A stretch of DNA of 64,000 nucleotides from a virus. The translations under genes and the position numbers were made by a program. Below are positions 1 through 64,000 of the stretch, one piece after another. The notes beneath the pieces are model-generated. The model saw only the letters and a program-made list of their open reading frames with translations. It had not been told where the DNA came from and searched no databases. The DNA lies in the IMG/VR virus record IMGVR_UViG_3300024518_004461, positions 47,009-111,008 of that record; one strand, 5' to 3'. How positions within the stretch are numbered: the stretch's first letter is position 1; every line of letters starts with the position of its first letter.

Positions 1-3000
1 TTGTTTTTCCACACTTAGATTCTTCAAACTCTTTAATAACCGACTTCTTTATCGACTCTAAATCTAATAAGTGGGGGTCAGGGCAGTGGCACTCTTTTTG
101 TTTTAAGGTTAGTTGTGGGGTGAAATCTACAAGAGACAATATATCCCTATTGAAAAAATCTGAAGTTGCTACTTCTTTACCGGCGTCAATGAAAATATCT
201 TTAAAGGTGGAAGCATAATCTAGAGTATTGATGCTTTTCGCAATTCCCGTTCCATCGTAATATGAATCTTCAACAAATTTCTTAAAATCTGTTTTGGGAC
301 TAAAGGTAGTTGTATTCGCGAAGCCCTCTCTTATCCTCCTGACAGAGTCGATAAGAGGTGCGTTGGCATGAGAAGCATAGGTAAAAATAGTTGATGCTTG
401 CGATCCCTCTGATCTAACAGACATATTATATCTCTCAACGCTAATGTCGTCGCTGGGTACTGGATCATATGTAATTATGAAATTTGTATTAGCATTTTGA
501 GAGGCTATATGATCGGTTGATTTCCACTCATTTAGCTTAGCGGCATATTCTGCATTTGAACTATCCAACTGTGTTTTGTTGGGTATGGTAAAAATAAATT
601 TAGTATCTTGATTTTGCAAAAGAGTATTGCCTTCGGCAAAACTTTCATAGAAACCTTTTAACTCGGGGGCAATTACTTTTAGTGATCCTGACTTTGCTTG
701 TTGTAGAACATTTACTGTTCCAGGGGGCGACAATTTAGGGTCCGATTGCTTTGGTGCCTCCGGCGCATCTGGAATTTCTGTGGGAGCTTCGATCTCAACT
801 GTAATTGCATCTGGAAAACTGCGAACTTCTTTATTGAAGCTCATATAGGTTCCATCATAGATCACATCCACTGTCTTCTTTAAAAGATAATCATTTATTG
901 GTGGTTCTTTTGGAGCAAGAGATGGTTTTTTTCTACCCGATGGAGTAAGGGTACAATCATCTTCAGGGATGACACCATCCATCAATTTATCTTGAGCCAA
1001 TAAGTCAGCGAGTTCGGCAAACTTCTTCTTTTTTCTTTTCTTTGTGCGGGCTAATTGTTTTACAATCTCATCTTCAGGGATGCCTTTTTTTCTAAGTTCA
1101 TTTCTTTCATATACTTCTTGAGGCGGATCACAAGCAACTAATAATTCTTTATCGGGATTTGAAGGAAGTGTTTGCTTTGTTAGTTCGGATATCTTTTCAG
1201 TTAGGAGCACTTTATCCACCATAGTTCCAACATTAGAAAATAGGCGATTAATCTGCGCATCGGATTGCAAAGCGGGCGCAATTTGTGTATATCTAGAATC
1301 GGAATTGATTATATTCTGGATCGCTCCCAAAACATTACCGGGAGATTCGCCCAATAATAAGCCACCCGTTTGGCCAGGCTTTAGGATTTCTGATACATTA
1401 TCTATTAAGTTTTCTAATGAGTTTGTGACTTGTGCGAATGGAACGTCAGTGGGTAATACGTCCTTTAGACCTCCTACAACTGAATTTTTTAGTTCTTGCA
1501 TTTTCTCTGGCGAAAATGATGATTTAGCACTTTCACCAATTAGATTTCCTATATCTAAATCTCCAATCTTTCCTTGCTCGCAAGATTCACACACTGCTTT
1601 GATGGTGCTCTTCAAAAGAGACAAGGTAGCTTGAGATATAGCTTCCATGATAGTGTCGGCGATGCCAGTAGAAATACTCGCCAATAAATCAACCGTAGGT
1701 GACAAGTCTAAATCAATAGTTGGTAATTCAGGTAATTCTCCGATAGGAACCATTTGAAAATTATCAAAATTCATAAGATCAAGTGAGAAATCTGGTATGT
1801 CAATGCCTAACCCATCCTTTACAATTTTCAATAACTTTTCATATAAACTTCCTGCAACATCAGATACATTATCGGCTATGTTGCTTACCAAATCAGTAAA
1901 ATCAATATTTCCTAATTTTCGGAAAATCATTTTCACTTCTTCGCAATCAAGATCACTCAAATTGATACCACTCAATTGTTGTATGTCAAAGTTGCGACTG
2001 TCAAAGTTAATTCCCTGAAGTGTTGTGAAGATATCAGCCATTTGCGAAAGTTTATTTTTTGCTGGTAACAAATTAAAATCTATATCCACTCCAAAGTCAA
2101 TAGAGTCTATTTGTGAAGTATCTAGTGTTGATAAAATTTGAAAAGGCGTAATCAACTTCGACCAGTCTATACCACCCATCAAACTCCACTTTATGTCTGG
2201 TATATTTTGTATATCCTGTGAAAAATCTATACTCCACAATTGCCTCCAAGTGATGGGGGCTCCAACGCCAGGATTAAAATTCAGTTCACAAATATTATTA
2301 AAAATATTACTTAATTGACTAAAATCAATATTCTTGAGATTGCTTATTATATCCAGAAAGGAAGTGTCTAAATCTAGTGAGACGGACAAACTACCAATAT
2401 CATCTAAATTTATTTGGTTAAGTATTTCAACTACTTGATCAAGAATATCTCCTTTGTCTTGGTCGCATACAGCATAAAGCAAAATATCAAAAAGATTTTG
2501 TCTCTCAAAAAAGGAAACAAGATCTTGAGGACTCCATTGTTCTATAACATCCACGATGTCTTCGATCTGCTGTGGCATTTTTATACTAGTGCTAGTGATT
2601 GTACTCGATGAAGACTCAACGCCAATATAATTGGTTGCTAAATTTATTTCAGGAGTCTTTAGGATCAAATTTAATTGGCTAGCCGGTAAAGCAGATATAA
2701 CCGTTCGGGCTTGACTCTTTAGTAAATTTGCTATCTTATCAATTTTCCAGAATTCAGTTATATTAGGTCCACGCTCAATGCCTGTCATATCAATTACAGT
2801 ATCTATAAGGCTCAAAAACATATTACAGTCTAACTGTTTTATGAAAGCCATTAACATGACTTCCTTCAAGTCAAGAATTGGCAAATCTATTCCAGCGCAT
2901 TGTGCTGCTTTTTTAATCAAACCCCGCAGACCATATTTATTTAAAATCTCTTGATAGGCTTGAGGTAATGTTTGAATTAGGTCTATGTCGCCACAGGGAC

Positions 3001-3892
3001 CAGGCTCGCCAGATGATCGCGAACTATCAGGGTCATCATCCGATAATTCACCGGGAGGCAAAAGTGGTTCACTTGACGGGTTTTTCTTTGGACCAATAGT
3101 GCTTCCAACAAATTTGGCATCACCTTTATTTTGATTGGAGGCACACTCTCGAATAGTGCAATTCTCATTAAGTTCTTTATCTTCCCAATCTTTATATGTT
3201 TGAGAAACTATCGCATCAACTTTCACATCCGGTAAAGGACACAAAAGAAGTGAGTTTTTCATATCTGGAATACCAGTTGCTTTTGATATTGCAGCGCAAC
3301 CGGAAGGTCCGGTCGCGGTTGGGGGTGGTCCTTGTCTTGGGGGTGACGGCTCGCCTTCTTTTATTTCGTCAATTTCATCTTCAGGTGTATCTTCATCATC
3401 ACACTCACAACAATCATCTTTTGGTTTTTCTGGTATTGGTTTTTCAAGACCTAGTACAATCTTTAAAACCTTCTTTATATCTGTGCTTGCAAAACTCGGT
3501 AACTCCAACAAAGATAAGACTTCATCAAAAGATATGCGGAAAAGAATAGCATTTTTAAAAGCATCCGTAGAAGCAATATTTTTATCTTCTACTGTTATTT
3601 TATCTAGGATGTCTACTACTTGAGAAAACTTTTCTAATGCCTCTGATTCTATATTTTCAACAAATAAATTCTGTAAAATAGAGTTGGCGGCACGAATGGT
3701 GTCGATGCCTAAAGTTTCGCTCTGAACTAATTCTTTTCCTGTCTTTCCTTGTAAGTTGGTTACAACAGAATCAGAAGTCAATACAGATGAATAAAAAAAT
3801 CCACCACCACCTTGATTAGTGTTAGTTTGCGAACCCCATACCGTTTCTTCGCTTTCCCATTTTGGGGTTATTTTTTGGATTATCTCTGACAT
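1..3892 (-). CDS. Large virion/baseplate-type structural protein, C-terminus outside window
   Basis: An open frame starts with ATG at 3892 (MSEIIQKITPKWE) and runs without a stop for 1297 codons to the window edge, so the C-terminus is missing. I do not recognise the family. Visible features are a proline- and acid-rich linker with a Cys cluster (CCEC, about residue 162) and a long central part rich in Leu, Ile and Asp with loosely repeated IDF(S/T)xL segments (about residues 520 and 665). A Lys/Arg-rich stretch (KKRKKKK) follows near residue 960. The gene begins 2 nt after the stop of the spike-like gene and lies in the same operon as the gp5-like hydrolase, so a baseplate or tail role is likely. 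That role is inferred from context only. Confidence 0.75.
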   Translation of the reverse strand, partial: MSEIIQKITPKWESEETVWGSQTNTNQGGGGFFYSSVLTSDSVVTNLQGKTGKELVQSETLGIDTIRAANSILQNLFVENIESEALEKFSQVVDILDKITVEDKNIASTDAFKNAILFRISFDEVLSLLELPSFASTDIKKVLKIVLGLEKPIPEKPKDDCCECDDEDTPEDEIDEIKEGEPSPPRQGPPPTATGPSGCAAISKATGIPDMKNSLLLCPLPDVKVDAIVSQTYKDWEDKELNENCTIRECASNQNKGDAKFVGSTIGPKKNPSSEPLLPPGELSDDDPDSSRSSGEPGPCGDIDLIQTLPQAYQEILNKYGLRGLIKKAAQCAGIDLPILDLKEVMLMAFIKQLDCNMFLSLIDTVIDMTGIERGPNITEFWKIDKIANLLKSQARTVISALPASQLNLILKTPEINLATNYIGVESSSSTITSTSIKMPQQIEDIVDVIEQWSPQDLVSFFERQNLFDILLYAVCDQDKGDILDQVVEILNQINLDDIGSLSVSLDLDTSFLDIISNLKNIDFSQLSNIFNNICELNFNPGVGAPITWRQLWSIDFSQDIQNIPDIKWSLMGGIDWSKLITPFQILSTLDTSQIDSIDFGVDIDFNLLPAKNKLSQMADIFTTLQGINFDSRNFDIQQLSGINLSDLDCEEVKMIFRKLGNIDFTDLVSNIADNVSDVAGSLYEKLLKIVKDGLGIDIPDFSLDLMNFDNFQMVPIGELPELPTIDLDLSPTVDLLASISTGIADTIMEAISQATLSLLKSTIKAVCESCEQGKIGDLDIGNLIGESAKSSFSPEKMQELKNSVVGGLKDVLPTDVPFAQVTNSLENLIDNVSEILKPGQTGGLLLGESPGNVLGAIQNIINSDSRYTQIAPALQSDAQINRLFSNVGTMVDKVLLTEKISELTKQTLPSNPDKELLVACDPPQEVYERNELRKKGIPEDEIVKQLARTKKRKKKKFAELADLLAQDKLMDGVIPEDDCTLTPSGRKKPSLAPKEPPINDYLLKKTVDVIYDGTYMSFNKEVRSFPDAITVEIEAPTEIPDAPEAPKQSDPKLSPPGTVNVLQQAKSGSLKVIAPELKGFYESFAEGNTLLQNQDTKFIFTIPNKTQLDSSNAEYAAKLNEWKSTDHIASQNANTNFIITYDPVPSDDISVERYNMSVRSEGSQASTIFTYASHANAPLIDSVRRIREGFANTTTFSPKTDFKKFVEDSYYDGTGIAKSINTLDYASTFKDIFIDAGKEVATSDFFNRDILSLVDFTPQLTLKQKECHCPDPHLLDLESIKKSVIKEFEESKCGKT

Positions 3893-3893
3893 C

Positions 3894-4841
3894 TTAATTC
3901 AAATAATGATAACGACTGAAAATTGCTCGCGCTCCTGTAACACATAAGTAATTGGTTTTTATTTTTTCTATATTTTGCTTTTGTGTAACTAGACCTGCTT
4001 TGGCATTTTGTAAATGATCGACTGCTGTTTTTGCTCCTCTGGCTTGTACCGGAGGAGAGGGCGTCGTGGCTAAACCATGAAATGGGGAAAAGTGAAAATG
4101 ATGAGAAACTTCTGCATTCATTAGCATTTGTGCGGATAATAAAGAATCCACAATTCCATTCAACGCACTTACCTGATCTGCCAAGGCTCTGCCCATATCG
4201 GCGACTTGATTTCCTAAGACCATAGGGTGCATATTGCTGTCATCATCTCCAGCGATCATACTTACTCCCTCAACACCATCTATTGTTCCTCCTTGAGAAT
4301 TACGAACATCAGTACGAGTCACCAACTTAATTCCCTCACGCGCTATAATTCTAACACCATCAGCCTTTAGTGCAATTGCAGATTTACCGTCCGAATCTGT
4401 AGACTGATTTCCCCCGGCAAGTCTAAAATTTCGATCTATATCGGTTTTTTGGCTTATGTATATTCGGGCAGCATCGTGTTCAAATGAAGGATTCACATAG
4501 GCTCTTTCATTCCCAATGAAAGAACGAGCTTGAAATCCCCACCGACCAACAACAATATCAATAGATCCGGCTTGAGTATGACCAGCGCCGCCATACCCAC
4601 TAAGACGGGTTGAGGGTCGATCCCTACCTAAAACAATACTGGTGTTGTTTGATCCCTCAATTACTTTTTCAGAATTTGTAGGAATTAGGGTAGGAACGCC
4701 CTCGGTTAATGGATCACCAGCAATACCTTGAGCGCGAATTGTAGAGTCTTTTCCTAACGATTCTAATCGTTCTTTTACACTTGGCTGAATTTCATTTCGC
4801 CCTGATTTTGAAACTGATTTATTCCAATTACTTTCGGTCAT
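3894..4841 (-). CDS. Putative baseplate spike / beta-helical tail protein
   Basis: A 315-residue protein between the hydrolase gene and the giant structural gene. The central part has short alternating beta segments (for example GVRIIAREGIKLVTR near residue 170), as seen in trimeric beta-helix spikes of phage baseplates. A His-rich segment (HHFHF, about residue 240) could bind metal, as spike tips do. No enzymatic motif is visible. A GGAG-type ribosome site precedes the ATG, within the tail of the upstream gene. The spike role is inferred from composition and position; it could be another baseplate component. Confidence 0.6.
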   Translation of the reverse strand: MTESNWNKSVSKSGRNEIQPSVKERLESLGKDSTIRAQGIAGDPLTEGVPTLIPTNSEKVIEGSNNTSIVLGRDRPSTRLSGYGGAGHTQAGSIDIVVGRWGFQARSFIGNERAYVNPSFEHDAARIYISQKTDIDRNFRLAGGNQSTDSDGKSAIALKADGVRIIAREGIKLVTRTDVRNSQGGTIDGVEGVSMIAGDDDSNMHPMVLGNQVADMGRALADQVSALNGIVDSLLSAQMLMNAEVSHHFHFSPFHGLATTPSPPVQARGAKTAVDHLQNAKAGLVTQKQNIEKIKTNYLCVTGARAIFSRYHYLN

Positions 4842-4846
4842 TTCTT

Positions 4847-6904
4847 TTATACTCCTCCACTTCTTATTTGTGCTAAATTAGCTCTCTTTGTTGGTTCGTG
4901 TTGCCAATGCCAATGTTCTATTTTAATTTGACGAAATCCATATTTTCCGCCATTCTTGTTTAGCCATTCCCACACATCCCCCTGGCCTGTACTTACTTTT
5001 GTTCTGCGGCGAATTGCTTTATCGTTTGGAATACCTTTTGTATTTAAATCAAGAGCCACACCACTTTGATGGTTTGAGAAACCTGGCTTTGCCGCCTTGT
5101 TTCCTGTCCCATTTAAGTATTTACAATAAAAATATTCCTGTTCTTCTGGAAGGCGGAAGGCACTATTGATTTTAATATTCACTCCCACCCGTTTTGCATC
5201 AGACTGCATTCGTAAAAATGCTTGCGCTACTCGCGCATCCAAAATATGCTTTCCAATATATTGTGCTTCGAAGTTGTATTCCTTTCCTCTTATTATTCCT
5301 TTTTGAGTCCAGGTGCCACTCGATGTTGGAGTTGGTCGCGAAGGTCTTACACACAAGCCATCTGATTGACCCGGAACATTCGAAGGAATAGAACTGTCCG
5401 AACAAATCGTATCGCCGGTAGTAGAAGACGCATTTGTAATAGTATCTGGAGACGATGTGGGACCAGCAGATGTGTTTGAAAACCTTTCATATGCCTTTTT
5501 TAATTTGGGAGAATAAGAGCTAACTTGAGCACTGCCATTATAAATTCTAACAACCGCATCGAAATTTGGTGGAGAATAAGTAAATGCTTTGCGCTTCCTC
5601 GACGACCTGAAAGCATCTTTGAACCACTGAACAATCATAAGATCACCAGAAGTAATAGGATCGGCATCATATCCCGCAAGAGCTTCTGAAGGATTGTCTC
5701 CGTAAGCTCGAAGGAGTGCCCATCCCATTACCTGATAACTTCCCCATGAAGTTGATTTTATCGCTTGAACTGGATCTAGGTTGTATGCCCGATCAAACGC
5801 GGCACGATTCGTATGAGATTTTTTCTTATCAATAAAAAAATCCCTCCCACTTGATCCTTTTTTTTTATTCTTTGGGTGCGATGCCCATTCTTCTTTAGAA
5901 CGAGTATTGTATTTAGAGCTATAGGGCACTTTTTTGCTTCCGGTATAGTTAGGTCCGCCATATAAACTAGGCTTAGACCCCTTATCACCCGTTACAATGG
6001 CGGGGCCACGCATACCCAAAAAAACATGAGGTTCAAATCTAACCGTATTTTTTGTGGGAGTTCTACCTGAACTTTCAACTTCCATAAATGCGTATAATAG
6101 TGAAACTGGAACCCCAATGCCGGTTTCTGATTTTATCAAAGAAGCTACATTTTGTGCGCGGGCTAATTTAGAATCACCAGCGGAAGATGGTGATAATCGT
6201 CCGCCTGGTGAAGCGGCAGAGAGGTAGCCACCGGATGAAGCTTCACATCCTCTTATAAACGGTGCGTTAGTTGGTGGCGTAGTAGAGCTTCCGTTGCCGC
6301 GAAGTCCATTAGAGGCACCAAACGCACTTGAACCGTCATTACTCTGGTCTGGATCATAAATGCCATTTTTAGTTGGATTAGTTGTTCCCGCAGTTCCAGC
6401 ACCATCGGCAAACTTCTTGATGTATACAGGTTGTGTTAAGTTGTTTTTATCCGCAAAATCTACAATCACAATATCTCCTACAGAAATATTTTCCTTACTT
6501 GCGGCTTCATCGTTGGCAGTAAAAGTCGGATACAGATCAATGATGCCTTGGTGTGGACCCTTCGGCACATCCCCATATAAAGCAGGTTCGGGGAGGGCTG
6601 AATGAATTTCTGGTATCCTGACTTTAAGTTGCTTGAGTGGCTTCGTAATCATCCCCTTCAGGGAAGACCAAATACTGTTGGCAGAATTATCATGCCCTGG
6701 TTCAACTCTCAAAACAATTCCCTTAAGTTGTCCAACATTTTCAAATACTTTATTATTATACTGATCTTTGAGAACGTTGCGTAATGCGCCCATGACTGTG
6801 GTGTCAGTAGGATCGTATGTTATTGCCGTATTTGGTTTTTCTATTTGATTTAGATCACCGAATCCCGGTCGAAGGCGTGTGTTCTTTGGTTTAGGGTCCG
6901 CCAC
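4847..6904 (-). CDS. Baseplate hub spike with OB-fold, N-acetylmuramidase and M15 peptidase domains
   Basis: A 685-residue fusion. Residues about 55-165 resemble the OB-fold of T4 gp5 (GIVLRVEPG, then a strand pattern ending in VGDIVIVDF). A Gly/Ser/Pro linker follows. Residues about 255-480 match the N-acetylmuramidase family (PF11860 type): MEVESSG near 274 carries the likely catalytic Glu, and SWGSYQVMG is characteristic. Residues about 540-675 are a VanY/M15 D,D-carboxypeptidase: SNHQSGVALDL (about 611) and EHWHWQHEP (about 666) supply the zinc-binding His/Asp/His set. The protein would open glycan strands and peptide stems locally during injection. It is much larger than T4 gp5 because it carries two different hydrolases. 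Confidence 0.85.
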   Translation of the reverse strand: MADPKPKNTRLRPGFGDLNQIEKPNTAITYDPTDTTVMGALRNVLKDQYNNKVFENVGQLKGIVLRVEPGHDNSANSIWSSLKGMITKPLKQLKVRIPEIHSALPEPALYGDVPKGPHQGIIDLYPTFTANDEAASKENISVGDIVIVDFADKNNLTQPVYIKKFADGAGTAGTTNPTKNGIYDPDQSNDGSSAFGASNGLRGNGSSTTPPTNAPFIRGCEASSGGYLSAASPGGRLSPSSAGDSKLARAQNVASLIKSETGIGVPVSLLYAFMEVESSGRTPTKNTVRFEPHVFLGMRGPAIVTGDKGSKPSLYGGPNYTGSKKVPYSSKYNTRSKEEWASHPKNKKKGSSGRDFFIDKKKSHTNRAAFDRAYNLDPVQAIKSTSWGSYQVMGWALLRAYGDNPSEALAGYDADPITSGDLMIVQWFKDAFRSSRKRKAFTYSPPNFDAVVRIYNGSAQVSSYSPKLKKAYERFSNTSAGPTSSPDTITNASSTTGDTICSDSSIPSNVPGQSDGLCVRPSRPTPTSSGTWTQKGIIRGKEYNFEAQYIGKHILDARVAQAFLRMQSDAKRVGVNIKINSAFRLPEEQEYFYCKYLNGTGNKAAKPGFSNHQSGVALDLNTKGIPNDKAIRRRTKVSTGQGDVWEWLNKNGGKYGFRQIKIEHWHWQHEPTKRANLAQIRSGGV

Positions 6905-6906
6905 AT

Positions 6907-7212
6907 TTATTCACCTAGATTGTTGAGTTCGTTAAAAATTTCATCGCGTTCTTCAGAAGACAAGCCCGTATCGTCCTTTTCACTTTTTTGTTTTAGTCCA
7001 GCAATTTTAACCAATTGCTCGTTTGAGCGTTGTAAAGTTTCAACATACTTCGCTGCGGTTACACCAACATCACGATGACGATCTTCGGAAGCAGCAATAT
7101 ATTTTACCAAGTCTTTTAAGAGTTCTTTTGTTTGTTCTCTGTCTTCTCTGATATTGTCAATCGCTTCGCTAGTAAGTGTATCAAAATCTGTTTTTGTCTT
7201 TACTCGTTCCAT
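6907..7212 (-). CDS. Small helical protein, possible terminase small subunit (gp16-like)
   Basis: A 101-residue, almost entirely helical, charged protein. The central part (DRHRDVGVTAAKYVETLQRS to KQK, about residues 45-75) follows the pattern of T4 gp16 family proteins: helix, RH or RY, then a helix with TNxxLxxL-like spacing. It overlaps the sigma-factor gene by 13 nt and ends 2 nt before the baseplate hydrolase start. If correct it would recognise phage DNA for packaging. The similarity is short and from memory, so gp33-like or another small coiled-coil role remains possible. Confidence 0.4.
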   Translation of the reverse strand: MERVKTKTDFDTLTSEAIDNIREDREQTKELLKDLVKYIAASEDRHRDVGVTAAKYVETLQRSNEQLVKIAGLKQKSEKDDTGLSSEERDEIFNELNNLGE

Positions 7213-7883
7213 CTTTTTTTAAAATTAGAATAATCACTTCTAAAGCGCTGAAGGCTATTGAGAACCTGCTTCGTGTTTAGATTTGTGATTTCTCTAATGT
7301 ATAAATAAATAGCCTTCTTATTGAAAATTTCAATCACATCTGGTTCAGCGAGCAAGATCTTAATTGCTTTCAAAACCTTGACTTCGTTTTCTTTCAGATT
7401 TTGTTTTTCCCACCTATAGATCTCTTTCCATAGATGTTCCATATATTCTCTCCATTCCCTGACCTCATCGTAATCATTATATACAGCTAGGTGCCTGGAC
7501 TCTGCATTTTTGGATATATCTTCATATGCTGATTCTCTACGAAGTTGGATCGCTGTTTTTTTGACTTTGGCAATAAACCAGTTCTTTGTTATAACACTGA
7601 AATAGGAAAACGCTTTAGATCCTTTAGTGGCATCAAAATTACTCAATATGGTTATAAGATGGATTTCACACTCATCTTTCAGCATGGATACATTAGGTAG
7701 GTTGGTAAACTTATATGTAAAAACAATTTTGTTTATCATTTCTAGAAAAACAGGTCGAATCACATCACGATAAACAGTATTCCGATATTTCATATTATCT
7801 GAAGCGATATAGTCCAAAATTGCCTTCTCATGAACAATGGTAAAATATTTTTTACTTTTACGCTTCGAGTTCTTCTTCGTCAC
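7200..7883 (-). CDS. Late-promoter sigma factor, T4 gp55-like
   Basis: A 227-residue, Lys-rich protein with the core of a minimal sigma-70 region 2. A helical segment around MINKIVFTYKF is followed by FDATKGSKAFSYFSVITKNW (about residues 80-100), the aromatic-rich region 2.3/2.4 block typical of gp55 homologues in marine T4-like phages. A coil follows, then a C-terminal segment with a FIYLYIRE-like helix. T4 gp55 is 185 residues, so this version is somewhat longer. It would direct host RNA polymerase to phage late promoters; candidate sites in this window are the AACTATTTA motifs. Overlaps on both sides place it in the structural operon. Confidence 0.75.
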   Translation of the reverse strand: MTKKNSKRKSKKYFTIVHEKAILDYIASDNMKYRNTVYRDVIRPVFLEMINKIVFTYKFTNLPNVSMLKDECEIHLITILSNFDATKGSKAFSYFSVITKNWFIAKVKKTAIQLRRESAYEDISKNAESRHLAVYNDYDEVREWREYMEHLWKEIYRWEKQNLKENEVKVLKAIKILLAEPDVIEIFNKKAIYLYIREITNLNTKQVLNSLQRFRSDYSNFKKRWNE

Positions 7884-8220
7884 TTTCCATATCCTCCGAT
7901 GCCTGAAGTAATTGTTGCTCTAGTTCTGGCTGTGTAAAGGAATAAATTTCTTCATACCCTTTGAGATATTCTATCATCTCGTTTGTGTGGTCGAGGAGGG
8001 ACTTTAGTGTTTCATCACCATAAAAGGTCGGCATTTCATAAACAGAATTTAAGTGTTCTCTGAACGCATCCATCAAGCTAAAAATTTCAGTGCTTGCTTC
8101 GGCGGCATTATAAACCGTCTCGATCTTCACCAAGGTATTTTTAGCATAGCCAAACATAAAAATATTAATGAGAACAGAAATTCCCGCAAATACCGAAAGA
8201 GAAATTATCACATAACTCAT
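7858..8220 (-). CDS. Small membrane-anchored protein with acidic tail
   Basis: A 120-residue protein with one N-terminal hydrophobic helix (about residues 3-25), a helical middle and a very acidic C-terminus (ESDEEELEA). It overlaps the sigma gene by 26 nt and the zinc-ribbon gene by 4 nt, implying coupled translation. I do not recognise a function. The topology suggests an inner-membrane protein with its bulk on one side. Confidence 0.65.
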   Translation of the reverse strand: MSYVIISLSVFAGISVLINIFMFGYAKNTLVKIETVYNAAEASTEIFSLMDAFREHLNSVYEMPTFYGDETLKSLLDHTNEMIEYLKGYEEIYSFTQPELEQQLLQASEDMESDEEELEA

Positions 8221-8483
8221 TTTTTATACCTCCTGGTTTTCAAGTCAGATTGATCCTGCTTCAGTTCTTCTTTCGCTTCAGCGATGGCACTCTCAACAAC
8301 GCTTCCAGCTTTAGAATCTCCACGAATTTTAGAATCTTTTTGGGCTATAAAGATCTCGCTTGGTATGCGGGCGATATAACCATCTTCTCCACAATTTTTA
8401 CAAATTGTATAAGTTTCATGCAAGGAGTGGAAAATCTCAAAATGTGAATCGCACTCGCTACAATTATAAGAATACCTAGGCAA
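8217..8483 (-). CDS. FmdB-like zinc-ribbon protein
   Basis: An 88-residue protein beginning MPRYSYNCSECDSHFEIFHS, the standard start of FmdB-type zinc ribbons. CxxC at residues 8-11 pairs with CKNCG near residue 33. The rest is charged and helical with a basic C-terminus (KTRRYKK). In bacteria the family is annotated as a putative regulator; its role in phages is unknown. It overlaps both neighbours by a few bases. Confidence 0.75.
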   Translation of the reverse strand: MPRYSYNCSECDSHFEIFHSLHETYTICKNCGEDGYIARIPSEIFIAQKDSKIRGDSKAGSVVESAIAEAKEELKQDQSDLKTRRYKK

Positions 8484-8667
8484 CTGTTTCCTGTTCTGGT
8501 TCTTTCACTTCTAGTATGGGTGGATTCTCTACAATCAGTCCATCGGCTGTACTTACCAAAACAAATTCTTTTAACATACCTGTTATGTCCGTCTGTTCCA
8601 TTAAGCCTTTTTGCAAAGCCATCATTAGGGCCCCGATTGCTTGATTAGATAATTTATAGTTTGTCAT
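8476..8667 (-). CDS. Small conserved-type phage protein, function unknown
   Basis: A 63-residue protein (MTNYKLSNQAIGALMMALQK) with an amphipathic N-terminal helix and a Pro/Glu-rich C-terminus. An AAGGAG ribosome site lies upstream of the ATG (aaggagaatacATG). It overlaps the zinc-ribbon gene by 8 nt. No motif gives a function. Confidence 0.65.
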   Translation of the reverse strand: MTNYKLSNQAIGALMMALQKGLMEQTDITGMLKEFVLVSTADGLIVENPPILEVKEPEQETVA

Positions 8668-8676
8668 GTATTCTCC

Positions 8677-9687
8677 TTATGTTTCATTAACATATAATAG
8701 ATTCTTGATTCTTTCTGGTTCCCAAAAACCTTTATACCATAGTTTATCACTTAACTGATCTTTTTTTAAATCTTCTTTCATTGTGTTAAGAATGAGATTT
8801 TCATAATGGTATAAATATAATTCTTTGCCGTAGTACATCACACGTCGATCTTGTTCGTTTGCTCTTAGGCACAAATCAACATCCTGATATGAGGCTTTAA
8901 GAGATGGGCAAAAGCCCCCGGTTTTTATATACCATTCTGCATCTATAATCAAGAAGGCACCCGTTATAAACAACTCGCCTTTGTTGCAATTTACTTTTGG
9001 ATCATCCTTGGGATAGCCGCGAAACATGTGTAAGGCAAATAACCCAACCTCGTTTGGTCTTGGTCCAAACATAGAACCGGCATATTGAACCTTGTCTGCT
9101 CTATCGGGCTTGTGATATAAAAAATCTTTGGTAGGATAAAGGAGCTTGGTTCCTGTGATTGTATTTTTGTTTTCAGTGTGCTTCTTATAAAGTATTGGCA
9201 ACATCTCTGGATTATTTGTCCATAGATCTGAACTCCACAAAATAATATCTTTTAGGTTTGGTGATTTCGTTTTCAGGGCGTGAGTTGCGAGATTGTGCAG
9301 CATTGAAAAATTAAATTGATTTGCGGTGTTATCTACCCGCATATATGAACAGTCGCTTTCAAGAGCAATCGCCTTAATGTGTTCTGTCTCTGAACGATCA
9401 TCAATTATTAATACGTTTGCAAAATCAAAAATCTTGTTCTGCTTCATATTATTCAAAGTAAATTGCAAAAGTTCTGCATTGTCCTTTATGCAAAGAAGTA
9501 TATGTGGTTTTTTATAATCGGTAGTTTCGGCTTCAATAAATTGGCACTTATATTCATTAGAAGTCGTCTTTAGATTATACGAATTAGAATAGAAGCTTTT
9601 TACCACGTCATCTTCTGATTGTGTTACGGTGAATTTGGATGGATTAATTTTCTTTTTAAAATTGTATACGTGTGTGTGATTATTCAT
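8677..9687 (-). CDS. Glycosyltransferase, GT2-like
   Basis: About 336 residues from the chosen ATG. The segment PHILLCIKDNAELLQFTL is the nucleotide-binding start of a GT-A fold. IIDDRSE and an acidic motif in LWSSDLWTN follow, and the C-terminal FITGAFLIIDAEWY...GGFCPSLKASYQDVDLCLR is the acceptor-side signature of family 2 transferases (ED or QD plus xxDLCLR). An in-frame ATG at 9711 is possible, but 9687 lies just after the upstream stop and has GGTG 8 nt before it. It is the last gene of the first glycan block, next to two RgpF-like genes. Confidence 0.75.
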   Translation of the reverse strand: MNNHTHVYNFKKKINPSKFTVTQSEDDVVKSFYSNSYNLKTTSNEYKCQFIEAETTDYKKPHILLCIKDNAELLQFTLNNMKQNKIFDFANVLIIDDRSETEHIKAIALESDCSYMRVDNTANQFNFSMLHNLATHALKTKSPNLKDIILWSSDLWTNNPEMLPILYKKHTENKNTITGTKLLYPTKDFLYHKPDRADKVQYAGSMFGPRPNEVGLFALHMFRGYPKDDPKVNCNKGELFITGAFLIIDAEWYIKTGGFCPSLKASYQDVDLCLRANEQDRRVMYYGKELYLYHYENLILNTMKEDLKKDQLSDKLWYKGFWEPERIKNLLYVNET

Positions 9688-9689
9688 TT

Positions 9690-10442
9690 TTATAACACCA
9701 TATATTTCCACTTATTTTTAGGATTAGGGATGGAGTCTTGACCAATATTATCCCATTCTCCACGAAGGAGTTTGTTCTTTATTAAAGGATATCCATCATT
9801 GATTAATTCCTCCCAGTATGTTACATGCATATTTAGAAATTTATTTTTCATGGGTTTCCAGTTTTTTATAGAATAACGAGCGCCAACTTTGAGATTATAC
9901 TGTTGCATAAAATATGTAAGACCATATTCGCAATTTACAATTATTTTACTTCTCAATTCCACATTTGATTCTTTCATAAATTTTTTTTCAAATTCTATCT
10001 TATTGAAGAACGCAGGTAAAAGAGATAGTGCGCGTTTCTCAAAAACCAAGAAATGACTTTGAACATGATAGGAATGTATATCTTTGACCTGTGGATGTCT
10101 TTGTTGCGAATCGGTCAATCCCCATATATCTAATTTTGATTTATTTCCCCAGTTAAATATTTTATCAAATTTTCCAACAAGTGAGTTGCTATCGTTCACA
10201 AGGGCAATTCTATTATATTGATTTAGATCAATACTTTTCAAAACCTTATAAAATTGCCCGAAATCATATCCCTCATTTTTATATGATCTAAATGTATAGG
10301 GGAGGTCTATATATCCCCGATAGTTCGTGGTTACTATTGTCTCAGAGAAATATTGACTTATTTCTTTAAGATATGATTCAGTGGACAAAGGTATGAACCC
10401 TTGGGCATAAAGAGGAAATATTAATAGGGTCTTGTTTTTCAT
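9690..10442 (-). CDS. RgpF-like rhamnan synthesis glycosyltransferase
   Basis: About 250 residues. Motifs typical of the RgpF family (PF05045) are YKNEGYDFGQFYKVL, YNRIALVNDSN, LDIWGLTDS and YHVQSHFLVFEKRAL. The family builds rhamnose-containing polysaccharides. The ATG at 10442 overlaps the upstream stop (TGATG), which favours this start over the longer frame from 10460. With rmlB, rmlC and rmlD-like genes in the same island, a rhamnosyltransferase activity is plausible but not shown. Confidence 0.75.
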   Translation of the reverse strand: MKNKTLLIFPLYAQGFIPLSTESYLKEISQYFSETIVTTNYRGYIDLPYTFRSYKNEGYDFGQFYKVLKSIDLNQYNRIALVNDSNSLVGKFDKIFNWGNKSKLDIWGLTDSQQRHPQVKDIHSYHVQSHFLVFEKRALSLLPAFFNKIEFEKKFMKESNVELRSKIIVNCEYGLTYFMQQYNLKVGARYSIKNWKPMKNKFLNMHVTYWEELINDGYPLIKNKLLRGEWDNIGQDSIPNPKNKWKYMVL

Positions 10443-11284
10443 CACGGCTCTATCATCCACGGAGTATATCCGAGGCTCTTTACCACCGAATCAAACATTC
10501 TCTCAAAGGCGTGAGATCTCAATCCGTCATTGTTCGCCCCTACTTCAAAATCATGTATAGTAATGTCCTGTTCCATTAAGAAATCCCAAACATCCCCTTT
10601 CATCCAAAACATAGTACCTGCTAAAAAATATTTGTTATGTGGATAACATACCACGTCGGGGAGATTCATTTTTTTTTTAAAGAATAGGTAATTTCTCATA
10701 TTCTTGTTTTCATTAAAATCATGCCGACCATAAAACGTCTTGCATGATATCATCCCCACTGAAGGATATGTTTGGAAGGTCTTCAATATATTGGTGACTT
10801 TTCTTTTTGAGCCAAGTAAACTTGAAAAAAGCTTCATTCTCCACTCTGTTTTTGTAAGATTACGAGAACGTATGGTTCGTCCACGAACACTAACTATACT
10901 TGTCTTAAAAGAGGATAACTCCTCTGAGTCAGCCTTAGTGTGAATTTTACAAATTAAATCATAAGATAACTTCTTTTCCCGTGCGACTGCTGTCGAAGCA
11001 AAAAACCCTCCTAAATCTTGACCCCGATTATTGGACGTTGTAAAATAACACTCTCCTGGTATTGCTTTTTTGAGATCTTTTTTTATCTTATCGATCATTT
11101 TTTTTTGTGAATGAGAGATATGACTGAAATTTAAAAACAGATCAAAATTTCCAGGCACATTTTGAACATAATCAAAAATCTCCCCCAACACGTTCAAGTG
11201 ATGGGCATGTATAATTATTGCAATTTTAGGACTTCGCATCCTGAAGAAATTGTACCACCTTTTGATGAATTTTTGAATCAACAT
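10442..11284 (-). CDS. RgpF-like glycan synthesis protein
   Basis: A 280-residue protein with the other characteristic half of RgpF proteins: IAIIIHAHHLNVLGEIFDYV, SNNRGQDLGGFF, ICKIHTK, then KYFLAGTMFWMKG and HAFERMF near the end. A GGAAAG ribosome site precedes ATG 11284; an internal ATG at 11239 would reduce the overlap with the upstream gene. It probably acts with its neighbour at 9690 on one glycan. Both keep their motifs, so this is a pair rather than one split gene. Confidence 0.72.
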   Translation of the reverse strand: MLIQKFIKRWYNFFRMRSPKIAIIIHAHHLNVLGEIFDYVQNVPGNFDLFLNFSHISHSQKKMIDKIKKDLKKAIPGECYFTTSNNRGQDLGGFFASTAVAREKKLSYDLICKIHTKADSEELSSFKTSIVSVRGRTIRSRNLTKTEWRMKLFSSLLGSKRKVTNILKTFQTYPSVGMISCKTFYGRHDFNENKNMRNYLFFKKKMNLPDVVCYPHNKYFLAGTMFWMKGDVWDFLMEQDITIHDFEVGANNDGLRSHAFERMFDSVVKSLGYTPWMIEP

Positions 11285-11636
11285 TTTCTTTCCACGAGTT
11301 ATCCTCGTTATTTATTTGATTACGGATTTGCGTGGCTGAAATAAAACCAATATCTTTAGGTGGTACGTGCTCAACAATTCCATATCCAACTCCACGGCCA
11401 TAATTAACAGATTCAATATCTGGTATTGATAATACCACAACATCATCATCAACATACGCAGTCTCTAACATGTCGATAGTTTGCTCAGTTGTGAATGGAT
11501 TTTTTTCATCAGGAGGAATATCTCTTACACAAATAAGAACTGGCACTCCTTGATTTAGTTTTTGACCAATAAGCCATTTGTGACCATTGTGTAAAGGTTG
11601 CCATCGACCTACAAACATCGCTCTTTTATTATTCAT
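11226..11636 (-). CDS. Cytidylyltransferase-like nucleotidyltransferase (HxGH family)
   Basis: A 136-residue single-domain protein. VGRWQPLHNGHKWLI (residues 9-23) contains the HxGH nucleotide-binding motif, and ISATQIR (about 100-106) is the second signature of PF01467 nucleotidyltransferases. Such proteins activate phosphorylated small molecules with CTP or ATP (for example glycerol-phosphate or NMN). It is coupled to a HAD phosphatase gene by a 4-nt overlap, so the two may make or recycle an activated glycan precursor. Substrate unknown. Confidence 0.75.
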   Translation of the reverse strand: MNNKRAMFVGRWQPLHNGHKWLIGQKLNQGVPVLICVRDIPPDEKNPFTTEQTIDMLETAYVDDDVVVLSIPDIESVNYGRGVGYGIVEHVPPKDIGFISATQIRNQINNEDNSWKENVDSKIHQKVVQFLQDAKS

Positions 11637-12001
11637 TTGTTTTCTCCTTGTTCAATGAATTCAATTGTTTTGTGCCATGCGTTCGGATCTGTTTTGTCAA
11701 ATCTAATAGCATGATCATCAATATAATATTTGGCCGGGTGTTTTATATTTGTAACATCATCAAAGAAATGAGATAAATTATATTTCTCTAGCCAATTCCT
11801 AATAGGTTCAACTGGTCGGCTTGATACAATAATTAAGCGATAGCCATAACCCTTAAGTTTTTGTAAAGATGGAATAGCTCCTGGCATTGGCGGATCATAG
11901 GCATTATCTAATCCCTGGAAACCTTTGGAGTATCGATGAATAACTCCGTCAAAATCAATAGCAATTGTGGCTTCTTTAAATTCTGTTTTAATTTCTTTCA
12001 T
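11633..12001 (-). CDS. HAD-like phosphatase
   Basis: A 122-residue protein with HAD motif I IDFDGVIHRY (residues 14-23), motif II LIIVSSRP (about 56-63), and a late motif YYIDDHAIRFD (about 92-102). The size fits small capless HAD hydrolases in phage and nucleotide-sugar clusters. It overlaps the nucleotidyltransferase by 4 nt and abuts the APS kinase gene at a shared base. Substrate unknown. Confidence 0.75.
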   Translation of the reverse strand: MKEIKTEFKEATIAIDFDGVIHRYSKGFQGLDNAYDPPMPGAIPSLQKLKGYGYRLIIVSSRPVEPIRNWLEKYNLSHFFDDVTNIKHPAKYYIDDHAIRFDKTDPNAWHKTIEFIEQGENK

Positions 12002-12711
12002 TATGTATTAGACGTAATAAAGGCTTCTAATTTTACAGCACTTTTTTCAAGGTCATCAGTAGAAGTGTCAACAACTAATGCCGCATCGGTTGGTTCTTCG
12101 AATGGATCTGAGATGCCTGTAAAGTTTTTGATTTCACCCGACAAAGCTTTGGCATACAATCCTTTAACATCACGATCAATACATTTTTCTACGGGACACT
12201 TTATAAAAACTGTTTTAGCAGCACAAGTGTCTTCAAGTTCTTTTCTTACACTATCATAAGGATTGATAGCTGACATAATTGTGATGACATTGTTCCGAGA
12301 AAGAACTTTCCCAACAAACCCTAATCGTCGAATATTAGTATTGCGATCTTCTTTTGAGAAGCCTAGGTCATTACACAATCCTTCTCGATATTCATCACCA
12401 TCAATAATTTCAACCTTATAGCCCTTTGCAGCTAGTCTTTTTTCCACCGCACGAGCCAGTGTTGTTTTACCGGCACCTGAAAGTCCAGTCATTTGTATAA
12501 ACATACCTTTTGTTTTACCCCACTTAATAAAATTCCATAATCGCTCATGTATAAAGAACACAAGCACTTGAACACTATGATAACATAAAGTGATTAAAGT
12601 TGTAAATTTTATATTTCCTGTAGCGAGATATGTAACAGTTGTTAACAGGACTATAGCAAATGTACGCCAAGTAATCGCCTTCCATAAGCTTCGTTGTTTG
12701 GAATCAATCAT
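12001..12711 (-). CDS. cysC: DUF2061-adenylylsulfate kinase fusion
   Basis: A 236-residue protein. Residues 1-65 form a DUF2061-type membrane domain (KAITWRTFAIVLLTTVTYLATG plus a second hydrophobic helix with ITLCYHSVQV). Residues about 68-236 are a full APS kinase: P-loop GLSGAGKTT (about 76-84), DGDEYREGLCNDLGFSKEDR (substrate loop) and SAINPY. It would phosphorylate adenylylsulfate to PAPS at the membrane. No ATP sulfurylase gene is visible, so APS must come from the host or from elsewhere in the phage. The sulfotransferase at 14551 is the obvious PAPS user. Confidence 0.88.
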   Translation of the reverse strand: MIDSKQRSLWKAITWRTFAIVLLTTVTYLATGNIKFTTLITLCYHSVQVLVFFIHERLWNFIKWGKTKGMFIQMTGLSGAGKTTLARAVEKRLAAKGYKVEIIDGDEYREGLCNDLGFSKEDRNTNIRRLGFVGKVLSRNNVITIMSAINPYDSVRKELEDTCAAKTVFIKCPVEKCIDRDVKGLYAKALSGEIKNFTGISDPFEEPTDAALVVDTSTDDLEKSAVKLEAFITSNT

Positions 12712-12717
12712 TCTTTT

Positions 12718-13485
12718 CTAATCCGAATCACCCATCTGATCTTGAATCTTTATCAGGTATTTATAAACTTTAGGATAATTTCTTATATCTTCACAATCTT
12801 CCGTGTTCCACACCCAGTCGTTTTGGGTAAAAATTTTATAATGTATTCCAAGCCCCTTCGGTAGTCCCTGATCCCATGCTTTTTGCCGCCGTTCAAAAAC
12901 CGCAACTCGATTTTCTTTTCCCTTAGAAGGCCCATAATTAAACTTAGCGCCGTTAACCTTAAATGATTTTTCTCTGCTCCTTCTTATTCTTTCAGGGCGG
13001 AAATTCATATCACGGCAATATTTCGAAATCATAATTTGAGTTTTTGTGGTGCCTCCTCTAAGATAAAAGTAACTATTAAAAGGATCGAAGGGATCGGATA
13101 GCTCAAAAGAAGATTCACCAGTATTATAAAAGGTGATGAGTGGGCACGAAATACAATTATATCCGTTTCTGTCAGCTTGTTTTATGGTTTCCCCAATGCC
13201 TTCGTCAAAAGATATAAAATCGTCCGCATCGATGTATATTGCCCAATCTGGCTTTATTTTATGCAGAGTTTTCGTCATTTCTTTCACATTTTTACTAAGA
13301 TGAAACGCGCCATCGGTATCAAACCTGTGAGAAGGAATATTGTTATCTTGAAGCCACTCCCAACTACCATCATCGGAAAAATTATCAATAATATAGGGTT
13401 CAATCCCATTTAATTTACACCATTTTATTTTCAGTGGTAAAAATCTTATTTCATTCCATATACACATAATCGCACTAACTTTCAT
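12718..13485 (-). CDS. Glycosyltransferase, GT2 / GT92-like
   Basis: About 255 residues from ATG 13485, which has GGAGAG 5-10 nt upstream; the longer frame from 13512 lacks this. Motifs are VSAIMCIWNEIRFLPLKIKW, IIDNFSDDGSWEWL, and IYIDADDFI, the DxD metal-binding site of GT-A enzymes. The form resembles family 2 proteins of the Glyco_tranf_2_4 type. It is the first gene after the promoter at 13515. Confidence 0.75.
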   Translation of the reverse strand: MKVSAIMCIWNEIRFLPLKIKWCKLNGIEPYIIDNFSDDGSWEWLQDNNIPSHRFDTDGAFHLSKNVKEMTKTLHKIKPDWAIYIDADDFISFDEGIGETIKQADRNGYNCISCPLITFYNTGESSFELSDPFDPFNSYFYLRGGTTKTQIMISKYCRDMNFRPERIRRSREKSFKVNGAKFNYGPSKGKENRVAVFERRQKAWDQGLPKGLGIHYKIFTQNDWVWNTEDCEDIRNYPKVYKYLIKIQDQMGDSD

Positions 13486-13514
13486 TTTTGTCTCTCCTAG
13501 AAATATTGCCAATC

Positions 13515-13520
13515 ATTATA
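13515..13520 (-). promoter_or_regulatory. Extended -10 promoter for 13485 glycan operon
   Basis: On the minus strand the sequence reads TGC-TATAAT, an extended -10 element 30 nt upstream of the 12718-13485 start. Only a weak -35 (TTAGTT) sits 17 nt further upstream. It could start a transcript for the block 13485 to 8677. Confidence 0.5.
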
Positions 13521-13540
13521 GCACACTCTTCCGCAAAAAC

Positions 13541-13592
13541 TAAAAGCATTATATACTCAATCCCTTAAAAAGCATTATATACTCAATCCCTT
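13541..13592. repeat. 26-bp tandem duplication at a gene end
   Basis: Two adjacent 26-bp units (13541-13566 and 13567-13592) are identical except for the first base. The second unit contains the stop codon of the 13575-14525 gene, so the gene end was duplicated into the spacer before the next gene. Slippage or recent tandem duplication is likely. Confidence 0.85.
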
Positions 13593-14525
13593 AAGATGTG
13601 ATATAACTAAACAATGTTCACCGCCTCCACAATATAACATATACACATTACCACTTTCAGTATAAATACAGGGATCGCGAAGTTCATGGACTTTTTTGAG
13701 TATGCCCCCCCGAATTGATTGTCGTCTTGGCTCAAAGCCTCCTTCATAATCCATTTCAGGATAAACCAAAGAAAATGTTTCGACTATCTTCCACTCTTTC
13801 CCTTCAGAATTAAGCACAACCTTGCTACAAATAATGTGTTCAGGATTATCTCCCGCATTTGTGTAAAAAACATATAATAAATCATCAACCACCAACACAT
13901 CACAATGTCTAAACCGATTGTTAAATAATTTAACCACAAACTCATATACGTCAGACGTGGGATTATATTTTGCCACAATTCCAGGCATTGTAATAATATA
14001 GTCTTCATCTTTCCATGCGAAGGTCCGCACATACCACGGTGCCACGATTTTGCCGCTTGATATAAAATTTATCCCATCCGTAGACGTTGCCATAAAACTT
14101 TTTTGGTCTTGCATTCCCTTCGGGAGAGCCTTGTTTATCCATTCCGGTTCAGGAATATTTATTCGAGACTTTTGAGGAAATCCATGATAATACATGCGTA
14201 ACTGCTTATTTTTTTCATCCACATAAATATGTGGAGATGCTATATGATGATGACAAAATGAATTTTTCAAATACAAAGTGCCACGATTATAAATTCTCCA
14301 AGGGCCATGTAATGAATCGGAATAGGCTAATCTAATAAATTTTCCGTAATGATCAGCAAAATAAATATAATATTTTCCTAATGGGTTGGAGATCCAAGAA
14401 GGAACCTTGATCAAAGAAGGATGAGTGATGCTTCCAGACAAGCCCGCTTCTTTCAAATCTTGTTGAGAAATAATAGGATTGGAATCAAACCTATGAACAC
14501 TAAAATCATTGACATTTCTTATCAT
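13575..14525 (-). CDS. Five-bladed beta-propeller glycoside hydrolase-like protein (GH43/GH32 fold)
   Basis: About 316 residues from ATG 14525, which has TTGGAG 8 nt upstream; the longer frame would overlap the sulfotransferase gene. The repeat pattern of propeller blades is clear: THPSLIKVPSW...YYIYFADHYGKFIRLAYSDSLHG, ASPHIYVDEKNKQLRMYYHG, DQKSFMATSTDGINF and LRDPCIYTESGNVYMLYCG. These resemble GH43/GH32-like proteins, including non-catalytic ones in glycan clusters. A general acid/base pair could not be assigned with certainty. Confidence 0.7.
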   Translation of the reverse strand: MIRNVNDFSVHRFDSNPIISQQDLKEAGLSGSITHPSLIKVPSWISNPLGKYYIYFADHYGKFIRLAYSDSLHGPWRIYNRGTLYLKNSFCHHHIASPHIYVDEKNKQLRMYYHGFPQKSRINIPEPEWINKALPKGMQDQKSFMATSTDGINFISSGKIVAPWYVRTFAWKDEDYIITMPGIVAKYNPTSDVYEFVVKLFNNRFRHCDVLVVDDLLYVFYTNAGDNPEHIICSKVVLNSEGKEWKIVETFSLVYPEMDYEGGFEPRRQSIRGGILKKVHELRDPCIYTESGNVYMLYCGGGEHCLVISHLKGLSI

Positions 14526-14550
14526 CGAATTGGCTCCAACGTCGTTGCTG

Positions 14551-15240
14551 TTAAATAATATATCCCATTTTCTCAACAATCTTACTTTTTTTAATTTCAT
14601 TAAGTTGTTCATCGGTAAGTTCTATTTTAGAAGGATCATTCATATTTTTAAATGGATGGCTAATTTGCCATGTGCGTAAAGAATCATGTTGAATACTGGG
14701 AGGCGCAGGTAATGAACTTGTTTGTTGCCCCGAAGTGAACATATCGTAAGAATATTTAATCCCCAAATCATTAAAAATCTGAATCAATTTTTCATAATTA
14801 TTATCAAACATATCTTCATATCTAATGTGATAAAAATCTGGTATTTTATTATTCTTACTTTCTACAAACCAGTTCGCAACTTGCTCGTATATAGAAAATT
14901 GGTGATAACGTGGAATATTTCTTCTTCCAAATCTGCGATTTATGGAAGAATATACATATAGGGGGTTTCTCATTATAAACACTGTTTTATATTGATTACC
15001 AAAATCCGGTAAAAAAGAACCTGTCTGATACGTCGCAGCAGTATGTTGAGTTCCTTTGATGAGTGTATAGTTTTTGCCCTCATTGTGGGCTCGTGTGATT
15101 AATTTCTCATCAGGAGTCATGTGTTCAGAAAGACCGGGTGATGCAACTACTGAAGGGCTCTTTGCCATTATTTTTTTTAGAATACTGGTGCCACTGTGGG
15201 AAAAGCCGAATATAAGAATATTTTCCACCTCTTTCTTCAT
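14551..15240 (-). CDS. Sulfotransferase
   Basis: A 229-residue protein with the PAPS 5'-phosphosulfate loop in ILIFGFSHSGTSILKKIM (residues 8-25). The 3'-phosphate-binding motif is in TVFIMRNPLYVYSSINRRFG (about 86-105), where Arg and Ser are conserved. IRYEDMF near residue 140 is the usual Y-E-D segment. It would transfer sulfate from PAPS to a hydroxyl, probably on a sugar made by this island. The APS kinase lies three genes downstream in the same direction. Confidence 0.82.
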   Translation of the reverse strand: MKKEVENILIFGFSHSGTSILKKIMAKSPSVVASPGLSEHMTPDEKLITRAHNEGKNYTLIKGTQHTAATYQTGSFLPDFGNQYKTVFIMRNPLYVYSSINRRFGRRNIPRYHQFSIYEQVANWFVESKNNKIPDFYHIRYEDMFDNNYEKLIQIFNDLGIKYSYDMFTSGQQTSSLPAPPSIQHDSLRTWQISHPFKNMNDPSKIELTDEQLNEIKKSKIVEKMGYII

Positions 15241-16004
15241 TCTGCTTTCCTCAAAACAACATTAAAATCAAATTTATTTTTCATGGTATTGTAAACATTA
15301 ATTAGTTCAAATTTAGCATACCCTAAGTGAAAAAGATTAGAATATAATTTTTCGAAATGGTTGGGGTGAAACTGCCACTTATGCACATCCAAATCTTTAC
15401 TCTGATACACTTTGATCGCTTTTTTTACGCTCTCTAAATTGTTTTCATAGATCGGTCGCCCATGTTTTCCACTCCAATGATTTTGTGCGTTATTGTGTGT
15501 GACCATTGATCGATGTTCGATGACTGACTTTAAACTATGTTTCTGGATGGGGTTGTAATAAGCTTCTAAAACATCAGCGATAGTTGATTCTGACAGAAAG
15601 TGATCAAAGCAATATCTTTTATCCGGTATGGTAAGGAGATAATGCCCACCAAAGTTTAAAATATTATATATATCTTCAAGGTGACGAATGAGACAGAGTT
15701 GATGTTCTATACAATGACCGCTATACACGATATCAAATTTTTCTATAATTTCAGGGAGTCTTGCTTCGTGGCACACATAATCTACAAAAGGTTTTTCTGG
15801 TAATGTCTCTCCGGGGAATTTATTTTGAAAGCGTTTCTTTAGGGTTTCTTGATCGCAAATATCAGCATATTTAACATTTTTGCCTCTGATTCTCGGAAAT
15901 ATACTTGGACCTATTTCTAAAACCCTAGAGCTTGATTTAACGTAATGATTTTTAAACTTTTCAAAATCTTGATAAAGATGTTCTTGTTTAATAAAAACAC
16001 TCAT
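15237..16004 (-). CDS. SAM-dependent methyltransferase, class I
   Basis: A 255-residue protein with SAM-binding motif I SSRVLEIGPSIFPRI (about 25-39), an acidic second strand (KYADICD), FDIVYSGHCIEHQL (motif IV region), and GGHYLLTIPDKRYCFDHF (post-motif segment seen in Methyltransf_11/23 glycan enzymes). It overlaps both neighbours by 4 nt. The substrate is unknown, but the context points to sugar or lipid-linked glycan methylation. Confidence 0.75.
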   Translation of the reverse strand: MSVFIKQEHLYQDFEKFKNHYVKSSSRVLEIGPSIFPRIRGKNVKYADICDQETLKKRFQNKFPGETLPEKPFVDYVCHEARLPEIIEKFDIVYSGHCIEHQLCLIRHLEDIYNILNFGGHYLLTIPDKRYCFDHFLSESTIADVLEAYYNPIQKHSLKSVIEHRSMVTHNNAQNHWSGKHGRPIYENNLESVKKAIKVYQSKDLDVHKWQFHPNHFEKLYSNLFHLGYAKFELINVYNTMKNKFDFNVVLRKAE

Positions 16005-16702
16005 TTTTTATCTCCCAAACTTGTGTCTCGGGGTATAAAAGAGCCAACATCATTTCTATTTATTTTTTTAACACTTTCGTTCCTGTCGGTGGCTATATTA
16101 TAAATACTTCGCCGTTCATTTCCCACATGCACCACACCTCTTTTATCACTCAATATCTCTCTTAAGACTTTCGGCGCAATAATATCCACATAATCTTTTG
16201 AACTCCATTGATCCACAAACGCAGCTTCATAAGGAAACTCATAGCCAAAAAAGCTTGTCCTAATGACTAAACTATTTTCATAAGTTCTTACCAGCAATTC
16301 GGCGGCGGCTTTTGTCTTTGCATATTTTGACAATGGATTAATGGGATCATTGATCGTATAGTTTCCTTTCTCTCCGTCGAACACATAATCAGTTGATATA
16401 AAGACAAGCTTTTTTCCTAAATCTTTACAACTTTTCAAGACATTTATGGTCCCAAATACATTCACATCCCAAGCAAGTGAAGGATCGTTTTCTGTGTTTT
16501 TTACATCGGTTATTGCAGCGGAATGAACCACGGTATCACAACCTGAATCCTTGATGTGATTGTGGATTTGATAAGGATTGGTTATGTCACAATATTTAGA
16601 GGCTGGTGCTATAAAATCTACATCATGGGCTTTGGAGATTTTTATTAGCTCGCTGCCCAGTGTTCCCGAACCTCCTGTAAGGAATATTTTTTTTAAAACC
16701 AC
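16001..16702 (-). CDS. rmlD: dTDP-4-dehydrorhamnose reductase-like SDR
   Basis: A 233-residue extended short-chain dehydrogenase. NAD(P)-binding GGSGTLG (10-16) and the catalytic YAKTK (about 130) fit RmlD, as do the short N-terminal domain and FISTDYVFDGEKGNY. RmlD proteins are about 290 residues; this one is shorter at the C-terminus, so specificity for dTDP-4-keto-rhamnose is probable rather than certain. It follows rmlB with a 10-nt overlap. Confidence 0.7.
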   Translation of the reverse strand: MVLKKIFLTGGSGTLGSELIKISKAHDVDFIAPASKYCDITNPYQIHNHIKDSGCDTVVHSAAITDVKNTENDPSLAWDVNVFGTINVLKSCKDLGKKLVFISTDYVFDGEKGNYTINDPINPLSKYAKTKAAAELLVRTYENSLVIRTSFFGYEFPYEAAFVDQWSSKDYVDIIAPKVLREILSDKRGVVHVGNERRSIYNIATDRNESVKKINRNDVGSFIPRDTSLGDKK

Positions 16703-17583
16703 TTATATATCCCTTTAGAATGCTTTGGTTCCCACCCAATCTTTCTTATTTTTTTAGAACTCACAGAATAGCGCAAATCTTGACCCCAACGATTATCCAC
16801 AAACTTAACCGACCGTCGATCTTTCTCTTTCCATTTTAGCATTGTATCCACAACTTCAAGATTGGTCATAGGATTTTCGGCTGCAATATTATATGTTTCG
16901 TTTTTGATGCCACTCTCAATAATATGAAATATTGCTTCCACATTATCTCTAACATATGTCCAGTCGCGAACATAAGAGCCGTCACCGTGAACTGGAATTT
17001 GCTTTCCACTTTGTAGAGAATTGAGGCACTTGGGAATTAATTTTTCTTCGTATTGGCGAGGCCCATAGTTATTCGCGCTCCTCGTTATGATATATTCCAA
17101 ACCGAAAGTTCTATAATATGATAAGACTAACATTTCTGCTGCGGCTTTGGTCGCTGAATATGGGTTTGATGGAGTTAGTTTATCTTCTTCAGTAAAAGAA
17201 CCTTCCAAGCGATCACCGTATACTTCATCTGTGCTGATCTGGAAAAATAATGGTCGATCATATTCTGGCTTTCCGCGAACAAGTTCTAAAAGATTATGGA
17301 CTCCTAAAATATTACTTTTAACAAAAGGGCTTGTATCGCGGATTGAGTTATCAACATGGCTTTCAGCCGCAAAATTAATAATTACGTCGCAGGAAGGAAG
17401 ATGTTTTAGTTCGGATATATCTTCTTGAATTAGGGTGTAGTTTTTGTCTGAATCCCAAGGTAAAATTTTGTGCGAAGCATAGCCCATTTTATCAATATCA
17501 ATAATGGCGATATTTCGTTCTAACGCGGCTTCAACAAAATGCGAGCCAATAAAGCCCCGTCCGCCTGTTACAATAAATTTCAT
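16693..17583 (-). CDS. rmlB: dTDP-glucose 4,6-dehydratase
   Basis: A 296-residue protein: GGRGFIGS (7-14) for NAD, FAAESHVDNSI, QISTDEVYGD (about 117-126, catalytic Thr-Asp-Glu), PYSATKAAAEMLV (catalytic Tyr/Lys) and RSANNYGPRQYEEKLIP. These are diagnostic for RmlB. It forms dTDP-4-keto-6-deoxyglucose, first committed step to dTDP-rhamnose and other 6-deoxy sugars. No rmlA (thymidylyltransferase) is in the window. Confidence 0.88.
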   Translation of the reverse strand: MKFIVTGGRGFIGSHFVEAALERNIAIIDIDKMGYASHKILPWDSDKNYTLIQEDISELKHLPSCDVIINFAAESHVDNSIRDTSPFVKSNILGVHNLLELVRGKPEYDRPLFFQISTDEVYGDRLEGSFTEEDKLTPSNPYSATKAAAEMLVLSYYRTFGLEYIITRSANNYGPRQYEEKLIPKCLNSLQSGKQIPVHGDGSYVRDWTYVRDNVEAIFHIIESGIKNETYNIAAENPMTNLEVVDTMLKWKEKDRRSVKFVDNRWGQDLRYSVSSKKIRKIGWEPKHSKGIYKWF

Positions 17584-18116
17584 TCTTCCTCATAAAAGAA
17601 CTTAGGGTCGCTTGAATATTTTCTAAATGACTGTGCGCCTAAGTCTTTCTCACTCAGTATAACATTTCTCTCGTCAGTTTTTAATTTAATTCTAAGGTCG
17701 GGATCTTTTATGCTGATTGCTGATTCACCATCTTTGCTGTAATAAGAAGAACACTTATACATTACGTGTGAATCTTCAAGTGCCTCAAAACCGTGAGCAT
17801 AGCCAGGAGGAACCCATAGGACGTTTTTATTTTCCTCTGATAATTCAAACTTCCAGCACTCACTATAAGAGGGCGAGTTGTATCGAATGTCCACAATATA
17901 ATCTATTATCTTTCCTGATATTGTTTGCACAAGTTTTCCCATTGGTTTGTCCCACTGGTAATGTAAGCCACGCACAACACCTTGGCGCGAATAGGAAATA
18001 TTGTCTTGGAAAAAATCTTCTTCTAGTTCTTCACTGATAGCGCGGGGGAAAGATTCAAAAAAGTATCCCCGATTATCGAGATAAGATTTATTTGTGAATA
18101 GTTTGTGATTTTTCAT
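17580..18116 (-). CDS. rmlC: dTDP-4-dehydrorhamnose 3,5-epimerase
   Basis: A 178-residue cupin-fold protein of normal family length. DNRGYFFESF, NISYSRQGVVRGLHYQ (catalytic His in RGLHYQ), GKIIDYIVDIRYNSPSY and WVPPGYAHGFEAL are the signature blocks of RmlC. The start overlaps the upstream gene and the stop overlaps rmlB by 4 nt, so rmlC-rmlB-rmlD are translated together. Confidence 0.88.
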   Translation of the reverse strand: MKNHKLFTNKSYLDNRGYFFESFPRAISEELEEDFFQDNISYSRQGVVRGLHYQWDKPMGKLVQTISGKIIDYIVDIRYNSPSYSECWKFELSEENKNVLWVPPGYAHGFEALEDSHVMYKCSSYYSKDGESAISIKDPDLRIKLKTDERNVILSEKDLGAQSFRKYSSDPKFFYEEE

Positions 18117-18655
18117 AAAAGATGACTCTTTCCTTCGACACCATTGTTTCTATACCAGTGATATAAATATAACCCCTTGATCAAATAAAACTTTTGTCCG
18201 GTTTCGTTTAATTTTTGATGAAACCAATTGTCTACCCCTAACATACCTTTCTCAACAAATCCACCGCATTTTTCCCAAGCTGATTTTTTAACAGCCAAAA
18301 ACATACCACTCATCAGTTGTGAATTAGTACCAATTTGGATACAGTCGGAACCATATTTATTTTTCATTTCTAATCCAAAATCGCGGTGATAAGACATATC
18401 ATTTGTTCTCTTATCGATACCAGGAGCAATTTGCCACCTACAATCGACACGGTTTGTATAACAAGTAAATGCCGAGGCATCTTTATAGCGTTCGACAGCC
18501 CCCTCTACCAATAAGCCAAAATCTGAAGTGGTAAACATTGTATCAGAATCAAAAAAGACGCCCCAATCATCATCATGTGGTAATATCTCCATAAATTGAT
18601 TATAATATACACCAATGTTTTTATCTGAATTGAATGGAACACTGTAATAAATCAT
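18113..18655 (-). CDS. Glycosyltransferase, GT2-like
   Basis: About 180 residues from ATG 18655 (MIYYSVPFNSDKNIG), which has AGGA about 9 nt upstream and follows the upstream stop at 18666; the longer frame starting at 18736 gives a spurious hydrophobic leader. DDDWGVFFDSDTMFTT contains the DxD motif, and GMFLAVKKSAWEKCGGF plus DNWFHQKLNETG give the acceptor-side signature. It belongs to the small single-domain GT2 proteins common in viral glycan clusters. Confidence 0.72.
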   Translation of the reverse strand: MIYYSVPFNSDKNIGVYYNQFMEILPHDDDWGVFFDSDTMFTTSDFGLLVEGAVERYKDASAFTCYTNRVDCRWQIAPGIDKRTNDMSYHRDFGLEMKNKYGSDCIQIGTNSQLMSGMFLAVKKSAWEKCGGFVEKGMLGVDNWFHQKLNETGQKFYLIKGLYLYHWYRNNGVEGKSHLL

Positions 18656-18665
18656 TGATATTATC

Positions 18666-19334
18666 CTACTTTGAATAAATATGGCCGCATAAACCAAGAT
18701 TAATAAAAGGGTTGAGAGAATGAATGTTGCAGCCATAAATTTCTTTTATTTTTTTACAAACGACAATCGAATGACTCTCCGTCCCGCCTACCCATTTAAG
18801 ATATCCTGCTTCATTAGCCTGGTGGGGTTGTATGTCTTTATAATAACCATCAATTGTAAGTTTACCATCAATAGAACCCCCGTCGTGACCACAAATAATA
18901 ATATTTTTTGCCCCCATATATGCAGCACAATGAAGCGCACTGGTTGTTGTGGAGTGACTAACAATTAATCGATCATGGCTCTTAGAAATTTCATCATCTA
19001 ATTGAGCTTGTGTAGGGGTGTGTGGATTCTCTTTATGTTCAAAAATATAATGTTCCATATCAAGCTTGTTCAAACAACTACGAGGATTTCCACATGAATG
19101 TTTCGACATAATAATCTGGCTCTTATAAGGACTTTTTTTAAGAAGTTCAAGTCCACCAAAATCTTTTGTGACCGTATAGGTACAATCAAAATAGTTTCCC
19201 GTTCTATTGATTGCAATTGTAATTTTATTTTCAAAAAATGAATTATCTATAAAATTCATGCTTGCACCAGAAGCCAACACCCATATGTCACAGCCCGCAT
19301 GTTTATTTTTTAATTCTGTTATACTTTTTTGCAT
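18666..19334 (-). CDS. DUF115/MptE-like Rossmann protein of glycan cluster
   Basis: A 222-residue protein. CDIWVLASGASMNFIDNSFF (N-terminal strand-loop-helix), IAINRTGN, and IICGHDGGSID (about 148-158) match the pattern of MptE-like/DUF115 proteins. These are found near sialic acid and flagellin glycosylation genes and may be glycosyltransferases. No proven activity can be assigned. It sits between a HAD phosphatase and a GT2 gene. Confidence 0.55.
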   Translation of the reverse strand: MQKSITELKNKHAGCDIWVLASGASMNFIDNSFFENKITIAINRTGNYFDCTYTVTKDFGGLELLKKSPYKSQIIMSKHSCGNPRSCLNKLDMEHYIFEHKENPHTPTQAQLDDEISKSHDRLIVSHSTTTSALHCAAYMGAKNIIICGHDGGSIDGKLTIDGYYKDIQPHQANEAGYLKWVGGTESHSIVVCKKIKEIYGCNIHSLNPFINLGLCGHIYSK

Positions 19335-19628
19335 TTAAAAAAAATCCTTCGAATTTACATTCTTATCGTCGATAAACAAATCATAAATTGGCTTACCTAA
19401 TTTGAGTTCATGGTATTGTGCTCCCCATCGGTCCAATTGTTTTTCTGTAATCTCTCTCCAATCAATACCACTTCCGCTACCTCTCGCAGTCCAATAAACA
19501 ATAGTATCACCATTATAGTACAATTCGTTGATTTTTTCAATATTATTTTTTATTGGAACCGCTTTAGAATAATCTCGGTCTTCTGGAGAGTTACAAATTG
19601 TCTCGTCTATATCAACGTAAATAATCAT
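19335..19628 (-). CDS. Small HAD-like phosphatase
   Basis: A 97-residue protein with motif I YVDIDETICNS (residues 4-14), WTARGSGSG in the motif II position, and LFIDDKNVNS as motif IV. It is short, like capsule-cluster HAD phosphatases. Likely substrate is a phosphorylated sugar of the local pathway. It is the second HAD gene of the island. Confidence 0.72.
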   Translation of the reverse strand: MIIYVDIDETICNSPEDRDYSKAVPIKNNIEKINELYYNGDTIVYWTARGSGSGIDWREITEKQLDRWGAQYHELKLGKPIYDLFIDDKNVNSKDFF

Positions 19629-20466
19629 TTATCTCATTTCCAAAGTATTTTTGAGCGAGCTGATAACCACCCGCACCACAATAGTGTAATAGTTCTATAT
19701 TATTTTTCCCAAATTTTTCTATTTCGTAGGACTTCAACAAATAATTAAAGCCTGGTGTAAAGGGGCTCCAATTGTCAGAAATCTTCATTAGAGAAAAAGA
19801 TGCGGCGTATTGGACTCCAAGATGTTTTACGCGATGGGGTAAGTTATTGTTATGAGACATCTGGTAAGAAGGAATAACGTATTTTTTAAATTTTTTACAA
19901 AGGCTTTCTCGGATTAAAAAAGCTCCACCATTAAAATGTGGAAAAAAGTTTGAATGTTCTTCGGACTCAATGTATTTTTCAAACAAACGTCCACAAAATT
20001 TATTTTCTAAATCCAGATTGTATCCAAAATGTTTGTTTATATAATTATACCACGTTGCTTCGAACACAGAACCAGCATACATAGCTTGCCAATCCTGTGA
20101 TAAATCAAAGGTAGGTTCCTTTAAAGCAATCATGTCACAGTCTAATAATAGTTTATGTGTTCCTGTTTTATCAAGATTGTGAGCTAAAGAATTACACCGA
20201 ATCATATATGGTGTTTTTTCATAATCTGATTCTATGGGGAACATTTTTATGTCTAAACATGATAATCTTTCTTCATCTTTGTTATTAAATGGTATGTTTT
20301 TATTGTAAAACAAGTTTATGTTATAATCAAATTTCCAATTTTGTTTAATAGAATTATAAAGGATGAAAAACTGTGAAACTATATCAATGTCTTTTTTCAC
20401 AGTATTGATAATGTTTGTGTCATTATAGTTGGGGGTACATGGAATAATTATGTTTATCATCGTCAC
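19612..20466 (-). CDS. Putative glycosyltransferase, GT-A fold
   Basis: A 284-residue protein. INIIIPCTPNYND is a GT-A-like first strand; HKLLLDCDMIALKEP carries a DxD motif; FPHFNGGAFLIRESLC resembles the acceptor loop of family 8/32-like enzymes. HCGAGGYQ-like Cys/Gly residues are near the C-terminus. The family is not clear, but DxD plus context support a transferase. Confidence 0.6.
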   Translation of the reverse strand: MTMINIIIPCTPNYNDTNIINTVKKDIDIVSQFFILYNSIKQNWKFDYNINLFYNKNIPFNNKDEERLSCLDIKMFPIESDYEKTPYMIRCNSLAHNLDKTGTHKLLLDCDMIALKEPTFDLSQDWQAMYAGSVFEATWYNYINKHFGYNLDLENKFCGRLFEKYIESEEHSNFFPHFNGGAFLIRESLCKKFKKYVIPSYQMSHNNNLPHRVKHLGVQYAASFSLMKISDNWSPFTPGFNYLLKSYEIEKFGKNNIELLHYCGAGGYQLAQKYFGNEINDYLR

Positions 20467-21110
20467 TAATTTTTATAAAAATAAGCAGGCCCTGCTCCGT
20501 CTTTGTGAATACACATTTCGGGATTTATTCCTCGCTCTTCAAAAAATTCATTCACCGCGCACCGGACACCTTTTGGATTAAAGTGCCAATCATCTAGGAT
20601 TATCAATCCTCCAGATTTCACCTTATCGTATAAATTTCTTAATGTGAAAATTATAGACGAATAAAAATCTGTGTCAATTCTCAATATGTCTAATTCCTCA
20701 AAAAGCTCTTTGTTTTGTGGAATAGTTTCTTCTAACCAACCTTTAATCAATGTAAGATTTTGGGTCGATGCTCCCAATTTTTGGTATGTTTTATATACAT
20801 CTTCCATCTTACCGGAGGACGGCGTGTTTACCCACGGCTTACATTTTTTCTCATCATCTTTTTCTGTTATATCTGGCATCGGTTCCCAAGAATCAAGTCC
20901 AAGTATTTTCATGTTAGGGTTTGCTAAGTGACATAACGCTATACATCCACCTCTAGCCACCCCACATTCTATCATTTTTCCAGTATCAAGTTTTGACACG
21001 TAGTCCATCAACCACTTCAAGTGAACATCATAAACCAATGTTAGTCTAGTATAATAACCTCCGGCTTTGGCTGTCTTAATTGCTTGTGTAAAATTTCGTT
21101 GTTTAGTCAT
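20466..21110 (-). CDS. TylF/MycF-type O-methyltransferase
   Basis: About 214 residues with the hallmarks of macrocin O-methyltransferases (PF05711). Key segments are MIECGVARGGCIALCHLA (SAM motif I), ILGLDSWEPMPDITE, LTLIKGWLEETIP, LRIDTDFYSSIIFTLRNLY and GGLIILDDWHFNPKGVRCAV (metal-binding DD). It would methylate a sugar hydroxyl. ATG 21110 follows the upstream TGA; a TTG 6 nt earlier overlapping that stop is the alternative. Confidence 0.82.
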   Translation of the reverse strand: MTKQRNFTQAIKTAKAGGYYTRLTLVYDVHLKWLMDYVSKLDTGKMIECGVARGGCIALCHLANPNMKILGLDSWEPMPDITEKDDEKKCKPWVNTPSSGKMEDVYKTYQKLGASTQNLTLIKGWLEETIPQNKELFEELDILRIDTDFYSSIIFTLRNLYDKVKSGGLIILDDWHFNPKGVRCAVNEFFEERGINPEMCIHKDGAGPAYFYKN

Positions 21111-21112
21111 CT

Positions 21113-21829
21113 TCAATTTTTCCTTACTATAAAATCGCAGTTTTTAGTTTCAGTAGAATTTTTTAATTTATTGCAGCCGACCAGATCATCCAATAAACCA
21201 ATAATTTCAAGTTGATCATTATATTTTTTAACCAAATCATTTATTGCTATGGGACAATCTCTCTTTTTATTATTCCATATGTATGGCAAATAATCATCAA
21301 AAATTATAAACCCACCAGAATTAACTAATGGAAAATATCTTTCGAAATCTGATATTACGGCGTTTCTTCTATGATCGCCGTCGATAAATAGCAAATCTAT
21401 GCCTTCTGGAAATTCTTTTTTTACCCCACCAAACATTTCTTCAGACCATGAGTTTCCCCTGAGAATTTTGCAGTCGTATCCATTGGTGTTGAATTTTTTA
21501 ATATTATTGTTAGCCAGCGTTTCTACATTTTTCACTTTGCAGTCATTAGCTATAGTAGAACCTTTTAGAAATAAATCACAACTAACTATTTTACTTTCAT
21601 ATTTACTTTGAAGAATATTACATAAACTATGGCCAAAATGAGTGCCTATTTCAAAATAATTCTTACACCGTTCTTTCATAATATGATCTTTCACATATAA
21701 AACTATGTGGTGATTATGGTGATGAATTCTTTTAAAATTTGGATCATCACTCCCAAGCATTTCCCTTGATGTCTTTAGACTAATTTCTAGAGTCTCCTCT
21801 AAATATTTTAATTTTAAATCAATACTCAT
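21113..21829 (-). CDS. Class I methyltransferase (Methyltransf_24 / CmcI-like)
   Basis: A 238-residue protein: KNYFEIGTHFGHSLCNIL (motif I), IVSCDLF, DLLFIDGDHRRNAVISDFER (signature of Methyltransf_24) and GGFIIFDDYLP. The family includes sugar O-methyltransferases and cephalosporin hydroxylase-like enzymes. It overlaps its neighbours by 4 and 11 nt. Confidence 0.75.
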   Translation of the reverse strand: MSIDLKLKYLEETLEISLKTSREMLGSDDPNFKRIHHHNHHIVLYVKDHIMKERCKNYFEIGTHFGHSLCNILQSKYESKIVSCDLFLKGSTIANDCKVKNVETLANNNIKKFNTNGYDCKILRGNSWSEEMFGGVKKEFPEGIDLLFIDGDHRRNAVISDFERYFPLVNSGGFIIFDDYLPYIWNNKKRDCPIAINDLVKKYNDQLEIIGLLDDLVGCNKLKNSTETKNCDFIVRKN

Positions 21830-22604
21830 TGTTTTTTACCTCTTTTATTTTTTCAAAAAACGCATGATCTTTTAGCCATCGATCTCCGAGAAATGCGTCC
21901 CGACCATGCAGGGTAAGTTTATCATTAAATATTATACAGTCTTTAGACTTCCAAGTTTTAGAAAAATCATACATAGAGCCCCCAACAATAACGTCTTCAA
22001 GAAACCTAAAAAATTCTTCTCTAATGTTCATAACTTCTTCGGAATTATGTTCTTCCTTTATTTGCCAGTAATTCCAATTAATGTGTTCCCCATTATAAAT
22101 TGATTTTTTGTGTAGTTTATCACCATCTTCGCCATAATATTTCCAAGTTACATCAATCTTTATTTTTTCTAATAATTCTGGATTGTATTTGGCTAAGATT
22201 GCAACCATTTTTTTAGTAGATAAAATATTAGTATTACCACCGTATTCAGAAGGCTTAATACAAAATAGTATCAGCCAGTCTGGACTTTCATCGGATCTAT
22301 AATATGCATAATCGGTATGTAGAGGCTGTCTAGCATTAGACGCAAAATAATGATATATATCAGGATTGTATTTAATGTCCCTTGACTTTGAAAATTTAGT
22401 AGACTTATCATTAACCGGGTGGCATAATCTTATTTCACCTAAAGATTCGGCGAGTTCTTCGTACACCTGTATGTAGTCACAATCCGGCACATTAAAAATG
22501 TGATAAGCCATATACTGACCCCACACTTCTTTTATTCTTTTTTTTATGTCTTTAGGTGAATTTGCCATATCAAGATGGTAAATAACATTATTTGCTTTTT
22601 TCAT
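21819..22604 (-). CDS. TauD/TfdA-family Fe(II)/2-oxoglutarate dioxygenase
   Basis: A 261-residue protein. The iron ligands are visible in LHTDYAYYRSDESPDW (HxD, about residue 96) and LTLHGRDAF (distal His, near 235, with Arg for 2-oxoglutarate nearby). GGNTNILSTKKM is the post-HxD TauD block. It would hydroxylate a small molecule or glycan precursor. Presence of two 2-oxoglutarate dioxygenases (see 25292) in one glycan island is notable. Confidence 0.75.
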   Translation of the reverse strand: MKKANNVIYHLDMANSPKDIKKRIKEVWGQYMAYHIFNVPDCDYIQVYEELAESLGEIRLCHPVNDKSTKFSKSRDIKYNPDIYHYFASNARQPLHTDYAYYRSDESPDWLILFCIKPSEYGGNTNILSTKKMVAILAKYNPELLEKIKIDVTWKYYGEDGDKLHKKSIYNGEHINWNYWQIKEEHNSEEVMNIREEFFRFLEDVIVGGSMYDFSKTWKSKDCIIFNDKLTLHGRDAFLGDRWLKDHAFFEKIKEVKNNEY

Positions 22605-23266
22605 ATTAATATAAAATCAGTTAGTTGATTTTTAATTTCTTCTTTAGAAGTATTCATACACATATCTATAATAGAAAGACTTGAAGCTCCTTTGATAAAA
22701 TTTAACTTAATTCCGTGCGATTCAAAACATTTTTTGTCGTATAATTCAATGCCGCCGATTGCATTTATGTAGTGGTTCATATTCTGTGAGTTACAAATAT
22801 TGATAAGATTTTTTGCCTTATCATCTGTTTTTTCTCGATCAATGATCGATGAAGTTTTTATTTTAGTGTGTATGTCTAAATATTTACAAAAATGCTCAAT
22901 AGAAAAATAAGCAAGATCCGCTATTGATTTGGGTTGTTCAAAAAAAATGTCATCTATAATCTTAAGTACATCATCTCTGTATTCGGAATTACTATAGCTG
23001 GCTCGTATTGTTTTAAAGAACTTTGTTATTTGTTTATTACCCCAATCTACCGCTGTTTCATTTATTTTTTTAAATGAACTCTGTTTTTTTAAAGGTATAG
23101 TAAACATTTTTTTATTACCATTTACTACTATTTTATTTCGGTTTATCCATCCATTTTTTATAAAATTAACATCATCATACAAAACAAAAAGATCAACAGC
23201 ATTTATCAGTTGAAAGTAGCCTATATGTGGTGCAAAATAAGGTTGATGTATAGCTATCTTATTCAT
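22601..23266 (-). CDS. WbqC-like family protein
   Basis: A 221-residue protein starting KIAIHQPYFAPHIGYFQLI, followed by DLFVLYDDVNFIKNGWINRN and FTIPLKKQSSFKKINE. These are the defining blocks of the WbqC family (PF08889), found beside DegT aminotransferases in O-antigen clusters. The biochemical role is unsettled, though acyltransfer to aminosugars has been suggested. The DegT gene is directly upstream. Confidence 0.82.
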   Translation of the reverse strand: MNKIAIHQPYFAPHIGYFQLINAVDLFVLYDDVNFIKNGWINRNKIVVNGNKKMFTIPLKKQSSFKKINETAVDWGNKQITKFFKTIRASYSNSEYRDDVLKIIDDIFFEQPKSIADLAYFSIEHFCKYLDIHTKIKTSSIIDREKTDDKAKNLINICNSQNMNHYINAIGGIELYDKKCFESHGIKLNFIKGASSLSIIDMCMNTSKEEIKNQLTDFILI

Positions 23267-24293
23267 TTACCGAGAGTCTTACTATTCTTGCTATTTTATC
23301 AATTTCAAATCTGCTCATTTTTGCATGTAAGGGCAAGTTTATTATTCTTTCATATAGATACATTGAATTTTTATGTCTTTTGAGTGGGTAGTAATATTTT
23401 TTAGCTTCAAGATGATTATTAATAAAAAAATCTATACTCATAGGATTTTTATTTATAATAGGCATATTACCATACACAACCCCTTCGCTGAAGTTAAAAA
23501 TCTTTACGTTATTTATATCATTTATAATACTTATGAAATAGTCTTGATTATTTTTGTGTGCTTCTAAATCATAGTCCATGATGTGTTGTAAAATCGCGGC
23601 ACTACTCACATCAGAAATTTTAAAATTTGAACTATCAACATTACTAATTCTTTTTTTTGATGTTGCGTCAAACCCAAAGCCTAAGATTTGGTTTATTTCT
23701 TCTTTGTGCTCTGCATCTATTACAAGAAACCCACCTTCTCCAAATCCCAAATATTTAGTGTGATGGAGTGATCCAAAGCTGGCATCTCCGAAACAATTAA
23801 TATTTATCCCCTCTACAGTTGTCATAGGGGATGATGCGTTATCTAAAATAACCTTGGTGTCATTTTCTTTACACCTGTTCAATATTTCATTTAAATTTTT
23901 TGGATAGGTTCCAAATAAGTTAGTTATTATTAGACAATCATTACTTTCAATAGCCCGATCCAGATCAATAAAACAATAATTTTCTAAAGAGATATCCATG
24001 ACTTTTGTTTTGAGCCCCCCCACAACACAAGAAGGAAAAGTATAAGAAGGTGTTGTAAATTTTTTAACGCCCCTCTTTTTAAAAAATAAAACAAGAGCGT
24101 GGAGTGCCGAGGTTCCACTTGCAGAACATACTACTGCTTTATGATTCGGCAGTTTTAACATACTTTTTAAATGATTTTCCAATGCAGATTTTGCAGGGCC
24201 TTCATTTGTAAAATGATTTAGATTTGTGGAAGTAGTAAGAAGTTCTTGCATAAGCTCATAATTTATTTTTTTGTTTTGGATATATTTTATCAT
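23259..24293 (-). CDS. DegT/DnrJ/EryC1/StrS aminotransferase
   Basis: A 344-residue PLP enzyme. VVCSASGTSALHALVLFF (cofactor phosphate loop), TTPSYTFPSCV, CLIITNLFGTYP, KVILDNASSPM, and SLHHTKYLGFGEGGFLV, where Lys near residue 179 would bind PLP. It converts a keto-sugar nucleotide to an aminosugar; the RmlB product is one possible substrate. It overlaps the WbqC-like gene by 8 nt. Confidence 0.82.
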   Translation of the reverse strand: MIKYIQNKKINYELMQELLTTSTNLNHFTNEGPAKSALENHLKSMLKLPNHKAVVCSASGTSALHALVLFFKKRGVKKFTTPSYTFPSCVVGGLKTKVMDISLENYCFIDLDRAIESNDCLIITNLFGTYPKNLNEILNRCKENDTKVILDNASSPMTTVEGININCFGDASFGSLHHTKYLGFGEGGFLVIDAEHKEEINQILGFGFDATSKKRISNVDSSNFKISDVSSAAILQHIMDYDLEAHKNNQDYFISIINDINNVKIFNFSEGVVYGNMPIINKNPMSIDFFINNHLEAKKYYYPLKRHKNSMYLYERIINLPLHAKMSRFEIDKIARIVRLSVNE

Positions 24294-24296
24294 TTT

Positions 24297-25292
24297 TTAC
24301 AACCTAAATCCTTTATCGCTATTCACAAAATAGTATTTATCTGGTGTGAAAAATCCTATATCTTTTAAGAAATATTCCAACTTGTCATGGGTTATCAAAC
24401 TATAAAAATCAACTCCCAAAGCATACGCAATCATTTGGCTGTGACCAGCAGTGCAATATAATTTTTTGACTTGTGAATAATTCTCCATTATCTTTTGTTC
24501 ATTGGCAACTGAATTATTTAATAATTTGTAATTAATATTATTCTTTTTTAAATAAGAAGCAAAACTGTTGCTTCCATCATGTGACATTACCGCGATTTTT
24601 TCACCTTTAGAAATCAATACTTTAATATATTCAAGCAATTCATCATAGAATTGTTTTTGAGTTTTATTATAGTATCTCCTGTTGGGTCTATCATCTTTCA
24701 ATTCAAAGGTATGATAAATTTTGGAATTTTTAAAAGAGGGGAGATACTTTTCTTTTACATAATAGATCACAGGACACAATTCAAACTGTATATTTTGCCC
24801 ACATTCCTTATCCACTATTTCTCTTAATTTTTGGCAATCGCCCGTATGCCTCATTGAAAAATGCTCACTTTTTTTTATTAGAGTTTCAAGGTTTTCTTTG
24901 AGGATGTTTTTTCGTTTAGGTACACTAAGATTATTGTGTCTGTTGGGCATTGAGCAAGTTTGTCCATGAAACAAATTATAACCTATACTCATAACATAAA
25001 TTTTTGCCGTTATTGCCTCAATAAGATCGCTAGAGATTGCCCACTGCCAACATGAAACCATATTCGGATTAGTATCAGGTAATAATAAACCACCCCCGCC
25101 TATCACTACATAATCAAACGAATTTAAAAATTGAACGTCTGACGGAGTTACTTTTTTTCGAACATCGAAATTAGACCAGTTCATTTTACAACCAATAGCT
25201 TCTTCAAATTTCCATTTAGTCGCCGGGCCAAGGAAATAATCACCCGAATTGGATTTTCCATGAACAGCAAAAATATGAATTGCTTTTTTAAT
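24297..25292 (-). CDS. Polysaccharide pyruvyltransferase-like protein, likely ATT start
   Basis: The obvious ATG (25184) gives 295 residues, but the frame stays open upstream and encodes a typical pyruvyltransferase N-terminus (IKKAIHIFAVHGKSNSGDYF), with the N-x-GD motif. It reaches back to an in-frame stop with no ATG, GTG or TTG on the way. The best start is ATT at 25292, overlapping the upstream TAA (TAATT) with GGAG and AGGA just before it. This gives 331 residues. GGGGLLLPD (about 70-78) and CTAGHSQMIAYALG near the C-terminus fit PF04230. It would add pyruvate ketals to a glycan. Confidence 0.75.
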   Translation of the reverse strand: MKKAIHIFAVHGKSNSGDYFLGPATKWKFEEAIGCKMNWSNFDVRKKVTPSDVQFLNSFDYVVIGGGGLLLPDTNPNMVSCWQWAISSDLIEAITAKIYVMSIGYNLFHGQTCSMPNRHNNLSVPKRKNILKENLETLIKKSEHFSMRHTGDCQKLREIVDKECGQNIQFELCPVIYYVKEKYLPSFKNSKIYHTFELKDDRPNRRYYNKTQKQFYDELLEYIKVLISKGEKIAVMSHDGSNSFASYLKKNNINYKLLNNSVANEQKIMENYSQVKKLYCTAGHSQMIAYALGVDFYSLITHDKLEYFLKDIGFFTPDKYYFVNSDKGFRL

Positions 25293-25954
25293 TAGATTCC
25301 TACTCCATTCTGTTTGTTTTGTCTATATTCGGTGCCTTTCTTAAATTCTTCAAAAAAAACATTTTTAACGCCATACCCCATACAAATCAAGAGCCTATCA
25401 TATCCACCAGAATAAAAACCCCTATGAAAGATTCTTTGATCAAAAATTACAATATCTCCTTTTAGTGGATGAGTTGTATGAATATTGTCGATAGTATTTT
25501 TTTCTTTCGTGTGGCTCCCAACACTAACGGTTAAAGCATCATTATCATTTAAGTGATCTTGAAGATATAAATTGACTTTATAAATCTTCATGGATTCTCC
25601 ATTTATCACAGACCAGGGATTATTTTTTTCAAAAATTCTAGCATCGTTATTTAATCTATCTTTATGCCAGCCGACTGATCTGTTTAGGTGCAAATCATTA
25701 TGAGAAATAAATTCCACCGGCTCATCAATTAATTCAGAAATTATTTTCGAAAAATCCTTTTCCTCTGTCTTTTTTCTTAATTGCTGTAAAGAATCCTCCT
25801 TGACCCAATCTGGTTTTGCTTTACCTGTGGAATTAGAAAATCCACCCCCAGAATTAAAATATCTCATAGACTCCATTCTCATGAGATCTATATCCTCAGA
25901 ACTAAAAACACCCCTAATGATTATAAAACCATTATCTTTAAGTTCTTCATTCAT
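25292..25954 (-). CDS. PhyH-family Fe(II)/2-oxoglutarate dioxygenase
   Basis: About 220 residues from ATG 25954, whose ATGA overlaps the neuB stop. LKDNGFIIIRGVFSSEDIDLM is the family N-terminus. SVGWHKDRLN (HxD, about residue 96) and IFDQRIFHRGFYSGG (distal His) are the iron ligands, and YDRLLICMGYG supplies the 2-oxoglutarate Arg. Likely substrate is a glycan precursor or lipid. Confidence 0.75.
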   Translation of the reverse strand: MNEELKDNGFIIIRGVFSSEDIDLMRMESMRYFNSGGGFSNSTGKAKPDWVKEDSLQQLRKKTEEKDFSKIISELIDEPVEFISHNDLHLNRSVGWHKDRLNNDARIFEKNNPWSVINGESMKIYKVNLYLQDHLNDNDALTVSVGSHTKEKNTIDNIHTTHPLKGDIVIFDQRIFHRGFYSGGYDRLLICMGYGVKNVFFEEFKKGTEYRQNKQNGVGI

Positions 25955-26766
25955 TTTCTCAAGCTTTTTTTCTTTTCCAGTTCGCTTCCCAAGCATTTCC
26001 TTGGTCCAGGCGTACCTAGACTCCGTTCAATATCTCTAATCCCTTTTACTAATTTATATAACCCATGTGGTTCAACCGACAAAGCTTGATCACTTCCCCA
26101 CATAGTCCGATCAAGAGTTATATGACGTTCAACCCACGACGCACCCAATGTTACAGCCGCAAAAGTTGTGATCAAACCAAATTCATGACCACTATAACCT
26201 ACATCAACATTCCATTTGTCCACTAGCCATTTGATATAATATAAATTTAACTCCTCGATGGGAGACGGGTAAGATGAATTTGTATGCATAATAACATCAG
26301 GATTACAGGCGTTTACACATTTTTCGATTTCTTCTTCCGTACTCATACCAGTTGAAATTATCAACAAATCACTATTCTCTCGGGCATAACGACAAAGTTC
26401 TAGATCGTTTATCATGGCTGATCCAATCTTAGTTGTTCCTGTGTATTGTTTCATAAAGTCCACCGAGGGCTTGTCCCACACCGAAGCAAAAATTTCTATA
26501 GGCTTATCTTCTATGTAGCTATAAAGTTCGTCGTATTCTTGTTTTTCAAACTCTATTTGTTTTTTATAATCGATATATTTCATTTCGCCCCATGGTGTCT
26601 TCCTAGGTTTGTTTTTTTGATGATCGGGTACACAAATATCTGGTGTACGTTTTTGAAACTTAGCATAGTCACAACCCGCAGCAACCGAAGCATCAATAAG
26701 TTTTTTGGCTACCTCAATATCTCCATTATGATTAATCCCTATTTCAGAAATTATTTTAGTTTTCAC
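25951..26766 (-). CDS. neuB: N-acetylneuraminate synthase-family enzyme lacking the SAF domain
   Basis: A 271-residue TIM barrel with NeuB motifs: ISEIGINHNGDIEVAKKLID, CDYAKFQKRTPD, FASVWDKPSVDFM, KIGSAMINDLELC, LLIISTGMSTEEEI, VGYSGHEFGL and GASWVERHITLDR. It makes a nonulosonic acid 9-phosphate or free acid from PEP and a hexosamine. Family members are usually about 335-350 residues with a C-terminal antifreeze-like SAF domain; that domain is absent here. CMP activation is supplied by the adjacent cytidylyltransferase. Confidence 0.85.
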   Translation of the reverse strand: MKTKIISEIGINHNGDIEVAKKLIDASVAAGCDYAKFQKRTPDICVPDHQKNKPRKTPWGEMKYIDYKKQIEFEKQEYDELYSYIEDKPIEIFASVWDKPSVDFMKQYTGTTKIGSAMINDLELCRYARENSDLLIISTGMSTEEEIEKCVNACNPDVIMHTNSSYPSPIEELNLYYIKWLVDKWNVDVGYSGHEFGLITTFAAVTLGASWVERHITLDRTMWGSDQALSVEPHGLYKLVKGIRDIERSLGTPGPRKCLGSELEKKKSLRK

Positions 26767-27427
26767 TTATTTTCTCCCAATCTGTTTTGTAATCCACATC
26801 AAGGACATCCTCAATCATGTAAAAAGTAGTATCTTCATTATACATATTATTATTTAATTTATCCACTTCATCTGCCACATATATGGAAATAAAATGTGAA
26901 ATTTCAAAACACTTTGGATAATCCTGTCGTCGATATAAATCGTGACTAATGATTTGTTGTCCTTTACCATTTGATTTCTCATACATACATAAATAGGGAT
27001 GCGAGTTTACTTCCTTCTTGCACAAGACAGAACGGGAATTTGTTTCGAGGTAAAATTTAAGTGCTCTTTCGATCTGGACCCAAGTGCGAGTGGGATATGT
27101 TAAGTAAAGCATTAGGATCACTTCATCCTCTCGAATTTCACAATCCACCAGGCATTCTAAAATAGCAGACCTAGTAGAAGCATCATCACTAGCAGTAGAA
27201 GAACTTCTAAGATGATAACCAATCTCTCTATCCTTACAAAATTTAATAATTTGTTTATCATCAGAAGATATTATCAAATCTTTAATTTTAATATCGGGAA
27301 TGATATCCAATGTGTTGGATAAAAGCTTTCTATTCTTAAATGGAAAACCTTTAGAATTCCGGCGAGCAGGAATTATTATTTTATAAGGAAAATCCATATT
27401 ACCTAAGTGCTGTTGGTGAGTTTTCAC
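26756..27427 (-). CDS. neuA: Acylneuraminate cytidylyltransferase
   Basis: A 223-residue protein. YKIIIPARRNSKGFPFKNRKLL (about 15-36) is the CTP-binding loop of CMP-NeuAc synthetases; LIISSDDKQII and LTYPTRTWVQIERALKF follow. FYMIEDVLDVDYKTDWE near the end contains the family C-terminal Asp motif. The start is GTG at 27427, overlapping the upstream TGA (GTGA) with AGGA 6 nt before; ATG 27397 is an alternative. It would activate the NeuB product as CMP-sugar. Confidence 0.8.
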   Translation of the reverse strand: MKTHQQHLGNMDFPYKIIIPARRNSKGFPFKNRKLLSNTLDIIPDIKIKDLIISSDDKQIIKFCKDREIGYHLRSSSTASDDASTRSAILECLVDCEIREDEVILMLYLTYPTRTWVQIERALKFYLETNSRSVLCKKEVNSHPYLCMYEKSNGKGQQIISHDLYRRQDYPKCFEISHFISIYVADEVDKLNNNMYNEDTTFYMIEDVLDVDYKTDWEKISEN

Positions 27428-28092
27428 TTTTTCCTATTATCCCCTCTATCCCCAATATGATATGCTCTTGCTTTGGGATTAAATCCAATTGGAAATCCAC
27501 ATTTGCGAATCGCAAAACTCCACATTACATCGGGCGCATTTCCAAACAAACCAAAAGGTTCTATTTGCTCCATAACATCACGATGAACAATTGAGTTTGC
27601 TACATATGCTGTGGGCGAATCTTCGACTACACCTGTTTCGACATTATAATCAAGTGGTCGATGCGGCAACTGTAGAGACATACTAGGAAACTGCATCCAA
27701 TCTTCTCCATGTTCATGACGCTCCCCTAAATCGTTTGTTAGTCGGAATCCATATTGACCGGGTTTTTTATCTTTTAAAAACTCGCTCATGTTTTCGTACC
27801 ATTTTTCATCTGGTATAATATCATCATCAAATATACCAACCCATTCAGTAGTAATATTTTGCATCCCTAATCGAAACTTTCTCATCTTATCAACATCCCA
27901 GCCTGGATAAATAATACTTTTTCCGCCCAAGTCATTTACTAATTGGGTAAGCAAAGATTCTCTAGGCGCGACCAACACATAGTTTTGATTGCTTGCTTTA
28001 ATACAACTAGGAATAACACGCTCCAGCATAAGCCCGTGTCTAGGATGGCCATCCTCTAGATTTGATGTAACTTGAATAATTCCTAAATCCAT
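27424..28092 (-). CDS. Glycosyltransferase, GT2-like
   Basis: A 222-residue protein. NYVLVAPRESL (first strand region) is followed by WVGIFDDDIIPDEKWYENM with a DDD metal site, and PFGLFGNAPDVMWSFAIRKCGFPI as the acceptor-side block. Residues around YHIGDRGDN end the domain. The stop overlaps neuA. Possibly the transferase for the CMP-activated sugar, but the fold signature is of generic GT2 type. Confidence 0.68.
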   Translation of the reverse strand: MDLGIIQVTSNLEDGHPRHGLMLERVIPSCIKASNQNYVLVAPRESLLTQLVNDLGGKSIIYPGWDVDKMRKFRLGMQNITTEWVGIFDDDIIPDEKWYENMSEFLKDKKPGQYGFRLTNDLGERHEHGEDWMQFPSMSLQLPHRPLDYNVETGVVEDSPTAYVANSIVHRDVMEQIEPFGLFGNAPDVMWSFAIRKCGFPIGFNPKARAYHIGDRGDNRKK

Positions 28093-28104
28093 ATTTCTTG
28101 CTTT

Positions 28105-29373
28105 CTATTGTAAAGACATTTGAGAGGCTATAGATAGTGCTTCATCAATCACTTGTTCTGTAGAAATAACAGGAGGAATACAAGCTTCCACAAATTTGTT
28201 ATACATCACCGGAGCAGAAAATTCTTTAGTTACATACTTCTGAAGTTTCTTTGCTTTCGACTTTGGTTCACCATAGCTTTTACGAACAGAGCGCAAAACT
28301 TTTTTATAATCCCATTCTTTTGCAAAAGACCATTGTGAATCTGCTTGAATTACTCCTTCCCATTTTGCTTCTGGTTGAATCATTTTGATATCATAAGAAA
28401 CAGGTGAGAACATCGCTGTCTTTTTTGTTTTTCCTTTCTTATCCTTGACATCCATATAAAGATAGTCGCATTGACCACCCCACCCAACTGTAACAATCGG
28501 TAATCCATTATATGCGGCTTCAAATAGTGGTAGTCCAAAACCTTCACCGTGACCAATGTTAATTAATGCCTTAACTTTTTCATCCTGATAAAGACTATTC
28601 ATTTCTTCTTCGGCTAAGTCTCCATGCAAAAGATAAACACTGCATTTGCGATTTTTATATTCAGCCAACAAATCCTTAAGACGAATTTCAGTTATTTGCC
28701 TATCTCTTTTGGAGTTTTTTGCCAACGAAGTTTTTACAACAAGGCCGACCTCTTGATCATAAAATTCTTCAACAAACCATTTGATGGTATTTTCTAAATT
28801 TTTCCTAGGTATCCAGGTGCCAACTGTAAGGAAATTAAAATCATCCTTAAGTTCTAGCTTTATAGGGCTTGTCTGAGTATCTTTTACAGGATAACCAACC
28901 ACATCAACTGGTGTATTTACTTTTGCTATAAACTCTTGACCCGTGGTTGGATCTTGTGTTTTGATTTCCGTAGTATCAAAGCCAAATTTTGAATGTTCTG
29001 AAACTACAATGATTTTATCCATTAGGAAGGATTTTTCTACCCATTGAGGAGCAATTTTAGTAGTCTCGATTCCAGCCGTAACGCCAATATTGTAAGGAGC
29101 TATTTTCTCCCATTCATTAGGAATTGTTACCTGAAGTGACATATCAAATGTACCACCACTTTGAGTATATTGAATTGTTTTTTGTAGCAGAAAATCAATC
29201 CATTGTCTTTCCTCATTGTCTTCCCATAGCCATCCAGTAGCGCCCCAATTGGTGCTCAAGAGATATACATCAAATAGTTCCGGCTTTGATCGGAGCGAAC
29301 GTAAAACAAATCGTGTATGTTCTCCATATCCGCTTTGACTTAGTGCTGGACCTCTTACTAAAATTGTTTTCAT
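28105..29373 (-). CDS. Glycosyltransferase, GT4
   Basis: About 422 residues from ATG 29373, overlapping the upstream stop as ATGA. VRGPALSQSGYGEHTRFVL is the Gly-rich acceptor loop; NFLTVGTWIPRKNLENTIKW (about 185-205) starts the nucleotide-sugar domain; and GHGEGFGLPLFEAAYNGLPIV is the E-x7-E motif of GT4 enzymes. Retaining GT-B transferase, paired with the next gene and probably derived from the same ancestor. Confidence 0.85.
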   Translation of the reverse strand: MKTILVRGPALSQSGYGEHTRFVLRSLRSKPELFDVYLLSTNWGATGWLWEDNEERQWIDFLLQKTIQYTQSGGTFDMSLQVTIPNEWEKIAPYNIGVTAGIETTKIAPQWVEKSFLMDKIIVVSEHSKFGFDTTEIKTQDPTTGQEFIAKVNTPVDVVGYPVKDTQTSPIKLELKDDFNFLTVGTWIPRKNLENTIKWFVEEFYDQEVGLVVKTSLAKNSKRDRQITEIRLKDLLAEYKNRKCSVYLLHGDLAEEEMNSLYQDEKVKALINIGHGEGFGLPLFEAAYNGLPIVTVGWGGQCDYLYMDVKDKKGKTKKTAMFSPVSYDIKMIQPEAKWEGVIQADSQWSFAKEWDYKKVLRSVRKSYGEPKSKAKKLQKYVTKEFSAPVMYNKFVEACIPPVISTEQVIDEALSIASQMSLQ

Positions 29374-30713
29374 ACTGCTATTAGCTCCCATGTTTTATAA
29401 TTTTTTCGTGTTTCCCAAGAACCATGCTTTTCGTGAGTATCGTTTATAATCTTTTCCCATTGAGAAGAAAAATTATCAAAATTATAATTCTCAAGAACAT
29501 GTTGCCTTGCGCACTCGCCCATTTCTTTACGTTTACTAGCGCCGAACTCATACATCATCATTAGTCCATCAACAACTCTTTCTTCTGAAACTCTATCTTC
29601 GTAAATAAAGGGAACTTCCTGCGAACCAATAATTGCTTTAGATGTTGGCTCAAGTCCAATACCATGTTTATATTCAGTCACACCTTTGTTCCTTTTGTTT
29701 CGCGATAGCATCTTTTTTTGTGTTATGTCTTTCAATGAAGTAACTTGCTCTTGAAGTCCGCCAGTCATTGTTGTCATGATAGGTGTACCACAAGCCATTG
29801 ATTCAAACGTAGCCAATCCGAAGCCTTCGGCATCCGAAATGTTTATCGTGCAATCCGCCGCATTATATATATTTACCAAAGCATCAGGAGGAATTTTTTC
29901 ACCTGATATCAAGACCTCTCTATTTTGTAGATCTAGGTCATTGATAATAGCATATAGATCTTGTCCGTTTGGATCATTGGCAGCAGTATGCATAAGTAAT
30001 GTAGCATTTGCTTCAGGATGCTTTTTTATTAGCTTCTTGCGGAAAGCATCAAACCAATAAATCAATGAACCACTTTGTTTACGGCGAGCATTTCTATTAT
30101 TCCAAAATACTAACATATGATTCTCATCTTCGATCCCAAAATGTTGTTTTCTGAATTGCTTGATATTCGTGTCGCTGAGTGGCTTAAATAGCTCTCCTGG
30201 TGTTGCATGAGGAAGATAATGTTCTTCTACATTTGGAGCAACTGTTTTTACAATATCTGAAGTTAATTTAGAAATGGTAGCAACCACATCAGTTGATTCA
30301 TACCAAATCTTATTAAAAGTTGGATAAGGATAATTGTCCCACACATGATAATAAACCATAGGAACCAAAGACCTTATTTCGTTTTCTATTTCCCATAGCC
30401 AGCCATAAAAACGTGGATCAGTCATGAACCATAGAATATCCGGTTTAGTAGAACGCAGAATTGAACGAATTGTTTCGGCGTTTCCATAACCATCGATGGG
30501 ATAGATGATCCAGTCATCACCAAATTCTTCAGTCTTCTGAGGTTCATAGTTTTTGTGCTTCATGGCACCACCAAGACTAATAAATTCGAATTTTCCTGTC
30601 TTGAGGAGTTCAACAATAAAATATTTTGTTTGGGTGCCTACACCAGAGGGTGAAAGTGGGTGGTCGGATATAGTTAGAATTTTAATCTTTTTTTCGGGTT
30701 TCGGTTGTGCCAT
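29370..30713 (-). CDS. Glycosyltransferase, GT4
   Basis: About 447 residues from ATG 30713, which has AAGGAG 8 nt upstream. ILTISDHPLSPSGVGTQTKY is the N-terminal loop, MLVFWNNRNARRKQSGSLIY starts the sugar-donor domain, and SDAEGFGLATFESMACGTPI is the GT4 E-x7-E signature. Similar architecture and order to the 28105 gene suggest an ancient tandem pair. It is the first gene of the large glycan island in the direction of transcription. Confidence 0.85.
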   Translation of the reverse strand: MAQPKPEKKIKILTISDHPLSPSGVGTQTKYFIVELLKTGKFEFISLGGAMKHKNYEPQKTEEFGDDWIIYPIDGYGNAETIRSILRSTKPDILWFMTDPRFYGWLWEIENEIRSLVPMVYYHVWDNYPYPTFNKIWYESTDVVATISKLTSDIVKTVAPNVEEHYLPHATPGELFKPLSDTNIKQFRKQHFGIEDENHMLVFWNNRNARRKQSGSLIYWFDAFRKKLIKKHPEANATLLMHTAANDPNGQDLYAIINDLDLQNREVLISGEKIPPDALVNIYNAADCTINISDAEGFGLATFESMACGTPIMTTMTGGLQEQVTSLKDITQKKMLSRNKRNKGVTEYKHGIGLEPTSKAIIGSQEVPFIYEDRVSEERVVDGLMMMYEFGASKRKEMGECARQHVLENYNFDNFSSQWEKIINDTHEKHGSWETRKNYKTWELIAV

Positions 30714-30721
30714 TAGTCTCC

Positions 30722-31489
30722 TTAAGGGCACCACTCCGTTCTGTGAAATTCACACTTCGCACAACTAAGACGATTTTTGGGGTGGTTCTTATTATGGATA
30801 TTATACACCGCCTTGTTTAAAACATTAAGCGAATTATTTATTTTTTTTTGTCCGCTGGAAACTCTAAAGATTTCTATCCTGTTTTTCTTGGCCGTTCGCT
30901 TCAATAATCCAAAGTATGTTTCTACCATAATCGGATCAATATTGTGCTTCTTACAAAAGAAATGCTTATAATAAGTGAGCTGGTATGTAACCATTTTATC
31001 TGTCTTTCGTCTTATGTCCCAACCCCAAGAACACGACTTCCAATCTATAATGTGATATTTTCCATCAGGTGTTTTAATAACAAGATCTAGAAAGCCCTTA
31101 TAGTCATAGTTACCTGGGCTGTCTATAATAGGTTCGAAGATTTGTTCTTCTGCTGAGATGACTGTATATTGTGGAAACTTTAGTTTCAGTGCTTTTAGAA
31201 CTAGCGCAGCCAGTTCAACACCATGCACTTTCATGTCACCAATCATTTTTTGTTCTTTGATTGTTATTTCTTCTAACTTTCCTAGTTCTTCATCAAATGA
31301 GTTACTGAAAATCTTATCATAATCTTCTGTGTTATCTAAAACTAATTTTTCACAGGCTTCATGAAGCGCAGATCCAAAAGCAGTATAAACATTTCCTGTG
31401 AATCCCTTTAATTTATCTATGTAAGTTAGTTTATGATAAAAGGGGCAAAAGTCCCAGTTTTTGAGTGCGCTAAAAGATACATGAGGCAT
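30722..31489 (-). CDS. PD-(D/E)XK nuclease with Cys cluster (RecB/Cas4-like)
   Basis: About 255 residues from ATG 31489 (AAGGAG upstream). VSFSALKNWDFCPFYHKLTY is the usual N-terminal motif with one Cys. GSALHEACEKLV, YDYKGFLDLVIKTPDGKYHIIDWKS carries the Gly-Asp...Asp-x-Lys nuclease core (about 135-155). The C-terminus LSCAKCEFHRTEWCP supplies three more Cys, suggesting a 4Fe-4S cluster as in AddB/Cas4 proteins. It likely acts in phage recombination or DNA processing. Confidence 0.82.
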   Translation of the reverse strand: MPHVSFSALKNWDFCPFYHKLTYIDKLKGFTGNVYTAFGSALHEACEKLVLDNTEDYDKIFSNSFDEELGKLEEITIKEQKMIGDMKVHGVELAALVLKALKLKFPQYTVISAEEQIFEPIIDSPGNYDYKGFLDLVIKTPDGKYHIIDWKSCSWGWDIRRKTDKMVTYQLTYYKHFFCKKHNIDPIMVETYFGLLKRTAKKNRIEIFRVSSGQKKINNSLNVLNKAVYNIHNKNHPKNRLSCAKCEFHRTEWCP

Positions 31490-31526
31490 ATTAACTCCTT
31501 GTGGCATAAGCCAACGTTATAGTAAT

Positions 31527-31555
31527 ATTCTATCATGTAAAAGAGAAGAAGTCAA
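31527..31555 (-). promoter_or_regulatory. Sigma-70-type promoter
   Basis: TTGACT at 31550-31555, a 17-nt spacer and TAGAAT at 31527-31532 on the minus strand. It lies 38 nt upstream of the nuclease start and would drive the nuclease gene and the glycan island below it. Confidence 0.7.
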
Positions 31556-31562
31556 AGAGTAT

Positions 31563-32255
31563 TTAACTAATTTCATTATATATTTTATTAATCTTGGAGT
31601 AAAGTACAGGATTTACATTCTTTAATAAATCAGGATCTCCAAATAAATATTCTTCAACACCATTTGCAAAATATTCACGAATTGATGTAACCGAATAAGG
31701 AGAAATAAATAAATTTGGAATTATTAATGAAAGACGGTCATAACCTATCTCATTATATAATAAATCATCTAATTCATCAGTGAGATCAGGATCAAAAAAG
31801 ATATTTCTAGAAAAGTAAAAGCCTTCATGATTTAGTAAAGAAATTAGCTTATCTTTTTTGGCTTTAAATTCATTTTGAATTAATTTATCACCATAAATTT
31901 CATAGCCCATCTTTTCTTCTAAGGCATGTGCTAATTCATGACAGATGTTTCTAGCAATCAATTCTTCAGAAGCATAATCTATATTTTTAAAAGAAGATAA
32001 ATAAATAACACCATCTTTAAACATGGCTTCAATATTTCTTTCTTCTAATTCTTTAAAATCCCCTATATAGATTCCATCTATAAGATTTAAGATTTGTGAA
32101 GGAATGTTTTTCTCTAAATTCTTAATAATGTTATTGAAGTCAATATCATTTGGAAGTTTATTTACAACAACGACAGGCACAAGGCCTTTTAAAAGAGAGA
32201 ATTCATTTCTGTTTTTTAATGCGTGAGAAGAACTGCTTTTTATATAATCTTTCAT
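31563..32255 (-). CDS. ATLF/Pro-Pro endopeptidase-like zinc metallopeptidase
   Basis: A 230-residue protein. NICHELAHALEE (about 104-115) is the HExxH zinc site, and REYFANGVEEYLFGDPDLLK (about 192-211) is the conserved downstream Glu/Tyr block of the anthrax lethal factor-like (ATLF) family. No signal peptide is seen, so the enzyme probably works in the host cytoplasm or in the virion. It has its own promoter at 32278. Confidence 0.72.
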   Translation of the reverse strand: MKDYIKSSSSHALKNRNEFSLLKGLVPVVVVNKLPNDIDFNNIIKNLEKNIPSQILNLIDGIYIGDFKELEERNIEAMFKDGVIYLSSFKNIDYASEELIARNICHELAHALEEKMGYEIYGDKLIQNEFKAKKDKLISLLNHEGFYFSRNIFFDPDLTDELDDLLYNEIGYDRLSLIIPNLFISPYSVTSIREYFANGVEEYLFGDPDLLKNVNPVLYSKINKIYNEIS

Positions 32256-32277
32256 ATATTTAAATAATGTATCTTAA

Positions 32278-32306
32278 TTAATATCATGCTTCGCAAAGTC
32301 TGTCAA
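32278..32306 (-). promoter_or_regulatory. Sigma-70-type promoter
   Basis: TTGACA at 32301-32306 and TATTAA at 32278-32283 with a 17-nt spacer on the minus strand, 23 nt upstream of the metallopeptidase start. Confidence 0.7.
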
Positions 32307-32314
32307 GTTAAAAG

Positions 32315-33640
32315 TTAAAGATTTTTTGCACATAAGGTTGCGACCTTGCTTCTTTCACCTTTAATAAATGTGATATGTCCTGTGATATCAAAATATTTTA
32401 ATTTTTCAATCACGTAGGTTAAACCGTTTGTAGTCTCATCAATATTCACATTATCTATTTGTTCAATGTCACCAGTCAAAACAATTTTAGTTCCTTCACC
32501 TACTCTAGTAAGTATAGTCTTTATTTCATGCCGTGTCAAGTTCTGGCACTCATCAATAATAATATAAGCATTTTGAATTGAGCGACCACGAATATAAGTT
32601 AGAGCCTCGACCTCAATTATTCTTTTATCCATATATGACTCTAGCATTAAATTATCATCACCAAATAAGAATCTTAAATTATCTTGAATTGGCGCTAGCC
32701 ATGGCACCATTTTATCCTCTAGAGATCCAGGTAAATAGCCAATGTCTTTTCCCATGGGTTGAACTGGTCTAGAAACAATTAATCTATTATATACTGAAGA
32801 TTCTCCCATTATCTGTTGCAATCCCGCTGCAATAGCACACAAAGTCTTTCCGCTTCCTGCTTTACCAATAAGAGAAACCACAGGAACATTTGGATCTAAA
32901 AGTAAATCCAACGCACAATTTTGTTCTTTGTTTTTTGGTGCTATGCCCCATCCATCTGATTCTTTATGTTGAGGAATTTTTTTAAATTCTGTATTCTCAT
33001 CAATGAATCTAGTAATTGCTGTTTTCTTTTCATTCGACGAAGATACCAGCATTACATATTGATTGGGATATAATTCTGCTTTGTCATCTATCGCATTATA
33101 CAGATAAACGCTTTCACCTGTATAGAAACGGTCAATTATTTGATCATCCACAAGTAGCTTTGTAAAGCCACCATACAATTCAGAACTTTCCTTTATAACA
33201 TTTTCGCTACTATAGTTTTCTGCATTTACTCCAATAGCATCACACTTAATTCTTAGGTTAATATCGTTGGATACTAATATCACCTTACGGCTTGGAAACT
33301 CTTTTATAAGTGTAAGTGCGGCGGCAATAATCTGATGATCAGCCGTATTAGGATCATAGCCAGAAGGTAATTCAGATAAATCTGGTGTTTTAGTAAAAAC
33401 TAAGCCACGCCCTTTTCGAATTCGAATCCCTTTTTGAAAACTTCCTCTATTTCGTAATTCATCTAGGGTTCTAATAATTCCTCTAGCATTTGCGCCGACG
33501 CCGTTTGGTCTTTTTTTGTTGTTATCTAATTCTTCTAATACTACTAGCGGAACATATATATCTCCGTTCCCATAAGAAAAAATTGAATTACAATCTGTGA
33601 GGTATACGCTCGTATCAAGAACATAAATCTTTTTTGCCAT
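32315..33640 (-). CDS. phoH: PIN-PhoH family ATPase/ribonuclease
   Basis: A 441-residue two-domain protein of the PhoH2 type. Residues 1-145 are a PIN domain (YVLDTSVYLTD, VVLEELDNNKK, ADHQIIAAAL, ILVSNDINLRIK with the acidic residues). Residues about 235-441 are the PhoH ATPase: Walker A GKAGSGKT (about 258), Walker B AYIIIDECQN (about 361) and LTGDIEQID. PhoH is common in marine phages; the PIN form may unwind and cut RNA. GGAAG precedes the ATG. Confidence 0.88.
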   Translation of the reverse strand: MAKKIYVLDTSVYLTDCNSIFSYGNGDIYVPLVVLEELDNNKKRPNGVGANARGIIRTLDELRNRGSFQKGIRIRKGRGLVFTKTPDLSELPSGYDPNTADHQIIAAALTLIKEFPSRKVILVSNDINLRIKCDAIGVNAENYSSENVIKESSELYGGFTKLLVDDQIIDRFYTGESVYLYNAIDDKAELYPNQYVMLVSSSNEKKTAITRFIDENTEFKKIPQHKESDGWGIAPKNKEQNCALDLLLDPNVPVVSLIGKAGSGKTLCAIAAGLQQIMGESSVYNRLIVSRPVQPMGKDIGYLPGSLEDKMVPWLAPIQDNLRFLFGDDNLMLESYMDKRIIEVEALTYIRGRSIQNAYIIIDECQNLTRHEIKTILTRVGEGTKIVLTGDIEQIDNVNIDETTNGLTYVIEKLKYFDITGHITFIKGERSKVATLCAKNL

Positions 33641-33752
33641 ATTTTACTTCCGTTATTCGTTTTTGGTGCTGACAATCCAGCCCCTAATAATAAATAGCCA
33701 AGCCGTTTGAGAATTTTCTTTATAGTTACTTTGTAGGGAAAAAAAAATAATC

Positions 33753-34613
33753 TTGAAAAATGCGGTTGCAAAATTAGTTATAGTATTTATGATGTTCATT
33801 ACTTTTATGGGATGTGCATCATGTGCGTCAAGCACAGCCCTATTTGGGCCAGGAGATTTATTCAGAGATAAAAGACGTTCCTTCATCAAGATTGATATTT
33901 ATAAAAACATCTACCTAACAAAAACCTCCTCTGCGGTAGCCGAAGCAAATTTAGAAGAATATGAAATTGATTTGCGCTCATCAGCTTCGGGCTTTATTGT
34001 TGGACACGATAGAGAAATTACACTCGTAGGAACTTCAGCGCACGTTTGCAGTATTCTTTACGGCAATCAAATAAATTATTTTGTGCAGGACTACTCACCT
34101 AAGAACCCTGAATGGAAGATGACCGAAAGGGCTTCATATATCCTAAACGATTACAAAGGTGAAACATATGCGGCAATTCCAATTGCTTTTGATTTTGAAG
34201 CCGATATATGTATACTGGGTTCAGCCAAGATATCGCGTCCAGCATTGAAAATTTCTAATTCTAAGCCAATAATTGGAGAGAAGTATTATAACATAGCCGC
34301 CCCTATGGGATTGTGGTCTTCTAAAATGATCCCGTTATTTGAAGGATTTTATTTGGGTAGTAAGAAGGTTCGTAGCAACCGAAAAACTTCGTATGTTTTT
34401 TCTATTCCTGCCAAGGGTGGATCTTCGGGCTCCCCAATACTGAATAGTTATGGTGAAGTTGTTGGAGCATTACACTCTGCTTATAGAGGGTTTGAAAATT
34501 TGTGTATGGCTACCACAAATAAAGAGATTTACTTAATCTATCGTAAATCTATGAGAAAATTATTGAAAGATTATGATAAATATAAACTTATCATTGACAT
34601 TATAAATATTTAA
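33753..34613 (+). CDS. Trypsin-like serine protease lipoprotein
   Basis: The only plus-strand gene here. The N-terminus is a signal peptide with a lipobox-like MFITFMGCASC, so the mature Cys (about residue 21) may be lipidated. The protease triad is visible: TSAHVC (His, about 94), ADICILG (Asp, about 150) and PAKGGSSGSPIL (Ser, about 227). It would sit in the periplasm or on the outer membrane of the infected cell. Its stop overlaps the stop of the convergent 34610 gene by 4 nt. Orientation and export signal set it apart, like a moron or host-modifying gene. Confidence 0.8.
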   Translation: MKNAVAKLVIVFMMFITFMGCASCASSTALFGPGDLFRDKRRSFIKIDIYKNIYLTKTSSAVAEANLEEYEIDLRSSASGFIVGHDREITLVGTSAHVCSILYGNQINYFVQDYSPKNPEWKMTERASYILNDYKGETYAAIPIAFDFEADICILGSAKISRPALKISNSKPIIGEKYYNIAAPMGLWSSKMIPLFEGFYLGSKKVRSNRKTSYVFSIPAKGGSSGSPILNSYGEVVGALHSAYRGFENLCMATTNKEIYLIYRKSMRKLLKDYDKYKLIIDIINI

Positions 34614-34819
34614 TAGACTACGTGAATATCCACTTCATGGCTGGATGTACCTTCTAGATCGATTGGTCTAGATTTCCCATTTAAATCTTTTATGATTATC
34701 ACACCCTCATCGTTATGTGGGTCTACTTGATAACATGTTATTTCTGCTGGCCCTTCACAAAAAGTTTCCTTTGTGTTGCGATGCGTATATAGTAAAAAGA
34801 CTTTATCTCCGATGTTCAT
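34610..34819 (-). CDS. Small SH3-like protein, distant relative of the array family
   Basis: A 69-residue protein beginning MNIGDKVFLLYTHR, then GVIIIKDLNGK in the middle. This arrangement (IGDKV, later G(V/I)(I/V)I) recalls the paralogue array at 52367-58815, but the W and C-terminal ELIAKAK are missing. Function unknown. A promoter lies just upstream. Confidence 0.6.
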   Translation of the reverse strand: MNIGDKVFLLYTHRNTKETFCEGPAEITCYQVDPHNDEGVIIIKDLNGKSRPIDLEGTSSHEVDIHVVY

Positions 34820-34825
34820 AATAAT

Positions 34826-34854
34826 ACCTTACCATAAATAGGATCTAAGATCAA
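34826..34854 (-). promoter_or_regulatory. Probable sigma-70-type promoter
   Basis: TTGATC (34849-34854), 17-nt spacer and TAAGGT (34826-34831) on the minus strand, just before the 34819 start. The -10 is imperfect. Confidence 0.45.
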
Positions 34855-34943
34855 GAAAAAGAAAAAAAAATAATGGAGGTGGCGGGAATCACAAATTTAC
34901 CCCTACTTGGGTCCAAGTGATTACCTTTTGTATCTTTATTCAT
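34851..34943 (-). pseudogene. Truncated duplicate of the 34955-35257 gene start
   Basis: A 30-codon frame with a good AAGGAG site. Its first residues (MNKDTKGNHLDPS) copy those of the next gene upstream (MSKDTKGNYPAPS), with 17 identical bases, but it then runs into an unrelated hydrophobic T-rich tail and stops. This looks like a partial duplication of the start region that lost the rest. Confidence 0.55.
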
Positions 34944-34954
34944 TCTCATTCTCC

Positions 34955-35257
34955 TTAAATCGCCTTCATTTCTGAAAGAAGGTCTTCATAGTTCTCAATG
35001 TATCCGCCACTGGTTTTGCCGTCCAGTCGGTTTAGAAGATTGATAGATGAGAATCCTGCGAAGTATGTTGCATCCTCTCCTGGATATTCTATTACTTTAT
35101 TATCCTCGATGCTTTTGATAATCATATAGTCAAGATCTCTAATCTCTTCTGCCGCTCTTCGATTGAGGGATTTGAGTTTAATGATCTCTTTTTTTAGATC
35201 CCGTAACAAACTATCCTCACTTGGGGCTGGGTAGTTACCTTTTGTATCTTTGCTCAT
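34955..35257 (-). CDS. Helical phage protein of unknown function
   Basis: A 100-residue charged protein (MSKDTKGNYPAPSEDSLLRD) with a helical N-terminal half rich in Lys/Glu and the segment YFAGFSSINLLNRLDG. The start ATG overlaps the TGA of a 30-residue upstream frame (ATGA), suggesting coupled translation. Confidence 0.65.
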   Translation of the reverse strand: MSKDTKGNYPAPSEDSLLRDLKKEIIKLKSLNRRAAEEIRDLDYMIIKSIEDNKVIEYPGEDATYFAGFSSINLLNRLDGKTSGGYIENYEDLLSEMKAI

Positions 35258-35346
35258 TTATTATACTTCATTGCTCTATCACTATTCAACGAAAATCCCT
35301 TAGCACCTTTTTCTTTCTTGACCCATTCAAAGAAATCTTCTGCCAT
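35254..35346 (-). CDS. 30-residue small protein
   Basis: MAEDFFEWVKKEKGAKGFSL and ten more residues. The stop overlaps the next ATG by 4 nt. The start lies 12 nt after the 3' end of the tmRNA; no strong ribosome site is seen, so expression may depend on coupling or processing. The sequence looks protein-like but the short length leaves doubt. Confidence 0.5.
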   Translation of the reverse strand: MAEDFFEWVKKEKGAKGFSLNSDRAMKYNK

Positions 35347-35425
35347 TTAAATGGAATTGGAGGTGTGCGGAATCGAACCGCAGTCCACAATGCTTAAATA
35401 AATTTGCGATATACAAGGTTATATC

Positions 35426-35635
35426 TTAATCTTTCTTCTGAACAAATGCGTAAAGCTTTTCAGCTTCAGCAATTATTTCTTCAGTTGTATAAGAAGGAAC
35501 AGCATTTCGCGCTCCATCGGGTTTGATCATTTCATTCTCAAAGTCGCGATTGCATTTATCACCTAGAATACCTTGCGCCATCCCAAGCAATCCTTCTCGA
35601 ATTTCATAACCATTTTTATTTTTATTTTCTGACAT
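35426..35635 (-). CDS. 69-residue protein encoded inside the tmRNA
   Basis: ATG 35635 has AAGGAGG 8 nt upstream; the frame from 35674 would use the leader. The protein (MSENKNKNGYEIREGLLGMA) is helical and soluble-looking, with TTEEIIAEAEKLYAFVQKKD at the end, and resembles small conserved proteins of T4-like marine phages. Its TAA stop is 2 nt from the 3' strand of tmRNA helix 2. It has its own promoter at 35685-35714. Function unknown. Confidence 0.75.
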   Translation of the reverse strand: MSENKNKNGYEIREGLLGMAQGILGDKCNRDFENEMIKPDGARNAVPSYTTEEIIAEAEKLYAFVQKKD

Positions 35636-35684
35636 AATAAATGTCCTCCTTTGTGTGTGTGTGTTTCTTACCATCCATATTCGT

Positions 35685-35714
35685 ATTATACGCTCGAAAT
35701 TGGATGGTTGTCAA
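35685..35714 (-). promoter_or_regulatory. Consensus sigma-70 promoter inside the tmRNA
   Basis: Perfect TTGACA (35709-35714) and perfect TATAAT (35685-35690) with an 18-nt spacer on the minus strand. The leader to the 35635 start contains a GT-repeat and the AAGGAGG site. It would also produce transcripts containing only the 3' half of the tmRNA. Confidence 0.85.
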
Positions 35715-35927
35715 CACGGCTTATTGGGTAACAAGGAAAACCGTAAAAACCCCGCTTTGATGCTTACGCAGCCAAAGTTAATGCAACATTATCGTTAGCA
35801 ATTATTTGTTTTAAGCCTTTTAGTGTTTGCTCATACACCCTTGCACAAATCTATCTCGACACCGTGTCGAACCCAGTTCACCCCCGTAGTAATAAGTATA
35901 TCATAATAATATAATGTCCTAAAGTTT

Positions 35928-36530
35928 TTATTTCCCACCGTGGGGTTCATCTTGTAGAGAGGCAAGAATATCGTCAATCCATACTGTGTTTGATATAAAA
36001 TTGTATAAGCGATTAACCACCCGAAAATCGCCACACTTCTTATTATCCCAGTGAGCTTTTTTGAGGTGAGATGAGTGAAAAGAAAATCCGCACGAGGCAA
36101 TATCTCCCATGACAATTTTATTACCAAAGGAATGTGTTGGAATAGCCTTCCCCCGGTTAGGGAATTTTACTTTCCAAATATATAGAGTGTCTTTGTTATT
36201 GTTTTTTTCTATGTTTGTCGCTAGCGTTTCTAAGGAACCAGTTGTAGGCAAGTGATCATCGTCATCTAAGAACATTATCCATCCATTCTCTATTTCTTTA
36301 TACATCTCATTAAAATATAAATTATATGGAAAATGTTTAAAATTTTTCTTTTTTTCTCTCTTTACCTGTATGTAATCGGTGGAATTTATATATCCTAGTG
36401 ATGACTCATTATCTATACATAAAATATGACGATAATTTTTATAACTCTGTGAGGAAACACTTTCTTCACACTTTATAAAATACTCTTTACGGTGTGTCCT
36501 TGTAAGTATGTTTATTAAAGGACGCTTCAT
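35928..36530 (-). CDS. Glycosyltransferase, GT2
   Basis: About 200 residues from ATG 36530 (MKRPLINILTRTHRKEYF); longer frames would run into the tRNA. NILTRTHRKEYFIKCEESV is the donor-binding start, HILCIDNESS follows, and WIMFLDDDDHLPTTGSLETL carries the metal-binding DDD. It is separated from the main glycan island by the nuclease-tmRNA region. Confidence 0.75.
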   Translation of the reverse strand: MKRPLINILTRTHRKEYFIKCEESVSSQSYKNYRHILCIDNESSLGYINSTDYIQVKREKKKNFKHFPYNLYFNEMYKEIENGWIMFLDDDDHLPTTGSLETLATNIEKNNNKDTLYIWKVKFPNRGKAIPTHSFGNKIVMGDIASCGFSFHSSHLKKAHWDNKKCGDFRVVNRLYNFISNTVWIDDILASLQDEPHGGK

Positions 36531-36540
36531 ATTCATATAA

Positions 36541-36612
36541 GCGAATGGCGGGGTTCGAACCCGCAACTTTCAGATTGGAAATCTGACACTCTGCCAGTTG
36601 AGCTACATTCGC
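36541..36612 (-). tRNA. tRNA-Gly (TCC)
   Basis: A complete cloverleaf: acceptor GCGAATG/CATTCGC, D-arm GCTC/GAGT, anticodon stem TCAGA/TCTGA with loop TTTCCAA (anticodon TCC), T-arm GCGGG TTCGAAC CCCGC. The discriminator base is U and CCA is not encoded. It reads GGA codons, common in an AT-rich genome. Confidence 0.93.
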
Positions 36613-36660
36613 AAAAAAAAAAAAAACAATAAGATTGTTACTTATTCACAGTAACAAAGC
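36613..36660 (-). terminator. Possible hairpin terminator before the tRNA
   Basis: On the minus strand TTGTTACT and AGTAACAA can pair around a short loop (36655-36633), followed by TCTTATTG and a run of 13 T directly before the tRNA 5' end. The gap between stem and T-run makes it atypical. The rest of 36613-36778 holds no convincing gene; a 28-codon frame (36677-36763) lacks a ribosome site. Confidence 0.4.
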
Positions 36661-36778
36661 TAGGCTCGTTTCAATACTAACATAAGTTAGTTTGGTTAGC
36701 TTCAACAGAGCCATTGAAGCACTCGAATATCACATCAGAAAACTGCTTTATCTTATTGCCCATAAACTAATTTCTATT

Positions 36779-37156
36779 CTAAACGTCTTTGACCCCCTTG
36801 TCAAGTGTTTGTTCAAAATAGTCGTCAATCTTATATCTATTTATAGTTTTCTTCATAGATAATTCGTTCAGACCAAGAAACCTCGCGGCTTCTCGCTTTG
36901 AACGTGTTGCGGATAAAGCATACTTCAATACCGCATCTTTTACAATGTTTGGGATAGAATACCAAAGTGGTAATCCATATAATTTTTTATTAAAAGAAGA
37001 CTTGGCGGTCAGTTCCAATTTTAGACCAATAACTTCTTCAAGGGAAAGAGCATTGAATAGAATCTCAAACTCCTCACTAGACTTTCCTTGTTTTCTTAAT
37101 CTATTAGAAATAGAGTAGTCTTTATTCCGTCCATCATTTCTTTTCAGATTCGCCAT
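36779..37156 (-). CDS. Fis-type helix-turn-helix protein
   Basis: A 125-residue basic protein. ATRSKREAARFLGLNELSMK (about 83-102) is a Fis/HTH_8-type helix-turn-helix, preceded by GLPLWYSIPNIVKDAVLKYAL. The pattern (small protein with C-terminal Fis HTH) recurs in T4-like phages as a presumed regulator. It overlaps the neighbour by 23 nt. Confidence 0.68.
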   Translation of the reverse strand: MANLKRNDGRNKDYSISNRLRKQGKSSEEFEILFNALSLEEVIGLKLELTAKSSFNKKLYGLPLWYSIPNIVKDAVLKYALSATRSKREAARFLGLNELSMKKTINRYKIDDYFEQTLDKGVKDV

Positions 37157-37412
37157 TAGCTACACCCAGTATACCATAACCCGCGATGTCTTTAAACGGA
37201 TTTTCTCCAAACGCATCTTTTTTAGTTGCAATTCTAAACAGCTTATCAATGATGCGAGTAATAGCCAGCATATCTTTATATTGTTCTGGCTCAATTCCAT
37301 TTGGATATAGAATCTTTAAAATTTTTTCTGACTTTAGGAAAGAGCTTCCATAAGCAGCATCTTTTTCGTCAACAAGTTTACCAATTTCAGTAGCAATTTT
37401 TTCGAACTTCAT
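37134..37412 (-). CDS. Conserved phage protein, nucleotide-modification-associated type
   Basis: About 92 residues from ATG 37412 (MKFEKIATEIGKLVDEKDAA). The longer frame from 37523 overlaps the acidic tail of the large gene. The order EKDAAYGSSF, LYPNGIEPEQYKDMLAITRI, DKLFRIATKKDAFGENPFKD and IAGYGIL is a recurring pattern in phage proteins of the DUF1599-like group. Role unknown. Confidence 0.7.
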   Translation of the reverse strand: MKFEKIATEIGKLVDEKDAAYGSSFLKSEKILKILYPNGIEPEQYKDMLAITRIIDKLFRIATKKDAFGENPFKDIAGYGILGVANGESEKK

Positions 37413-37431
37413 GAAGTTAAGGATACTATTA

Positions 37432-40062
37432 TTATAGATCGAAGTCAAGTTCTTCTTCATCACCTTCTTCTTCAGTTCCAAGATCTTCTTCTTCACTAGC
37501 TTCTGCATCAATTTCTTCCTCATCAGATTCTACTTTCTCTTCTTCATATTCATCAGTTGTCGGTTCAATAACTTCACCAAGTTCTTTTTCCCACTTATCA
37601 AAATAAAGTTTTAGATTCGTAATCAAATAATCTTGGAAAGTTTTTTGATCCTCGTCATCACTTAGGGTGTTGTATGATTCTAGGATTTGTTTTTCTATGG
37701 AGTCAAACGATTGCGCGGCCAGTTTTGCTCCGGTTGCGTTTGCTTCTTCATCTTGTTTTTCCTTGTCTTCTTCTTCATCATCGCTCTCGATACCTGGGTC
37801 AATATCAATAAATTTATCGTCATCTGTTATATCAATTTCAATTTCTTCATCAATCTCAATAAATTCTTCACTGGATGTTCCATCGGTACTCATTTCAGTG
37901 GCTTGACTATTTATGTTCGCGGTTTCTAAAGCAGTATTGACAGAAGAAACTAATTGAGAACGAAAAGCATCCCGCTGTTCTTGTTTTGTGGTCAATGATT
38001 TATAATCTTGCTCAACCCCAGGAAGGATACTTTTCAATAAGTCTTCCAGAAAATTAATAGCAGTGGATGCGTGTGGCACTCGGTCTGCTTCGTTTTCTAG
38101 AATAAGTTTTTGAATAACTCCTCGCAAAACGTCTTCTTCCACCTTTACTTTTTTATCTGCTTTGGCGATGATTTTGCGGATTGCTTCTCTTAGAATTGTC
38201 TCTTTCATAAAAGTATTCCTATCGATATAGTGTTCTTTAATTTTTTTAGTCATAATGCTCCAAGCCTTTTTCTTATCTTTAAGATTCTTTAAGGGTATAT
38301 ATTTAGCAAAAGATTTAAAATCGTTATTAGCGATAATCTCTCGCATTTCAGTTCCAGATATTCCACCACCAAACATAGGAGTGTTTATCATTTCTATAGA
38401 TAATCCCAAGTCTCTTTTGTCTGCGAAGCTTTGAGCACGATCAAAGCGTGTGTCTTTTTCGTCTTTCTCACCCTTGCCAAGAAAAACTGTCTCCTCATTG
38501 TTGAGAGTTTCTAGATAGTCATATACTGAAGCCACGGGTGTACCTTTATCAGATATCATTACTGACATTCTATCACCAATTCCATTAGCCTTTATATAAA
38601 GTTGCCACAACTTTAAAGATTGATCGGCGTTTACCTCTATTGTCTTCGTTTTATCTGTGGAATATCCCTCACGGGACTTAGGAGATATTATTACGATGAC
38701 TTCATCTGCTCCACTGTCCAATAAATGTTTCGCTCCCAAAAAATGACCAGCATGTGGTGGTTTGAAACCACCAGGATGAATACCTATCGTCCTTCCAGAT
38801 TCTTGTTCTAGCATAACTTCTTTTTGTAGGGCGGGAATCTTACCGCGACCATATTTGAATATTCCTAATATTTGATTTGCTGGCGCAAAGTTTCCTGTAA
38901 ACTTATAAGTCACCCCATCCCAATCAAATACAAATCCTTCGGTTGCTGTACTAATGTTTTCTGCTTTACCAATCTTTTCCAAATGCTTACGAACCACATC
39001 CATTACATCATCACGATTAGAACCATTGATTGCATCTATTGCGATTCCAACTTCACCAGCCAAACGCTTTACTTCGGAATCATTATCCAAAATAAATGCA
39101 CTCTCTAAGCCTCTCAACATTTCTACCGAGAAGTCATGAATTGTTTTCTCTAGTGGACCAATCACTTCTCCCATGATTTTCTTTCCACCTTTCACAAAGG
39201 AATTTATTTCTGCTTTTGCTTCTTTATCAAGTCCTTTGGTAATAGTAGTAACTTTAATTCCTTTTTCACCAGCGATTCTTCGTATCAACATATCTTTACG
39301 AGCATCATCGAGCATGGGAAACTTATTAGCGATTATAGGTGACAATCGTGCATTGACAAAATCACCAATAGTGCTTCCGTCTGACAGGCCAACACTAGAG
39401 ATTATTTTATTGATTCTCTGATCTGCTTTCTTTAAGGCTGCATCGTTCTCAAGGCTCTGTAGGTTCTTGATGGCGTTCATTTGTACCGTAAAGTCTTCAG
39501 CCGCTTCGGATTGCTGAACTCCTTCTAACGCATTTTGCAAAACAGCCACATTGTTGGATACATCAGTATCTTTTATATTTCCAGTTTCGCGATCAAATTC
39601 AGAATGACCTTTCTGATGAATAACTAAAGATCGAGTATCATAGTTGATAACATTTGGATTCGCCGGGTCCATAATTTCAGCATTATAAAAAATATTGGCG
39701 TCTTCTCCAAATATTTCTCTTTGTTCTTCGGGGGATAACTGGCTTATTACCTTTTCAAAGGCATCAAAAGAATCAACAAAGGCTTTTTCTAACGCACCCC
39801 GATCAGCAAACTTACTCGCAAGTTGCATAGCGTCCATTCCACCTGTTTTTATATTACCTTTGTTCCGGGCTGCTTTCGCTTTGCCATCTTTTACGGAATA
39901 AGAAATAAAAAGGTTTTGACCATCGGTCTTTTCTGTTCCTTTGAGTTCTCCGCTTGATGCGGTATCAAATATTTTTTTTATTTCACCAAAGGATAAATCT
40001 GGATTATCATATAGGTGATTGAGATGACCGTATAATCCACCCTCTAGTAATAGCGATGACAT
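37432..40062 (-). CDS. Ligase-like / cytidylyltransferase fusion with acidic C-terminus
   Basis: An 876-residue protein. The N-terminal half has nucleotidyltransferase/ligase motifs: I GTEKTDGQNLFISY (about 43-56, Lys of KTDG), III NIFYNAEIMDP, IV EGFVFDWDGV (about 375) and V YKFTGNF. Next is a PF01467-type domain: IHPGGFKPPHAGHFLGAKHL (about 430-449, HxGH) and ISGTEMRE (about 569). From residue about 619 (MKETILREAIRKII) the chain is helical, then extremely acidic. An RNA-ligase-like plus NMN/cytidylyl-type pairing suggests end repair or cofactor chemistry, possibly carried in the virion. A ribosome-site-like AGGA precedes internal ATG 38208. Confidence 0.7.
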   Translation of the reverse strand: MSSLLLEGGLYGHLNHLYDNPDLSFGEIKKIFDTASSGELKGTEKTDGQNLFISYSVKDGKAKAARNKGNIKTGGMDAMQLASKFADRGALEKAFVDSFDAFEKVISQLSPEEQREIFGEDANIFYNAEIMDPANPNVINYDTRSLVIHQKGHSEFDRETGNIKDTDVSNNVAVLQNALEGVQQSEAAEDFTVQMNAIKNLQSLENDAALKKADQRINKIISSVGLSDGSTIGDFVNARLSPIIANKFPMLDDARKDMLIRRIAGEKGIKVTTITKGLDKEAKAEINSFVKGGKKIMGEVIGPLEKTIHDFSVEMLRGLESAFILDNDSEVKRLAGEVGIAIDAINGSNRDDVMDVVRKHLEKIGKAENISTATEGFVFDWDGVTYKFTGNFAPANQILGIFKYGRGKIPALQKEVMLEQESGRTIGIHPGGFKPPHAGHFLGAKHLLDSGADEVIVIISPKSREGYSTDKTKTIEVNADQSLKLWQLYIKANGIGDRMSVMISDKGTPVASVYDYLETLNNEETVFLGKGEKDEKDTRFDRAQSFADKRDLGLSIEMINTPMFGGGISGTEMREIIANNDFKSFAKYIPLKNLKDKKKAWSIMTKKIKEHYIDRNTFMKETILREAIRKIIAKADKKVKVEEDVLRGVIQKLILENEADRVPHASTAINFLEDLLKSILPGVEQDYKSLTTKQEQRDAFRSQLVSSVNTALETANINSQATEMSTDGTSSEEFIEIDEEIEIDITDDDKFIDIDPGIESDDEEEDKEKQDEEANATGAKLAAQSFDSIEKQILESYNTLSDDEDQKTFQDYLITNLKLYFDKWEKELGEVIEPTTDEYEEEKVESDEEEIDAEASEEEDLGTEEEGDEEELDFDL

Positions 40063-40064
40063 TT

Positions 40065-40325
40065 CTATTCCTTGGACGTGTCCTGTTCTTGTAGTAGTTG
40101 ATTTTCTTCTTGAAGAATTTGGTTTTCTCGCTGTAAGCGATTAGACGCTTTTCTAATTTCGTTCAATTGATGTTTCATAAGCTCAATGCGCTTACTCTCT
40201 CTCATAGATCTGGGTTTAATCATTCCCAGGCTTTCTTTAAGAGACTGAACCCATACGCTAATATCCGGCGTGACCCCTTCATTAAGTATAAACTCTTTCC
40301 ACCGATTGTTGAGATTATTAATCAT
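40065..40325 (-). CDS. Coiled-coil protein
   Basis: An 86-residue protein with a long heptad-like C-terminal helix (QRENQILQEENQLLQEQ). No further motif. It sits between the peptidase-like gene (8-nt overlap) and the ligase fusion gene, and may join one of them in a complex. Confidence 0.65.
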   Translation of the reverse strand: MINNLNNRWKEFILNEGVTPDISVWVQSLKESLGMIKPRSMRESKRIELMKHQLNEIRKASNRLQRENQILQEENQLLQEQDTSKE

Positions 40326-41208
40326 TTTTTTTCGAATATCCCCAACGGTTCATCAAAGCTTCATGGGTTCTATGTCTTGCTTTTTCGCGAATGTCGTGAG
40401 TTTTTGGAAAGTAAGTTTCATATTGTTTATCTTTTTTGCCTTTTTCAAACTCATCGTCTTCTTCTTCTTCTTCACGCTCATCAGCTTTATCGCCACCACC
40501 GGGAGTTTTGGCTTCCCTTTCCTCGCTTTCCGAAACTCCCTGAAAAGGTTCGTCTTTTTCTTCATCAGGCTTATTAGAAGTTACGACGCCGCCCAGCGCA
40601 GAGGCGACAGCCGCTTCATCACCTTCTTCTCCACCTTCAACCCTTTCGCAAGGTGCGGGGTTGTCTTCTGAACAAGCCTCATTATCTTCTTTAACTGTGA
40701 TTAACATTTCTTTCACCAGTCCACGAATAACCTCGCGTAGTTTTGTTTCTTTGTCTTCCATTAGTTTTTCTCCCATAATTGAAGTATCAGTAAATAGTTT
40801 CGAACTATCATTACGTTTATAATTATCTTCCCAGTCACGAAAGATTAAATTGCCTGTTTCATAGGCTTCTCGTTCCATTTCCCGCAAGTGACCATCTTCT
40901 TGCGCGTATCCTTCTACGGTTGCCAAGCCTTCATTGAAGTCTCCGCGACAATTTTGGGAATGATGAACCAATTCATGAGACAATGATCGCATAATATCTT
41001 TAACATGCCTACCCTGTGTATACAACCCAATTTTATGACTTGCCGGATCATAATAAGCTGTTTTGCCAAGAGGATTGTTAGAATTTTCTTCGTTTGTTAG
41101 AATAACAATTTTGGCATCAGGATTAAATCCCAATGTGTCTTTAGAAGCTTCGTATAAACTCTTTATTAAAGGTTGTACTGCCGAAAGCCGGTCGAATTCA
41201 TTCTTCAT
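40318..41208 (-). CDS. HExxH metallopeptidase-like protein with acidic C-terminal part
   Basis: About 296 residues from ATG 41208 (a GTG directly upstream is also in frame). MRSLSHELVHHSQNCRG (about 74-90) is an HExxH zinc motif and EMEREAYETGN a likely third ligand. From residue about 150 the chain changes to LREVIRGLVKEML, then a long acidic, Gly-rich, disordered-looking stretch. An AACTATTTA motif and GGGAG lie before internal ATG 40761, so a 147-residue C-terminal product is possible. Peptidase plus internal acidic product recalls prohead protease/scaffold genes. Confidence 0.65.
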   Translation of the reverse strand: MKNEFDRLSAVQPLIKSLYEASKDTLGFNPDAKIVILTNEENSNNPLGKTAYYDPASHKIGLYTQGRHVKDIMRSLSHELVHHSQNCRGDFNEGLATVEGYAQEDGHLREMEREAYETGNLIFRDWEDNYKRNDSSKLFTDTSIMGEKLMEDKETKLREVIRGLVKEMLITVKEDNEACSEDNPAPCERVEGGEEGDEAAVASALGGVVTSNKPDEEKDEPFQGVSESEEREAKTPGGGDKADEREEEEEDDEFEKGKKDKQYETYFPKTHDIREKARHRTHEALMNRWGYSKKND

Positions 41209-41221
41209 CACTATAAATAGT

Positions 41222-41518
41222 TCAGTAAAGAAGGAAAATCATATATCCCCACCACATCATCAACAATCCATAAACAAAAGTAAGAAAATACAGGATAAAA
41301 GGAATTATTTTGGTCTTATTGTTTTTGTAAAGGGCCCAAACACAAAAATTTACAACAACGAGTTTATAAAAAATGAAAAGGTAGTGGTTGCTTTGCAATA
41401 GCGAATCCATTAAGGGGTTGGCTTCGCATAGAGCACCAAATTTTATGTATTTTAGCGTAAAAAATGCGTCAATGGCGTTGAAGACTGTGAGAAGCATCAA
41501 CGCAATTGGCAATCGCAT
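41222..41518 (-). CDS. Small polytopic membrane protein (DUF5658-like)
   Basis: About 98 residues with three hydrophobic helices. TVFNAIDAFFTLKYIKFGAL then EANPLMDSLL and FIFYKLVVVN is the DUF5658-type pattern (D-x-FTL, EANP, later Lys). A GTG at 41536 overlapping the upstream stop is an alternative start. Likely inner membrane; function unknown. Confidence 0.65.
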   Translation of the reverse strand: MRLPIALMLLTVFNAIDAFFTLKYIKFGALCEANPLMDSLLQSNHYLFIFYKLVVVNFCVWALYKNNKTKIIPFILYFLTFVYGLLMMWWGYMIFLLY

Positions 41519-41535
41519 TTTTTTGGAAATTAGCA

Positions 41536-41754
41536 CTATAATTTTATGATGATACAACCATCCACTTCATTTTCAGGGAGGTCATCTTTCTCGATGGGTC
41601 TTAAAGGTGGTTCGGGCAAAGGAGCATACAAACGTTCGCGATGATCTTCAAGACTTTTTTTGCGCTTGCGCTCCTCCTCGATTAAAACTTCGATTGGAAC
41701 GTCTTCCCAAGGTTTTTTTCTATTACCCACATTTGTAACTATATCCCAAAACAT
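41536..41754 (-). CDS. Small charged protein, unknown
   Basis: A 72-residue protein (MFWDIVTNVGNRKKPWEDVP) with a Lys/Glu/Arg helix and a Pro-rich stretch (LPEPPLRP). An AGGGTGG ribosome site lies before the ATG. No function can be assigned. Confidence 0.6.
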   Translation of the reverse strand: MFWDIVTNVGNRKKPWEDVPIEVLIEEERKRKKSLEDHRERLYAPLPEPPLRPIEKDDLPENEVDGCIIIKL

Positions 41755-41769
41755 ACAACCACCCTTTTT

Positions 41770-42003
41770 TTATGATTCTTTTTGTATTTCCGATAACATA
41801 AAGTTCTCGGTTGAACCATCTGTTTTACGAATGCGAGCAAATACAAAACAACGATTTGCCCTCATCTTTTCATTATAAATTTTTATTATATAACCATATT
41901 CTTTGGTATTCCCTAGGTGAGCCCACGAAACTAAATCACCAACCTTAAAAATATCTAAATATCGGCTACCAAAGGCATCGCCATCTTCTACTTGTTTGCC
42001 CAT
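41770..42003 (-). CDS. SH3/KOW-like small protein, stray member of the array family
   Basis: About 77 residues from ATG 42003. FKVGDLVSW...YGYIIKIYNE and the later FARIRKTDGS follow the family layout seen at 52367-58815 (xxGDLV, then YG(I/V)(I/V)xx), but the C-terminal ELIAKAK is replaced. It is a separate copy about 10 kb from the array. Confidence 0.65.
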   Translation of the reverse strand: MGKQVEDGDAFGSRYLDIFKVGDLVSWAHLGNTKEYGYIIKIYNEKMRANRCFVFARIRKTDGSTENFMLSEIQKES

Positions 42004-42449
42004 TGAATATAGGTATAAACACACTTGGCTGTTAAGTCATTATACCTCTCCTCACTATAATATAATGATAAGCGATCTGCTAGTTTCTTTCCTCGTCGCC
42101 ATGCTTCGAGTTCTTCCGATATGCAATCCACTTTATATTTGGGGCTACGCGCTAATTGTTTATTAGTGGTGGCATAAGCATACATCCTTGCTGTGGCTGG
42201 ATATGCTTTCTCGTAGTTTTCCCAGTTTGATTGAATAAGCAAGTGACCACATTCATGTAATAAAGAATAAAATTGTTTTTCTATTCCTTGGCGTGTGCTT
42301 ATGTTTATAAGCTTGCTAGATGGTAACATTTCGTCTTGATTAAGATAATCTAGATCAAGTGTCCACCCTTTTTTAATAAGCCACAACGTAAGCTCGCCCA
42401 TTCCGGCTTCAAATAGTTTCTTTTCTAGTTCCTTGTCTAATATAGTCAT
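41988..42449 (-). CDS. Small zincin-like protein
   Basis: About 153 residues from ATG 42449 with GGAGG directly upstream. YSLLHECGHLLIQSNWENYE (about 61-80) carries an HExxH-type zinc motif (HECGH). ISEELEAWRRGKKLADRL follows with possible Glu ligand. Similar short zincins occur in many phages without known substrate. A strong promoter is at 42475. Confidence 0.68.
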   Translation of the reverse strand: MTILDKELEKKLFEAGMGELTLWLIKKGWTLDLDYLNQDEMLPSSKLINISTRQGIEKQFYSLLHECGHLLIQSNWENYEKAYPATARMYAYATTNKQLARSPKYKVDCISEELEAWRRGKKLADRLSLYYSEERYNDLTAKCVYTYIQWANK

Positions 42450-42474
42450 CACCCCTCCTAATTTGGGTAATACT

Positions 42475-42503
42475 ATTATGACAGAGAATCCCCTTGAGGT
42501 CAA
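42475..42503 (-). promoter_or_regulatory. Sigma-70-type promoter
   Basis: TTGACC (42498-42503), 17-nt spacer and CATAAT (42475-42480) on the minus strand, 26 nt before the 42449 start. Confidence 0.75.
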
Positions 42504-42548
42504 GGATAATCATTTATTAGGAATTTTTAGTTTATTAAGATTAATAAA

Positions 42549-42833
42549 TTAGGAGCAAATAGTCATAATAATACTATGACCGCTAATGTTTCCTGAATTG
42601 TTGGGAGTTGTATCCATTATCCCTGGCGTGGGATTCAGGACTAAGCCAGAATAATAACACCAGAATTCATTGGTGTCGTCATATACTCGTTGATAATAAG
42701 TGTTCTCGCAGCCACCACCAGATTGTAATTCAGCAGCACCACCGGATGGTGGTTGTCCCGAATAAACCCATTTTACTCCTTCTTCGATTCCTACAAAGCT
42801 TGAATCTATCGTGATTACATCAACTGCGGACAT
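42549..42833 (-). CDS. Small structural-type protein
   Basis: A 94-residue protein with Gly/Ser/Asn-rich, beta-type composition (GGGCENTYYQRVYDDTNEFW). It follows four similar low-charge proteins and probably belongs to the same virion surface set. A TATAAAATA box lies just upstream. Confidence 0.6.
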   Translation of the reverse strand: MSAVDVITIDSSFVGIEEGVKWVYSGQPPSGGAAELQSGGGCENTYYQRVYDDTNEFWCYYSGLVLNPTPGIMDTTPNNSGNISGHSIIMTICS

Positions 42834-42849
42834 TTTTATTCACCATATT

Positions 42850-43833
42850 TTATAGGCTCGGTACTACATCAGCAGGTACCCAAAGGCAAGTTATACATGC
42901 AAGTTGAATTGTGCCCGTTGAGGGCTCGACAGTGCCTCCAAGGGTGTTGAGGTTAGAATAGTTTGCCAGGTATATATCTACCAATCTCCCTCGGATTGCC
43001 CTCTTGGATGCTTCATTTCCACAAACCCATATTGGAGCTGCGATGAATTTTCCATTAATATCACTACCATTGGAGTCGCCTCCCGTCGCATTAAACATAA
43101 AATTGTTTTCCATCGAATATGCATTGTTTTGGGTAGTTGTATTCCCATCAATCCAAAATCCCTTAGAATTCGCGTTGGTTTGCATATTACCAATACCAAA
43201 CGCATTATATGTTTGACTAGGTTGCGACCAAGAATTTCCACTTGTACGAAGATATTGAAATAGAGGATAATTATCGGACGCATCGTGATCGGCTAGTTTG
43301 CTTATAATGAGGCCCCAACCGGCGCGGGCGGTGCTGTCATTGCTGTTATAAAAGATCACATCCCCAGTGGTGTTATAAGAAAAATGATATTTAACATTGG
43401 TTAAACCAGGCGGTACAAAGCCATCGGTTGTCGTCATGGTGTTTTTATTTCCACCGGCTGCGCCGATGGTGCTTGTTGTGCCTCCTGTCCAATCTCCCGT
43501 AGACGTGTAAAAGGTACAATTTTCATCGGCGGCGGCATTCCATTCAATCGCAAAATATACTTGATTTCCAGTGGATGGATAATCAGTAGGGCTTTCTAGA
43601 ACAATCCAACTATGAACTACGGCACCAGCACCATAAACCACATCGGTGTATACAGACCAGAGATCGCTTGCTGCTGTAGTTAGTCCATTACTGCTTTGAG
43701 TAACTGTCCATCCTGCGGAAACAAAAGCGTTTTTCATAGCCAACAAAATATTACCCACTTGCTTTTCAGTAGTAGTTTGATCTGCCGGAACATTATTTTG
43801 TGAGTTGGTCCAAGTTCTTTCAAGTGTTGGCAT
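42850..43833 (-). CDS. Virion surface/tail structural protein
   Basis: A 327-residue, Asn/Thr/Ser/Gly-rich beta protein. Begins with ERTWTNSQNNVPADQTTTEK and GWTVTQSSNG, a recurrent start of large-phage structural proteins of unknown detail. Aromatic and Asn repeats in the second half suggest a receptor-contacting or capsid decoration function. AACTATTTA and AGGAG precede the start. Confidence 0.62.
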   Translation of the reverse strand: MPTLERTWTNSQNNVPADQTTTEKQVGNILLAMKNAFVSAGWTVTQSSNGLTTAASDLWSVYTDVVYGAGAVVHSWIVLESPTDYPSTGNQVYFAIEWNAAADENCTFYTSTGDWTGGTTSTIGAAGGNKNTMTTTDGFVPPGLTNVKYHFSYNTTGDVIFYNSNDSTARAGWGLIISKLADHDASDNYPLFQYLRTSGNSWSQPSQTYNAFGIGNMQTNANSKGFWIDGNTTTQNNAYSMENNFMFNATGGDSNGSDINGKFIAAPIWVCGNEASKRAIRGRLVDIYLANYSNLNTLGGTVEPSTGTIQLACITCLWVPADVVPSL

Positions 43834-43868
43834 TCTTTATTCTTCTCCTGTGCTGGTAAATAGTTTCA

Positions 43869-44201
43869 TTAACTCAATACCACGCGAATTCCCTTAACTA
43901 AAGATATAGTTCCCGCTGTCGAGCCGGATAAATAAAATTCATACCAATCATTAGCCGGGATCGCTACCGCAGAACCAGAAACATCCTGTAAGCTTCCGGT
44001 AGCTTCCAAAGCAGTAACACTACTCCCACCAGTAAATCTTTTTACCTCTAGGGATGCTGTGGTGAAAGTTGCAGTTCCCATCATCGCACGGAAAGAAAAA
44101 TTAGTATTTGAACCAGATAGAATTCTGGCTGATCCGACCAATGTAGAGGTGGTTCCTGATACTTCAGTATTAGTAATTAAGTCTATTGAACATGCTGCCA
44201 T
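43869..44201 (-). CDS. Beta-sandwich virion protein, paralogue of 44222 gene
   Basis: A 110-residue protein. EVSGTTSTLVGSARILSGS, LEVKRFTGGS and NDWYEFYLSG line up with EVVGTSSTHVGSIYLTSG, AEIRRFTDNS and TDWYDIYVSG of the next gene. Both are therefore copies of one domain. AACTATTTA lies 12 nt before the ATG, with GAGG between. Confidence 0.65.
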   Translation of the reverse strand: MAACSIDLITNTEVSGTTSTLVGSARILSGSNTNFSFRAMMGTATFTTASLEVKRFTGGSSVTALEATGSLQDVSGSAVAIPANDWYEFYLSGSTAGTISLVKGIRVVLS

Positions 44202-44221
44202 AATTGTACCTCTAAATAGTT

Positions 44222-44815
44222 TTAGATTTTGTATTCCACAAAAATTCCTTCTAGGCTAGATGTGGTGGAGCCATATGCGCCCGAAACATAGATATCATAC
44301 CAATCAGTATCGGTAACGCTTACCAAAGAATTATAAGTGTAGCTACATTTGGCGGCACTAGCATTAAAGGAGGTTAGTAGGGAATTATCAGTAAATCGTC
44401 TAATTTCTGCTATAGTATAAAGTGGAATCTGAGTAGTACATGCCTCAAACCCTATTTCGTTTAAAGTTCCGCTTGTTAGATAAATTGAGCCAACATGAGT
44501 GCTACTCGTTCCTACGACTTCTGCATCCACAATTTCCGTATACCATTCTGTTCCGTAAGTAACCGGCGTATAGACTGGACTGTCTTGAGTTATCAAGAGC
44601 ATTTTGACTGTATCGTCAGGTACGCCGCAATCCCCGCGATCCCAGGCGGGCATTGAACTTCCTGGGAAAGATGAATAGGGCTGGCAGGTTCCTCGTAAGT
44701 TTTGAAGACCTCGATGACCAAACCCGAAAGGCGCGACTACCGCACCACCCGTAAGAGTTCTTTGTTGAATGGAACTCGATAAGTCTGTTATTATATAGCC
44801 GTCTTTAATTCCCAT
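44222..44815 (-). CDS. Virion protein with the same C-terminal domain as 43869
   Basis: About 197 residues from ATG 44815. The N-terminal 85 residues are unique (Pro/Gly/Cys, PYSSFPGSSMPAWDRGDCG); the C-terminal about 110 residues are the shared domain. The N-terminal part may attach it to the particle. The start follows the upstream stop by 11 nt. Confidence 0.65.
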   Translation of the reverse strand: MGIKDGYIITDLSSSIQQRTLTGGAVVAPFGFGHRGLQNLRGTCQPYSSFPGSSMPAWDRGDCGVPDDTVKMLLITQDSPVYTPVTYGTEWYTEIVDAEVVGTSSTHVGSIYLTSGTLNEIGFEACTTQIPLYTIAEIRRFTDNSLLTSFNASAAKCSYTYNSLVSVTDTDWYDIYVSGAYGSTTSSLEGIFVEYKI

Positions 44816-44826
44816 TAAATAAAATC

Positions 44827-45231
44827 CTATGGACAATTAGCAAAGGCAAATATACCACTAGCATTCCATTCGGTATGAATATCGTTTCCAACACATGGAA
44901 GATCTATCGCACCATTTGAATCGGTATCAAAGTAAGCGATGAGTTGATCCGTAGTGTCGTGATACACTACTATGTATTTAGCGTTTGATCCATGTGTAAC
45001 ATTCGGAAATTCATAATTGTCTGCGTTGAAAACGCCTGATGTGATTGTGTTATTGGACAAAATGCCTGTTTGTATTTGATGCGCGGCACAATATGCGCTA
45101 TAGTGATCTTGAACCGTTAAATTGACTGTATATCCCGAATCAAGGAGCGCAACATTGATTTGATCTGTGTCTAGATCAAGTTGTTTGTTCATCAGTGCTG
45201 ATAAGAATGTTGTATAAAGACCGTTTGCCAT
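44827..45231 (-). CDS. Virion structural protein
   Basis: A 134-residue protein beginning MANGLYTTFLSALMNKQLDL, followed by DTDQINVALLDSGYTVN. This N-terminus resembles phage structural proteins near tail fibre genes. It is first of a set of four. AACTATTTA and GAGGGAAG lie upstream. Confidence 0.65.
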   Translation of the reverse strand: MANGLYTTFLSALMNKQLDLDTDQINVALLDSGYTVNLTVQDHYSAYCAAHQIQTGILSNNTITSGVFNADNYEFPNVTHGSNAKYIVVYHDTTDQLIAYFDTDSNGAIDLPCVGNDIHTEWNASGIFAFANCP

Positions 45232-45265
45232 TTGCTTCCCTCAACCTAAATAGTTGAGGAAAATG

Positions 45266-45574
45266 TTATTTGACATTTCTAAATGCACAATGTATTCCGC
45301 GAAAAGCTTTGCGATCAATCTTTAATTGAACTCCTTGTGCATCTAAGAAGCTATAATCTAAAATTGCGTCTCCACAACGCTCAATGATCTTTGCTGCGTC
45401 CGCTTTTGTGCTATAAACCCACACAAATCCCTCTTTTTTATCGGCATTTGCATCAATAACGTGCGATTCACCTTCGGGCCCGCCGCCTTTGCCCTTATAG
45501 TAGTTGGCAATCTCTTGTAGTGTTGGTTTCTCATTTATTAAGGTTCCCCACGCTTGCTTTTTATCTTTTGACAT
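45266..45574 (-). CDS. Small soluble phage protein, unknown
   Basis: A 102-residue, Lys-rich protein (MSKDKKQAWGTLINEKPTLQ) with the block FVWVYSTKADAAKIIERCGD. AGGAG precedes the ATG. It lies between the exonuclease and the virion set; no family recognised. Confidence 0.6.
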   Translation of the reverse strand: MSKDKKQAWGTLINEKPTLQEIANYYKGKGGGPEGESHVIDANADKKEGFVWVYSTKADAAKIIERCGDAILDYSFLDAQGVQLKIDRKAFRGIHCAFRNVK

Positions 45575-45583
45575 AATTTTCTC

Positions 45584-46159
45584 CTAAAATTTCGTAATTA
45601 ATGACTCTAAAGCATAAGCTGTGGCGACAGCATCACCTAAAGCCGTGTGACGGTCTTTTTCTTCGATTTCAACACCCGCTGCTTTGAATAAAACATCACC
45701 GGAGGCCCTATATCCTTCCACTTTGCCCGAAAGCATCAAAAATTCCAAAATAGAGCAAGTATCCATCGCTCTATCACGAAAATCGTTTTTATATTCCTTT
45801 TCTAGACCTGCATGACGATAAAGTCTCTTTGTAAACGCAATATCGAAAGCAACATTGTGACCGACAAGCTGAATTGCTTTCCTGTCTTTACCAAGACGCT
45901 CATTTAACGCATTCTGGATCTTCTTTACAACGATATATGGCTCATCAGCCAAATGCACTTCATTCATATCAATTTTATTGACTTTTAGTGCGGCTTCTTC
46001 AACATTTATAAAGTGTTCTTTGACATATAGGTCAAAAACCGGCTCAACTGTCTTTCCGGGTTCCCATAAAACACCCGCAATACTCAAAATACTATTTTTT
46101 TCTGGATCAAGCCCACCCGTTTCGGTATCTATCACCAAATATTTTTTATTTTTCATCAT
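45584..46159 (-). CDS. DnaQ-like 3'-5' exonuclease (DEDDh)
   Basis: A 191-residue protein: YLVIDTETGGLDP (Exo I with DxE), LVGHNVAFDIAFTKRL (Exo II with Asp) and DRHTALGDAVATAYAL (Exo III, HxxxxD). This is the complete active site of DEDDh exonucleases of the epsilon/RNase T group. Probable DNA repair or nucleic-acid turnover enzyme. It has its own promoter inside the end of the methyltransferase gene. Confidence 0.87.
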   Translation of the reverse strand: MMKNKKYLVIDTETGGLDPEKNSILSIAGVLWEPGKTVEPVFDLYVKEHFINVEEAALKVNKIDMNEVHLADEPYIVVKKIQNALNERLGKDRKAIQLVGHNVAFDIAFTKRLYRHAGLEKEYKNDFRDRAMDTCSILEFLMLSGKVEGYRASGDVLFKAAGVEIEEKDRHTALGDAVATAYALESLITKF

Positions 46160-46165
46160 ATTACT

Positions 46166-46194
46166 ATAATATCACACTGAACCGGCTTGATCAA
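46166..46194 (-). promoter_or_regulatory. Sigma-70-type promoter
   Basis: TTGATC (46189-46194), 17-nt spacer and TATTAT (46166-46171) on the minus strand, just before the exonuclease start. Confidence 0.6.
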
Positions 46195-47428
46195 TGTTTT
46201 TTTCTTCTATCTTTTTATTAATAATTAGGGTTTCTATACTTGAGCACCGCTTTTTGCAAATCTCGTAACTCTCAGCCTCTAATTCAACCCCCACAAAGCC
46301 GAAATTGCCCTCTAATGCCGCTTGTCCGGTCGTACCACTGCCCATAAAAGGGTCCAGCACAACGCCACCAGGAGGCGTTACAAGATTTATTAAGTATTTC
46401 ATTAATTTAAGAGATTTGACAGTAGGATGCTTATTCTCAATTGTTTTATTTAATGTTTTCTCTTTTTTTGAAGCTTTGGCGCAATAAAAGAATCTTGAAG
46501 CCCCACCACTATCGGCATAATAAGGTTGCTCCGTTGCTTCGCCTTTATATGAACCAAATGTATCTTTACCAGCCTTGCCTTTAATCTTTCCCTTCATTTC
46601 TCCGCTTGTTAAAACACCTGTTTGGTTATCTAAAGTTTTAATAGCGCAATCGTCTTCACAATCCCATACCGCAATCGTTTCTGGTCCTTGATCTTCTACT
46701 TTATAAGGATGCCCCGCACCATTACCAAAAGGCTTTGCTCCATCGGTAAATCTATTGATTGTATAACCTTTTCCTTCTTTGGTTCCAACTTGTGTGCAGC
46801 CTGGTTTGTGAGATAAAATAAGATTAGCAGGAAAACGACCTTTGGTATGATCCACGGGGGCTCGTTTGTTTATTCCCCCTCCGTGAATTGCGGAAGTTCC
46901 GGCGCATCCACCTTTGGTCTTATCGTTACCAAGACCGATTCTACTCGCATCAATATTAATTCCACCTGTCCCGTGTTCTAAAACATTAGCAGCAATAGTC
47001 TTTTCTGATAAAGGTTTTCTTGCTAAAATCCAATGTTCGCTGGCAGGTTTTAAAGCAGTGCCCCAACCATCAAACTCTTTTATTTTTTTACCTATGTTAT
47101 GAGACTTGGGAAATCCACTTCCAAAAATGTGTGTAACAACATCCCTGATTTCAAATTCGGCATTTTCAATTGCGGTAGCAGTCCAATGACTTGTTCTGGG
47201 AATTGCCCAAACTAAAATGTGCGCTCCTGGTTTGAGAGTGCGGAAGGCTTCGGTCATAATAGATTCTAGCCAAGCAATCCATAACTTGCGCCCACCCTTA
47301 TCTTTATCCCATTTTTTACCCATAAACGCGATACCTGCGGGCGGGTCAGTTACCATCGAGTCGAAAGAGTTGTCCGGTAATTTCTTTAGAATTTCCAAAG
47401 AATCACCGTTTATAAGTGCGTTTTTCAT
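46172..47428 (-). CDS. DNA methyltransferase, N4-cytosine/N6-adenine type
   Basis: A 418-residue protein. MVTDPPAGIAFMGKKWD (about 24-40) is motif IV (DPPx); VLDPFMGSGTTGQAALEGNF (about 352-371) is SAM motif I with FxGSGTT, placed after motif IV as in the beta class. A long insert (about 150-320) probably gives target recognition. No restriction enzyme gene is adjacent, so self-protection from host restriction is the likely role. Confidence 0.85.
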   Translation of the reverse strand: MKNALINGDSLEILKKLPDNSFDSMVTDPPAGIAFMGKKWDKDKGGRKLWIAWLESIMTEAFRTLKPGAHILVWAIPRTSHWTATAIENAEFEIRDVVTHIFGSGFPKSHNIGKKIKEFDGWGTALKPASEHWILARKPLSEKTIAANVLEHGTGGINIDASRIGLGNDKTKGGCAGTSAIHGGGINKRAPVDHTKGRFPANLILSHKPGCTQVGTKEGKGYTINRFTDGAKPFGNGAGHPYKVEDQGPETIAVWDCEDDCAIKTLDNQTGVLTSGEMKGKIKGKAGKDTFGSYKGEATEQPYYADSGGASRFFYCAKASKKEKTLNKTIENKHPTVKSLKLMKYLINLVTPPGGVVLDPFMGSGTTGQAALEGNFGFVGVELEAESYEICKKRCSSIETLIINKKIEEKNIDQAGSV

Positions 47429-47465
47429 AAGAGTATATTAACATACTTGGACTTAAAAAGTAAGC

Positions 47466-47489
47466 AAAAAAAAGGGGGCTATTGCCCCC
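47466..47489 (-). terminator. Rho-independent terminator
   Basis: On the minus strand GGGGGC-AATA-GCCCCC is followed by eight T. It ends the transcript containing the barrel protein gene. Confidence 0.9.
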
Positions 47490-47519
47490 AAAAAAATATC
47501 TTTTTTTACCTAATTTTTA

Positions 47520-48140
47520 TTATAGTGATACGCTAAGTCCAAGACCCAAAATATGAGCACTGGTCGTAGTATCTCCGATGGCGGAATTGAGCATATAAAA
47601 TGCGTTAACTCCAACCGAATTGGTAAGCGATTTGCTTACGCCAATTGTAGCACGATTGCCGGTCACACCGGAATCATCAACGAACACTTCGTCTGATACA
47701 AAAGGTGCAACACCCGCAACTGATGCGACTGCCGAAAGCGAAGTTCGCCCACGAATGGTATCTCCATCTCGCAATTCCAACTTTGACAAACTATCTAAAT
47801 TAATAGTTCCCGTCAAAAGTCGCAACCCAAGTGAAACCGAAACGCGCTGCTCACCAGTGCTTACGTTGCGATACCCAACACCAACATTAACAATATCACT
47901 AACTTGACTAGTGACACCAATGTCGGTATGTTGTCTAGACAACGTTGGACCAGCAATATCTCCAAACCGCAATTCTTCCCCAACATTTAGGGTTAGATTT
48001 TTGGTTAGATTACCGGACACACTAAGAGTGGTCCACACTCCGGTTTCTGAAGCCATCGCCACATTACCGATCAACAACATCGTACCCATAACGAGGGCAC
48101 CAAGTCCAATTTTTTGCATTGTTTTTTTGTTAAATTTCAT
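47520..48140 (-). CDS. Outer-membrane-type beta-barrel protein with signal peptide
   Basis: A 206-residue protein. Residues 1-31 form a Sec signal peptide (basic start, hydrophobic core, AMASE cleavage region). The mature part alternates polar and hydrophobic residues in short strands (TGVWTTLSVSGNLTKNLTLN, VGVGYRNVS, ILGLGLSVSL), like DUF2490-type barrels. It ends in Leu rather than Phe. A phage-encoded outer membrane protein could block superinfection or change permeability. GGAG precedes the ATG and a strong terminator follows. Confidence 0.75.
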   Translation of the reverse strand: MKFNKKTMQKIGLGALVMGTMLLIGNVAMASETGVWTTLSVSGNLTKNLTLNVGEELRFGDIAGPTLSRQHTDIGVTSQVSDIVNVGVGYRNVSTGEQRVSVSLGLRLLTGTINLDSLSKLELRDGDTIRGRTSLSAVASVAGVAPFVSDEVFVDDSGVTGNRATIGVSKSLTNSVGVNAFYMLNSAIGDTTTSAHILGLGLSVSL

Positions 48141-48240
48141 TTATTTTTCTCCTTATAACAAAAAGGCTAACATTAGCCCAAAAGTCGCGACCATAGTCGC
48201 TAGGCCGATATAATCGGCTATCTCTAATTGTTTTGGCATT
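48130..48240 (-). CDS. 36-residue membrane peptide
   Basis: MPKQLEIADYIGLATMVATF and 16 more residues; one hydrophobic helix with a basic tail. AAGGGG is 6 nt before the ATG. It overlaps the barrel gene start by 11 nt. Possibly translationally coupled to it. Confidence 0.5.
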   Translation of the reverse strand, partial: NAKTIRDSRLYRPSDYGRDFWANVSLFVIRRKINEI

Positions 48241-48248
48241 ATTGCCCC

Positions 48249-48329
48249 TTATTTATTGCGCGAACGCAAATAAAAAAATGTTCCTACAAGTCCTACGACT
48301 ATAAGAGCACCAATGACTTCAACACTCAT
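48249..48329 (-). CDS. 26-residue membrane peptide
   Basis: MSVEVIGALIVVGLVGTFFY followed by LRSRNK: a single transmembrane helix with a basic end. AAGGAG 5 nt before the ATG, which overlaps the end of the 48319 gene. The longer frame from 48446 is only the shadow of that gene. Confidence 0.6.
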   Translation of the reverse strand: MSVEVIGALIVVGLVGTFFYLRSRNK

Positions 48330-48537
48330 TCTTCTTCTCCTTTTGAGCAAATAGCTCAAGCTCGGGCTCATCCATATCCATCCAAAACGAAAGCTTTTCT
48401 TTCGCCCAGTGTGCATAGACACCCATCTTATTTCCGCCATTAACATAAGGATTTGGTCCTGTTTTCAGCACCAACCCATAATCACCGCAAGCGGAAACTA
48501 TCATATCTCCAATTTTGAATCTATTCCTGTTCATCAT
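48319..48537 (-). CDS. SH3/KOW-like small protein, stray member of the array family
   Basis: A 72-residue protein: FKIGDMIVSACGDYGLVLKT, later VYAHWAKEK and ELELFAQKEK. The order (F-x-I-GD, YG-L-V, W, ELx(L/I)) matches the array family at 52367-58815. It lies about 4 kb from the array, between the Cys-rich peptide and membrane peptides. Confidence 0.68.
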   Translation of the reverse strand: MMNRNRFKIGDMIVSACGDYGLVLKTGPNPYVNGGNKMGVYAHWAKEKLSFWMDMDEPELELFAQKEKKNEC

Positions 48538-48540
48538 AAT

Positions 48541-48744
48541 TTATTTTTTACAATACTCTTTTCGACAAGGTTCATTACAAATAGTAAAACATTTTCCAAA
48601 CTCATGAGCAAAATTTATTGACCTCGCACATATATTACTACAGTCTTCAGCACATTTAAAAAAATTGTTATTGCACGTTATTTGCGGACGTTCTTCGCAT
48701 TGGAAGATGTTTATTAAAATAACAAATGCTAATGTTCCCTTCAT
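48541..48744 (-). CDS. Small secreted cysteine-rich peptide
   Basis: A 67-residue protein with a short hydrophobic signal-like N-terminus (MKGTLAFVILINIF) and nine Cys in the remainder, spaced as CAEDCSNIC and CFTICNEPC-x4-C. This suggests disulphide bonds or metal binding outside the cytoplasm. It has a strong own promoter. Function unknown; a periplasmic toxin, inhibitor or envelope factor is possible. Confidence 0.65.
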   Translation of the reverse strand: MKGTLAFVILINIFQCEERPQITCNNNFFKCAEDCSNICARSINFAHEFGKCFTICNEPCRKEYCKK

Positions 48745-48780
48745 GGTTTCCTTGAGTCGAGTTGCGACCTTATGAATACC

Positions 48781-48809
48781 ATTCTAAACTATGAGGGTGA
48801 GCATGTCAA
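48781..48809 (-). promoter_or_regulatory. Sigma-70-type promoter
   Basis: Perfect TTGACA (48804-48809), 17-nt spacer and TAGAAT (48781-48786) on the minus strand, directly after aceA and before the Cys-rich peptide gene. Confidence 0.8.
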
Positions 48810-48823
48810 GGAAAAAAAATTGT

Positions 48824-50080
48824 TTAGAATTGATCTTCTTCAGTAGAGTTTATTAATGCTAAAGTTGAAGATTCTCCACCACTAATAATCTGTGAAACCC
48901 TATCAAAATAGCCTGTACCGACTTCTCGTTGGTGCTTTACAGCAGTAAATCCATTATGAACTTGATCAAATTCTTTTTGTTGCAATTCAGAATAAGCAGT
49001 CATCCCTAAATCTTTATAATCCCTAGCCAAAGAAAACATACTATAATTTAATGAATGGAATCCAGCTAGAGTGACAAACTGGAATTTGTATCCCATCCTT
49101 TCTAGAGAATTTTGGAACATCGCAATTGTATATTTGTCTAAATGCTTTTCCCAATTAAAAGATGGGGAGCAGTTATAAGCCAATAATTTATCTGGAAATT
49201 TCGAATGTATTGCATCGGCAAATTTCTTTGCCTCCTCAAGTGAGGGAGTTGAAGTCTCAAGCCATAGCAAATCGGCGAAAGGAGCATAAGCTAAACCACG
49301 AGCGATCCCCATTTCTAAACCACCTGTGATTTTATAAAATCCCTCCGGTGTTCTTTCGCCAGTCATAAATTTATGATCTCGCTCATCCACATCAGAGGTA
49401 ATAAGCTTCGCGCTATTGGCATCAGTGCGAGCAATCAACACAGTTGGAGTGTCGCACACATCAGCCGCCAATCTTGCCGCAGTCAAGGTACGAATAAATT
49501 GGCTTGTTGGAACAAGAACTTTTCCGCCCATATGCCCGCATTTCTTTTCAGAAGCCAACTGATCTTCGAAGTGTACACCCGCCGCGCCAGCCTCAATCAT
49601 TCCCTTCATCAACTCATAAGCGTTCAGCGGTCCACCAAAGCCCGCTTCAGCGTCCGCAACGATTGGCGCATAATAATCAATTTGATTATTTCCTTCAACA
49701 CTTTCGATTTGGTCGGCTCTCTGAAAAGCTTTATTAATTTTCTTAACAACTTGTGGAACACTGTTCGCTGGATAAAGACTTTGATCAGGATACATGTCAC
49801 CAGCAAGGTTTGCGTCAGCCGCAACTTGCCAGCCACTAAGATAGATTGCTTTCAATCCAGCTTTGACCTGTTGTACCGCTTGGTTTCCCGTAAGGGCTCC
49901 TAGGGCCCGCACAGCGTCTTTTTTATTTAGTAAGTCCCATAACTTTTCGGCTCCATCTTTAGCAAGGGTATATTCAATTTTCTTGCTCCCTCTAAGTTCA
50001 AGCACGTCCTTTTTATTATAGGATTTCTCAATTCCATTCCATCTATTTATCATTGGTAAATGTTCCCCCCAATCATCCAC
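48824..50080 (-). CDS. aceA: Isocitrate lyase
   Basis: A 418-residue protein of normal bacterial length. [20 protein letters not shown] and [14 protein letters not shown] (N-terminus), [20 protein letters not shown], and the catalytic loop [16 protein letters not shown] (KKCGHMGGK, about 180). [12 protein letters not shown] carries metal-binding Asp residues and YNCSPSFNW is conserved. It splits isocitrate to succinate and glyoxylate. All catalytic blocks look intact. GTG 50080 overlaps the aceB end; ATG 50053 with GGGGGGAA upstream is an alternative start. Normally a cellular gene; here it is in a phage operon with malate synthase. Confidence 0.92.
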
Positions 50081-51569
50081 ATAAATTATCGTAACACTCT
50101 AAAGTCAGAAAGTCAATTATTTCCTCACTAAAGCATAACTTATTTAGAATTATACTTGTTTCTTCAAACTTTTTGTAGTGTTCAAATTTTTTTATTTCAG
50201 AGTTTATCACCAATCCAAGATATTTGTTTGTGACCTGCTTTCCATTAGATAAATATATTTTGTGTTTTCGCCACTGCCAAATTTGGGCTCTAGAGATTTC
50301 TGCCGTGGCAGCATCTTCCATAAGATTATCAATTGGGACACATCCATTACCATTTATCCAAGAATTAATATATTGAAAGGCAATAGATATATTTTTTCTT
50401 AAAGCAAAATCAGTACACGGACCTTTTGGAGCCCGCAAGAGATCAGAAGATTCAATAGAATAATTTAAACAAAGTTGTTTATCAATTTGGTTGTCGGCTG
50501 GCATATGTTCATCAAAAATATCTTTAGCAATATCAACTAAAAAAGGATGAGCAACCCAAGTACCATCATGTCCGTCCTGAACCTCACGTAATTTGTCAGC
50601 CTTTACTTTTCTCATCGCAATATCATTTGCTTCCGGGTCGTCCTTGATTGGTATTTGTGCTGCCATTCCTCCAATCGCGTGAGCGCCACGTTTATGACAA
50701 GTCTGTATCAATAGTTGTGTATAGGATCGCATAAAGTGCTGTGTCATTCCTACTTCATCACGATCAGGTAATACCGCGTCTCGAACATGAGAAAGCGTTT
50801 TTATAAAACTAAAAATATAATCCCATCGCCCGCAGTTTAATCCAGCAGAATGTGCTTGTAACTCATAAAGTATTTTATCCATTTGAAAGGCTGCGGGTAA
50901 TGTCTCAATAAGAACGGTTGCCCTAATTGTTCCTAGTGGGAGATCAAAAGATTTTTCAGAAAAAGAAAAAATATCACTCCAAAGGGCGGCTTCCAAATAG
51001 TCCTCAATCTTGGGTAAATAAAAATATGGTCGTGTTCCGTTTTTTAGAAGTTGTTTATGATTATGAAAAAAGTATAATCCAAAATCAAAAAGACTTGCCG
51101 GAATATTATTATAATTTTTTTCTAACAAGTGTAGTCCGCGAGGTCGAACAAACAGAGTGGCTACTTTTTTATTTAGTTTATATTCCTTCTGTGTTTCGGG
51201 ATCAATAAAGTCTATTTTTTTTCTTACCGCATCATAAAGATTTTGTTGTCCCTCCATACAATTTTCCCAAGTAGGAGAATTAGAATCTTCAAAGTCAGCC
51301 ATGAAAACATTTGCCCCTGAGTTTAGGGCACTGATAATCATTTTCCTAACTGGTGGTCCTGTAATCTCAACTCGTCTATCTAAAATGTCTTCAGGTGGTG
51401 GTAGCACTTTCCAATGTGGATCTTTGCTTTCTACATTCATTATATGTGCTGGTATTTTACCTTTTCGGTTTTGTCGGTTTAGTAATAGTTTTTTAATTTG
51501 TGGCTCAAATCTATCCTGTAAAACATCCAAAAATAATTTGGTGTCATAGGACAAAATATCTTTTGTCAT
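50073..51569 (-). CDS. aceB: Malate synthase A
   Basis: A 498-residue protein, a little shorter than E. coli malate synthase [72 protein letters not shown] (family signature), [20 protein letters not shown] and [16 protein letters not shown] are intact; the catalytic Arg and Asp lie in RATVLIE and [10 protein letters not shown]. It condenses glyoxylate with acetyl-CoA to malate. Its stop overlaps the aceA start by 8 nt, so the two make a complete glyoxylate shunt. Confidence 0.92.
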
Positions 51570-51572
51570 TTA

Positions 51573-51992
51573 TTATCCTTTTGAAAATTCTGCATCTCTA
51601 TACAGTGCGTAATAATAGTGTTCTATTGCGTGGTCTAAACACAAAGTTTTATAATAACTCCAATTTCTCCACTTCGCAGAACAATATAGTTCCCCTGCGT
51701 CTCCGCAATATTCACAGGTATGATAGCTTAAGATTTCACAGCTTTTTTTTACAATATCAATTATGTTGTCACTGTCGTCTATGCAAATATCTAAGACTCC
51801 AAATTTCTCCTGTATAGAAACAAATTCGGGGAATTTAAGTTCTTCTCCCATTTCTCCATCTATATAAGTTTGTATTGCAAGGCACATGTGGTCAATGATT
51901 GTAAACCATCCATTATTGCATGTGATACAATTTTTAGGAAATAATTGAGGGTACTTTTCATAGAGTGTATCCAGTTCTTGTGATTCACTCAT
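51573..51992 (-). CDS. Zinc-binding phage protein of unknown function
   Basis: A 139-residue protein. CITCNNGWFTIIDHMCLAIQ, FVSIQEKFGVLDI and CEYCGDAGELYC then LCLDHAIEH are the blocks of a common phage family with two Cys-rich metal sites. Function unknown. It is first in the transcript that continues into aceB and aceA, spaced 3 nt from aceB. Confidence 0.72.
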   Translation of the reverse strand: MSESQELDTLYEKYPQLFPKNCITCNNGWFTIIDHMCLAIQTYIDGEMGEELKFPEFVSIQEKFGVLDICIDDSDNIIDIVKKSCEILSYHTCEYCGDAGELYCSAKWRNWSYYKTLCLDHAIEHYYYALYRDAEFSKG

Positions 51993-52001
51993 GGTATAAT
52001 A

Positions 52002-52030
52002 ACTATAGCATAAGTTTTATTATTCTTAAA
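52002..52030 (-). promoter_or_regulatory. Probable sigma-70-type promoter for the aceBA transcript
   Basis: TTTAAG (52025-52030), 17-nt spacer and TATAGT (52002-52007) on the minus strand; the only candidate upstream of 51992. It starts right after the terminator of the previous gene. Confidence 0.5.
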
Positions 52031-52061
52031 TAAAAAAGGCACTCCCCGAAAGAGGAGTGCC
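52031..52061 (-). terminator. Rho-independent terminator
   Basis: On the minus strand GGCACTCC and GGAGTGCC pair (8 bp, loop of 8) and are followed by TTTTTT. It ends the KTSC gene transcript. Confidence 0.9.
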
Positions 52062-52086
52062 CAAAAACATTATAGTTTTTTGTGAG

Positions 52087-52302
52087 TCAGATTACAGATT
52101 TAGACGTGGGGAAACGCCCGCGAATCTTGGAGTTAAAAAACTGACCCTTGGAGTCGGCACTCTTAAAGTTATTCAACGTTGCGCGTGATACGCCATCATA
52201 ATTGAAAACAGTAGTGGGTGCAGTGTGAAGAACAACGGACAGTTGTTCGGTTAGTGGATTATAGCCAATTGATTTGACTAAACTTGATTTAACTTCTTGC
52301 AT
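52087..52302 (-). CDS. KTSC-domain protein
   Basis: About 71 residues from ATG 52302 (AAGGA upstream). SSLVKSIGYNPLTEQLSVVL, TVFNYDGVSRATLNNF, SADSKGQFFNSKIRGRFP are the blocks of the KTSC domain (PF13619), a small domain common in phages and linked to nucleic-acid-associated proteins, with unproven role. Own promoter and terminator make it a single-gene unit. Confidence 0.82.
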   Translation of the reverse strand: MQEVKSSLVKSIGYNPLTEQLSVVLHTAPTTVFNYDGVSRATLNNFKSADSKGQFFNSKIRGRFPTSKSVI

Positions 52303-52341
52303 ATTTTTTCCTTGGTGATCACTCACCTATTGATTACAAGT

Positions 52342-52370
52342 ATTATACCAGAGGAAAATAGAAAGATCAA
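52342..52370 (-). promoter_or_regulatory. Sigma-70-type promoter
   Basis: TTGATC (52365-52370), 17-nt spacer and perfect TATAAT (52342-52347) on the minus strand, 40 nt before the KTSC start. Confidence 0.75.
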
Positions 52371-52603
52371 GCTTTTTTTACTTTAGATAAAATAATAATT
52401 TTTTCGTGATTTACTTCATGATAAAGTCTTCCTGCGGAGGAAAGAACATTATATTTTAATCGACGCCCGTTGTTCCAGCCACTACCGGGGGGAATTATTT
52501 CTTTAATCATTCCGTAGATATATGGATCTTCTTTATCAGTCCATCGAACGTTTGGCTTTCGAAACATTACCAAATCACCCTTGCTTGCTTTATCATTTAT
52601 CAT
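52367..52603 (-). CDS. SH3/KOW-like array protein 1
   Basis: A 78-residue protein, last in the array transcript. KASKGDLVMFRKPNVRW is the GDLV start strand, YGMIKEIIPPG the second block, and IIILSKVKKA replaces the usual ELIAKAK end. Clearly related but at the divergent end of the family. It overlaps the next copy by 11 nt. Confidence 0.7.
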   Translation of the reverse strand: MINDKASKGDLVMFRKPNVRWTDKEDPYIYGMIKEIIPPGSGWNNGRRLKYNVLSSAGRLYHEVNHEKIIILSKVKKA

Positions 52604-52805
52604 TTTTTGCTCTTGCTAACAAAACAATATGCTTCCCGAGTTCAGGATAAACTTCGCCGTCATGCCACCTTACCATCATATAACATATATCATCGCCATC
52701 AGTAAAAACATTAATAACAATTCCTGTGTGACCTTTCACACCAAGTAAATCTTCACGGTAAGTTACTAGATCTCCAATATTATATATTATATCTTTATGG
52801 ATCAC
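52593..52805 (-). CDS. SH3/KOW-like array protein 2
   Basis: A 70-residue family member: YNIGDLVTYRED, HTGIVINVFTDGDD, MMVRWHDGEVYP, IVLLARAKNDK. All four family blocks are present. Its start lies 28 nt after the stop of copy 3. Confidence 0.75.
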   Translation of the reverse strand: MIHKDIIYNIGDLVTYREDLLGVKGHTGIVINVFTDGDDICYMMVRWHDGEVYPELGKHIVLLARAKNDK

Positions 52806-52833
52806 ATTAATAAATAGATAGTAAAAAACTGTT

Positions 52834-53034
52834 TTAGGATTGATGGCCTCTTTGACCTTTTGCTATAAGATAGAGTTGTCTGGATTGTAGCCATCTTATT
52901 TCCTCATCACTCCAAAGACACTTAATGTTATTGGGCATAACTGCAATAATAATTCCATAGCCACCAGTCTTACTAGACAAGATTGATTTCTGTCTTACGA
53001 GATCTCCTACGGAGAATACGGAAAGTCTTTTCAT
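52834..53034 (-). CDS. SH3/KOW-like array protein 3
   Basis: A 66-residue member: FSVGDLVRQKS, GGYGIIIAVMPNN, IKCLWSDEEIRWL, LYLIAKGQRG. The C-terminus keeps the LIAKG form seen in several copies. Confidence 0.75.
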   Translation of the reverse strand: MKRLSVFSVGDLVRQKSILSSKTGGYGIIIAVMPNNIKCLWSDEEIRWLQSRQLYLIAKGQRGHQS

Positions 53035-53042
53035 ACATATAA

Positions 53043-53264
53043 CTACTTCTTGCCCCGAGAAACTAAATCAATGGAGTGCCCAAACAGCCACGAGGTTGCA
53101 CCACCGCACCATCTTATCTTATACTTGTTCGCGAGAACAGGATGTTTGTGAGGAGCATCTTTACAAACATCAAGAATAATTCCGTACCAATCTTTTTCAT
53201 CAAAGACGGTACTGCTTAGATTAGATTTTATCAAATCGCCTTTATCAAATTCCATCATGCACAC
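53043..53264 (-). CDS. SH3/KOW-like array protein 4
   Basis: A 73-residue member: FDKGDLIKSNL, WYGIILDVCKDAPHKHP, YKIRWCGGATSW, SIDLVSRGKK. The loop between strands is longer than in most copies. Overlaps copy 5 by 10 nt. Confidence 0.75.
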   Translation of the reverse strand: MCMMEFDKGDLIKSNLSSTVFDEKDWYGIILDVCKDAPHKHPVLANKYKIRWCGGATSWLFGHSIDLVSRGKK

Positions 53265-53452
53265 TTCGCCCTGGCTTCTATTTTTAATTGTTCTTCCACT
53301 TCATACATCCACTCGCCATACTCCCAAGCAACTTTATACATCGGTGCTCTCTTGTACGATAAGTGTTCTTGGTATATTATTTCGACAATAACTCCGGTAT
53401 AGGGTCGGAGTGTGTGGCTAACCAGATCGCCGATTTCAAATTTATTTCTCAT
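53255..53452 (-). CDS. SH3/KOW-like array protein 5
   Basis: About 65 residues from ATG 53452, which has AAGGAA upstream. FEIGDLVSHTL, YTGVIVEIIYQEHLSY, YKVAWEYGEWMYEV, LKIEARAKCA. The long frame from 53470 adds residues inside the neighbour. Confidence 0.72.
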   Translation of the reverse strand: MRNKFEIGDLVSHTLRPYTGVIVEIIYQEHLSYKRAPMYKVAWEYGEWMYEVEEQLKIEARAKCA

Positions 53453-53651
53453 TTTTATTTCCTTTCGCAAGTATAATCATGTGTTTGGGAAACTCAAGAG
53501 TCCGCGTATGTGGATTGCCCCACGGAAAGTTTAGCCACCGTACTTCAAGATAGTCACGATCACTGTTTTTACCCGTTAAGACTTCGCAAATATACCCTCG
53601 TCTATTAGGGTGTTTGGTTTCACAAACAAGATCACCCTTTTCAAAAAACAT
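53442..53651 (-). CDS. SH3/KOW-like array protein 6
   Basis: A 69-residue member: FEKGDLVCETKHPN, RGYICEVLTGKN, LEVRWLNFPWGNP, MIILAKGNKNEK. Start shares bases with the stop of the basic 50-residue gene (TGATG). Confidence 0.75.
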   Translation of the reverse strand: MFFEKGDLVCETKHPNRRGYICEVLTGKNSDRDYLEVRWLNFPWGNPHTRTLEFPKHMIILAKGNKNEK

Positions 53652-53803
53652 CAGTATTCCTCCAAGATTTTTTTAATCTTTCTAATCTTTTGTCGCGTCT
53701 TGTTGCGCTTCGTTAATTTATGATCGTGTGCGCCCGCTTTCCGTTTATAAAAAGCATTTGCGTCCCGGCCGCTGTCCCATATTTTTCTTCTATGTTTTCG
53801 CAC
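53651..53803 (-). CDS. 50-residue basic protein within the array
   Basis: GTG start at 53803 inside the end of copy 7. Sequence MRKHRRKIWDSGRDANAFYK, then KAGAHDHKLTKRNKTRQKIR: strongly basic, not of the SH3-like family. Its TGA overlaps the next ATG. It may bind nucleic acid. No homologue recognised. Confidence 0.55.
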   Translation of the reverse strand: MRKHRRKIWDSGRDANAFYKRKAGAHDHKLTKRNKTRQKIRKIKKILEEY

Positions 53804-54008
53804 GAACCACCACCTCTACTACGTCCCAGTTTCCATAACATTTATAAATCCTACAAGGTTTTTCGATATCATGCCATTTAATATCTGCGAACTGCGAACG
53901 ATATTTACCGTTGTCGGGATACTCTCTGCCAAGCTTCACGATGACGCCCAATTCGCGTGTCGTTCTTACCGTCACCAAATCTCCAATATTAAAATCTGTT
54001 GCGTCCAT
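53790..54008 (-). CDS. SH3/KOW-like array protein 7
   Basis: About 72 residues: FNIGDLVTVRTTRE, LGVIVKLGREYPDNGKY, ADIKWHDIEKPCRIY, VVEVVVRAKT. ATG 54008 overlaps the upstream stop (TGATG). Confidence 0.75.
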   Translation of the reverse strand: MDATDFNIGDLVTVRTTRELGVIVKLGREYPDNGKYRSQFADIKWHDIEKPCRIYKCYGNWDVVEVVVRAKT

Positions 54009-54190
54009 CACGCCACCTTTATTAATCCAATCCCACTATGAATATCGGACGTGCCGTTGGACCACCGAACTTTTAAAGCACCTTGATCTGTAAATCCGAA
54101 GACAATACCCCTTCGCATTTTAAAGTATTCATTCTGAGTTTTTATTCGCACCAGATTTCCAACTTTAAATTCTTTATGCACGTCTTTCAC
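54008..54190 (-). CDS. SH3/KOW-like array protein 8
   Basis: Start GTG 54190 (or GTG 54181) within the end of the upstream gene, with GAAGGA just before; no ATG is available near the domain start. FKVGNLVRIKTQNEYFKMRR (GNLV instead of GDLV), GIVFGFTDQGA, LKVRWSNGTSDI, IGLIKVA. The longer frame from 54325 is not needed. Confidence 0.68.
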   Translation of the reverse strand: MKDVHKEFKVGNLVRIKTQNEYFKMRRGIVFGFTDQGALKVRWSNGTSDIHSGIGLIKVA

Positions 54191-54383
54191 TTTTCCTTCG
54201 TCGTCGCAAATTTTTCTCGTTCCCTTCAAGGATAGGAAGCAATTTATTAACATCCACAATAGAAATGGTTCCATTATTTTGTTCAACCATCGCATCGTCA
54301 CCAACCACATCCACAATTCTAACACGGCAGGGGCGATTGTGCAAGCCCATACGAACTTTTGCTATTTCATTTTTCTTAAACAT
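54174..54383 (-). CDS. Divergent SH3-like array protein 9
   Basis: A 69-residue member with altered blocks: FKKNEIAKVRMGL, CRVRIVDVVGDDAMVEQNNG, VDVNKLLPI and an extremely basic tail (NLRRRRKSERRA). It keeps the strand order but not the GDLV or ELIAKAK text, so membership is less certain. It overlaps both neighbours. Confidence 0.62.
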   Translation of the reverse strand: MFKKNEIAKVRMGLHNRPCRVRIVDVVGDDAMVEQNNGTISIVDVNKLLPILEGNEKNLRRRRKSERRA

Positions 54384-54606
54384 TTTTCTTTGCCTTTGCT
54401 ATTAATTTAAGTTTACTAGGTTGAGCCCAGAAGGTTCCATAATTATCTGCCCAACACACTTTTATCATAAGCCCACCAGGACCGGGGCTTGGTACGTCTT
54501 CACCAATCCCCACCACGACACCGAGTTTTTTAGCGAACGAATCCCATGTAATGCGCTCCACAAGATCACCAATTTCTAATTTATAAACATCATTGTTGTA
54601 ACTCAT
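54376..54606 (-). CDS. SH3/KOW-like array protein 10
   Basis: About 76 residues from ATG 54606 (GAGGC upstream): LEIGDLVERITW, LGVVVGIGEDVPSPGPG, IKVCWADNYGTFW, LKLIAKAKKNV. A clear full-length family member. Confidence 0.76.
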   Translation of the reverse strand: MSYNNDVYKLEIGDLVERITWDSFAKKLGVVVGIGEDVPSPGPGGLMIKVCWADNYGTFWAQPSKLKLIAKAKKNV

Positions 54607-54796
54607 TTTTTGCCTCACTAACTAATTCCAGATTTTGTTCCAATAGCCATCGTTTTTTTTCGTTGGCAAAATAAATTTGATATGCATACACTTTGGGGTT
54701 ATCCGGGTGCGCAGTTCGATCTGAAATTTTCATGACAACACCAAAACCAAAATCGCAGAACCTATTCGACGAAACTAAATCTCCAACATTAAACAT
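54590..54796 (-). CDS. SH3/KOW-like array protein 11
   Basis: A 68-residue member: FNVGDLVSSNRFC, FGVVMKISDRTAHPDNP, YQIYFANEKKRWLL, LELVSEAKNELQQ. It starts MFNVGDLV, the shortest possible start before the domain. Overlaps copy 12 by 8 nt. Confidence 0.76.
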   Translation of the reverse strand: MFNVGDLVSSNRFCDFGFGVVMKISDRTAHPDNPKVYAYQIYFANEKKRWLLEQNLELVSEAKNELQQ

Positions 54797-54977
54797 TTTC
54801 TATCTCATTCGCCCAAAGCCAAACCCTTCGACCGTCCGGTAAATGCACAAGCCATTCTGCCGTGGTAATAGCCATTTGTTCGCCTTCACAGGGATTCTTG
54901 CCTTGTTTAATAATAATGCCTAAATCGCTTTCCATATAAACATTAAGTATCTTTACTAAATCGCCAGATTTAAACAT
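54789..54977 (-). CDS. SH3/KOW-like array protein 12
   Basis: A 62-residue member: FKSGDLVKILNVY, LGIIIKQGKNPCEGEQ, EWLVHLPDGRRVWLW. The C-terminal tail is cut short (ANEIENV instead of ELIAKAK). Confidence 0.72.
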   Translation of the reverse strand: MFKSGDLVKILNVYMESDLGIIIKQGKNPCEGEQMAITTAEWLVHLPDGRRVWLWANEIENV

Positions 54978-55170
54978 TTACAAATTCCTCCAATTCCCAC
55001 CCTAGATACCACGAATCGACTCCGACCAAGCAACGAAGAAAGTAGGACCATTGACCACCAGTTTGAGAAGTGCTTGTAACAACGCCATAATCATCCTCTC
55101 CATTAGTGCGCGTTTTTACTTTAACCATGTCGCCCACATCAAAAACTTTAATACCTAACCAATCATGCAT
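54970..55170 (-). CDS. SH3/KOW-like array protein 13
   Basis: About 66 residues from ATG 55170 (AAGGA upstream): FDVGDMVKVKTRTNG, YGVVTSTSQTGGQ, FLRCLVGVDSWYLGW, LEEFVNV. The start MHDWLG recurs in copy 18 (MHDWDA), a sign of shared origin of these two. Confidence 0.72.
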   Translation of the reverse strand: MHDWLGIKVFDVGDMVKVKTRTNGEDDYGVVTSTSQTGGQWSYFLRCLVGVDSWYLGWELEEFVNV

Positions 55171-55402
55171 TTGATTTTCCTTTCGCAAGCAAATTTAATT
55201 CATTCGTCCAGATGCGCCAGCTTGAGCCAGGATGCCCCTCACATTCTTCATGCTTGAGCCACGTAACGATTGCGATCTTAGTCTCAACGCCTCCACAGAC
55301 TTGCTCAAAGCCATTATAGCCCCATCCAGTGAAGACACCTTGTGAACCAGGAGCTTGAATGTCTTCCACAAGATCACCAATACAAAATTCTTCAGGATTC
55401 AC
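55163..55402 (-). CDS. SH3/KOW-like array protein 14
   Basis: A 79-residue member with GTG start 55402: FCIGDLVEDIQAPG, QGVFTGWGYNGF, IAIVTWLKHEECEGH, LNLLAKGKSNA. The W-block loop is long and Cys/His-rich (HEECEGH). Confidence 0.74.
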   Translation of the reverse strand: MNPEEFCIGDLVEDIQAPGSQGVFTGWGYNGFEQVCGGVETKIAIVTWLKHEECEGHPGSSWRIWTNELNLLAKGKSNA

Positions 55403-55610
55403 GAGACACCTTCCTTATCCATTTATAGGACATAATTTGATTTTCTCCACAAGGCAAGTGAACCACATAATAATCTTTTGACATACCAACTTGTTCAACA
55501 ACAATCCCCAAAGTTCCCGCAAGTATATCCCGACCCTCAATAGGGCCATCCAGAGAATCGATAACCTCAACCAATTCACCGATAATAAAGCTTGACGGAA
55601 ATTTTTTCAC
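55392..55610 (-). CDS. SH3/KOW-like array protein 15
   Basis: A 72-residue member with GTG start: FIIGELVEVIDSLDG (GELV), LGIVVEQVGMSKD, YYVVHLPCGENQIM, IRKVSRES. The C-terminus departs from the family. Confidence 0.7.
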   Translation of the reverse strand: MKKFPSSFIIGELVEVIDSLDGPIEGRDILAGTLGIVVEQVGMSKDYYVVHLPCGENQIMSYKWIRKVSRES

Positions 55611-55834
55611 TTGGACACACTCGCAACTAATTCAAGACTCTTGGCATAATAATGCTTCCGCAAGTTTTTAGTTAATTCGGGCGAGTTTGACTTAATCCAC
55701 TTTATTCGAACAAGTTGCCGACCACTAAACATACCCACGTCTTCTATAATAATGCCAAGCGCATCTTGATTACGCCAAGTTATAGACTTTTTGTTTTTGA
55801 CTAAATCTCCTCTTCGGAATTTATAATTTTTCAT
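55607..55834 (-). CDS. SH3/KOW-like array protein 16
   Basis: A 75-residue member: FRRGDLVKNKKSITWRNQ, LGIIIEDVGMFSGRQ, VRIKWIKSNSPEL, YYAKSLELVASVSK. It pairs with copy 17, which shares YxxxSLELVA. 4-nt overlap on both sides. Confidence 0.76.
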   Translation of the reverse strand: MKNYKFRRGDLVKNKKSITWRNQDALGIIIEDVGMFSGRQLVRIKWIKSNSPELTKNLRKHYYAKSLELVASVSK

Positions 55835-56052
55835 CGTTCTTTCCCCGCAACTAATTCAAGACTTGTATCATAATAGCTTTGACCAAGGTCAACGTAATTC
55901 CCACTTATCCATTTTACTTTTAGGACTTGCGACTTTGCAAATTTCGGCAAACCAATGTCCGTCACCCTAGTCACAACGCCTAGCGTACTTGAATCACGTC
56001 GGTGTAAAACCGCGTGTGTGACAAGATCCCCATATTTAAACATTGTCTTCAT
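55831..56052 (-). CDS. SH3/KOW-like array protein 17
   Basis: A 73-residue member: FKYGDLVTHAVLHRRDSS, LGVVTRVTDIGLPKFAK, LKVKWISGNYVDLG, YYDTSLELVAGKER. Sister of copy 16 judging by the C-terminal YY-x-SLELVA text. Confidence 0.76.
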   Translation of the reverse strand: MKTMFKYGDLVTHAVLHRRDSSTLGVVTRVTDIGLPKFAKSQVLKVKWISGNYVDLGQSYYDTSLELVAGKER

Positions 56053-56287
56053 TTCTTACCACCAATTCAACTTTCCGCGATATACACCGCACTGGATGAG
56101 GCCGACCACACCATAAGATCACAGGCAATACCAACCCCGTGCCAAGTTTATGTTTTCCCGTAACAATTCCATAACAATAATCTTTAGGCAAGTCCTTGTT
56201 GCAGAAATGACGAACAACTAAATCGCCTTTTTTTGGATGCGTCCCACATTTATAAGTGCGGATTCTTTCAGCGTCCCAATCATGCAC
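56036..56287 (-). CDS. SH3/KOW-like array protein 18
   Basis: An 83-residue member: KKGDLVVRHFCNKDLPKD, YGIVTGKHKLGTG, PVILWCGRPHPV, KVELVVRNEDNV. Has a longer N-terminal extension (MHDWDAERIRTYKCGTH). Confidence 0.74.
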   Translation of the reverse strand: MHDWDAERIRTYKCGTHPKKGDLVVRHFCNKDLPKDYCYGIVTGKHKLGTGLVLPVILWCGRPHPVRCISRKVELVVRNEDNV

Positions 56288-56504
56288 TTGCTATCAACTC
56301 CATATCACAAGCCCACGTACCACCAATGTTTCCATTAGGAAATCGTACAGAATAAATTATTTCGCCAGTTATACAAGCCTTTCTTGCCTTCACGACAATA
56401 CACGTATGATGCTCCCAGTCGTCGCCCGCAACATTTAAAGTTCTATTTCTAACCAAGTCACCAGGTTTGTACATTGTTGGTTTATTTTTTTCTTTCACCG
56501 ACAT
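56280..56504 (-). CDS. SH3/KOW-like array protein 19
   Basis: About 74 residues: YKPGDLVRNRTLNV, HTCIVVKARKACITGE, YSVRFPNGNIGGTW, MELIASA. The W in the third block is replaced by F (VRF). 8-nt overlap with copy 18. Confidence 0.74.
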   Translation of the reverse strand: MSVKEKNKPTMYKPGDLVRNRTLNVAGDDWEHHTCIVVKARKACITGEIIYSVRFPNGNIGGTWACDMELIASA

Positions 56505-56509
56505 TCGCA

Positions 56510-56764
56510 TTACCCCGCGATCAACTCAACTTCATCAGGTTTCACGATTGGCTTTTTTCCATTTGGCAAAAGTATCCGCCAATATTTGGACGCACCATTA
56601 TCATCGCGCTTAAGCACAATTCCCAGATAAGGACCATCACCAAAACCAAGTTCACTTGTAGTAAACTCACCAGGACGTTTAATTCGAACCAACCAACCGG
56701 GCTCAAGCGTTTCGCCAATTGTATGCTTTACAAAACTTCCATCTTTAACATTTGATTTAATCAT
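56510..56764 (-). CDS. SH3/KOW-like array protein 20
   Basis: About 84 residues from ATG 56764 (GAGGAAA upstream); the longer frame from 56878 overlaps the next gene entirely. LEPGWLVRIKRPGEF (GWLV), YLGIVLKRDDNGA, WRILLPNGKKPIV, EVELIAG. Family member with extended N-terminus. Confidence 0.7.
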   Translation of the reverse strand: MIKSNVKDGSFVKHTIGETLEPGWLVRIKRPGEFTTSELGFGDGPYLGIVLKRDDNGASKYWRILLPNGKKPIVKPDEVELIAG

Positions 56765-57026
56765 TATTTTTTTCCTCACGGTATCGCGTGTCTTCTGCCA
56801 GCCAATCGGAATGGATTGCCCAAGGATCTCCCCATAATCGTTTTCGAATTGAACTAATCCGATAAGGATTGCTGACAAAGACAGCCGAACGACCGCGATA
56901 GGCGCGGAAGTCGGCTTTGACTTTGTATTTTTTCAACAATTCTAAAAGTTTTGGATCGTCCGCACTTAGATCGTGTCCAAGGAAGAACCAAACGCAACTT
57001 TTGTTTTTTGTTGAAAATTGAGACAT
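56757..57026 (-). CDS. Small protein, not of the array family
   Basis: An 89-residue protein (MSQFSTKNKSCVWFFLGHDL) with YKVKADFRAYRGRSAVFVSN in the middle. No motif recognised. It interrupts the SH3-like series together with the next three genes. Confidence 0.62.
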   Translation of the reverse strand: MSQFSTKNKSCVWFFLGHDLSADDPKLLELLKKYKVKADFRAYRGRSAVFVSNPYRISSIRKRLWGDPWAIHSDWLAEDTRYREEKNND

Positions 57027-57244
57027 TATTTTACAGTCTCGCTTTTAACAGGATTGACCATGTTTTCCATAAAGGCATAATGGCATTGACCATCACTCAA
57101 ATATTGAGAAGCTTGAGCGATATACTTTTGGTGCATATCCCAAACCATTCCATTATTAATGATCTCTTGCATAAACGAGATTTTTTCCTCGCTTGTCATT
57201 GTCTCACTTGAGAACTTGTCCATTTTTTCGATGATTCCAAACAT
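57026..57244 (-). CDS. Small helical phage protein
   Basis: A 72-residue protein: FMQEIINNGMVWDMHQKYIA then ASQYLSDGQCHY. The pattern of a helix, W-x-L/M-H, Y-x2-A, L-x-D/E-G is found in many phage small proteins of unknown role. It abuts the upstream gene. Confidence 0.65.
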   Translation of the reverse strand: MFGIIEKMDKFSSETMTSEEKISFMQEIINNGMVWDMHQKYIAQASQYLSDGQCHYAFMENMVNPVKSETVK

Positions 57245-57286
57245 TGTTTAATTCCTTGGCTTGTTCAGCCGGTTAAAGGGTTAAGA

Positions 57287-57514
57287 TTAAGAGTCCAAAA
57301 ATTCTTTGGTTTCCAAGCAAGTAATATCGCCTGTATGCATACCAAAAGTATGTCCAGTATAAATGTTTAATTGACCTTGATTGTCCGGCAAAACTTCAGC
57401 CCTACCCTTGAATAATTCTTTGACGACAAAATCCAGATCTTCTAGGCTGCTGATCTCTAAACGCAAGTATTTTGCGAGAACTCGAATTTCGTTTTGTTTT
57501 TTTTCGTTTAGCAT
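57287..57514 (-). CDS. Small protein, unknown
   Basis: A 75-residue protein (MLNEKKQNEIRVLAKYLRLE), helical N-terminus, then YTGHTFGMHTGDITCLETKE. No recognised motif. The start is 2 nt from the stop of the membrane peptide gene. Confidence 0.6.
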   Translation of the reverse strand: MLNEKKQNEIRVLAKYLRLEISSLEDLDFVVKELFKGRAEVLPDNQGQLNIYTGHTFGMHTGDITCLETKEFLDS

Positions 57515-57515
57515 G

Positions 57516-57677
57516 TTATTTTTTCCTTGGCTTATTCAGCCACTTTGTTAAGTTAATCTCGCGAGTAATGCTCGCACTGAGGTTGCTTGGTTTGGGGTTA
57601 TCGACTAACGCGATTGCCGACCCGATTGTCAAGACCGTCAAGACCGCGATTAGAATTGCTTTTATTTTTTCTTTCAT
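57516..57677 (-). CDS. 53-residue membrane or secreted peptide
   Basis: MKEKIKAILIAVLTVLTIGS then AIALVDNPKPSN; a basic start and hydrophobic core typical of a signal peptide or single membrane helix. AAGG lies 6 nt upstream. Own promoter at 57695. Function unknown. Confidence 0.6.
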   Translation of the reverse strand: MKEKIKAILIAVLTVLTIGSAIALVDNPKPSNLSASITREINLTKWLNKPRKK

Positions 57678-57694
57678 CCCTTACCTTCACCTAT

Positions 57695-57724
57695 AATATA
57701 GCATTAATTTATTATGTCGGTCAA
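57695..57724 (-). promoter_or_regulatory. Sigma-70-type promoter in the array
   Basis: TTGACC (57719-57724), 18-nt spacer, TATATT (57695-57700) on the minus strand, 18 nt before ATG 57677. It divides the array transcript into an upstream part (copies 21-24) and a downstream part. Confidence 0.65.
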
Positions 57725-57775
57725 GCAGGTAAACCCTACATTATGTCGATTTATTGATCTTTTCTGTGGATACCC

Positions 57776-58045
57776 TTACGAATTTCGACGGGCTTTGGCT
57801 AAAATCACAATTTTTTTGATCCACCAATTTTTTTCGTCCAACAAATACCACATTTCACGGATTTCCCCGGTGTGTTTGAGCCACTTGATTTTAACTCCGG
57901 TATTGTGCAAGCCGGATATTGGATAATTATGTTTTTTAAGTTTTATCACGATCCCGTGAATTGGTTTAATTCTGATTCCGCTGCTAACAAGATCACCAAT
58001 ATCGAATCTGTCAAGGAGTGATTTATTATCTGTTTTTCTTAGCAT
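57776..58045 (-). CDS. SH3/KOW-like array protein 21
   Basis: An 89-residue member: FDIGDLVSSGIRIKP, HGIVIKLKKHNYPI, VKIKWLKHTGEI, IVILAKARRNS. One of the longer copies, with a 14-residue N-terminal lead (MLRKTDNKSLLDRF). Confidence 0.75.
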   Translation of the reverse strand: MLRKTDNKSLLDRFDIGDLVSSGIRIKPIHGIVIKLKKHNYPISGLHNTGVKIKWLKHTGEIREMWYLLDEKNWWIKKIVILAKARRNS

Positions 58046-58310
58046 TGGTTTTGCCTTTTGCTACAATTTCTAATTTTGTTAAGGCACCTGTATTGCGATT
58101 ATTGTAATGGACCCTTGACTGATAATCGTTAATGTATTGAATTGTAACTTCTACTTTTCGTTCTGGGAGGATTGGTGTTTCGTGTGTTCTTATTGCAGAC
58201 ACCACGCCATAGGTTATGAGAGCGTTACGCTTACCGTCTTTTATGCCGCCCCAATTCGTATGCTTTACCAAATCGCCAAGGTCAAATCTGTCAAATATAT
58301 TTTGGCTCAT
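58026..58310 (-). CDS. SH3/KOW-like array protein 22
   Basis: A 94-residue member: FDLGDLVKHTNWGG, YGVVSAIRTHETPI, VTIQYINDYQSRV, LEIVAKGKTNAKKNR. Shares LLDRFD/IFDRFD lead with copy 21, so the two are close relatives. Confidence 0.76.
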   Translation of the reverse strand: MSQNIFDRFDLGDLVKHTNWGGIKDGKRNALITYGVVSAIRTHETPILPERKVEVTIQYINDYQSRVHYNNRNTGALTKLEIVAKGKTNAKKNR

Positions 58311-58570
58311 TTTTTTGCCTCCGCGATTAGTTCGATTAGTTCGATTGAGCTGTCGTCGTTTTCTGTATAGACACTGGTGTATTCATAATCGTTCCATTTG
58401 ATTCTAACTTGATAATAACTGCTATCTTGTGTTGTGCCGTTTCCGCACATTGTTGTTTTAAATTCGGTGGCTCCGACAACGATGCCTAGTTTGTTTGTGT
58501 CGGTTGTGACTGTGTTGCGCCATTCGACAAGATCACCGACTTGGAGTTTGTTGAATTGTTGTTTAGTCAT
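58307..58570 (-). CDS. SH3/KOW-like array protein 23
   Basis: An 87-residue member: LQVGDLVEWRNT, LGIVVGATEFKT, VRIKWNDYEYTS, IELIELIAEAKK. Lead MTKQQFNKLQ matches MTKEEFKNLQ of copy 24; recent duplicates. Confidence 0.77.
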   Translation of the reverse strand: MTKQQFNKLQVGDLVEWRNTVTTDTNKLGIVVGATEFKTTMCGNGTTQDSSYYQVRIKWNDYEYTSVYTENDDSSIELIELIAEAKK

Positions 58571-58815
58571 TATATTTTCTTTGCCGCCGAAACTAATTCT
58601 ATGCGCCCGATTGTTAGATTTCCGTCGCTATATTGACTAACATATGTATCCCCTTTATAGCTCCATAATATCTTCGCGATGTTAATAGTGCGCGAAGCGT
58701 TATTGAACATGCGAGTTACAACGCCAAGCCTGACTGGTTCTATGTATTGTGGTTCGGTTTCTATGCGCTTAACTAAGTCGCCTATTTGTAGATTTTTGAA
58801 TTCTTCTTTTGTCAT
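58570..58815 (-). CDS. SH3/KOW-like array protein 24
   Basis: An 81-residue member and first in the series: LQIGDLVKRIETEP, LGVVTRMFNN, AKILWSYKGDT, IELVSAAKKI. GGAG is 9 nt before the ATG, and the start overlaps the stop of the small upstream frame (ATGA). Confidence 0.77.
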   Translation of the reverse strand: MTKEEFKNLQIGDLVKRIETEPQYIEPVRLGVVTRMFNNASRTINIAKILWSYKGDTYVSQYSDGNLTIGRIELVSAAKKI

Positions 58816-58901
58816 GCTCTCATATCTCCAAAATTTCCAGCCGCATAGTGAATGTACTTAGCGCACTTTTTGGCGGGCCCGATATCCCCCCGGACATACA
58901 T
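58812..58901 (-). CDS. 29-residue frame in the GC-rich leader
   Basis: MYVRGDIGPAKKCAKYIHYA and nine more residues, overlapping the next ATG as ATGA. The frame is open further upstream in GC-rich DNA to a possible TTG start at 58961 (49 residues: LQCATGVAWLWGTDPSPLP before MYV). The 4-nt coupling supports translation; no clear ribosome site is seen. Confidence 0.4.
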   Translation of the reverse strand: MYVRGDIGPAKKCAKYIHYAAGNFGDMRA

Positions 58902-58955
58902 TCCGGGGAGGGGGCTGGGGTCGGTGCCCCATAGCCACGCAACCCCGGTTGCACA
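58868..58955 (-). other. GC-rich hairpin cluster upstream of the SH3-like array
   Basis: Much richer in G and C than its surroundings. Three local hairpins are visible on the minus strand: GCAAC-CGGG-GTTGC, GGGG-CACCGA-CCCC, and CCCCGGA-ATGTATG-TCCGGGG. It could be a leader RNA, an attenuator or a small RNA; no T-run follows, so it is not a standard terminator. Confidence 0.45.
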
Positions 58956-58962
58956 CTGCAAT

Positions 58963-59280
58963 CTAACTTGCTTTGCAAGCTGTCTTGCGCTTTGCTCCTC
59001 GCTTATACATTTTTAAATTGCGTCCAGTCTTCCGCAGGTTGGAAGCCTTCACGCTTGCGCTCAACGCTGGCACACCCAACAGTTCAGACACTTCTTTCAG
59101 GCTGTTGCAATTGTTCCACGCTTCAGTAAACATCTCCTTGCTTATCTTCTCTGGTCGTCCACGTTTCTTTGGCTGCGCTGGTTGCGCTGTCAACATAGGT
59201 TGCGCAACTTCTCTTGCGAGAACTTCTAGGTCCACAATGATTGTTGGTTCTGTATTCATGTTATTGGTTTCATTCATCTT
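58963..59280 (-). CDS. AT-hook/HTH-type DNA-binding protein
   Basis: About 105 residues from ATG 59280 (AGGA upstream). QPKKRGRPEKIS carries an AT-hook (RGRP), and SLKEVSELLGVPALSASVKA is a helix-turn-helix-like segment; the C-terminus is basic. A DNA-binding regulator is likely. Its stop is close to the GC-rich leader. Confidence 0.68.
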   Translation of the reverse strand, partial: KMNETNNMNTEPTIIVDLEVLAREVAQPMLTAQPAQPKKRGRPEKISKEMFTEAWNNCNSLKEVSELLGVPALSASVKASNLRKTGRNLKMYKRGAKRKTACKAS

Positions 59281-59282
59281 TT

Positions 59283-59570
59283 TTAATTCCTGGTCTTCAT
59301 CCATGTTAGGGGCAAAGGCTTAATCATATTAAGCATCGCACGTTGTTGTAATATATCTTCTGGTAATGTTTTTAAATCTGTAGCATAACCCGATGATATT
59401 AGTTCGTTCATTAAAGTTTCTATCAGTGGTGTGCCATATTTTTCCTTTGCGGTGGCAATTATCTCGGCACTCAAGGTTAAGTCATAGATCTGTAGAATCA
59501 CAGCCATTGATGCTGTAACCATACCTAAAGCTTTTTCTCTTTTTATTTTTATAGCCGCGACATCTTCCAT
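59283..59570 (-). CDS. Small helical protein, unknown
   Basis: A 95-residue protein (MEDVAAIKIKREKALGMVTA). Mostly helical, with TAKEKYGTPLIETLMNELIS in the middle. It abuts the VWA gene (shared base) and may be its partner. Confidence 0.6.
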   Translation of the reverse strand: MEDVAAIKIKREKALGMVTASMAVILQIYDLTLSAEIIATAKEKYGTPLIETLMNELISSGYATDLKTLPEDILQQRAMLNMIKPLPLTWMKTRN

Positions 59571-60838
59571 TATAGCACCAACACCCTTTCACTCTTTGGC
59601 TTGTGTCCGCCATAAGAGCGATTAGCGCCATATTTATCAGTGATCCACATTCGTTGGCACTTTGAACGAACAGGAGCAGGAGCCATCATGTCAGTAATGA
59701 TAATGTGACCGTCAAACTTTCCCTTATTGACAAACTTTGTAGGAGCATCAAAGCATGTCCCGCCATGTAAGACGCGCTCTCTTGCACGTTTCTCGCCTTT
59801 CTTCCAGACATAAACCTTTTCCTCGAAGACCTCATGGTCAAATGGTATTACTGTGAAGCTTGAAAACTTTGCTAGTTCCCCAAGCCAATCAAATACTTTT
59901 CCTAATAGTTCATCGCTAACCGATCCTGATTGGTCAATGCTGATTGCGATGCTTGCTCGGTGCATTGTACGACGACCAAATTTCTTTCCTGGTAGTCTGC
60001 GATTTCTTTTTGTTACCGATGTCTTATGTTCTGCCGCAACACTCGCTTTGATGAATGATGCAAGAACTTTTTTTGGGTCAAGCTTTGATTTTCTTGAGTT
60101 CCCGAATTTCTTAATTGACGAGCGCATCTTGTTTGACACACTGCCCCAACCTTTGGGCTGTCCGCCATCACCGTCACCATAGTCGCATTCTTGCGCAGCT
60201 TGGGCAACCGCATCGGCCAATCGTTTTTCTGCGATCATCTTTTCGGCTGACTCGCCTTCATCACCATCACCACCACCGTCGCTTGGTTCAAAATCCTCAT
60301 GGTCGTCGAATTGCCCTTGTGGTGAATCGCCTTTATTTTCTGGATTGTTTTCTTGATCCGCCTCAAGTTGTTTGGCGTACCAGTCCGAAGACATTTCGTA
60401 CATGCCTTCTAAAAATTTATGGCTCAAACGACCCGGCATTAAAACCCATTCAGGCGCGGTCGGTCGCATATTGTTTAAAGAATTGATTGCAAGATCCATC
60501 GCGCAATTGGCTAACTTCTTGTCGTACTCTGGCAAGGTTCGCCCGGTGCAATGCCCGAGACTTGCGTGATAAAGTTCGTGCATTAGCACCCACTTTTCGT
60601 CAGCCGCGCCATTTATGGGGAGTTGTGGGTTTTCGCCCGCAAGAAACGAAGGATTGTAAACCAATTCGAATCGTGCTTGATCTTTATTAAACCGGATACC
60701 CGCTGTCGCAACCGTAGTTGTCGCAACCTTGTTTAAATGTCGCGATAGGATCGCAAAAAACGGTTCGTCCTGTAGCATTTTGTAGATCCGCATATCCAAA
60801 TCGTATTGTGTTTCTGTTTTCGTTTCACTCTCAACCAT
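59570..60838 (-). CDS. DUF2201-type putative metallopeptidase with VWA-like domain
   Basis: A 422-residue protein. The N-terminal part has WVLMHELYHASLGHCTGR (about 83-100, HExxH). An acidic linker rich in Asp/Gly/Glu follows (about 180-230). The C-terminus is a VWA-like domain: SIAISIDQSGSVSDELLGKV (D-x-S-x-S MIDAS, about 303) and GHIIITDMMAP. Cellular homologues usually sit next to a MoxR-type AAA+ ATPase and form a chaperone pair; no such ATPase is visible here. Confidence 0.8.
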   Translation of the reverse strand: MVESETKTETQYDLDMRIYKMLQDEPFFAILSRHLNKVATTTVATAGIRFNKDQARFELVYNPSFLAGENPQLPINGAADEKWVLMHELYHASLGHCTGRTLPEYDKKLANCAMDLAINSLNNMRPTAPEWVLMPGRLSHKFLEGMYEMSSDWYAKQLEADQENNPENKGDSPQGQFDDHEDFEPSDGGGDGDEGESAEKMIAEKRLADAVAQAAQECDYGDGDGGQPKGWGSVSNKMRSSIKKFGNSRKSKLDPKKVLASFIKASVAAEHKTSVTKRNRRLPGKKFGRRTMHRASIAISIDQSGSVSDELLGKVFDWLGELAKFSSFTVIPFDHEVFEEKVYVWKKGEKRARERVLHGGTCFDAPTKFVNKGKFDGHIIITDMMAPAPVRSKCQRMWITDKYGANRSYGGHKPKSERVLVL

Positions 60839-60844
60839 GCTTTA

Positions 60845-60874
60845 AGTATCCCATGTTTAGGTTAATGCTGTCAA
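60845..60874 (-). promoter_or_regulatory. Sigma-70-type promoter
   Basis: Perfect TTGACA (60869-60874), 18-nt spacer and GATACT (60845-60850) on the minus strand, just before the VWA gene. Confidence 0.65.
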
Positions 60875-60923
60875 CCATTTATTTAATGGCGCTGTCGATT
60901 TACAGGCTTACCCTGATGACGAT

Positions 60924-61013
60924 TTAACTTGACAAATAATTATCTTTATGATCCGTTATTTTTAACTTGACAAACAAGTATTTTTCTGTATGCCGCATAA
61001 TTACCTTGACAAA
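60924..61013. repeat. Three 13-bp repeats at about 38-bp spacing
   Basis: TTAACTTGACAAA occurs at 60924 and 60962, and TTACCTTGACAAA at 61001 (38 and 39 nt apart). Two copies overlap the 60946 frame. They may be protein-binding sites near the VWA promoter. Confidence 0.6.
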
Positions 61014-61080
61014 GTGTGAATGAGCTAAATACAGCCCCCACATTCCCCCATTCTTCACCACGATCCCTCATTTTACTCAT
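60946..61080 (-). CDS. 44-residue small protein
   Basis: ATG 61080 with a strong GGAGGTG 7 nt upstream; the frame from 61131 is longer but unnecessary. MSKMRDRGEEWGNVGAVFSS then LCQGNYAAYRKIL. No motif recognised. The 61081-61163 stretch before it has no evident gene. Confidence 0.5.
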   Translation of the reverse strand: MSKMRDRGEEWGNVGAVFSSFTLCQGNYAAYRKILVCQVKNNGS

Positions 61081-61163
61081 TTTAAACACCTCCACAACTT
61101 GACGATCCATTACTTGCCAACGTCTTACCACTGTATATCTCTTTAGTTATATAAACCATATCC

Positions 61164-61359
61164 TTATATGCTCTTGTCTTCTTTCTTTCTTATGACATGT
61201 TCTTTAACCCAATTGCTTGTGTTTGCTGTGTCTCTTATCTTACTCCATTTATTATTTTTATCTCCCCAAAAGTAATCACCTTTGCTTTATGGGCTCTCCT
61301 TCTTTAAGATATCTATATCCTTCTGGAAGGGACTTTTGTTCTATGTTTTTATTTTTCAT
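61164..61359 (-). pseudogene. Small phage gene split by a one-base shift
   Basis: Frame 1 starts at ATG 61359 (MKNKNIEQKSLPEGYRYLKE) and stops at 61276 after GEPIKQR. A frame one base away continues as GDYFWGDKNNKWSKIRDTAN to a stop at 61164. Removing one A from the A-run in CAAAGG restores one 64-residue protein with EGYRYLKEGEPIKQGDYFWG, a pattern known from phage small proteins. True mutation, programmed shift or assembly error cannot be told apart. Confidence 0.6.
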
Positions 61360-61365
61360 GCCCGC

Positions 61366-61575
61366 TTACATTTCCATTGTATCAACCGCATACATATAAT
61401 CTTCATAGCACTTGCCACAAAGTTTTGAACCGCGTTTGGTTTGATGTTTATGATCGGACAAGCACCAGTCACATATCTTTGAGGGGTTAAGTTTCTTGCG
61501 AATCTTTATCTCTATCTCTCTGGATATGGGCTTTGTTATTATCCCGGTTAGTTGTTTTATTTTATTCATCATCAT
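61366..61575 (-). CDS. Small zinc-finger protein
   Basis: A 69-residue basic protein: CDWCLSDHKHQTKRGSKLCG and GKCYEDY give two CxxC pairs for one zinc. Start may be any of three adjacent Met codons. It overlaps the preceding membrane peptide by 14 nt. Confidence 0.65.
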   Translation of the reverse strand: MMMNKIKQLTGIITKPISREIEIKIRKKLNPSKICDWCLSDHKHQTKRGSKLCGKCYEDYMYAVDTMEM

Positions 61576-61663
61576 CTTTCTTGTCCCATCCGAAAACCTT
61601 AATTACTATTATCATTCCAAAGCCGATTAAGATTCCCTTGATTGCTGTCCATATTACTGCCAT
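61562..61663 (-). CDS. 33-residue membrane peptide
   Basis: MAVIWTAIKGILIGFGMIIV followed by IKVFGWDKKDDDE. ATG 61663 shares a base with the upstream stop (TAATG). One transmembrane helix and an acidic tail. The longer frame from 61783 has no membrane logic. Confidence 0.58.
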   Translation of the reverse strand: MAVIWTAIKGILIGFGMIIVIKVFGWDKKDDDE

Positions 61664-61743
61664 TATTTTATAACGTAGGTTCCAATCATCACAACAAACA
61701 AAATTGCATAAACCGCAATCACGCTTAAGGTAAATCCATCCAC
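61663..61743 (-). CDS. 26-residue membrane peptide
   Basis: GTG start at 61743, 2 nt after the upstream stop. MDGFTLSVIAVYAILFVVMI then GTYVIK: single transmembrane helix. It is the second of three consecutive tiny membrane proteins. Confidence 0.5.
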   Translation of the reverse strand: MDGFTLSVIAVYAILFVVMIGTYVIK

Positions 61744-61745
61744 CT

Positions 61746-61877
61746 CTATCGCTTGTCCTTAAAATTGCGAACGAAGTCCTCAAGGATGAAGATGAGCGCG
61801 AACGCCATGGACGCTACGAACCCGCCAAGGCCTGTTAGCAAAAGTAAAGCAAAAAAGTCTTGTGTTATTATTTCCAT
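61746..61877 (-). CDS. 43-residue membrane protein
   Basis: ATG 61877 has GGAGGTG 7 nt upstream and an AACTATTTA motif 30 nt upstream. MEIITQDFFALLLLTGLGGF then VASMAFALIFILEDF and a basic tail. One long membrane helix. Confidence 0.62.
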   Translation of the reverse strand: MEIITQDFFALLLLTGLGGFVASMAFALIFILEDFVRNFKDKR

Positions 61878-62221
61878 TTTATCCACCTCCAACGTGGTCG
61901 AGTTTGTAAATAGTTTTTTGTTTCCTGATGTTGATATGCTTCTTTCTCTGCTCGGATGTTGTAGTAAGCTAGCGCACCATCGCGAAAGCGAATGTAATTC
62001 TTAATATAGTCGTAGGCATACAGCAGAAAAAATCCCGCGAAGCCCGTTTCGAGGAATTGTTGAAAATGGATAGTCTCGTGCTGCCTGGTCTTGTCGTTTA
62101 TCTCACCCCGGCTGAATACGATAAAACCTAGTGTGATTGCTTCGATGTTGATCGGTGCCACATAAGATAATATCTTTGGTATTCTGGAGTTTTCTATAAA
62201 TATTGGTTTCCAGTTTCTCAT
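61868..62221 (-). CDS. HETIH zincin-like phage protein
   Basis: A 117-residue protein. KTRQHETIHFQQFLETGF (about 45-62) has an HExxH motif; AYYNIRAEKEAYQHQ further on contains a probable Glu ligand. Similar small proteins with this pair occur in many phages. A hydrophobic stretch (GFAGFFLLYAYDYI) follows the motif, so it may be membrane-associated. Confidence 0.7.
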   Translation of the reverse strand: MRNWKPIFIENSRIPKILSYVAPINIEAITLGFIVFSRGEINDKTRQHETIHFQQFLETGFAGFFLLYAYDYIKNYIRFRDGALAYYNIRAEKEAYQHQETKNYLQTRPRWRWIKWK

Positions 62222-62237
62222 TCTTTAAGTCCTCTTT

Positions 62238-62346
62238 CTTTCTTTATTACATAATAAAGAAAGCCCCCTCCAAAAGACTTCGGGCTGGACAGGGAAATGA
62301 AACAAACCCATAACACCCGTCGTCCTTTGCAGAGGCTTTCTTTATT
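62238..62346 (-). ncRNA. Structured region with three competing arms (attenuator-like)
   Basis: AATAAAGAAAGCC at 62334-62346 (read on minus) can pair with GGCTTTCTTTATT at 62253-62265 (13 bp). That second arm can instead pair with AATAAAGAAAG at 62238-62248 (11 bp, 4-nt loop). Transcription would meet arm 1, then 2, then 3, so the two hairpins exclude each other. It lies between the DUF262 gene and the HETIH gene; the rest of the spacer holds no gene. Confidence 0.5.
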
Positions 62347-62361
62347 TTGCGCCAAGCGTAA

Positions 62362-63678
62362 CTAATCCACTAAACGGCTTTCTTCTTGAGAAGAAATTGC
62401 TTCCGGCACCATCCTCACCGATGACGGCTTACCTACCGTAGCGGGTGTTGATAGCCGAATCGATAAGAAGTGAGGATCTCTCTTCAATTCACTATACATG
62501 CGTTTAAGAAACATCCCTAACATTTTTAGGCGCACGGATCTTGTCTCTTGATCGTTTTTGCAGTGATGATAATAATCACTAGGATTGATCACTGTCCCAT
62601 GATAAATATCTTTGCCCTCTTGCATTTTGGATTCATCTGACAACTTCTTGTCTAAGCGAGCAATTTCATCGAAAAGACTGCCATGCGACCCCGGCTTAAC
62701 CACGTAACCCTTCATAAAAAGATCACCAATCACACCAACCACAAGGTGACTCATAAATTTCGATATCATTTGTGATGGGGCTCTTGCCGTTTGCTGCTCT
62801 GCCCCCAACATTGTAGCCGTTAAAACGTCTTGTGCAAACTTAAGGGCCTTTTGATCGTAGGGACAACCAGGATCACTCATTTCCAAATAACCCAAACCTT
62901 CATTATAAAACTTTTCTAAGTCTGTCTTCTTGAGCCCTTTATACCGCCTCAATTTGCTGCTTCCTGGCTGTGAAATTTCCTCCTGATAGGTTTGTAGCAA
63001 TAATTTTGCTACCAGCTCATCGTCCCCCATGCGTGAGAGCGGCTCTGCTTTTAGGAGACGCAATAAGCCAGGTCTTAAATTTTTAGACGTATCCCTCACT
63101 ACTTGGGCAATAGGGGTATCTCGGCAGTTCCGCAATTCTTGAGGAACAAGCGCAACACCGGCATTTATACGTTCAAACGTCAAAGCCAGTTCAGGACGAG
63201 TCAAGCCCACAAGCTCTACCCATGGAAGCGTACAGTCTGTCAAACGATCCTTAAGGCGTTGCGGTATTTCTTTATAAAAGTTATTGATCAGTTCCACCGA
63301 CTTTCCATCTGCGTCTGTAAACTCACCCGTAACACTAACTTTATTGTTCATAAAATCCGCGATTGCAGCCAGTCGATTGCGCCCATCAAGACCTGTAAAT
63401 TTAAACCCCTGACCATTGAAAGACTTATAATAGTTTGCTGAGTCAGTTTCTCCTCGGGCTTCGCAAGAAGCCAAAGACTCTTCAATACTCACCGCAATTA
63501 TAGGTTGCAAGGCAAAACCTGCCGTTGCACTTGATAAAAACTGTGAACTTTGTGCTCGGGTCCAAACTGGTCTACGTTGTAGCCCCTCTGGAAAGACTAT
63601 CTGTCCTGAATTCATCAGGTCAGCTACTTCGGGGAGAGATACTTCTCTCACCTTTTTTTTGTTACTAAAAAACGCCAT
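62362..63678 (-). CDS. DUF262-type protein (GmrSD/ParB-like N-terminal nuclease fold)
   Basis: A 438-residue protein. FTGLDGRNRLAAIADFMNNK (about 100-119) is the DGxxR motif of DUF262, and LTFERINAGVALVPQELRNC (about 168-187) the second family block. DUF262 proteins include type IV restriction enzymes and other DNA-defence factors; a GmrD-type HNH half (DUF1524) is not evident in the C-terminus. Possible defence or anti-defence role. Strong promoter upstream. Confidence 0.75.
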   Translation of the reverse strand: MAFFSNKKKVREVSLPEVADLMNSGQIVFPEGLQRRPVWTRAQSSQFLSSATAGFALQPIIAVSIEESLASCEARGETDSANYYKSFNGQGFKFTGLDGRNRLAAIADFMNNKVSVTGEFTDADGKSVELINNFYKEIPQRLKDRLTDCTLPWVELVGLTRPELALTFERINAGVALVPQELRNCRDTPIAQVVRDTSKNLRPGLLRLLKAEPLSRMGDDELVAKLLLQTYQEEISQPGSSKLRRYKGLKKTDLEKFYNEGLGYLEMSDPGCPYDQKALKFAQDVLTATMLGAEQQTARAPSQMISKFMSHLVVGVIGDLFMKGYVVKPGSHGSLFDEIARLDKKLSDESKMQEGKDIYHGTVINPSDYYHHCKNDQETRSVRLKMLGMFLKRMYSELKRDPHFLSIRLSTPATVGKPSSVRMVPEAISSQEESRLVD

Positions 63679-63821
63679 ATTTATTGGCTCCTTAAAAGCA
63701 TTCTCGTTTTAATTTTCTTTCCTTTTTTATTTTCAGAAAAGATTCGAGATTGCTGGTTATTCAGGTTGTCAATTGCAGATACCTTTGATCTACTTATTGC
63801 TTCCCCTACTGTCTAAAAAAG

Positions 63822-63851
63822 ATTATCCCACAACTTGCTATAAACTGTCAA
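63822..63851 (-). promoter_or_regulatory. Sigma-70-type promoter
   Basis: Perfect TTGACA (63846-63851), 18-nt spacer and GATAAT (63822-63827) on the minus strand, within the end of the upstream gene and 144 nt before the DUF262 start. Confidence 0.78.
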
Positions 63852-64000
63852 GTATTATTTTTGACCCTGGTGTTTTTTTTTGTGTAAACAAAGTTAGTTC
63901 ACTCAAGTCCGCGTGATAATGCATGTTATCTAAAAGCCTTACCAATGCGATGCTTTTTCTTATCTCCACCACTTGACCGATCCACGGTTGATCTCTAATG
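63838..64000 (-). CDS. 3' end of a small protein gene, N-terminus outside window
   Basis: The open frame enters from the window edge: IRDQPWIGQVVEIRKSIALV, then MHYHADLSEL and a TAG at 63838. The strand pattern W-x-G-x-V-V resembles an SH3-like barrel, but too little is present to assign it. Confidence 0.6.
   Translation of the reverse strand, partial: IRDQPWIGQVVEIRKSIALVRLLDNMHYHADLSELTLFTQKKTPGSKIILDSL

Follow-up and report, generated by a model that had tools for sequence, protein, structure and literature searches.

The locus described here raises the question of whether an intergenic RNA with three arms, in which the middle arm can pair with either neighbour, is a switch between two genes or a structure of another kind. 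The RNA is encoded in the 111,008-base virus record IMGVR_UViG_3300024518_004461. The stretch analysed (the window) is 64,000 nt long and corresponds to bases 47009-111008 of that record. Nearly all of its larger ORFs lie on the minus strand (46 of 48 that are at least 150 aa long), and a late-sigma-like gene (phrog_234, E 1e-4) and a PhoH-like ATPase are also encoded in the record. A long minus-strand run of ORFs at 8677-30734 resembles, by eye, sugar-nucleotide, glycosyltransferase and methyltransferase genes and may represent an extensive phage cluster for surface glycans. The element itself lies in a 140-nt gap between a GmrSD_N-like gene (62362-63678, minus strand) and a gene for a zincin-type protease (61868-62221, minus strand). 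Because both flanking genes are on the minus strand, the RNA of the gap is read from 62361 to 62222 and the order of the element in RNA is from 62346 to 62238. A search of phage-collection DNA with 61800-63700 gave zero matches, and no published work on this site was found, judging from titles.

The three arms are exact, as the original prediction of near-perfect repeats and complements had placed them. The 5' arm (62331-62346, minus strand) has a 13-nt perfect core at 62334-62346 (GGCTTTCTTTATT), which is the exact reverse complement of 62253-62265 (AATAAAGAAAGCC) over 13 of 13 positions. The latter belongs to the middle arm (62253-62268, minus strand), which consists of GGGGGC and then UUUCUUUAUU. 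Between these two arms are 68 nt (62266-62333, minus strand). The third arm (62238-62249, minus strand) forms a 12/12 inverted repeat with 62252-62263 around a 2-nt centre, and its bases 62238-62248 repeat 11 of the 13 arm bases. The 13/13 and 12/12 inverted repeats thus have the middle arm in common, and pairing of this arm with the 5' arm or, through the shared bases 62253-62263, with the third arm is mutually exclusive, as had been proposed. The outer arms also give an 11-bp direct repeat around 87 bp. The arm 11-mer CTTTCTTTATT occurs three times in the 111-kb record, every time at the element, in a count that covered both strands of the window and of the three other stretches of the record.

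A lone 13-nt inverted repeat is not rare in such a window: among 200 second-order Markov simulations, 44 contained one with arms of at least 13 nt. Not one of the 200 contained a pair of inverted repeats (arms of at least 11 nt) with a common arm. Shuffles that kept composition, and so allowed for the purine-rich leader, gave a third-arm match of at least 11 nt in about 0.25% of cases (50 of 20,000 mononucleotide and 46 of 20,000 Markov shuffles). The longest match of this type among 50 other gene leaders is 8 nt. A chance origin of the third arm, at about 1 in 400, is therefore unlikely.

The 5' and middle arms and the stretch between them are predicted to fold as a single rod (-46.6 kcal/mol, z -7.3), a stability that none of 200 shuffles equalled. 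The original prediction that the loop of about 68 nt folds on its own is borne out (-27.4 kcal/mol, z -3.18, equalled by 1 of 200 shuffles), and this fold extends the rod. The predicted stems are 16, 8, 5 and 3 bp long, and only a small internal loop separates the 16-bp and 8-bp stems, which gives a long near-continuous duplex. The base of the rod pairs GCCUCU with GGGGGC and is directly followed by the U-rich tract UUUCUUUAUU (8 U of 10), which is complemented by an A-rich tract on the opposite arm. In a scan of 22,128 overlapping 100-nt windows from both strands of the record the long hairpin ranks first for structure, with a z of -6.57 versus -5.46 for the second-ranked window. Two canonical terminators (52037-52062 and 47474-47489) rank third and fifth. 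These terminators flank, with other ORFs in between, a pair of adjoining minus-strand genes for isocitrate lyase and malate synthase at 48824-51569 (Pfam ICL E 7.4e-107; MS_TIM-barrel E 4.4e-102). The occurrence of aceAB in ocean viromes has been reported (PMC4053976).

The fold prefers the transcribed strand. The same window folds at -46.6 kcal/mol on the minus strand versus -34.9 kcal/mol on the plus strand, and a slightly longer plus-strand stretch folds at -36.6. All four G-U wobble pairs of the predicted rod are on the minus strand and the plus-strand fold has none; with four cases, 1 in 16, this bias is suggestive only.

A geometry of attenuators and riboswitch-like switches had been attributed to the three arms. 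Minus-strand transcription makes the 5' arm before the middle arm and the third arm last, and in folds of the growing transcript the rod is zipped to its base during synthesis of the U-tract, ahead of the third arm. The third arm appears only once the long hairpin has formed, so the short hairpin cannot be an antiterminator of the long one, and an attenuator in the usual sense, in which the antiterminator comes first, is not supported on this strand. The plus-strand order would suit an attenuator, but the ORFs found beyond the element in that direction are all short and run antisense to the upstream gene. No U-tract stands behind the short hairpin. The energies are also one-sided, with a preference of about 10 kcal/mol for the rod (-46.6 versus -27.4 plus -9.5, the last value being that of the short hairpin alone). 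At equilibrium in the full RNA, the 13 rod pairs have probabilities of 0.73-1.0, and those of the short hairpin are about 1.5e-4. A balanced riboswitch with two comparably stable states is rejected on this ground. No Rfam family reaches its gathering score at the element, where the best weak match is to a miRNA family (E 0.27, 18.4 bits versus a cut-off of 56). This negative, together with the absence of the element from 82 loci of protease relatives (below), speaks against a known aptamer or conserved sensor. The proposed switch geometry therefore fails on arm order, on the near absence of the short hairpin and on the lack of an Rfam family. Elsewhere in the record Rfam matches a tmRNA at 35357-36010 on the minus strand (529 nt, 89.6 bits, for a model of 374 positions), and this match overlaps one to a permuted tmRNA (56.8 bits). 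ARAGORN lists only a tRNA-Gly nearby (36540-36612). The stretch is a possible unusual or split phage tmRNA.

The gene upstream of the element (62362-63678, minus strand) encodes 438 aa and is GmrSD_N/DUF262-like, with a Pfam GmrSD_N score of 25.4 bits that is below the cut-off of 33.2; it also matches phrog_2598. Among the PADLOC models it matches NsnA (E 2.1e-14) and PD-T4-2_A (E 1.8e-4), and no account of NsnA function was found in the literature. A sigma-70-like promoter precedes the gene at 63822-63851 on the minus strand (TTGACA-18-GATAAT, with TG before the -10 box). As a consensus match only, it agrees at 11 of 12 positions and is the best of 40 matches in 52-64 kb, where shuffles average 27.8 matches. 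Several TTGACA-like boxes are also present in a gene-poor stretch of 527 nt at 60839-61365. Two distant relatives of the gene, at about 26% identity, are known from the phage collection. That of Alicyclobacillus phage MMB025 was labelled 'DefenseFinder protein' by its depositors, with the category note 'moron, auxiliary metabolic gene and host takeover', and has a hairpin after its stop codon. The relative in Synechococcus phage Sf-FS3 is overlapped by the next gene and leaves no gap for a hairpin. No relative was confirmed in viral contigs (13 pattern matches) or genome contigs (40 pattern matches), and none was found in the records of L003-L006 by a search that had no positive control. The upstream gene is likely to be moron-like cargo that has a promoter of its own and sits ahead of the protease and small-ORF genes.

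The downstream gene (61868-62221, minus strand) encodes 117 aa with a HETIH motif and matches phrog_15610 'protease' (E 2.1e-22); the relation is also seen in alignment, and phage relatives are annotated as zincin protease. It is preceded by a Shine-Dalgarno-like GAGGA at 62230-62234 on the minus strand. In the full fold, Shine-Dalgarno bases 62231-62234 are 66-91% unpaired, and the second and third bases of the protease AUG are 37% and 32% unpaired. No sigma-70-like promoter is found from the rod to the protease start; the nearest same-strand matches (9 of 12) are inside the upstream gene at 62569-62598 and 62810-62838. Control of read-through between two genes had been proposed for the element, and two co-directional genes with a plausible effect of this kind are present. 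The next gene, however, is the protease relative, and the cluster of tiny membrane proteins that had been named as the target survives in part: two of the three small ORFs past the protease gene look membrane-like, by eye only.

Small ORFs are also arrayed at 52367-58815 on the minus strand, where 21 of them (62-94 aa) form two runs and mostly abut or overlap. Their common features are a GDLV-type motif at the N-terminus, a G(I/V)V stretch and, in many cases, an end resembling ELxAxxK; they are diverged tandem paralogs with 14-32% identity to the first. Nine of the 21, and a similar ORF at 56510-56878, gave nothing below E 0.018 in Pfam and PHROGs. The GDLV-type motif recurs in two further ORFs (41770-42024 and 48319-48537). 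In the related record L010, whose DNA is 94-97% identical, the alignment is broken at several points inside this array. The L010 sequence starts at window position 59994 and stops short of the element site.

The original prediction had named a lack of conservation of the arms as grounds for refuting it, and among the protease relatives compared the arms are indeed not conserved. The comparison covered 82 loci, drawn from viral contigs (the best 80 of 127 confirmed stretches) and genome contigs (two). For each locus the 140 nt upstream of the match were folded and inverted repeats were sought (seed 9, at most 90 nt apart); 17 of the 82 matches have no start codon at their beginning, and there the stretch only approximates the leader. 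The element is present in none of the 82, and close relatives of this very junction were not found. No locus has arms of at least 12 nt, the longest being 11 (L094), 10 (L081) and 9 (L064) as compared with 13 and 12 in the window. No locus has a z below -3, the lowest being -2.75 (L044) versus -4.14 for the window. In the 65 loci where the match starts at a start codon, an ORF of at least 30 aa ends within 20 nt of the protease start in 60, and from -4 to +3 in 53. Random anchors gave an ORF end within 20 nt in 218 of 1300 cases on the same strand and 275 of 1300 on the other. A gene thus usually abuts the protease gene in its relatives, and together with the absence of the element from these loci this indicates that the rod does not belong to the protease gene as such. 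Other searches agree in finding the element solely at its site in its own record. No copy was found by pattern searches of viral contigs, or in six related records, where short matches of 17 nt (E 0.03) and 14 nt (E 0.28) are chance-like. The phage-collection DNA likewise holds no second copy; a 31-nt match in three Proteus phage records (E 0.4) is chance-like.

The reading that we favour, with a probability of roughly 0.4, is that the rod is a stem-loop closing the GmrSD_N-like transcription unit at its 3' end, a leaky terminator-like structure that gives partial termination and fixes the 3' end. The minus-strand rod would fold as it leaves RNA polymerase, and its base would close while the U-rich UUUCUUUAUU is being made, so that a part of the transcripts ends there. 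In read-through RNA, the long double-stranded rod would set the 3' end of the upstream message, and RNase III may also cut it. The closed rod would leave the protease Shine-Dalgarno mostly unpaired and read-through RNA would thus be translatable, with the short hairpin arising only once the 5' arm of the rod is gone. This reading is favoured by the start of the rod 15 nt past the upstream stop codon and by a hairpin whose GC-rich base runs straight into a U-rich tract (GGGGGC-UUUCUUUAUU), as in intrinsic terminators, with the matching A-rich tract on the opposite arm. The growing-transcript folds, the preference for the minus strand, the promoter and PADLOC matches of the upstream gene, the label and the hairpin of its MMB025 relative and the absence of the element from all 82 protease loci also speak for it. 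Against it, the rod is about 94 nt long and has a discontinuous U-tract within its stem, unlike the canonical terminators of the window, which are tetraloop hairpins with T-runs. With no promoter match from the rod to the protease start, full termination might also silence the downstream genes, and the other border of a cargo cassette would lie outside the record, which ends at 64000. Two terminator scans (loops of 3-8 and of 3-10) do not list the rod, and for this reason we call it terminator-like and not a member of the class. The Sf-FS3 relative without a gap, the only partly free AUG and the small frame discussed below, which would suit an abutting arrangement, also argue against it. Stem-loops that follow a phage gene are a known, ordinary kind of structure. 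The odd part is the spare arm, which the terminator reading leaves without explanation.

The third arm would gain a role if RNase III or a similar enzyme cut the rod in read-through RNA: once the 5' arm had gone with the upstream message, the middle and third arms could pair and so cap the protease message where it now begins. The roughly two turns of near-continuous duplex of RNase III sites are provided by the 16-bp and 8-bp stems, and the predicted fold includes the short hairpin once the 5' part is removed (RNA starts 62333, 62295, 62282 and 62272). The rarity of such an arm in shuffles speaks for this as well. Phages T7 and lambda offer precedents for such putative cleavage, and we regard this course of events as unlikely. 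A related proposal is that the 5' half of the rod is bound by a ribosome, a protein or a small RNA, or is removed, and that the freed 3' half pairs with the third arm and AAAGAGGACUU, hiding the Shine-Dalgarno and setting protease translation. The 3' strand of the rod can pair with the 5' half of the rod and also with the leader of the protease gene, including its Shine-Dalgarno, so that processing or translation of the front part of the message would govern protease translation. In the fold of 62222-62282, bases 62272-62280 (AAGUCUUUU, minus strand) pair with 62227-62235 around the short hairpin and so over the Shine-Dalgarno. The duplex of this strand with the leader has -9.3 kcal/mol, which 1.9% of 1000 shuffles reach, but 3 of 42 other gene leaders pair equally strongly with it. 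This additional pairing appears for an RNA start at 62282, whereas the Shine-Dalgarno remains open for starts at 62333 (5' arm alone removed), 62295 and 62272. The predicted pairing thus weakly suggests a conditional switch. Given also the preference of about 10 kcal/mol for the rod and a conserved sensor that is not seen, both the occupied and the cut-and-refold versions are quite improbable.

The gap may also hold a small gene, with the rod as a structure of its coding sequence that hides its own start and couples both genes. A putative frame of 45 aa with a TTG start (62218-62355, minus strand) spans the whole element, ends at -4 relative to the protease start and overlaps the protease gene in an ATGA. 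An inner GTG at 62316, with AAGGA six bases ahead, would give a 32-aa version. If the small frame is real, the rod lies inside coding sequence and hides the AAGGA of that frame. The abutting ORFs at protease relatives favour such a gene, but its codon score of -0.12 (-0.08 for the 32-aa version) is non-coding-like. Coding pieces average 0.145 and none scores as low as -0.12, and wrong frames average -0.14 with 41% of pieces above -0.12. The same stretch reaches -0.001 in another frame, and nine neighbouring small genes range from -0.06 to 0.13. The 45-aa frame also has no tblastn match in the phage collection and none in PHROGs. We hold a small gene to be unlikely too, and marginally more so than the capped message. 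Functionless palindromes, left by template-switching during replication or by a lost insertion, would account for the absence of the element from all 82 loci and from every other place searched, and for arms that double as a direct repeat. This origin sits poorly with a rod that extends well past the repeats, with G-U pairs confined to the transcribed strand and with a location directly past a stop codon, and it appears improbable. A retron or diversity-generating retroelement, considered on account of the inverted arms, is rejected, as PF00078 (reverse transcriptase) gave no match in the 111-kb record, which is possibly a fragment; the control search was positive in 3 of 14 known genomes.

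The element can be set beside several known systems. It shares three arms and two exclusive pairings with attenuators and riboswitches and differs from them in its order on the transcribed strand, its one-sided energies, the lack of a conserved sensor and the lack of an Rfam match. The T7 early region and lambda sib hold intercistronic RNase III sites of phages, and a long hairpin with internal loops between co-directional phage genes is common to them and the element. Cleavage of the element is putative, and a spare arm that refolds after the cut is not known to be a defining part of those sites. Intrinsic terminators, including the bidirectional ones with an A-tract and a U-tract, are alike in having a hairpin past a stop codon with a GC-rich base, a U-tract after it and an A-tract before it. 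They have a short loop, whereas here there is a rod of about 94 nt, the U-tract is interrupted and paired and a third arm follows. Moron cassettes of phages consist of a cargo-type gene with its own promoter and a 3' hairpin. The cargo-type gene described here, with its promoter match and its 3' hairpin, resembles them, with the other border out of view since the record ends at 64000. Seen in this company, the element illustrates how an uncultivated phage may keep a cargo gene separate from the genes that follow and, if the spare arm works, would offer a compact link between mRNA processing and access to a start site.
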